Below, one piece after another: positions 1-25,586 of a stretch of 25,586 nucleotides of DNA. The translations under genes were made by a program, and so were the position numbers. Below the pieces are notes generated by a model. It did no database searches and was not told where the DNA came from. It saw only the letters and a program-made list of their open reading frames with translations. Source of the stretch: an uncultured Eubacteriales bacterium (lineage in GTDB: Bacteria; Bacillota; Clostridia; Christensenellales; Aristaeellaceae); assembly GCA_900540045.1 (NCBI GenBank), contig UQEF01000038.1, positions 1-25,586 of the forward strand. Direction: 5' to 3'. Numbering within the stretch: the stretch's first letter is position 1; each line of letters starts with the position of its first letter.

Positions 1-188
1 CGGAGCTGGAGGGCATAGCGGGAAACATCACGCTCAACACGCCGCTCATGGAGGCATACAGCGGAACGGCTTCCATGAACGGCGCCGTGAGCGGGGAGTT
101 TCCGACGCTTTTGCCGGGGCAGAACGCAATCAGTTGGATGGGAAGCGTGAGCAGCGTGGTCATTGAGCCTCATTGGCGGTATCTGTAA
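1..188 (+). CDS. Distal tail protein (Dit-like), C-terminal 61 residues
   Basis: The open frame enters from the left edge in the third frame and ends with TAA at 186-188, so only the C-terminus is visible. It reads GNITLNTPLMEAYSGTASMN, later FPTLLPGQNAISW, and ends VVIEPHWRYL. The PxLxPGxNxI turn followed by a beta strand ending in PxWRxL is typical of the C-terminal galectin-like region of siphophage distal tail (phage_tail family) proteins. These form the ring joining the tail tube to the baseplate hub. In related phages the next gene is the tail endopeptidase/hub. Here that gene is displaced by about 2.4 kb of toxin-antitoxin DNA. Family assignment is by pattern recognition on a fragment. 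Confidence 0.65.
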   Translation, partial: ELEGIAGNITLNTPLMEAYSGTASMNGAVSGEFPTLLPGQNAISWMGSVSSVVIEPHWRYL

Positions 189-196
189 GGACTATC

Positions 197-228
197 GTAT
201 TGCAATTCGCAATACAAGACGGTATAAT
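197..228 (+). promoter_or_regulatory. Promoter with overlapping operator for the RelB-type antitoxin gene
   Basis: A -35-like TTGCAA (200-205), a 17-base spacer and a perfect TATAAT (223-228) precede the antitoxin start at 251. A perfect 7-bp inverted repeat, GTATTGC (197-203) and GCAATAC (209-215) with a 5-base centre, covers the -35 box. This is the expected layout for autoregulation by a ribbon-helix-helix antitoxin. Transcription would begin near 235, at the ribosome binding site GAGAGGTGG (235-243). Confidence 0.7.
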
Positions 229-250
229 GCTCTTGAGAGGTGGTACCGAT

Positions 251-493
251 ATGGCCGGCAAGAGCGCAAACGTTATGGTGAGAGTGGAACCGGAAATCAA
301 AGCGCAGGCAGAAGCGGTGTTGGATAAACTGGGTCTGCCGGTATCTGTGGTTATTAACTCGCTGTATCGGCAAATCATCATGCAACATGGGCTTCCATTT
401 GCGTTGACCATTCCTGGGAATCTTTCGGTTCGGAATCAGACAATGGCTGCGCAGTTTGATGCTGTGATGGAAAAAGAGTTGCCTGAGGCGTAA
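251..493 (+). CDS. RelB/DinJ-family antitoxin, probably C-terminally truncated
   Basis: This 80-residue protein begins SANVMVRVEPEIKAQAEAVL, which gives the N-terminal ribbon-helix-helix of RelB/DinJ antitoxins (beta strand NVMVRVEP, then two helices ending in VVINSLYRQI). It is followed by the usual LPFALTIPG linker. ATG 251 is chosen because GAGAGGTGG lies 7 bases upstream. The frame stops at TAA 491-493. It stays open beyond that stop with TGKEMDLDESLSRARQERGM, which resembles the missing toxin-binding tail of such antitoxins, so the TAA looks like a nonsense mutation. The DNA-binding half is intact and could still repress its own promoter. The partner toxin downstream is broken. Confidence 0.75.
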   Translation: MAGKSANVMVRVEPEIKAQAEAVLDKLGLPVSVVINSLYRQIIMQHGLPFALTIPGNLSVRNQTMAAQFDAVMEKELPEA

Positions 494-550
494 ACCGGAA
501 AAGAGATGGATTTGGACGAATCCCTGAGCAGAGCAAGACAAGAGCGCGGG

Positions 551-701
551 ATGAACTGCTGGGTAAAGCTGACGCAGAACGCCATGAAACAAAAGCAGGG
601 GATTGTTGAATATATTTAGGGTATGTTGCGGATTCCAGGAAGAACATAGAAAATTAACTGCACAGGCGTTGTCTCAGGCAATTTACAATGATATAATATA
701 G
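551..701 (+). pseudogene. Relic of a RelE/ParE-family toxin
   Basis: From ATG 551 the frame reads VKLTQNAMKQKQGIVEYI and stops at TAG 617-619. This matches the start of RelE/ParE toxins (strand, then helix ending in IVxYI). The neighbouring frame across 609-701 continues with EEHRKLTAQALSQAIYNDI, like the second toxin helix (EEL..P.AA..L...I). It then stops at TAG 699-701, far short of the usual length of about 90-100 residues. A frameshift near 610-640 plus loss of the C-terminus therefore leaves no functional toxin. The identification rests on short stretches of similarity plus the position directly after a RelB-type antitoxin. Confidence 0.55.
669..697 (+). promoter_or_regulatory. Promoter for darT-darG
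   Basis: TTGTCT (669-674) and a perfect TATAAT (692-697) are separated by 17 bases, 60 bases upstream of the chosen darT start. The box overlaps the end of the dead toxin frame. This gives darTG its own transcription independent of the phage late operon. No clear operator dyad was seen around it. Confidence 0.6.
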
Positions 702-757
702 CACAATGCTTGCAGAATGTTTTTCGAGACAGTGATTTGGAGAGGAGGATGCTGACC

Positions 758-1381
758 ATGCTTGCTCCGAGCAAACTGTTTTTTGAAAGAACGCAGAAAA
801 ACAGCATTTATAACATTCAGCCGATCAGCAATATTCTCTCCGTAGTTTCCCACGGGATTCTTTCTTATAATCGGGCTGCAAAAATGGCGCACAAATCAAT
901 TGCCATGTCCGATGTACAGAGCCGGCGCGATAACGTTGTTATTCCGAATGGCGGCCATCTTCATTCTTATGCGAATGCCTATTTTAATCCGCGCAATCCA
1001 ATGATGTATAAGCGCAAGGATATGGCAGAAACTTTGTGTGTACTGGCTATTTCGGCATTGGTCCTTGATTGCGCGGGAACGATCATTTCGGACGGAAATG
1101 CTGCCAGTGCATATAGTCGTTTCTATTCTCCGCAAGATGGAATCCAAAAGCTAGATTTTTGTGAAATCTATGGTCAATGGTGGCTGGACGAAGATTCGTA
1201 TGAACAAATGAAGCGAAAACGTATTAAGTGCGCGGAAATACTGGTGCCGGATGTAATTGCGTATGAGTATATCATCGGCGCTATTGTCGTGAATGAACAG
1301 GCGAGACAGGAATTGATTCTGCAGGGGTTCGAGAAAAAAATTGTTATCGAACCAAAGACATTTTTTCGAAAGGAGGGGTAA
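758..1381 (+). CDS. darT: DarT-family DNA ADP-ribosyltransferase toxin
   Basis: DarT enzymes transfer ADP-ribose from NAD+ to bases of single-stranded DNA and block replication. They act as toxins and as anti-phage effectors. This 207-residue protein has the family landmarks: SHGILSYN (residues 31-38), the loop NAYFNPRNPMMY (73-84), SDGNAAS (111-117) and a KRIKCAEILVPD motif (154-165) in which E160 is the expected catalytic glutamate. ATG 758 is preferred over ATG 749 and an upstream in-frame start because AGGAGG (743-748) lies 9 bases before it and the length then matches the family. The gene ends 2 bases before darG, the usual toxin-then-antitoxin order. It looks intact. It sits between two phage tail genes. 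Confidence 0.88.
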   Translation: MLAPSKLFFERTQKNSIYNIQPISNILSVVSHGILSYNRAAKMAHKSIAMSDVQSRRDNVVIPNGGHLHSYANAYFNPRNPMMYKRKDMAETLCVLAISALVLDCAGTIISDGNAASAYSRFYSPQDGIQKLDFCEIYGQWWLDEDSYEQMKRKRIKCAEILVPDVIAYEYIIGAIVVNEQARQELILQGFEKKIVIEPKTFFRKEG

Positions 1382-1383
1382 AG

Positions 1384-2481
1384 GTGAAAATATTGCTGGG
1401 GAATATTTTTGACAGCAAGTGCAGCACACTGGTAAATACGGTCAACTGCGTAGGCGTTATGGGTAAGGGAATTGCTTTGGATTTTAAGAAGAAGTATCCC
1501 GGTATGTTTGACGAGTATCAGACGCTTTGCAAAGAGGGGCGTGTAAAACCGGGGCAGCCCTATCTTTATCGCGACCTGGCCGGCAATTCCATTATCAATT
1601 TTCCCACGAAGGACAACTGGCGTTCTCCCTCTAAGTTCTCGTATATAACCAAAGGCTTGAAATGGTTTCAGCAGTCATACCAGGAACTGGGGATAACATC
1701 TGTTGCCTTCCCTCCTTTGGGATGCGGAAACGGAGGTCTAAAATGGGACGATGTTGGTCCCGAAATGTATCGCGCACTAAAAGATTTGCCTATAGAAATT
1801 GAGATTTATGCACCCTATGGGACGCCCAAGGAAAAATTGACTTTTCAGTATCTAGAGCAGGCAGGGACAGCCAGCGAGACACTTAAGGGGGTGAAGCGCG
1901 CTTCCTTTAATGATAAATGGCTGTTGATCCTTGAAGTGGTACGTCAGGTAAATGCACAACGCTATTCGCTGCACGTTGGCAGGGTCATTTTTCAGAAAAT
2001 CTGCTACGTGCTGACTCGCTCTGGAATTCAGACCGGCTTTACCTTCATCAAGGCAAGCTACGGCCCATACTCAGCGGAGGTTAAGGAAAGCATCACGACT
2101 TTGTCCAATGCCAATTTGATGGTCGAGAGTCAGCATGTCGGACAGAACATGGTGGAAACGCGAGTAACGCCCAATTTCGCATTTGATCCTTCTCTATATA
2201 CCAGCGATGAACTTCAATGCCTGAATAAAACCGTGGATCTGTTTTGCAGAATTAAAAATACAGATCAGGCTGAAATGATGGCAACCGTCATGTTCTCCTA
2301 CGACAGGCTCAAGCTTCGGAATGCAGAAGTGACGGAGGAAGATGTGCTCCGTGACGTACTGGATTGGAAAAAACGCTGGGTTGGTGTAAAAGAAGATGAA
2401 ATCAGGCATACGATTCGTGACCTGTCCATTCTCGGATGGCTTCAGCCGAAAATCAGCTTTCCTGTTGAGGAGGAATACTGA
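1384..2481 (+). CDS. darG: DarG-family macrodomain antitoxin (DNA ADP-ribosyl glycohydrolase)
   Basis: DarG removes ADP-ribose from DNA through its macrodomain and blocks DarT directly through its C-terminal domain. The 365-residue product starts with a macrodomain: GNIFDSKCSTLVNTVN, then GVMGKGIALDFKKKYP (residues 24-39), FPTKDNWR (73-80, where K76 aligns with the catalytic lysine position of the family) and PPLGCGNGGL (110-119). Residues from about 165 form the separate DarG C-terminal region, including SYGPYSAEVKESI. The start is GTG 1384, 7 bases after AGGAGG (1371-1376). The coding sequence follows darT with 2 bases between, so the two are cotranscribed and probably translationally coupled. 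Confidence 0.88.
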   Translation: MKILLGNIFDSKCSTLVNTVNCVGVMGKGIALDFKKKYPGMFDEYQTLCKEGRVKPGQPYLYRDLAGNSIINFPTKDNWRSPSKFSYITKGLKWFQQSYQELGITSVAFPPLGCGNGGLKWDDVGPEMYRALKDLPIEIEIYAPYGTPKEKLTFQYLEQAGTASETLKGVKRASFNDKWLLILEVVRQVNAQRYSLHVGRVIFQKICYVLTRSGIQTGFTFIKASYGPYSAEVKESITTLSNANLMVESQHVGQNMVETRVTPNFAFDPSLYTSDELQCLNKTVDLFCRIKNTDQAEMMATVMFSYDRLKLRNAEVTEEDVLRDVLDWKKRWVGVKEDEIRHTIRDLSILGWLQPKISFPVEEEY

Positions 2482-2562
2482 GGAACCTGGTCGTTGCATA
2501 ATAGAGGAAAAGGATGACTGCTTTCTCTCTGCTGAATAGAGGTATCACAAGCAAAATTGGAC

Positions 2563-2592
2563 AAAGCGCCTGTTGCGAAAGCAGGCGCTTTT
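2563..2592 (+). terminator. Hairpin with short T-tract between darG and the tail hub gene
   Basis: AAAGCGCCTG (2563-2572) and CAGGCGCTTT (2582-2591) are perfect complements around a 9-base loop and run into TTTT. It could insulate the toxin-antitoxin cassette from the tail gene. It could equally be an mRNA processing hairpin native to the phage late operon. The T-tract is short, so readthrough is likely. Confidence 0.5.
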
Positions 2593-2619
2593 CCTGTGCC
2601 CCGAAGGGAGGTAATCCCC

Positions 2620-5600
2620 ATGATTTGCGTATACCCCGCCGCCTGCACGGACTTCTCCGGCAATGGGCTGGGCGTGGTGCGGCCGCAGTCCTGCACAGTC
2701 ACCGAAACCCTCAACGGCGAATGGGAGCTGACCCTCGTCCATCCCATCGACGAATACGGGAAATGGACGCGGCTGAGTGAGGGCAATATCCTGCGCGCGC
2801 CGGTGCCCGCCGCCATGACGCCCCGCATCCGGATTTCCGTGCCGGGCGAGGATACGCGCCGCGATGTGTATCAGGTGGATACGGATACGCCCGAAGCCTC
2901 CGTGCGGGGCGGTACGCTGCGCCTGCGCACGGGACCCGGCGAAGGGTATTCCGTGCTCAAGCAGTACGCCAACGGAACCGAGGTACAGGTGCTTTCCAGA
3001 ACCAACGCACAGTGGTATGAGGTGGTGCTCCCGGACGGAAAGCGCGGGTACATGTCAACGACGTTTTTGCGCTATGTTCGGACGGAGGGGTCCGTATCCG
3101 AGGCGGTCAACGCCGTGGTGGATGCCCGCCAGCTGCGCGACCAGCCCTTCCGCATCTACCGGGTCGTGCCGGAGCTTGGCAAGCTCACGGTTTACGCCCG
3201 CCATATCTTCTATGACCTTTTGGACAACATGGTCAAATCCCTCAGGCCCTCACCCTCCGCGGTGGGGGCCTCCGTCGTGCAGGGGCTTGCCTCCGCCTGC
3301 CTCTCCGGGCATGGCTTCACCTTCTATTCCGACCTGACCTCCACGGCGCAGGACGTGAGCCTTGAGAACGTCAATCCCGTGGAGGCCCTGCTGGGCGAGG
3401 GCGGGCTGGCGGAGAAGTACGGCGGGGAGCTGACGCGGGACTGGTTTGACGTGTTTCTGGTCCGGCGCGTGGGCGCGGACAGCGACGTGCAGATCCGGGA
3501 GGGGAAGAACCTCACCGGCATCTCCTACGACGTGGACGAGACGGACGTGGTCACCCGCATCATGCCCACCGGCGAGGACGCGGACGGCAACCTCCTCTAC
3601 CTGCCGGAACTGTACATCGACAGCCCGAACATCGGCGCGTACACGCACCCGAAGTGGATTCATCTGGCGGTCAGCGAAGCAAAAGAAGTGACGGACGGCG
3701 ATACGCCGAAAAGCAAGGACCAGTGCTACGCCGAACTGCGCAAGGCCGCCCAAACGGAATATGAAAACGGCTGCGACCTGCCCACGGTGACCCTCAAGGT
3801 GGATTTCGTCAACTGCGCCGATACCGAGGAATACCGGCAGTACGGGTTTCTCCAGAACATCTTCCTCGGCGACAGCGTGCGCGTGGTGGCCCGGCGCATC
3901 GGCGTGGCGGTCTCCCTGCGCATGACGCAGTACACCTACGACTGCCTGACGCAAAAGTACACCGCCGTAACGCTGGGCACCTCCGCGGACACGCTGGAGG
4001 GCAGCATGATCTCCGCGCGGCAGCTGGCCAACGGTTCCATCACCGGCATGAAGCTGGCGCTCAACTCCGTGGGCAGCGGCCAGCTGCAAAGCGGGTCGGT
4101 CGGATCGCTCCAGATCAAAAACGCGGCCGTCAGCGGCGCGCATATTCAGGACGCCTGCATCACCCGCGCCCACATCGCGGAGGCGCTCATCGACACGCTG
4201 AGCGTCAACGCGCTTGCCGCCGTGACGGCCAAAATCAAGGAACTGGCCGCGGGCAGCGTCACGGCCGACGACCTCTACGCCTCCGTGGCCATGATCGCCG
4301 CAGCCCAGCTGACCACGGCCAATATCGTGAGCGCGGACATCCGCTGGGCGGACATCGAGGCGCTCTCCGCCCGCATCGCGCAGATCAGCAAGGCGCAGAT
4401 CACCGCCGCCGCCATCGACGAGGCGAATATCGACTGGGCGGCCATCACCACGCTTACGGCCGCCACGGCGGAGATTGTCAAGGTCCAGATGCGGACCGCC
4501 GATATCGACTGGTCGCACATCAAGGACCTGGCCACCGATACCGCCGTCATCACCCAGGGCACGGCGGGGGAGCTCTATATCGCGCGGCTGGCCGTGACCG
4601 AGGCGAACATGGTCTCCCTGACGGTCGGCGAGCTGGTAGTCAAAGGCTCGGACGGCCATTTTTATTCGGTGTCCGTGGATGAGAGCGGGCAGGTTGTTAC
4701 GACGCTCAAGCAGATCGCCAACGACGACGTGGCCGACCAGAGCATCGACGGCGGGGAGAAGATCATCGAGGGCACGATCACTGCGGGTACGCTCAACGTG
4801 CAGGACATCTTCGCCGGCAATGCCGTCATCCAAAGCCTCATCGCCGCCAACCTCGACGTGGACACGCTCTTCGCCCGCGAGGCCACCGTCGCCGCCCTGA
4901 ACGCCATGGACATCACCTCCAACACCTATCTGAAGCTCATGGTCTCGGGCAAGGCGGACAAGGAGGACCTGGACGCGCTGAATGAACGGGTCAGCGCGGC
5001 GGAACTGAAGCTCACGGAGGACGCGATTGTGTCCACCGTCACGGGCAGCGATCGGTACAAAGAGGACCTTGCCGCCATCGCAGCGAGCGGCTCCGGGCCG
5101 GAGCTTGTGGTGGGCACGCAGACCTCGTACACCGCGGCGTGGACGGGAAACGCGGGCTTTGCGGCGCTTCACGACGGGCAGCAGATCACCTACTGGCTGC
5201 CCGCGGCATCCGGGAGCAACGTAACGCTCGATCTTACGCTCGCAGACGGCAGCACTACCGGTGCGATTCCATGCTACTTTGGCGGCAGCACCCGGCTGGG
5301 CACCCAGTACGCCGCCGGGAATGTCGTCAGGCTCACCTACCGGGAAAACGTCGTTATCGGTTCTGCCTCCATCCCCAAAGGCTGGTGGGCGGACGCGAAC
5401 TACAACACCGATACCTACGACCGCATTCGCATCGGAACGACGCTCAAGGCCAAGACGGCCATTCCCGCGGGAAGGCTGGCCGTCGCGGACGAGGAAGGCT
5501 GCTTCCCGCTGGCGGCCGGCGTGTCCTTTGACGTGACCCGGCCGGTGCTCTACTGCGCCGCCGCCGTGTCCGCCGGGACGTACGGCTCCCAGTTCTACCT

Positions 5601-8193
5601 GACCTACCCCTACTGCACGCTGCGCACGGTTGACCCGGACTTTGCGGGGACGGTCGGCACAACCTGCTATGTGGCGGGCACGCTCGACGGCACGGCCTTT
5701 ACGCCCGCGGAAACCTGCCTGACAACTTCGGTTCCCACCGAGGACGACGGCCTGACCTACATGGCGCTGGGCACGCTCACCGGCACGTACCAGACCTGCG
5801 TGTTCCCCGAACACCCGCTCTACCGCTTCGTGGACGGTGCGTTCAAGCCCTTATCTCAAGTGGCCTATGAGGCTTCCGTCGCCATCGGCGAAACGCGCCG
5901 GGAGATGTCCACGCGCTTTGAGCAGACCGACACGGCCATCGCGCTCAAGGCGGACCAGACGGAGGTTCACGCCCTCTCCACGCGCGTGCAGTCCGCCGAG
6001 CAGAAAATCACCCCGCAGGCCATCACGGCCGCGGTGGCGGCGTCCGCAAGTTTCGTCCATGAAAAGTACGAGGGCCGCAACTACTGCCTGGGCAGCGGCG
6101 GCGAATTTACCTTCATTTCCAACCGCTACTACGAGGACGGCAAGGCCACCTCGCTCACCCTCAAAAGCCTCGCGGTTTCGGACGATTTCTTCGCGCACAG
6201 CCAAAGCGGCGCGTCCATCCGCATTTCGCTGGACATCCGCCGTCAGGGGGTGGAGGCCTCCGAAGCCGCCACGCCGGGCGTGTACTCCGGCCTGTGGGTG
6301 TACTACCTCTACAGCGAGAACGGACAGTTCAAAACCGTCGGACGCGGCTGGTACCTGCGCACCACGGACGCGAGCTTTCAGGCCACGGACGACGGCTGGG
6401 TGCGCCTGCAATACGGACCGCTGGACCTGTCGCCCTACAACCCCGTCTCCATTTCCTATTTCGCCCTCGGCACATCCGCGGCCAACGGCATGACGGGAAA
6501 CGTCCGGTTTCGGAATGTCAAGCTGGAGGTGCTGGACGCCTGGACGGACTGGAGCGCCGCGCCCGAGGACATCTACGGTCTGGCGGGACGCATGGACAGC
6601 GCGGAATCCCGCATCACGCAAAACGCCGGCAATATCGCCCTCAAGGTCAGCACTTCGGTCTACAACACCGAAAAGGTCTATCGCAGCAACACCGCTCCCA
6701 CTACCCTCTATGCCAACATGCTCTGGCTGGATACCTCCCTCTCTCCGCCCATCCTCAAGCGGTATACGGGCTCGGCATGGGCGGCCGTGGGCGCGCAGGA
6801 GCTCAAGACGAGCGGGATCACCATCGGAGGAAACAACGTGGCCATTACCACGGAGAACTTCCTGCTCCAGCTCCTCGACCCCGCGAACAACGAAAACGTC
6901 CTCATGGAGATGAGCGCAAGCGGAGACGTCGGCTTTAAGGCGCTGTATGCCGATGAGGTGGTTTCGCCCTCCGTGGTCAACGCCTATACCGGCCCCGCCA
7001 CGCTGTATGTCTACCCCGCCCTGAGCGGCATGGCGGCCAATGCGTGCCGCAGCCTTCGGGAGGCGCTCTCGCGGATCAACGGAAAGGCGCTGCGCTATGA
7101 CGTGACCGTCGCCTTCTTCACCTCCCAGGCCGAGACGCTCTACGAGATGGAGGGCGTGGAGATCAGCGGGGTGACCGGGCCGCATACGCTGCGCATCGAG
7201 GGCATGGACCGCAACAAGACGCTGAGCACCTTTCTCACCGTGAGCAGCTGCACGGCGCGGATCGAGCTTTCCTACCTGAACATCCGCGACTGCCGCGGCC
7301 TCGTCGGCGGAACTTCAAAAAACAGCTACCTCATCAACGCCCGCAACAATACCTTTCTTTCTCTGACCGGATGCGTGCTCGATCTCAACAACGTCACTGC
7401 CAATGCGGTGCAGGCCACGGCCTCGTATGTGGACCTGCGCTACTGCGAGATTCGCAGTGCCTATATCGGGCTGGGGCTGGAAAGCGCCACAGGCAACCTG
7501 TACTACTGCAAGGGACAGTGCACGTTTTCGGTGTTCTGCATGTCCGGTATTGCCTTTTGCACGGGCACGGTGCCTTCGGGCGGGCGCACGTCCTCCTGCA
7601 ACGGACAGATCTTCGACGCGGGCGTGACCACGGATGCGGGAGCGACAGTCGCACCCCAGACGCCGGACGATACCACGCTGCAATACGCCACGCTCACCAA
7701 GTCCTATCGCGGCGGCTGGCGCACGGATACGGTGGACGTGGTGCAGGGCGTGTATTCGGAGGCCGGGTATTCCGCCGGCCTGAGCTGGAACTACGGCTGC
7801 ATGTGGTTTGGAGGTCTGCGGGGCGCGCTCTCCGGCAAGACGGTCAAGTCCGCGACGCTCACCCTGTATCGCAAAACCGGCAGCGGCTCCGGCGCGGCCA
7901 GGACGCTTTACCTGTGCGCCATCACCAACACCACGGCCAGCGGCGCGCCCGCCGTCGCGGCAAACTACGGGGCCATCGGCACCCTTGGCCGCGCGGAGCA
8001 GATGACATTCGCCATCCCGCCGGCCGTGGCGGAGGGCCTGGCTAACGGGACGTTCGGCGGCCTGTGCCTGTACGAGTCGCCCTACAACTTCGGCGCTTCC
8101 AACTGGTCGGCCAACTACATGCGCATCGCCGGGACGGACAGCAGCTACAAGCCCTGCTTGCGGGTAATCTATGGCGGCACGGCCGCCGGGTAA
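2620..8193 (+). CDS. Giant tail hub / endopeptidase-like tail tip protein with fibre and beta-helix domains
   Basis: This 1857-residue protein probably forms the siphophage tail tip hub and receptor-binding fibre in one chain. Residues 1-95 and 160 to about 450 resemble the prophage tail endopeptidase (Tal-like) hub family. A bacterial SH3 domain is inserted at about 97-153 (LRLRTGPGEGYSV ... GYMSTTFL). From about 460 to 700 runs a long shaft-like region of short repeats (ANIDWAAI, TADIDWSHI). Short coiled-coil-like segments follow at about 780-810, 1085-1140 and 1325-1345. Residues about 1520-1673 look like a right-handed beta-helix, and 1687-1857 like a compact beta-sandwich, both plausible glycan-binding or glycan-degrading tips. 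ATG 2620 is chosen because GGGAGGT lies 7 bases upstream; an upstream in-frame start lacks one. Enzymatic activity is not shown by any motif I can name. Confidence 0.8.
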   Translation: MICVYPAACTDFSGNGLGVVRPQSCTVTETLNGEWELTLVHPIDEYGKWTRLSEGNILRAPVPAAMTPRIRISVPGEDTRRDVYQVDTDTPEASVRGGTLRLRTGPGEGYSVLKQYANGTEVQVLSRTNAQWYEVVLPDGKRGYMSTTFLRYVRTEGSVSEAVNAVVDARQLRDQPFRIYRVVPELGKLTVYARHIFYDLLDNMVKSLRPSPSAVGASVVQGLASACLSGHGFTFYSDLTSTAQDVSLENVNPVEALLGEGGLAEKYGGELTRDWFDVFLVRRVGADSDVQIREGKNLTGISYDVDETDVVTRIMPTGEDADGNLLYLPELYIDSPNIGAYTHPKWIHLAVSEAKEVTDGDTPKSKDQCYAELRKAAQTEYENGCDLPTVTLKVDFVNCADTEEYRQYGFLQNIFLGDSVRVVARRIGVAVSLRMTQYTYDCLTQKYTAVTLGTSADTLEGSMISARQLANGSITGMKLALNSVGSGQLQSGSVGSLQIKNAAVSGAHIQDACITRAHIAEALIDTLSVNALAAVTAKIKELAAGSVTADDLYASVAMIAAAQLTTANIVSADIRWADIEALSARIAQISKAQITAAAIDEANIDWAAITTLTAATAEIVKVQMRTADIDWSHIKDLATDTAVITQGTAGELYIARLAVTEANMVSLTVGELVVKGSDGHFYSVSVDESGQVVTTLKQIANDDVADQSIDGGEKIIEGTITAGTLNVQDIFAGNAVIQSLIAANLDVDTLFAREATVAALNAMDITSNTYLKLMVSGKADKEDLDALNERVSAAELKLTEDAIVSTVTGSDRYKEDLAAIAASGSGPELVVGTQTSYTAAWTGNAGFAALHDGQQITYWLPAASGSNVTLDLTLADGSTTGAIPCYFGGSTRLGTQYAAGNVVRLTYRENVVIGSASIPKGWWADANYNTDTYDRIRIGTTLKAKTAIPAGRLAVADEEGCFPLAAGVSFDVTRPVLYCAAAVSAGTYGSQFYLTYPYCTLRTVDPDFAGTVGTTCYVAGTLDGTAFTPAETCLTTSVPTEDDGLTYMALGTLTGTYQTCVFPEHPLYRFVDGAFKPLSQVAYEASVAIGETRREMSTRFEQTDTAIALKADQTEVHALSTRVQSAEQKITPQAITAAVAASASFVHEKYEGRNYCLGSGGEFTFISNRYYEDGKATSLTLKSLAVSDDFFAHSQSGASIRISLDIRRQGVEASEAATPGVYSGLWVYYLYSENGQFKTVGRGWYLRTTDASFQATDDGWVRLQYGPLDLSPYNPVSISYFALGTSAANGMTGNVRFRNVKLEVLDAWTDWSAAPEDIYGLAGRMDSAESRITQNAGNIALKVSTSVYNTEKVYRSNTAPTTLYANMLWLDTSLSPPILKRYTGSAWAAVGAQELKTSGITIGGNNVAITTENFLLQLLDPANNENVLMEMSASGDVGFKALYADEVVSPSVVNAYTGPATLYVYPALSGMAANACRSLREALSRINGKALRYDVTVAFFTSQAETLYEMEGVEISGVTGPHTLRIEGMDRNKTLSTFLTVSSCTARIELSYLNIRDCRGLVGGTSKNSYLINARNNTFLSLTGCVLDLNNVTANAVQATASYVDLRYCEIRSAYIGLGLESATGNLYYCKGQCTFSVFCMSGIAFCTGTVPSGGRTSSCNGQIFDAGVTTDAGATVAPQTPDDTTLQYATLTKSYRGGWRTDTVDVVQGVYSEAGYSAGLSWNYGCMWFGGLRGALSGKTVKSATLTLYRKTGSGSGAARTLYLCAITNTTASGAPAVAANYGAIGTLGRAEQMTFAIPPAVAEGLANGTFGGLCLYESPYNFGASNWSANYMRIAGTDSSYKPCLRVIYGGTAAG

Positions 8194-8204
8194 GGAGGTT
8201 TCAA

Positions 8205-8900
8205 ATGTACATCGCAATCCCCTTCGAGGGGCGGGTGAGAACGCTCATCCGCTCCTCTTTCGTTCTGGCAAAACGACTGTCGGAAACGACCTACAACCTG
8301 TCCGGGGACGCCTTTCAGATGGCGCAGGTGACGGCGGAGCAGGCGCTCGTCTTTCCGGATGAGGTGACGCTTGAGGAAGGGACGGAGCTTACGGACGAGC
8401 TGCTCATGCAGGCTTTGCCGCTGGAGAGCTTTGTCTCGGTATCGGCGGAAGAGGCCCTTCCAAACGTGCTGGGCCTGCTGCTTCGGGCCGCCGTGGCGGA
8501 CGGGCGCATCTCGGACGAGGAGCTGCTCGCCGTCCAGCCCGCGCTGGAGGGGCGAAGCTGGCGCGCGAACGTCGCGGTGCAGGTGGGCGACGTGTTTGCC
8601 TACAAGGGCGCGCTCTGGCGATGCCTTCAGGCACACACCACGCAGGGCGGCTGGCAGCCGGACAAGACCCCGGCCCTCTGGCACAGGGTGGAGATCATCA
8701 CCGGGGGCGTGGTGCGCGTCTGGGAGAAAGGCGTGGCCTATGCGGTCGGCGACGTGGTGGCCTTCCCGAAGGAGGACGGGACGCGGTACACCTGTATTCA
8801 GGCGCACACCTCGCAGGCCGGGTGGCAGCCGCCGGCCGCGCCCGCGCTGTGGAAGGCGTCGGAGGAAGATGAACCCTTGCAAATCGAAGCCGAAACATGA
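8205..8900 (+). CDS. Phage tail-associated protein with two carbohydrate-binding repeats
   Basis: The 231-residue product has an uncharacterised N-terminal part (1-118) followed by two tandem repeats at about 119-161 and 173-217. Each contains a GDV strand, a tyrosine or tryptophan next to a cysteine, QAHT, GWQP and ALW. This pattern matches the chitin-binding type 3 / CBM5/12-like modules often attached to phage tail and lysis proteins. The start at 8205 has AAGGAGG (8192-8198) 6 bases upstream and follows the tail gene by 11 bases, so the two are in one late operon. It probably helps the virion hold surface polysaccharide. The ligand cannot be told from sequence. Confidence 0.7.
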   Translation: MYIAIPFEGRVRTLIRSSFVLAKRLSETTYNLSGDAFQMAQVTAEQALVFPDEVTLEEGTELTDELLMQALPLESFVSVSAEEALPNVLGLLLRAAVADGRISDEELLAVQPALEGRSWRANVAVQVGDVFAYKGALWRCLQAHTTQGGWQPDKTPALWHRVEIITGGVVRVWEKGVAYAVGDVVAFPKEDGTRYTCIQAHTSQAGWQPPAAPALWKASEEDEPLQIEAET

Positions 8901-8952
8901 GGCGTCCATGCGAGCGGCTTTTGTATTATTTCCATCACAAGGAGGAAACATC

Positions 8953-9399
8953 ATGCGTGACTTTTCGATTGATCTGGTATGGGCCAAGCTGCAGATGGCC
9001 ATTGCCGCCGTGGGCGGCTGGCTGGGGTACTTCGTGGGCGGCGTGGACGGGCTGATGACCGCGCTGCTCGTCCTGATGGTGATGGACTACGTGACCGGGG
9101 TCATGTGCGCGGTGATCGACCGGGAACTGTCCAGCTCCGTGGGCTTTCGGGGCATCTTCAAGAAGGTGCTGATCCTCATGCTGGTGGGCGTGGCGCACAT
9201 CGTGGACCTGCATGTGGTGCGCTCGGGAGAAGCGCTTCGCAGCGCCGTGATCTGCTTTTACCTCTCCAACGAGGGTGTGAGCGTGCTGGAAAACGCGGGG
9301 CATCTGGGCCTGCCTATCCCCGAAAAGCTCAAGGCCATCCTGGCCCAGCTGCACGACCGCATCGAGGAGGCGGACGGGACGGAGGACGGCGGCGAGTGA
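8953..9399 (+). CDS. Phage holin (phage_holin_4_1 / TcdE-like family)
   Basis: Holins make membrane lesions that release or activate the endolysin. The 148-residue protein has hydrophobic segments at about 15-32, 33-54, 70-88 and 96-104. It carries the family signatures MDYVTG (44-49), a glycine-rich GFRGIFKK loop (64-71) and NEGVSVLENAG (106-116), then PIPEKL and a charged acidic tail. The start ATG 8953 has AAGGAGGAAA just upstream. Upstream codons open in the same frame are an overlap with the preceding gene and have no start signal. It lies directly before the endolysin, the normal lysis order. Confidence 0.9.
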   Translation: MRDFSIDLVWAKLQMAIAAVGGWLGYFVGGVDGLMTALLVLMVMDYVTGVMCAVIDRELSSSVGFRGIFKKVLILMLVGVAHIVDLHVVRSGEALRSAVICFYLSNEGVSVLENAGHLGLPIPEKLKAILAQLHDRIEEADGTEDGGE

Positions 9400-9428
9400 C
9401 CGCCGTCTCCTGAAAGGAGGAATATGCC

Positions 9429-10523
9429 ATGTCTGAACGCGTTCACACACCCATGACCAACGAGCACTTCGCGGCCTTCTGCCGCTCCATGGTGGGCCAG
9501 CCCTACTGGTACGGCACCTGCCTGTACAAGTGTACGGAAAGCCTGCGCAGCCGAAAGGCGGCTCAGTATCCCTCGCATTATGCCTCCGGCCGCACGGCGC
9601 GGTACAGGCAGGATATCTCCGAGAAAAAGATCTGCGCCGACTGTATCGGCGCGGTCAAGGGATATGCCTGGACCGGCGGCGGACTGGGCGTATTGGAGGC
9701 CATCGGTACGGACAAGACCTACGCCAGCAGCTACGGCTCCCACGGCTGCCCCGACAAGGGAGCCGATTCCATGTTCACCTATGCAAAGAGCAAAGGCGCG
9801 GGCTGGGGCGGCATCGACACGCTCCCGGAGGTCGTGGGGCTGGCGCTGCACAAGGAAGGGCACGTGGGCTACTATGTCGGAAACGGCGAGGCCGTGGAGT
9901 GGAAGAGCTTTGCGGACGGCTGCGTCAAAACGAAGGTCGCCGGGCGCGGCTGGACGAGCTGGTACCGTCTGCCCTTCCTCGACTATGGCGACGGGGTTTT
10001 GCAGGGAAGCACGGACGATGAGTCCCCCGCGGAAACCCCGCTGGGGAGCCGTCTGCTGCTGGACGGCTCGGAGGGTAGCGACGTGCGCGCCCTGCAGGAG
10101 CTGCTGCTGTCGCTGGGGTACGCGCTGCCCCGCTACGGCGCGGACGGGAATTTCGGCGCGGAAACCGAGGCGGCACTCCGCGCCTTTCAAGTCGACGCGG
10201 GGCTGGAGGCGGACGGCAAGTACGGCGAAAAAAGCCATGCCGCCCTGACGGACGCGCTTGCGGATGGGGGAAAGGAGAGCCGGCCCGCGCAGCCGGAGCC
10301 CCCGGATGCGGAAAAACCGTCCGTCTCCGCAACGGTCGTCATCGTCTCGGACGGCGGCAAGGTCAACGTCCGCGAGGGAAACGGCCTGACGTATGGCCAC
10401 ATCGCCCAGCTCGCGCCCGGCACGACCTGCCCGTATGTCGCCACGGCCGAAAACGGATGGCATGCCGTGGTGGTCGGAAGGCGCGTCGGATGGGTGTCCG
10501 GGGAATACAGCCGCGTGATCTGA
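9429..10523 (+). CDS. Phage endolysin: NlpC/P60-like peptidase + peptidoglycan-binding + SH3
   Basis: The 364-residue lysin has three parts. Residues 1-190 form an NlpC/P60-like cysteine peptidase with DCIG (71-74, C72 the likely nucleophile) and GHVGYYVGNGEAVEW (144-158, H145 the likely general base). Residues about 205-278 are a PG_binding_1 domain (VRALQELLLSLG, YGADGNFG, TEAALRAFQ). After a proline-rich linker (282-300), residues 301-364 are a bacterial SH3 domain (KVNVREGNG ... GWVSGEYSRVI). The catalytic domain would cleave stem peptides of the cell wall, with the other two as wall anchors. GAAAGGAGG lies 8-9 bases before ATG 9429. The N-terminal domain is unusually cysteine-rich (C18, C31, C35, C69, C72). 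Confidence 0.85.
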   Translation: MSERVHTPMTNEHFAAFCRSMVGQPYWYGTCLYKCTESLRSRKAAQYPSHYASGRTARYRQDISEKKICADCIGAVKGYAWTGGGLGVLEAIGTDKTYASSYGSHGCPDKGADSMFTYAKSKGAGWGGIDTLPEVVGLALHKEGHVGYYVGNGEAVEWKSFADGCVKTKVAGRGWTSWYRLPFLDYGDGVLQGSTDDESPAETPLGSRLLLDGSEGSDVRALQELLLSLGYALPRYGADGNFGAETEAALRAFQVDAGLEADGKYGEKSHAALTDALADGGKESRPAQPEPPDAEKPSVSATVVIVSDGGKVNVREGNGLTYGHIAQLAPGTTCPYVATAENGWHAVVVGRRVGWVSGEYSRVI

Positions 10524-10566
10524 CCCAAAAAGAAAAGGCTCCTTCGCGCGACCGCGCCGGAGCCTT
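10524..10566 (-). terminator. Intrinsic terminator for the leftward XRE gene, facing the lysis module
   Basis: AAGGCTCC (10535-10542) pairs with GGAGCCTT (10559-10566), with a GC-rich loop that itself can fold. On the - strand the hairpin is followed by TTTTCTTTTT, an excellent U-tract. On the + strand there is no T-tract, so it mainly stops leftward transcription. The hairpin also lies directly after the endolysin stop codon. It overlaps the stop codon of the leftward gene. Confidence 0.75.
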
Positions 10567-10804
10567 ACGGTTCAAGGTTGCCTTCCTGAAACAGGGGAGA
10601 ATCGAAAAACTCGGAAATGCTGATGCCCAGCCCCTGACACATCTCGTGAATGACGCGCAGCTTCACCGAATCGTAGGAACAGTTGATGACGTTGCCGATG
10701 GTGGACTTGGGCACGCCGCTCTTGATGAAAAGCTGGTACTGCGTCATCCGCTTTTCCTTCAGCAGCTCCGTCAGCCTTGCGCTGATCGCCTGATTGAGCT
10801 TCAT
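10565..10804 (-). CDS. XRE-family transcriptional regulator (phage repressor-like)
   Basis: This 79-residue single-domain protein reads AISARLTELLKEKRMTQYQL, then FIKSGVPKSTIGNVI, a canonical Cro/C1 helix-turn-helix (TQYQLFIKSGVPKSTIGNVIN, about 21-41). It continues with the helix ending in LGISISEFF. It is the only leftward gene in the prophage arm and is divergent from the SLOG/HTH/integrase genes. It is well placed to repress those genes and itself through repeats in the shared 5' region. It lacks a C-terminal peptidase domain, so induction would not be by LexA-like self-cleavage. Confidence 0.85.
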   Translation of the reverse strand: MKLNQAISARLTELLKEKRMTQYQLFIKSGVPKSTIGNVINCSYDSVKLRVIHEMCQGLGISISEFFDSPLFQEGNLEP

Positions 10805-10814
10805 TCCATCACCA

Positions 10815-10880
10815 TCCCTGTCGCTGTACCAATATTGTAATGTGGCACCTGTCAGGAATAGTCCCTGTAGCTGTACTAAT
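10815..10880. promoter_or_regulatory. Paired direct-repeat operator candidates in the divergent regulator/SLOG region
   Basis: TCCCTGTCGCTGTACCAAT (10815-10833) and TCCCTGTAGCTGTACTAAT (10862-10880) match at 17 of 19 positions, spaced 47 bases apart. A CCTGTCAGG palindrome (10848-10856) lies between them. A -10-like TATGAT (10895-10900) for the rightward gene follows the second copy. Such repeats between divergent genes next to an XRE protein are likely repressor binding sites. Exact promoter boxes are not clear. Confidence 0.5.
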
Positions 10881-10927
10881 CCGCAATTTCGTGATATGAT
10901 TTACAGGCAGTGCGGGGGGTGATCCGA

Positions 10928-11353
10928 TTGATTGTTACCTTTTGCGGTCACAGCGAGGTCCCGGACCGGGAGGCGGTGCGCGGGTGGCTGAACGATGTCT
11001 GCGAACGGATGATCGAGGGCGGGGCGACCGAGTTTTATTTGGGCGGCTATGGCGCGTTCGATCGCCTGTGCGCCGACGTGCTGCATGGGCTGAAGCGTCG
11101 GCATGCCCATATCCGCCTGATTCTGGTGCTTCCCTATCTCAACGGCGCCATGCCTGCGGAGGGCTACGACGAGACGGTTTATCCGCCGCTGGAATCGGTG
11201 CCGAGGCGATACGCTATTTTGCGCAGAAACGAATGGATGATTCAGCGCTGCGACGTGCTCGTCGCCTATGTCACCCACGGCTGGGGCGGTGCGGCCAAAA
11301 CGCTGGAGTACGCGCGCAAAAAGAAAAAGACCATTCTCGCTTACGGAGAATGA
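10928..11353 (+). CDS. SLOG-family protein (DUF1273/YpsA-like Rossmannoid fold)
   Basis: The 141-residue product starts IVTFCGHSEV, has FYLGGYGAFDRLC, a central LILVLPYL strand, YPPLESVPRRYAI and ends with VLVAYVTHGWGGAAKTLEYA. This is the pattern of small SLOG-fold proteins, which bind nucleotide-like ligands through the GG(Y/S)G loop. TTG 10928 is chosen because GGGGGGTGAT sits just upstream and family members begin directly with the first strand. GTG 10910 or 10919 are alternatives. The gene is transcribed away from the XRE regulator and closed by a strong terminator, so it is an independent early gene of the prophage. The ligand and role are unknown; SLOG proteins are linked to nucleotide signalling and phage conflict. 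Confidence 0.75.
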   Translation: MIVTFCGHSEVPDREAVRGWLNDVCERMIEGGATEFYLGGYGAFDRLCADVLHGLKRRHAHIRLILVLPYLNGAMPAEGYDETVYPPLESVPRRYAILRRNEWMIQRCDVLVAYVTHGWGGAAKTLEYARKKKKTILAYGE

Positions 11354-11365
11354 CCCTCGGAGAAA

Positions 11366-11407
11366 AGCAGGCAAGGCAGTCATCGCTTTGCCTGCTCCTC
11401 TTTTTTT
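11366..11407 (+). terminator. Intrinsic terminator after the SLOG gene
   Basis: AGCAGGCAA (11366-11374) pairs perfectly with TTGCCTGCT (11388-11396). The hairpin is followed by CCTC and seven T residues (11401-11407). It separates the SLOG gene from the HTH/integrase genes. The next 200 bases hold no gene that I can support. Confidence 0.8.
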
Positions 11408-11606
11408 CTCTGTATGTCCACATTGCGCCGCGGGCTGTCCGAACAGGAGGATGGGGAGAGAGGGAAAGGAGGCGTGCGGCGCAGTTGTGTTCAGAACGTA
11501 AGAAACCGGACACAAAGAGTTATCTTGCAATCGCGGCCGATCAGAGCAAACATGTCACATGCAGACCGATAGAATCTGCTTTCCAAAGACAAAGGAGGAA
11601 TCATGC

Positions 11607-11912
11607 ATGGAAAACAACACCGCCCGGAACCGACTGGACGATATGCTGGAACGCTATGGCGAGGTATGCACCCAGAAGGTCGCGGCCCAGCTGCTCAGCG
11701 TTGTGCCGCGCACCATTCACCGCATGCTGGAGGAGGGCCGTCTGCGCCGGGTAGACCGCCGGGTGGACGTGCGCTCCATCTGCGAGTACATCGAGAATCC
11801 CAAACAGGCGAATTTTGTGGCCAAGGCGAAAAACGCCCGGCCGCGCAACATGATGAGCGAGAGCGACTTCTTCGCCGCAGCCCGCCAGGGCCGATGGGCG
11901 CCCAGGCGCTAA
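11607..11912 (+). CDS. Small helix-turn-helix protein, excisionase-like
   Basis: This 101-residue protein contains EVCTQKVAAQLLSVVPRTIH followed by RMLEEGRLRRVDRRVDVRSI (about residues 19-58). This is the winged/MerR-like helix-turn-helix typical of excisionase and AlpA-type proteins (a helix, then a sequence-reading helix, then a basic wing). ATG 11607 has AAAGGAGG 8 bases upstream. An upstream in-frame ATG at 11559 lacks a ribosome binding site. It ends 12 bases before the integrase, so the pair is cotranscribed, which fits a recombination directionality factor. A regulatory role instead is possible. Confidence 0.7.
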   Translation: MENNTARNRLDDMLERYGEVCTQKVAAQLLSVVPRTIHRMLEEGRLRRVDRRVDVRSICEYIENPKQANFVAKAKNARPRNMMSESDFFAAARQGRWAPRR

Positions 11913-11924
11913 GGAGGGGAGCCT

Positions 11925-13076
11925 ATGGCCAAGAGGACGCCTTCGGGCAAGTTCCGCGGGAAGGTGACCATCGGCTACGACCCGGACGGCAAGCCGATCT
12001 ACAAGTATGTGACGGCGCCGACCCGCCGGGAGCTGGAAAACGTCAAGGAAGCCGTGCGGGAGCACTACATCTTCGGCAGGGCGATTCCCCGGGATCAGCC
12101 GTTTTACGAATACGCCGGGCAATGGTACAGGGTCAAGAAGGAGCCGTTCATCTCCAACGCCAGCCGCTCCTATTACAAGACGTGCTTCGTCAAACACCTT
12201 CTGCCGCAGTTCGGCATGCAGCATATGAAGGCCATCAGCGCGGCGCAGATCCAGGAATTCGTGAGCGGCTTTGCCGGAGCCAGCAAGTCCCAGATCAACA
12301 ACGTCATCGGGACCCTGAAGGCGATTTTCGCTTCGGCCTACGCGGAAGGGGTGATCGAGCGCGATCCCACGGTCGCGCTCATCCGCCCCAAAGCTTCAAA
12401 GGGGACGAGGCGCAGGGCGCTGACGCCGGAGGAAACCCGGCGCGTGCTGGAGACAATTCGAACCCACCCGGAGGGGCTGTTTCTGGCGATTCTCTACTAT
12501 CTTGGCGTTCGCCGGGGCGAAGCGCTGGGGCTCAAGTGGGGCGACTTCGACTTTGCGGCCGACCAGGTGCACATCCTCCGGGACATCGACTTCACCGGCT
12601 CCACTTCTTCGGAGGGCACGCTCAAGACCGCCGCCGCAGACCGCTTCATTCCCGTCCCGGCAGCGCTCCGTGAGATGCTTCTACCAAAGCGGGAATCAGC
12701 GGATGCTTACGTGTTCCACACGCCGTCGGGTGCGCCGCTTCCGCAGGCCAGCTACAAGCGCATGTGGTCGCGGCTGATGATGGCCTGCGGGTGCGTGACA
12801 TGGCGGGAGATCAAGCCGGGCACCTCCCGCCCGGACGACATCCTTAAGCAGGTCAAGCCCACGCTGACCCCGCACTATTTCCGGCACAACTACGTGACAC
12901 TGCTCTACGAGAGTGGCGTCGACCCGCTGATCGCCATGAAGATTGTGGGCCACACCGACTACCAGACCACCGCGAACATCTATACCCACCTTAAGGAGGA
13001 GACGCTGCGCAGGGCTTCGGTCAACATGGAGAAGGTGTTCGTGGAGAGGGAGAAGGGGGAAGGTGAGGGGGTGTGA
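11925..13076 (+). CDS. int: Tyrosine recombinase / phage integrase
   Basis: This 383-residue site-specific recombinase probably integrates and excises the prophage. It has an N-terminal arm-binding region (GKFRGKVTIGYDPDGKPIYK), a SAM-like core-binding domain (about 58-155) and a catalytic domain (about 165-370). All expected catalytic residues are present: R196 in LGVRRGEALGL, K234 in GTLKTAAADR, H317 and R320 in HYFRHNYVT, H343 in GHTDYQTT and Y353 in NIYTHL. The start at 11925 has AAGGAGGGGAGCC just upstream. Length is normal for Firmicute phage integrases. Position at the end of the phage genes indicates that the attachment site lies immediately to the right. Confidence 0.93.
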   Translation: MAKRTPSGKFRGKVTIGYDPDGKPIYKYVTAPTRRELENVKEAVREHYIFGRAIPRDQPFYEYAGQWYRVKKEPFISNASRSYYKTCFVKHLLPQFGMQHMKAISAAQIQEFVSGFAGASKSQINNVIGTLKAIFASAYAEGVIERDPTVALIRPKASKGTRRRALTPEETRRVLETIRTHPEGLFLAILYYLGVRRGEALGLKWGDFDFAADQVHILRDIDFTGSTSSEGTLKTAAADRFIPVPAALREMLLPKRESADAYVFHTPSGAPLPQASYKRMWSRLMMACGCVTWREIKPGTSRPDDILKQVKPTLTPHYFRHNYVTLLYESGVDPLIAMKIVGHTDYQTTANIYTHLKEETLRRASVNMEKVFVEREKGEGEGV

Positions 13077-13132
13077 CGGAAAGAGGGGGAGTGACGGGAT
13101 AGGGAGAGCGGCTGCTGCTTTGCCTCCGGTTT

Positions 13133-13310
13133 GCCGGCTTACGCCGTACTTTTTCGCATCTGTCGTGTGGGACCGGCAGGACTCCATGTTTTGTGGGATA
13201 TGCTTTATGAGGCTCGGGCTCCTTTCCGGGTCGTTGCCGAAAAGCAACGATGACGGATGGGGGTTCGGGCCTTTTATTTTTGCGGTTCAATATGGATGGT
13301 AGCACTACAA
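13133..13310 (-). mobile_element. Relic of an IS481/IS3-like transposase 5' end (copy A)
   Basis: On the - strand an ATG at 13187 opens a frame with DAKKYGVSRQT. This is a decayed version of the first helix-turn-helix of IS481/IS3-type transposases, which usually begin MKYRQS..YA.KYGVS. The same block occurs again at about 13476-13690 with scattered shared words such as CTTACGCCGTACT, GAGCTCCTTTCC-like and CAATATG.AT.GTAGC. Only the 5' tip and the upstream hairpin remain, so it is inactive. Similarity is patchy and ends are approximate. Confidence 0.5.
13211..13281 (+). terminator. Long hairpin with T-tract in relic copy A; likely terminator after the integrase
   Basis: GGCTCG (13211-13216) pairs with CGGGCC (13266-13271), and an inner stem TCGTTGC (13231-13237) pairs with GCAACGA (13244-13250). 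TTTTATTTTT (13272-13281) follows. It is about 135 bases beyond the integrase stop codon and would end rightward prophage transcription. Confidence 0.65.
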
Positions 13311-13475
13311 GACTTGCGCGCCATATGATACCCTAAATTATCGGCAATTATATCTATCAATAGTATAATTATAACATACAGAATTAAGCATGGAAGGAAC
13401 AAAATATTTTTTAAAGTTTTTTAAGTCAATAGCTAATTGATAAAGAATAGAGCTACTACATTGCCGAACATGGCT
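13311..13475. other. AT-rich spacer, no gene seen
   Basis: Between the two transposase relics the DNA is strongly AT-rich, with several TATAAT-like words and many A and T runs. The only frames are very short and lack ribosome binding sites. The change from GC-rich to AT-rich DNA near 13,310 may mark the true prophage/host boundary, but no attachment core repeat can be shown from one side. Confidence 0.5.
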
Positions 13476-13690
13476 TTAAAGACTGTGAACATTTAAGTAG
13501 TTTCGGATAGCCCGACTTACGCCGTACTTCTGAGCATATGTGAGCAGGGATTGCCGGTATTTCATGTCCTACATTATACTTTTTGTGAGACTTGAGCTCC
13601 TTTCCTAGTTGTCATGCAACTCAACTATACCAGGGCGCCAGGTCTCTCCCTTTTTTTACTGCCCAATATGTATTGTAGCTCTATACTCAT
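13476..13690 (-). mobile_element. Relic of an IS481/IS3-like transposase 5' end (copy B)
   Basis: On the - strand an ATG at 13565 starts MKYRQSLLTYAQKYGVSRAI, followed by RNYLNVHSL and a stop at 13476-13478. The first 20 residues match the start of IS481/IS3-like transposases with their KYGVSRA helix-turn-helix. The remaining several hundred residues of the protein are gone. GGAAAGGAG lies upstream of the start on the - strand. The block is a diverged direct copy of the one at 13133-13310 and keeps the same upstream hairpin. Confidence 0.55.
13587..13657 (+). terminator. Hairpin with T-tract in relic copy B
   Basis: GAGAC (13587-13591) pairs with GTCTC (13642-13646), and an inner AGTTG (13607-13611) pairs with CAACT (13617-13621). 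A run of seven T residues (13651-13657) follows. It corresponds in position to the hairpin of copy A but with different sequence, so the structure has been kept. It insulates the defence operon from rightward transcription out of the prophage. Confidence 0.55.
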
Positions 13691-13695
13691 TAAAA

Positions 13696-13744
13696 TTGAG
13701 ATTCTCAACTTCTCATTGTGAATTTGCCTCATGCATGGTATAAT
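13696..13744 (+). promoter_or_regulatory. Defence-operon promoter with two dyad operator candidates
   Basis: TTGTGA (13716-13721) and a perfect TATAAT (13739-13744) are 17 bases apart, upstream of the XRE gene. Two 13-base dyads lie at its upstream edge. TTGAGATTCTCAA (13696-13708) is a perfect 6-1-6 palindrome. TTCTCATTGTGAA (13710-13722) is one with a single mismatched pair, and it covers the -35 box. They start 14 bases apart, near the helical repeat times 1.3. The arrangement suggests repression by the XRE protein encoded immediately downstream. Confidence 0.65.
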
Positions 13745-13781
13745 TCTTTTAATCATTTTTCCGGCTGTGGAGGTGTTCTCT

Positions 13782-14012
13782 GTGGCGATTTGCTATAAAA
13801 AGCTTTGGAAATTGTTAATCGACCGCGATATGCAAAAAAAGGACCTTCGTCTTGCCGCTGGACTAAGCACAAATGTTATCGCAAAGCTTGGTAAAAATCA
13901 GAATGTTTCAACCGAAGTGCTGGGGAAAATCTGCAAAACGTTGAATTGCGAAATTACCGACATTATGGAATTTGTAGACGAAGAACCGATGCAAATTAAC
14001 GATGACACTTAA
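13782..14012 (+). CDS. XRE-family regulator heading the defence operon
   Basis: The 76-residue protein is a single Cro/C1-type helix-turn-helix of the HTH_26-like kind: KLLIDRDMQKKDLRLAAGLS, then TNVIAKLGKNQNVSTEVLGK, CKTLNCEITDIMEFV. GTG 13782 is selected because GGAGGT (13769-13774) lies 7 bases upstream and the product then starts like family members. An in-frame ATG at 13731 would lie upstream of the -10 box. It ends 17 bases before the helicase gene, so it is the first gene of the operon and probably its autorepressor. Repressors of this type commonly head large defence operons and keep them quiet. Confidence 0.85.
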   Translation: MAICYKKLWKLLIDRDMQKKDLRLAAGLSTNVIAKLGKNQNVSTEVLGKICKTLNCEITDIMEFVDEEPMQINDDT

Positions 14013-14029
14013 GAAGGCTGGTGATCCAC

Positions 14030-17000
14030 GTGGCAAAGTTAGAAGATCTCTCTGTAGGTAGCGTCGTCAAAGGCCTACTTTCAGAAGAAGCGATTACCGT
14101 CGTATCCACCAAATGGTACGGGTCTGATAGCGTGGAAGTATTTTACAAAACCCATCAGGGAAAAACCGGCTCGCAGATCCTTTTTCGTGATACCGAACCT
14201 TCGTTAGCTGTGCTCGAGAAGAGTCTCCCTTGGAGCTTTGATGTCCCTGGTGAAAAGCTGCGCTTGATTTCAGAAGCATACCGTATCCATCTGGCTCACC
14301 TGTTTGACCCTTACTTGGCTGTACACACCTCAGCCATTGAACCTCTTCCGCATCAGATATCAGCTGTATACGAGGAAATGTTGCCTCGTTTGCCATTGAG
14401 ATATGTTTTGGCGGATGATCCCGGCGCTGGTAAAACGATCATGACGGGTCTACTCATCAAGGAACTTGTCATCCGCGGTGATCTCAAACGCTGCCTCATC
14501 GTCTCGCCAGGCAATTTGGCCGAACAGTGGCAGGATGAGCTCTTTTCCAAGTTCCATTTGCGCTTTGAAATTCTTACTAATGATCGCTTGGAATCCGCTG
14601 TAACCGGAAATATCTTCACAGAAGTCAACTATTGCATTGCCAGGCTGGATAAGCTATCTCGCAATACAGAATTGCAGGAAAAATTGAAGGTTACAGATTG
14701 GGACTTGATCGTGTGTGATGAGGCCCACAAAATGTCAGCAACCATGTGGGGCGGCGAAATCAAGTACACAAAACGTTATCAGCTGGGCCGTCTGCTGTCG
14801 AGCATTACACGTCATTTCCTCCTGTTGACCGCGACTCCGCACAATGGTAAAGAAGAAGATTTTCAGCTCTTTATGTCGCTGGTCGATCCGGATCGCTTTG
14901 AAGGGGCTTGCCGTACCAGCAATCAATCCATTGACGTATCCGATGTCATGCGGAGATTGGTCAAAGAGGACCTCCTGAAATTCGATGGGACCCCTCTATT
15001 TCCTGAGCGCATAGCTTATACGGTCAATTATGACCTTTCTCCGATGGAAGCGCAACTTTACACCAATGTCACCACCTATGTACAGGAAGAGTTTAATCGC
15101 GCAGATAAGCTGGATGGCACGCATCGCTCTTCTGTCGGGTTTGCTTTGACCATTCTGCAAAGACGCCTTGCTTCTTCTCCAGAGGCCATCTATCAGTCAT
15201 TGCACCGCCGGCGGGAGCGTCTGGAGACTCGTCTGGCAGAAGAAAAGCTGGGAAAGCGTGCCCAGGATTTTCCTTGGCAATTTGATCTTCCTGAGGACCC
15301 GGATGACCTTGACGATCTGCCCTCCGATGAGCTTGAAGCCAAAGAAGAAACCGTTGCTGATCAGGCTTCTGCGGCTACAACGATTTCTGAACTGGAAGCT
15401 GAGATCGCCATACTCCGTAGACTTGAGGCGATGGCCAATCAGGTGCGCAATAGCGGAAAAGACAGAAAGTGGGATGAGCTGTCCTCAATTCTTCAGGATA
15501 ACGAGTTGATGAAGTCTACGGATGGAACCCCTGAAAAACTCATCATCTTCACGGAGCATCGCGACACATTGAACTATCTGGCAAACAAGATCCGCACACT
15601 TTTTGGCCGAGAAGAAATTGTCGCAACCATCCACGGCGGCATGCTGCGCGACGAGCGGCGAAAAGTGGAGATGTTATTCAAGCAGGACAAGGATGTGCGC
15701 ATTCTGATTGCCACAGACGCTGCGGGCGAGGGCATCAACCTGCAACGCGCGCACCTGATGGTCAACTATGACCTTCCATGGAACCCGAACCGTCTGGAGC
15801 AGCGCTTCGGCCGCATTCATCGTATCGGTCAGACGGAGGTCTGCCATCTGTGGAATATGGTATCCAAGGAAACCCGAGAAGGCGCCGTTTACCAGCGTCT
15901 GTTTGAGAAACTTGAGCAAGAGCGCAACGCCCTGGGCGGTAAAGTTTTCGACATTCTCGGCAAGGTGTCATTTGACAACAGAAGCCTGCGCGAATTGCTC
16001 ATCGAAGCGGTGCGCTATGGCAACAGGCCGGAAACCCGCGCCAAGCTCTATCAGGTGGTCGATCGCTCTTTGGATACAAAGGCGCTGCGCAAGCTGCTTG
16101 CTGAAAGGGCCCTGACGGAGGACACCATGGATGTCCATCGCGTCATGGCGATTCGTGAAGAGATGGAACGCATGGAAGCGCACAAGCTGCAACCGCACTT
16201 CATCGAAGCCTTCTTCATGGAGGCGTTTCGCGCTCTGGGCGGAACGATACGCAGCCGGGAACCCGGACGGTATGAGATCATCAACGTGCCCTATAAGGTG
16301 CGCTCCCGCGACCAGCTCATCGGTTTCGGCGTGCCTGTAGCCTCTAAATATGAGCGCGTCTGCTTTGACAAGCAGTTTTGCAGCGTGCCGGGTAGCCCCA
16401 TCGCCGATCAGATCTGTCCGGGCCATCCCCTGCTTGAAGCGGTCATCGATCTCATGCGCGAGCAGAATGCCGATGTGCTCAAGCGAGGTTCCGTGTTGAT
16501 TGATGAAAATGACCCGAGCGAGAATGCACGGCTTCTGTTCTATATTGAGGATGCCATTCAAGATGGTATCACACTCCCCAACGGAACGCGCCGCATCATT
16601 AGCAAGCAGCTTCAGTTTGTTGAAATGGATGACGCTGGCCAAGCCAAAAATGCCGGTTATGCACCTTATCTGGATTACCGACCTGCAACCGAGGAAGAAG
16701 CCGCAGCCGTACTTCAATGTGCTAAGGGACAAGCGTGGCTCTCACAGAATATTGAAGAGCTGGCTGTGCACTATGCCATTGCAAACATCGTGCCCGTGCA
16801 CTATGGCGAGGTCAAAGCGCACAAGCAACAGATGGCAGACAAGATCGCAAAGGCAGTCAAAGAGCGACTTACCTGCGAAATTCAGTATTGGGATTTGCGG
16901 GCGGCCGATCTAAAGGAAAAGGAAGCCGCAGGCAAACCCAACGCAAAGTTGAATTCAATCAATGCGCAGCGCCGTGCAGATGACCTGCAGGCCAGAATGC

Positions 17001-17533
17001 AGCGCCGTCTTCACGAGCTGGAGTTGGAAAAGCAGGTATCTCCATGCTCACCTGTGATCATGGGCGGCGCCCTCATCATTCCGCTGGGGCTGCTCAATCG
17101 GCTCATGGGCCGCCCGAACACAGGCGCGCTCTTCGGCGCAGATCGTGCAGCCATTGAGACGGCTGCCATGAACGCGGTCATGCAGCGCGAAATCGAGCGA
17201 GGTTTCGTTCCCAGCGATGTGAGCCAGCAAAACGTTGGCTACGACATTGAGTCTGTCATTCCGCAGAGCCAGAGGCACGGCGGGCCTTGCCTCCGGTTTA
17301 TCGAGGTCAAAGGACGGCGCACAGGCTCCACCATCGTGACCGTAACACGCAACGAAATTCTGACGGCGCTCAATAAGCCTGATGAATTTATTCTCGCCAT
17401 CGTCGAGGTGGATGGCACACGGACGCGGATGATTTACTTGCACAACCCCTTCCGATCGCCTCCGGATCTGGGCGCATGCAGCGTCAATTACGAAATTGCC
17501 GATTTGATTCGAAATGGTCAAATCGAAGAGTGA
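14030..17533 (+). CDS. SNF2/DEAD-like helicase with C-terminal DUF3883 domain
   Basis: This 1167-residue protein (COG0553-like) is a superfamily 2 ATPase that should translocate on DNA. Visible motifs are Walker A GAGKT (132-136), DEAH (230-233), TATPHNGK (267-274), DAAGEGINLQ (563-572) and RFGRIHRIGQ (592-601). A family-specific N-terminus (1-105) ends in LAVHTSAIEPLPHQI. An acidic linker (about 415-450) precedes the second RecA lobe. The C-terminus carries DUF3883 with GYDIES and FIEVKG, where D1072, E1092 and K1094 fit a PD-(D/E)xK-like core. GTG 14030 is preferred because GGTGATC gives normal spacing. GTG 14021 is the alternative and would sit 3 bases from AGAAGG. The stop is 9 bases before the methylase, with its ribosome binding site over the stop codon. 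Homologous to the helicase of DUF1156/DUF499 defence arrays. Confidence 0.9.
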   Translation: MAKLEDLSVGSVVKGLLSEEAITVVSTKWYGSDSVEVFYKTHQGKTGSQILFRDTEPSLAVLEKSLPWSFDVPGEKLRLISEAYRIHLAHLFDPYLAVHTSAIEPLPHQISAVYEEMLPRLPLRYVLADDPGAGKTIMTGLLIKELVIRGDLKRCLIVSPGNLAEQWQDELFSKFHLRFEILTNDRLESAVTGNIFTEVNYCIARLDKLSRNTELQEKLKVTDWDLIVCDEAHKMSATMWGGEIKYTKRYQLGRLLSSITRHFLLLTATPHNGKEEDFQLFMSLVDPDRFEGACRTSNQSIDVSDVMRRLVKEDLLKFDGTPLFPERIAYTVNYDLSPMEAQLYTNVTTYVQEEFNRADKLDGTHRSSVGFALTILQRRLASSPEAIYQSLHRRRERLETRLAEEKLGKRAQDFPWQFDLPEDPDDLDDLPSDELEAKEETVADQASAATTISELEAEIAILRRLEAMANQVRNSGKDRKWDELSSILQDNELMKSTDGTPEKLIIFTEHRDTLNYLANKIRTLFGREEIVATIHGGMLRDERRKVEMLFKQDKDVRILIATDAAGEGINLQRAHLMVNYDLPWNPNRLEQRFGRIHRIGQTEVCHLWNMVSKETREGAVYQRLFEKLEQERNALGGKVFDILGKVSFDNRSLRELLIEAVRYGNRPETRAKLYQVVDRSLDTKALRKLLAERALTEDTMDVHRVMAIREEMERMEAHKLQPHFIEAFFMEAFRALGGTIRSREPGRYEIINVPYKVRSRDQLIGFGVPVASKYERVCFDKQFCSVPGSPIADQICPGHPLLEAVIDLMREQNADVLKRGSVLIDENDPSENARLLFYIEDAIQDGITLPNGTRRIISKQLQFVEMDDAGQAKNAGYAPYLDYRPATEEEAAAVLQCAKGQAWLSQNIEELAVHYAIANIVPVHYGEVKAHKQQMADKIAKAVKERLTCEIQYWDLRAADLKEKEAAGKPNAKLNSINAQRRADDLQARMQRRLHELELEKQVSPCSPVIMGGALIIPLGLLNRLMGRPNTGALFGADRAAIETAAMNAVMQREIERGFVPSDVSQQNVGYDIESVIPQSQRHGGPCLRFIEVKGRRTGSTIVTVTRNEILTALNKPDEFILAIVEVDGTRTRMIYLHNPFRSPPDLGACSVNYEIADLIRNGQIEE

Positions 17534-17542
17534 GGAAAATAT

Positions 17543-20317
17543 ATGAGTGTCAAGAAACTGATCGAAGTGGCCCTTCCCCTGGAGGCCATCAACGCAGAAT
17601 CCGCCCGCGAGAAGTCCATCCGCCACGGCCATCCCAGCACGTTGCACTTGTGGTGGGCGCGCCGGCCTTTGGCTACGGCACGCGCGGTCATCTGGTCTTC
17701 TTTGGTGGACGACCCCTCCAGCCACCCGGATCAGTTTCCCACGGAAGAGGCGCAGCAGCGGGAACGCGAGCGTCTGTTTGCCATCCTGACGAGGCTGGTC
17801 AAGTGGGAGAACAGCAATGATGAGGCCATCCTCGCGGAGACAAAGGCGGAGATCATGAAGTCCACCGGCGGAAATCCCCCGGCGCTGCTGGACCCCTTTG
17901 CCGGCGGCGGCGCCATTCCGCTGGAGGCGCAGCGCCTCGGGCTGGAGGCCCACGCTCACGACCTGAACCCCGTAGCCGTGATGATCAACAAGGCCATGAT
18001 TGAGATTCCGCCCAAATTTTCGGGCCAGGCGCCCGTCAACCCGGAAAGCCGCGCGCAAATAGGCTGCACGTCGAACTGGAAGGGGGCTGCGGGCCTGGCG
18101 GAAGACGTGCGTTACTACGGCGAGTGGATGAAGCAGGAGGCCTTCAAGCGCATCGGCCACCTGTATCCCAAGGTCCAGATTCCCAAGGAGCAGGGCGGCG
18201 GCGAAGCGACCGTCATCGCCTGGATTTGGGCGCGGACGGTGAAGTGCCCCAACCCGGCGTGCGGGTGCGAGATGCCGCTGGCAAGTAGCTTTGTGCTTTC
18301 CAAGAAAAAAGGAAAAGAGGCCTATATTGAAGCGGATTGCTATGGATCGGAGATCAAATATCATGTGCGACAGGACAAGGGCGGCGATAATTGCCCTAAA
18401 GTAGGCCAAGGCAAATTCAAGTGTATTCGTTGCAATGAGGGGATTCCCAAAGACTATCCCAAAGAAGAAGGAAAAGCCGGAAGAATGGGAAGGCAACTCC
18501 TTGCAATCGTAGCCGAGGGAAAGAACGGCCGATTGTACCTTTCCCCGGATTCGGAGCAAATTTCCGCGGCGGATTGTCCTATGCCAGATGAATACCCAAC
18601 AGGACGCTTGGCACCTCACTTTACTGGTGGTTCCTGCGTCCCCTATGGGCTTGATGAGTTCCATAAGCTCTTCACCACCCGCCAGCTGACCGCGCTGACC
18701 ACATTCAGTGCGTTGGTGGGCGAGGCGCAGAAGAAAGCCGAAGCCGATGCCGTGGCAGCCGGCATCTTCAACGACCATATTCCGCTTGCCGAAGGCGGCA
18801 CCGGCGCGCGCGCCTATAGCGAGGCGGTGGAAGTGTATTTGGCATTTGTGGTAGACAAAATGGCTAATTTAGGATCAACTATTGTTAGTTGGATGAACGA
18901 TCGTGGGGCTTTCCGAGAGACATTTGCTCGGCAAGCGATACCCATGGTTTGGGACTTCGCAGAAGCTAATCCGTTTTCCAATTCTGGTGGTAACATTAGC
19001 CAATATGTAGAAAGGATTTCTCGATGCATTGAATATATTCCCAAAACATCATTAAGTGGAATAGTCCGACAATTTGATGCCCAAAGTGATTGCAAGCTAC
19101 GAGAAATCATGGTTTCCACCGATCCGCCCTATTATGACAATATTGGCTATGCCGATCTCTCTGACTTCTTTTACGTCTGGATGCGGCAGGCTCTCAAGGA
19201 GACCTATCCCAAGCTCTTTCGAACCCTGCTGGTGCCCAAGACGGAAGAACTGGTGGCCACACCTTATCGCTTTGAGGGTAGCGTTGAAAAAGCACGCGAT
19301 TTCTTTGAAGATGGTATGTTCAACACCTGCTGTCAGCTCTATCAGTACGCCAGGGAAGATATCCCCGTCACTATCTATTACGCCTTCAAACAGAGCGAAA
19401 GCGATTCGGATGAAGAGGGCGAACGGACGGCTTCTACTGGCTGGGAGACCATGCTGTCCGCCATCATCCGCGCAGGCTTTGCCATCACGGGCACATGGCC
19501 CATGCGAACAGAAAGCCCTGGACGTTCCATTGCTCAAGGCACCAACGCCCTCGCGTCCAGCATCGTGCTGGTCTGCCGCAAGCGCCCGCAGGATGCGCGC
19601 AGCGTAACCCGCCGCGAGTTCATCAACGCCCTGCACCGGGAGATGCGCCCCGCGCTGACCAAGCTCCAGTCCGCCAACATCGCCCCGGTGGACCTGGCGC
19701 AGTCGGCCATTGGCCCGGGCATTGGCGTGTTTAGCCGCTACAAGAGCGTGCTGGAGAGCGACGGACAGCCCATGGGCGTGCGCGCAGCCCTGCAGATCAT
19801 CAACCAGGAGCTGGATTCCTTTTATAACGAGCAGGAGGGCGAGCTGGACCGGGAGAGCCGCTTCTGCGTGGAGCTCTTCAGCCAGTATGCCTTCAACAAC
19901 ATTAAATTTGGCGATGCAGATATACTGGCCCGCGCCAAGAACACCAGCGTGCAGGCGCTGGCGGAGCACGGCGTGATGCTGGCCGCCAAAGGACAGGTGC
20001 GTCTGCTAACCCGTGAGGAGATTCCCGAAAAGGTCGATGCTCATGAGGAATGCACCTGGCTGCTGACCCAGCAGCTCGCCCATGCCATGGAAACGGGTGG
20101 TGTAACGGCCTGTGCCACCATCGTCAAGGACATCTTCGGCAGCAACGCAGAGAATGCCAAGGCGCTGGCCTATCGCCTGTACACCATCTGCGAGCGCAAA
20201 AACTGGGCTCAGGAGGGCTTCGCCTATAACAACCTTGTCGTCGCCTGGCCGGACATTCAGTCTATGGCCGCACAAATGCAAGCCTCGCAGCCGCAGCAGC
20301 TGAGAATGGATCTGTAA
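17543..20317 (+). CDS. DUF1156 / Zn-ribbon adenine-type DNA methyltransferase (COG1743-like)
   Basis: The 924-residue enzyme probably methylates adenine (or N4-cytosine) to mark self DNA. The DUF1156 N-terminus is clear (IEVALPLEAINAESAREKSI, STLHLWWARRPL). S-adenosylmethionine motif I is LLDPFAGGGAIPLEA (115-129). Catalytic motif IV is DPPYYDN (527-533). About 400 residues lie between them, including cysteine clusters CPNPACGC (235-242) and CIRC (294-297) that fit a zinc ribbon and likely target recognition. Two parts of the gene, about 18,293-18,540 and 18,840-19,110, are much richer in A and T (about 35-50% GC) than the rest (60-78%). It has 9 bases to the helicase and 20 to the ATPase gene. 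All catalytic residues are present. Confidence 0.88.
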   Translation: MSVKKLIEVALPLEAINAESAREKSIRHGHPSTLHLWWARRPLATARAVIWSSLVDDPSSHPDQFPTEEAQQRERERLFAILTRLVKWENSNDEAILAETKAEIMKSTGGNPPALLDPFAGGGAIPLEAQRLGLEAHAHDLNPVAVMINKAMIEIPPKFSGQAPVNPESRAQIGCTSNWKGAAGLAEDVRYYGEWMKQEAFKRIGHLYPKVQIPKEQGGGEATVIAWIWARTVKCPNPACGCEMPLASSFVLSKKKGKEAYIEADCYGSEIKYHVRQDKGGDNCPKVGQGKFKCIRCNEGIPKDYPKEEGKAGRMGRQLLAIVAEGKNGRLYLSPDSEQISAADCPMPDEYPTGRLAPHFTGGSCVPYGLDEFHKLFTTRQLTALTTFSALVGEAQKKAEADAVAAGIFNDHIPLAEGGTGARAYSEAVEVYLAFVVDKMANLGSTIVSWMNDRGAFRETFARQAIPMVWDFAEANPFSNSGGNISQYVERISRCIEYIPKTSLSGIVRQFDAQSDCKLREIMVSTDPPYYDNIGYADLSDFFYVWMRQALKETYPKLFRTLLVPKTEELVATPYRFEGSVEKARDFFEDGMFNTCCQLYQYAREDIPVTIYYAFKQSESDSDEEGERTASTGWETMLSAIIRAGFAITGTWPMRTESPGRSIAQGTNALASSIVLVCRKRPQDARSVTRREFINALHREMRPALTKLQSANIAPVDLAQSAIGPGIGVFSRYKSVLESDGQPMGVRAALQIINQELDSFYNEQEGELDRESRFCVELFSQYAFNNIKFGDADILARAKNTSVQALAEHGVMLAAKGQVRLLTREEIPEKVDAHEECTWLLTQQLAHAMETGGVTACATIVKDIFGSNAENAKALAYRLYTICERKNWAQEGFAYNNLVVAWPDIQSMAAQMQASQPQQLRMDL

Positions 20318-20337
20318 GGAAAACGGAGGAAGAGCAT

Positions 20338-23300
20338 ATGTCAAACTACGAAATCATCGGTCAAGCGCTGGCTATCCTGCGCGAGTTGCTTGCCGACTAT
20401 ATCTTGCAGCAGCTTCAGACAGTCCCTGAATACAAGGTAAATGATGCCTGGTGGCAGCAAGGCGTGCTCGAAGCCGTTCACGATGAGCGTGACTTCGACC
20501 GACTTGCAGCGTTGACGGACTCTGGCGAGCGCCGGGATGCTCTGGATGTTCTCCTGTGCCTGAATCTGATGATCAGCCACTGGTCCAACCTGTTCAAGTA
20601 TCGCCTGCCAAATACGGCGCGCTCCTGGCTCAGTGAGATCCGCGAAGTCCGCAATGATTGGGCGCATTTCAAAGGAACTGATTTTACGGACAAGGAAACG
20701 GCCCGGGCGCTGGATACCATGTCCCTGCTCGTCGGGGCCATTGATGGCGAAGCACAGGAAGGAATTCAGAAGCTCTATCGCATGGTGGCCTATGGTTCGG
20801 AAATGGGGTCCACAGCCTCGAACTCGAATGGTTCAGATGCCGGAGCGGGCAGAAAATCTCTGGGCGTCATGCAAAGCACACCGGTCAAGGGCTTGCCCAG
20901 TTGGCGAAACGTCATCGAACCGCATCCCGATGTGGCACAGGGCCGCTACAAGAATGCTGAATTTGCAGCTGACCTTGCGCAGGTGGCGCGCGGCGAAGGC
21001 GCGTATGAGTACCGCGATCCGGTTGAGTTTTTCTCTCGCACCTACGTCACCGAGGGAATGAAGGGCCTGTTGGTACAGGCCATCCGCAGGGTGAGCGGTA
21101 AGGATGGCGAGCCAGTCATTCAGCTGAAAACCGCTTTCGGTGGCGGCAAGACCCACAGCATGCTGGCATTGTATCATCTGCTCCGTGGCCGCGCGCCGAT
21201 CAGCCGCACCCCCAACATCAAGAGCGTGATCGAGGCGGCAGAGGTCGATCGCCTGCCGGTGTGCCGCGTGGCCGTACTGGTGGGCACCGCCCTTGAGCCA
21301 GCCAAGAGCAAGCGGTTGCAAAATTTCCCCGGTATCACCATCAACACCCTGTGGGGAGAGATGGCCGCGCAGTTAGCGTTGGATGCGGGCAATCCCAAAC
21401 TATATGACCTCGTTAAAGAATCGGACAAGAAAGGCGTATCTCCGGGCAGCGAAACCCTCAAAAAACTGTTTGACGCCTGCGGGCCCTGTGTCATATTGAT
21501 CGATGAGTTGGTGGCCTATGCCAAGAAACTTTGGAAGGTAGACGGCTTGCCTGCCGGCTCCTTTGATAACCTGATATCCTTCATTCAGGAAATCACAGAA
21601 GCAGCCCGTGCAAGCCAAAACAGTCTGGTGGTGGCTTCCATTCCGGAATCCGCCATCGAGATCGGCGAAGAGGGCAGCGGCGGACAGCAGGCGCTTGCCG
21701 CTATTGAGCATACCTTCGGCCGAATGGAGGCCATCTGGAAACCTGTTGCCGCAGACGAAGGGTTTGAAATCGTCCGCCGCCGTCTATTCTTAAACTGCAA
21801 GGATGAAGCAGGCCGTGACGCTGTCTGCCAGGCGTTCAGCCAAATGTATCAGGAAAACAGCTCGGATTTTCCCGCCAATGTCAAGGAAGTCGATTATTTA
21901 CAGCGGATGCGTTCGTGCTATCCTATCCATCCGGAGGTCTTCGACCGCCTGTATGAGGACTGGGCAACCATTGAGCGCTTTCAAAAGACACGCGGTGTCC
22001 TCCGACTGATGGCTGCGGTTGTTCATAATCTGTGGATGAATCAAGACGGCAGCCTGCTGATCATGCCCGGTTCGTTGTCCTTAGATGTTTCCACCATCCG
22101 CGACGAATTGACGCGCCATGTCGGCGACAACTGGAACGCGATCGTCGATCATGAGGTGGATGGAAAGAACTCCATCCCCTATCAGAAGGATCAGGAAATT
22201 CCTCGTTTTGGGCACATCATGGCAGCCCGGCGCGTCGCGCGGACCATTATGCTGGGCAGCGCACCGAGCACCCGGCAGGATACCATCCGCGGTCTGGAGG
22301 CTTCCCGTATCCGTTTGGGGTGTGTGCAGCCCGGGGAAAACATTGCAACGTTCAACGATGCGCTGAGCACGCTGCAATCAGCGCTGACCTATTTGTATAG
22401 CAATCCATCAAATGATCGCTTCTGGTTTGATACCCGGCCTACATTGCGTAAAACTGCGGAAGACCGGGCGAGCCAGCGCTCCAATGAAGAAGTTGAGATG
22501 GAAATTGAGCGCCGCCTTCGTCAAAATCGTAAGGAGCGCCCGTTTGGCCGAATCCACATCTGTCCAGAAAGCTCTATGGATGTCAGCGATGAGCAGGATA
22601 TTGGCCTTGTCATTTTGAAATACCGCGACACCTATAAGCGCAACGAACCGGGCGACAATGCGATTCAGGCGGCTGAAAACATTCTCAATACGCGAGGCAT
22701 GTCACCCCGAATCTATAAGAATATGCTCGCGTTCATCGCTCCCGATCAAAACATGATGAGTGCCCTGCGCGAAGAGGTGAAGCGATTCCTCGCATGGACT
22801 TCCATCAAAGAAGACAGCGTTGATCTGAATCTTGACGAAGCGCAAAAGCGCGAGACGGACAATAATCTGGAGCGCAGCAACAAAATCGTCGAAGCGCGTA
22901 TTTTGGAAACCTACTGTCATTTGCTCGTGCCTTATATCGACCGGGAAGTGGATCTGAAAACCGTTATATGGGATGAGATCAACATTCGGGGTGGCAACGA
23001 TAATATCATCGTCAAGGCTGCCCGCAAAATGCAGCAAAATGAGCAACTGATCACACAGTGGGCGCCTGCTCTGCTGAATATGCAACTGGATAATCTGCTC
23101 TGGCAGGGTCACAATGAGATCAATGTCGGCGAGCTCTGGAAGATGCTGTGCACCTATTGCTACTTGCCGAGGCTGGCTTCATTCGACGTTTTGCAGACAT
23201 GCATTCAAAACGGAGTCAATTCTGAGGATTACTTTGCCTATGCTGACAGCGTTGTGGACGGCAAATATATTGCACTCAAGTATAACCAATATGTAGGTTT

Positions 23301-23712
23301 TGTGGATCGCTCTGGATTCCTGGTGAAACAGGTGGCTGCGCTCAAGCAAAAAGCAGCAGAAGTACAAACAAGGCAGGATCCAGCAACAAAGCCAGTTCTT
23401 CCACCGGATGGACAGGGATCGACGCCCATCGATATACCGCCGGTGCAGCCCACCGTCATGCCACCGCAACCACAGAACAGACACTTTACCATGACAGCTA
23501 CCCTGGATAATACCCGGGTTGTGAAAAATGTTGGGAGTCTGATGGACGAAGTCATCAATCATCTCATGCAAGTTGATGGTGCAAATGTCGAAATCAAATT
23601 GCTTGTCGAGGCGCATATGCCTGATGGAACACCAGTGAATATCGCACGAGCCATCAAAGAAAACTGTGCAACGCTGAAAGTGGATGATTTTGGTTTTGAT
23701 GAATTCGAGTAA
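20338..23712 (+). CDS. Swt1-type HEPN domain fused to DUF499 AAA+ ATPase (COG1483-like)
   Basis: The 1124-residue protein has an N-terminal Swt1-like HEPN domain (about 1-150) with an intact R-x4-H pair in EVRNDWAHF (R105, H110), the catalytic motif of HEPN ribonucleases. A low-complexity linker (156-172) leads to DUF499, which begins at about 185 (PSWRNVIEPHPDVAQGRYKN). Walker A is AFGGGKTHS (266-274) and Walker B is VILIDEL (385-391). A proline/glutamine-rich linker (about 1015-1045) precedes a conserved C-terminal domain ending ATLKVDDFGFDEFE. GGAGGAAGAG precedes ATG 20338. It is the third gene of the helicase/methylase operon. The ATPase probably gates the system, and the HEPN part may cleave RNA. 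Confidence 0.88.
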   Translation: MSNYEIIGQALAILRELLADYILQQLQTVPEYKVNDAWWQQGVLEAVHDERDFDRLAALTDSGERRDALDVLLCLNLMISHWSNLFKYRLPNTARSWLSEIREVRNDWAHFKGTDFTDKETARALDTMSLLVGAIDGEAQEGIQKLYRMVAYGSEMGSTASNSNGSDAGAGRKSLGVMQSTPVKGLPSWRNVIEPHPDVAQGRYKNAEFAADLAQVARGEGAYEYRDPVEFFSRTYVTEGMKGLLVQAIRRVSGKDGEPVIQLKTAFGGGKTHSMLALYHLLRGRAPISRTPNIKSVIEAAEVDRLPVCRVAVLVGTALEPAKSKRLQNFPGITINTLWGEMAAQLALDAGNPKLYDLVKESDKKGVSPGSETLKKLFDACGPCVILIDELVAYAKKLWKVDGLPAGSFDNLISFIQEITEAARASQNSLVVASIPESAIEIGEEGSGGQQALAAIEHTFGRMEAIWKPVAADEGFEIVRRRLFLNCKDEAGRDAVCQAFSQMYQENSSDFPANVKEVDYLQRMRSCYPIHPEVFDRLYEDWATIERFQKTRGVLRLMAAVVHNLWMNQDGSLLIMPGSLSLDVSTIRDELTRHVGDNWNAIVDHEVDGKNSIPYQKDQEIPRFGHIMAARRVARTIMLGSAPSTRQDTIRGLEASRIRLGCVQPGENIATFNDALSTLQSALTYLYSNPSNDRFWFDTRPTLRKTAEDRASQRSNEEVEMEIERRLRQNRKERPFGRIHICPESSMDVSDEQDIGLVILKYRDTYKRNEPGDNAIQAAENILNTRGMSPRIYKNMLAFIAPDQNMMSALREEVKRFLAWTSIKEDSVDLNLDEAQKRETDNNLERSNKIVEARILETYCHLLVPYIDREVDLKTVIWDEINIRGGNDNIIVKAARKMQQNEQLITQWAPALLNMQLDNLLWQGHNEINVGELWKMLCTYCYLPRLASFDVLQTCIQNGVNSEDYFAYADSVVDGKYIALKYNQYVGFVDRSGFLVKQVAALKQKAAEVQTRQDPATKPVLPPDGQGSTPIDIPPVQPTVMPPQPQNRHFTMTATLDNTRVVKNVGSLMDEVINHLMQVDGANVEIKLLVEAHMPDGTPVNIARAIKENCATLKVDDFGFDEFE

Positions 23713-23774
23713 ATATACCCGTTTGTGCAGTGAAGATTGCGTAAGTATTTTGCAGGAAAAGGGGGACGACAGCA

Positions 23775-24944
23775 ATGGGAAAAAGTATACCTGCAATCGT
23801 TACTCCTGAAGTTTTGAGCTGGGCGCGTGGGCTTGATAAAATTACAGTGGATGAGATAGCCAAGAAAATAAAGGTCGATACTGCTAAAGTATTAGCCTGG
23901 GAGGCTGGTAGCGAATACCCCACTTTGGCGCAAGCTAAAAACTTGGCCAAACAATATCGTGTTCCATTTGCCTATTTCTATTTACCTGATACGCCTAAAA
24001 AGACAAAAAGGCTAGAAAAGGTTGACTATAGGACATTCGGTAACTTGGACATTGGTGAAATGTCCCATGAGCTCAGATGGTTTCTTAGAGATATCGAAGA
24101 TCGCAGGGATACCATAATCGAATTATATGGTGAAATGCAAGTTGAGCCTACCGCCCTTACGCTAAATATTCCTGTTGGAACAACAGAAGAAGAGTTTGCT
24201 GATCAAATCAGATACTTTCTTTCCTTGAGTAATGAAGTACAGGTTAAATTTAGAAAACCAGAAGTAGCTTTGTCCTATTGCATTTCTAAGCTGGAGGAAA
24301 AAGATTTTCTTGTCTTTCAAGCAGCTAAAATCCAACCAGCGGAAATGAGAGGTTTATCCTTGGCATATGAGCTCTTTCCTGTTATTGCATTGAATAGGAA
24401 AGATGAGCCGAGCGCAAGACTATTTACTTTATTGCACGAATTAGTTCATATTCTATCTAGAACATCTGGGATTTGTAATAACATGAGTCTGGATGAAAAC
24501 CAGCGAGGCGGCTTAGAGCTTTTTTGTAATAAAATTGCCGGACTATCTTTAGTCCCTACGGATCAGCTGAGACAAAATAGAAATGTTCTCTTGATACAGC
24601 AGCATGGACTAGATGAGGGTTACATCAGTGCACTTGCAAGAGACTTTGCTGTAAGTCGTGAAGTCATTCTTCATAGGTTATGGGATATAAAGGTGATAAG
24701 CCGCAAGACATATTTTGAAATTCTAGACAGATATTCAGAGGAATATTTAGCTTATAAGAAGAGAAAAAAGACAGATGGATTTATACCGCCTGCTTTGGAT
24801 AAAGGAACTCAGGTTGGTAAGTTATATACAAAAACAGTTTTATCTGCGTATCATGCTGACAAGCTAACACCGAGAGAAACGAGCAATTATCTGTTAGGCC
24901 TGCGAGTTACGCAGTTTGGAGCTATCGAAAGGTGGTGCTACTGA
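23775..24944 (+). CDS. XRE-HTH + ImmA/IrrE metallopeptidase
   Basis: This 389-residue protein joins an N-terminal Cro/C1-like helix-turn-helix (ITVDEIAKKIKVDTAKVLAW, 23-42) to an ImmA/IrrE zinc peptidase with HELVH (221-225) and a likely third ligand E248 in LELFCNKIAG. A C-terminal region from about 335 is unassigned. ImmA/IrrE enzymes cleave regulators or act as antitoxins of PIN or other toxins. ATG 23775 follows AAAAGGGGGA, 62 bases after the DUF499 gene, and its stop overlaps the PIN gene start. Base composition is about 40% GC, clearly lower than the operon upstream, so it was probably acquired separately. It may be cotranscribed, as no good terminator lies between. Confidence 0.88.
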   Translation: MGKSIPAIVTPEVLSWARGLDKITVDEIAKKIKVDTAKVLAWEAGSEYPTLAQAKNLAKQYRVPFAYFYLPDTPKKTKRLEKVDYRTFGNLDIGEMSHELRWFLRDIEDRRDTIIELYGEMQVEPTALTLNIPVGTTEEEFADQIRYFLSLSNEVQVKFRKPEVALSYCISKLEEKDFLVFQAAKIQPAEMRGLSLAYELFPVIALNRKDEPSARLFTLLHELVHILSRTSGICNNMSLDENQRGGLELFCNKIAGLSLVPTDQLRQNRNVLLIQQHGLDEGYISALARDFAVSREVILHRLWDIKVISRKTYFEILDRYSEEYLAYKKRKKTDGFIPPALDKGTQVGKLYTKTVLSAYHADKLTPRETSNYLLGLRVTQFGAIERWCY

Positions 24945-25405
24945 TGGCAAAATATGTATTCGATAGCAATATATTTATTAACCTTCAACGGAGACAGCCT
25001 ATTGATGTTTTTCCTTCTCTCTGGGAAAAGATTGGCGAGCTAATGGATAATGGAACCATTATTTCTAGTAGAGAGGTCTACGATGAAATAATGATTGGTG
25101 GAGATGCGCTGGAAAAGTGGGCAAAGAAACGAAAAGAATGCTTTCTCCTACCGGATGTGCCGGTTCAGCAAGAAGTCCGTACAATTCTTTTAGCACACCG
25201 GGGATTAGTGGAAGGAGGAAAGAAGAAAAACTCTGCCGATCCCTTCGTGATAGCGCTTGCTAAGCAACAACGCTGTAAAGTGGTTACAGAAGAAGTGCCA
25301 ACCCATAACATGTCCTCACCTAAAATTCCAGATGTATGCAGCGCATATCATATTGAATGTGTTGACTTTATTGGCTTTGCAAGAGAAGAAAAATTTGCTT
25401 TCTAG
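24944..25405 (+). CDS. PIN-domain ribonuclease (DUF4411 family)
   Basis: The 153-residue protein has the acidic residues of PIN nucleases: D7 in YVFDSNIFI, E44 or E48 in SREVYDEI, D99 in SADPFVIALA, and the following VVTEE (113-117). These carboxylates hold the metal ions used to cut RNA. The start at 24944 overlaps the preceding stop (TGATG) and has AAAGGTGG (24928-24935) 8 bases upstream, so translation is coupled. An upstream in-frame ATG at 24932 lies inside that site. DUF4411 proteins are repeatedly found beside ImmA/IrrE-HTH proteins and behave as a toxin-antitoxin-like pair (toxin here). RNA target unknown. Confidence 0.85.
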   Translation: MAKYVFDSNIFINLQRRQPIDVFPSLWEKIGELMDNGTIISSREVYDEIMIGGDALEKWAKKRKECFLLPDVPVQQEVRTILLAHRGLVEGGKKKNSADPFVIALAKQQRCKVVTEEVPTHNMSSPKIPDVCSAYHIECVDFIGFAREEKFAF

Positions 25406-25463
25406 AGATTATTTAAACCCTAAGATTTAATCTGGAATTATAGAGCAAGTTATTCTATAATGC

Positions 25464-25485
25464 GATAAGGTCCCTTATCGGACCT
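25464..25485. repeat. Two overlapping, mutually exclusive short hairpins
   Basis: GATAAG (25464-25469) can pair with CTTATC (25474-25479), or AGGTCC (25468-25473) with GGACCT (25480-25485). Both are perfect 6-bp stems sharing bases, so only one can form at a time. It lies in the 3' untranslated region before the terminator and its role is unknown. Confidence 0.45.
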
Positions 25486-25499
25486 GTTGACAAAAAAGG

Positions 25500-25537
25500 A
25501 ATCGGAGCAGAAAGTGGAGGCTTTCAGCTCCGATTTT
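25500..25537 (+). terminator. Intrinsic terminator after the defence island
   Basis: AATCGGAGC (25500-25508) pairs with GCTCCGATT (25527-25535). After one A-A mismatch, GAAAG (25510-25514) pairs with CTTTC (25521-25525), closing the loop TGGAGG. TTTTC follows. This nearly perfect 14-bp stem lies 95 bases after the PIN gene and marks the end of the operon. Confidence 0.85.
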
Positions 25538-25553
25538 CAACATATGCGAGGTC

Positions 25554-25580
25554 AAAAGGATAGCCCTGACCATCCTTTTT
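25554..25580. terminator. Second, bidirectional terminator-like hairpin at the right edge
   Basis: AAAAGGAT (25554-25561) pairs with ATCCTTTT (25572-25579), with a T-rich stretch after it on the + strand and T residues on the - strand as well. It could end a leftward gene that starts beyond the window edge as well as act as a back-up for the defence operon. The evidence is the stem alone. Confidence 0.5.
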
Positions 25581-25586
25581 AGGTTT

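Follow-up and report, generated by a model that had tools for sequence, protein, structure and literature searches.

A HEPN-fused Hma operon, its small XRE regulator and an adjoining toxin-antitoxin pair of the VapBC52 type in a defence island next to a prophage

Six genes, all on the plus strand, lie within positions 13782-25405 of the window, which is the whole stretch of 25,586 nt analysed here. They encode a small regulator, a helicase, a methylase, an ATPase and an IrrE-PIN pair, and they raise the question of whether such a set makes up one defence system that acts as a whole, or several known modules that lie side by side. The first-pass annotation leaned towards the former, and regarded the combination as possibly undescribed. 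Its gene set and coordinates were recovered for all six genes, and their Pfam matches lie above the curated cut-offs, which indicates that they are not chance reading frames. With regard to novelty the answer is different. The stretch almost certainly comprises a complete HEPN-fused Hma (Type-1 BREX-related) operon, accompanied by a small XRE regulator, and behind it a toxin-antitoxin pair of the VapBC52 type that is independent of the operon. Taken as a whole it resembles the usual kind of defence island, here next to a prophage, and not a new system.

The three large genes and the named defence systems

The first of the three large genes (14021-17533) encodes HmaA, a SNF2-family helicase (Pfam SNF2 and Helicase_C) that ends in a PD-(D/E)xK-type nuclease domain, NOV_C (5.2e-20), which we take to be the former DUF3883. 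It is followed by HmaB (17543-20317), a DUF1156 DNA amino-methyltransferase (Pfam DUF1156, 3.9e-31) with the motif I DPFAGGG and the motif IV DPPY, and by HmaC (20338-23712), a DUF499 AAA+ ATPase (Pfam DUF499, 6.2e-34) with a Swt1-like HEPN domain at its N-terminus (HEPN_Swt1, 1.6e-23). The catalytic motifs of all three genes are intact at this locus. The earlier view holds in so far as this is a defence operon resembling a restriction-modification (RM) system, with an RNase motif in its HEPN domain and a nuclease domain of the DUF3883 type. The genes are packed as closely as previously claimed, with gaps of 9 nt between helicase and methylase and 20 nt between methylase and ATPase; the XRE gene precedes the helicase by 8 nt, HmaC is separated from the IrrE gene by 62 nt, and the IrrE and PIN reading frames share 1 nt.

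When compared to the PADLOC-DB models, the helicase matches HmaA with 1679.8 bits (residues 5-1167, model positions 2-1170 of 1176), the methylase HmaB with 1182.2 bits (residues 2-919, model positions 7-962 of 967) and the ATPase HmaC with 1045.4 bits (residues 186-1121, model positions 3-940 of 941). All members of Hma are hence present at full length, adjacent and in the order A-B-C, and the core triad is already known as a named and catalogued system, which refutes the suggestion that the set may be undescribed as a whole. The HmaC model begins downstream of the HEPN domain, and it may be for this reason that the domain looks like an addition. No NCBIfam model is passed by any of the three proteins, the best matches lying below their cut-offs: DrmD for the helicase (376 bits against 610), DUF1156_antiphage for the methylase (125 against 1000) and DUF499_antiphage for the ATPase (195 against 1200).

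The features of the triad that had been thought possibly new, including the HEPN and DUF3883 domains, are in print in accounts of Hma, of Type-1 BR and of the HEPN-DUF499/SNF2-DUF3883 arrangement. Hma was named by Payne et al. in 2021 as a putative defence system with 1,638 instances in 26 phyla (PMC8565338), and was reclassified by Rakesh & Krishnan in 2026 as Type-1 BREX-related, or Type-1 BR (PMC12839542). In the passages of the latter paper that describe Type-1 BR, the HEPN-fused form of the ATPase is reported in 1370 of 2446 Type-1 taxa and a helicase with a C-terminal PD-(D/E)XK nuclease in 79% of Type-1 taxa, and an N-terminal TUDOR on the helicase and a C-terminal RRM on the ATPase are named as features. 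The nuclease feature is present here, at the C-terminus of HmaA. The present locus shares with Hma/Type-1 BR the three full-length proteins, their order, the DUF1156 methylase, the SNF2 helicase-nuclease and the DUF499 ATPase with its N-terminal HEPN; no difference was found in the core, and what differs is the XRE gene upstream, which is optional elsewhere, and the unrelated toxin-antitoxin pair downstream. An earlier account of the same arrangement was given by Anantharaman et al. in 2013 (PMC3710099), where HEPN fused to a DUF499 AAA+ domain is described in an operon with RM parts and a SNF2 helicase fused to DUF3883; no difference from the present triad is seen in the parts of that paper concerned with this operon. 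Payne et al. (PMC8565338) label HmaB an m5C enzyme, against which the DPPY motif and the relevant passages of PMC12839542 indicate an amino-methyltransferase.

The pairing of a SNF2 helicase with a methylase is also shared with BREX and DISARM, and the first-pass annotation had considered the island distinct from both systems proper, a view that holds. PglZ, BrxA, BrxB, BrxL, DrmB and DrmC are all missing from the PADLOC matches listed for the six genes (for HmaA, 25 of 61 matches), and the likeness is one of the helicase core. BREX proper was rejected, as no PglZ is among the matches listed for Pfam and PADLOC and the distant resemblance of HmaC to BrxC amounts to just 16.8 bits (PADLOC). DISARM proper was rejected as well, the similarity of HmaA to the PADLOC models DrmD and DrmA being restricted to the helicase core; its best match in that system is DrmD with 412 bits, as compared with 1680 for the HmaA model. 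Type-2 BR was a further candidate, but among the six genes of the island Pfam shows neither the HKD nuclease at the helicase N-terminus nor the DUF3780 gene. A PADLOC PLD_Helicase match on HmaA is limited to residues 455-640.

Relatives of the triad, their variants and the XRE gene

To place the operon among its relatives, 116 loci with HmaC relatives were fetched. Of these, 80 lie in species genomes, where 101 relatives had been listed, and 36 on viral contigs, the last of which are distant (23-28% identity). The triad recurs among them: in all 47 loci where the hma genes are fully covered, they lie on one strand in the order A-B-C. This count omits the other 69 loci, which are cut by the contig or the fetched stretch, or in which one of the genes has diverged, is missing or lies elsewhere; outside the 47, HmaB lies downstream of HmaC in L059 and in the distant L108, L110 and L115, and in the latter three a helicase match follows further on after the HmaC-HmaB pair. 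In twelve of the complete loci (L005, L006, L010, L025, L030, L046, L051, L065, L086, L092, L096 and L102), an additional 0.5-2.3 kb separates hmaB from one of its neighbours, hmaA or hmaC.

The catalytic motifs are widely kept, as counted for each motif only in those of the 116 loci that cover it. The Walker A and B motifs of HmaC are found in 116/116 loci, the helicase DEAH in 55/55, and the D and ExK of NOV_C in 61/61 each. The Rx4H motif of HEPN is kept in 88 of 90 covering loci (exceptions L033 and L050), motif I of HmaB in 73 of 77 (exceptions L033, L108, L110 and L115) and its DPPY-type motif IV in 82 of 84, the two exceptions, L029 and L068, being second HmaB copies. HEPN is usual among close HmaC relatives: HEPN_Swt1 was found in 119 of the best 120 HmaC homologs listed, out of 7471 with E<=0.001 among 7997 candidates scored.

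A second HmaB-like gene lies between hmaB and hmaC in 7 of the 47 complete loci (L027, L036, L037, L039, L043, L047 and L082), for example at 7752-9989 in L027 and 7770-9989 in L036, and is also seen in the cut loci L029, L068 and L038. In L027, a protein with weak PADLOC matches of the Argonaute type (37-41 bits) is encoded inside the Hma operon at 6343-7779, between the two HmaB-like genes. The second copies are 30-39% identical to HmaB of the window. In the seven complete loci the first copy carries DPPY, and the second carries ELPY in five cases, EIPY in L037 and TLPY in L082, where one stop falls in the aligned stretch; among the cut loci, L029 has ELPY and L068 EFPT at this position, and L038 falls short of the motif. 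The L036 copy scores as HmaB in PADLOC (569 bits). Scoring of 7995 candidates gave 1050 homologs of this copy. An alignment of the best 120 shows E as the first motif residue in every case and ELPY in 114, figures that describe a conserved subfamily and not its share of all HmaB, since the list was drawn by likeness to an ELPY protein. In these 120 proteins, the C-terminal region, equivalent to HmaB 770-924, is nearly absent (a mean of 9 residues aligned).

The form with a second HmaB is rare in the genomes sampled. The family of G018 was sampled with 300 genomes and that of G020 with 299, and the ELPY copy was found only in G018 and G020 themselves; a third match, G616 (a 915-residue frame, 38%), has a length that suggests an ordinary HmaB. 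The second protein is possibly an inactive partner methylase, which would make these loci a variant form of Hma, and the arrangement may be comparable to the METTL3/METTL14 pair. A term search of the text of PMC12839542 found no mention of a second HmaB copy. Since it lacks the catalytic aspartate, the second HmaB may indicate a paired active/inactive methylase form of Hma, which is worth separate study.

Upstream of the triad, a small XRE/Cro-type regulator (13782-14012; Pfam HTH_26, 2e-18) was identified. Its GTG start at 13782, as proposed in the earlier annotation, is preceded by GGAGGTG and is favoured over the longest-ORF start at 13731. By tblastn against the 116 loci, relatives of this protein were found in six, immediately upstream of HmaA: in L001, with 78% identity; in L004, L036, L037 and L070, where they are less alike; and in L012, with a 26-residue piece. 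A scan of upstream proteins (43 loci, 39 of them with an ORF, to which L001 and the window were added for this count) revealed HTH_26 in 7 of 41, including those of L001 and the window itself. The XRE gene is thus an optional regulator of Hma operons. As for the suggestion that the large genes stand behind one promoter, a promoter-like site with an extended -10 that matches the consensus (TTGTGA-17-TATAAT, with TG before the -10) lies at 13716-13744 on the plus strand, upstream of the XRE gene; sites of this type are, however, no commoner than in shuffled sequences (14 in 13000-25586 against 11.1 +/- 3.2 expected), and a single promoter is a plausible reading.

The IrrE-PIN pair

Downstream of HmaC lie the genes of a VapB52-like antitoxin, composed of an HTH and an IrrE/M78 peptidase domain (23775-24944; Pfam Peptidase_M78, 7e-13), and a VapC52-like toxin, a DUF4411 PIN RNase (24944-25405; Pfam DUF4411, 4.5e-39). 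Both match a single solved complex over most of their length, IrrE aligning with PDB 9vzy_A (7.5e-33, 117 bits, residues 10-380 of 389) and PIN with 9vzy_D (3.4e-22, residues 7-154 of 157). The HExxH and FR motifs of 9vzy_A are one residue off the VapB52 positions given in the passages of PMC13273310 on this protein, which suggests that the entry is VapBC52. As described there, the antitoxin cleaves itself when triggered by ssDNA, the toxin cleaves tRNA, and overexpression of the toxin protects against phage. The present pair shares with VapBC52 the adjacent HTH-IrrE peptidase antitoxin and DUF4411 PIN toxin, the HExxH motif (HELVH in the window) and a Cys at +9; it differs in having YR where VapB52 has FR and in coming from an unrelated organism, and the likeness is drawn here from sequence. 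Related arrangements are also on record, as COG2856-Xre fusions beside PIN toxins were described in 2009 (PMC2701414) and DUF4411 is placed among VapBC toxin domains in the relevant part of PMC8790059. The pair is a toxin-antitoxin of the VapBC52 type, an already described kind, and a different module from Hma. Assignment of IrrE to other PADLOC families was rejected, as the partial RmrA matches (<=49.4 bits) and others such as capP (24.7 bits) are weaker and shorter than the match to 9vzy (117 bits). For PIN there is no PADLOC match, and a search of viral contigs, which reaches close relatives only, found none of either protein.

The alternative is that XRE, HmaABC, IrrE and PIN form one functional composite, in which ssDNA produced by HmaA is sensed by IrrE, which then sets the PIN RNase free as a second tier built into the system. 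The common strand, the gap of only 62 nt between HmaC and IrrE and the self-cleavage of VapB52 with ssDNA, as reported in PMC13273310, would all suit such a coupling, and no terminator-like site was found in this gap, which makes co-transcription of the pair possible. The distribution of the genes speaks against it. A tblastn search of the 116 loci with HmaC relatives, many of which are cut by contig ends, revealed neither IrrE nor PIN in any of them. Among the families assigned by Pfam to 129 downstream ORFs in 38 loci, neither IrrE nor DUF4411 is among the 25 commonest of 179, a list that reaches down to families with 2 members and could therefore hide one IrrE and one DUF4411 besides those of the window. 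In 36 Hma-bearing genomes, which stand behind part of the 80 genome loci, DUF4411 was found once, as a 43-position fragment with two internal stops.

Conversely, the pair occurs where Hma was not detected. Of 297 genomes sampled in the order of G001, 13 gave IrrE matches, several of which are weak and confined to the HTH, and a PIN gene lies just downstream of IrrE in 4 of 15 fetched IrrE loci (L124, L125, L127 and L129). HmaA at E<=1e-30 is absent from all four genomes with these related pairs; among the 13 IrrE genomes searched, one without a PIN neighbour has a helicase 31% identical to HmaA. The composition differs too, GC3 being 0.34-0.35 in IrrE-PIN against 0.59-0.69 in hmaABC, with 0.44 in the XRE gene. 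Lack of co-occurrence and differing composition led us to reject the five-gene composite put forward in the first-pass annotation, the set not recurring beyond this locus in the loci examined, and the single composite is highly unlikely. Were the two-tier coupling true, for which the chances are equally slim, ssDNA from an attack by HmaA would free the PIN RNase and lead to an abortive response on top of the HEPN backup. The best reading of IrrE-PIN is that of a module independent of Hma which shares its island.

The prophage neighbourhood and a proposed role in defence

A prophage takes up the left half of the window, where genes for tail proteins and lysis and one for an integrase (11925-13076) were identified. 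It resembles the Christensenellales phages PV036454 (24% of the query) and PV036419 (16%) at 68-69% identity, which suggests a host in the Christensenellales (Clostridia). Between genes of its tail module, a DarTG toxin-antitoxin of low GC is carried as cargo at 710-2481 (DarT 133 bits, DarG 303 bits, PADLOC), and the flanking genes on both sides match PV036419. No tRNA gene is present in the window.

This neighbourhood allows a reading in which the Hma island is itself cargo of the prophage and its expression in the lysogen keeps other phages out, which would alter the carriage of the island and not its function. The tail and lysis genes and the integrase lie directly to the left of the island, and DarTG sits among genes of the same prophage. 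Against this, a direct-repeat search of the window revealed no convincing att repeats bracketing the island, the end of the prophage was not located, and the GC3 of hmaABC (0.59-0.69) is below that of the phage genes (0.79-0.86). Carriage by the prophage is thus possible but the less likely case. In the interval from the integrase to the XRE gene, a stretch of ~180 nt is present twice, at 13133-13310 and 13511-13683; the copies have diverged but share an exact 14-mer (at 13138 and 13516), and the motif that bears it was found in none of the fetched loci. These copies may be remnants of gene starts or an attachment or integration site.

From the identities of the genes and their intact motifs, a scheme for the action of Hma and IrrE-PIN can be proposed, which as a whole we hold to be moderately likely. 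Among PDB sequences no match to HmaB or to the HmaC profile was found, so that the mechanism leans on what is known of the protein families. HmaB, as a DPPY amino-methyltransferase, would mark the DNA of the cell itself, and the AAA+ ATPase HmaC would load or assemble on DNA or scan it. HmaA would then move along unmarked DNA, which its nuclease domain of the DUF3883 type would cut. RNA is probably cut by the HEPN domain on HmaC, as a second-line fallback that stops growth, and the XRE protein would regulate the operon. Separately, the IrrE-type antitoxin probably frees the PIN RNase after self-cleavage triggered by ssDNA, and hence by damage, as reported for VapBC52. The part of the scheme that concerns Hma is close to the proposal for Type-1 BR in PMC12839542, which is likewise RM-like with HEPN as a last resort.

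A methylase also allows the operon to be read as a housekeeping or epigenetic methylation system with no part in defence, the defensive role being itself predicted from sequence. The helicase-nuclease and the HEPN RNase with their conserved catalytic motifs speak against such a system, and antiphage activity of the helicase-nuclease is stated as known in PMC12839542, which cites an experimental study of a Halomonas helicase-nuclease. The presence of Hma is patchy as well: among 297 genomes sampled from the order of G001, HmaB at E<=1e-30 occurs in G001 alone, which had been picked for carrying Hma, a distribution that fits horizontal spread. A housekeeping function is therefore very improbable, and defence is the reading we keep.

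To conclude, no new system name is needed for this island. Its apparently intact HEPN-fused Hma operon provides a further test case for a system that is widespread and has been little tested.
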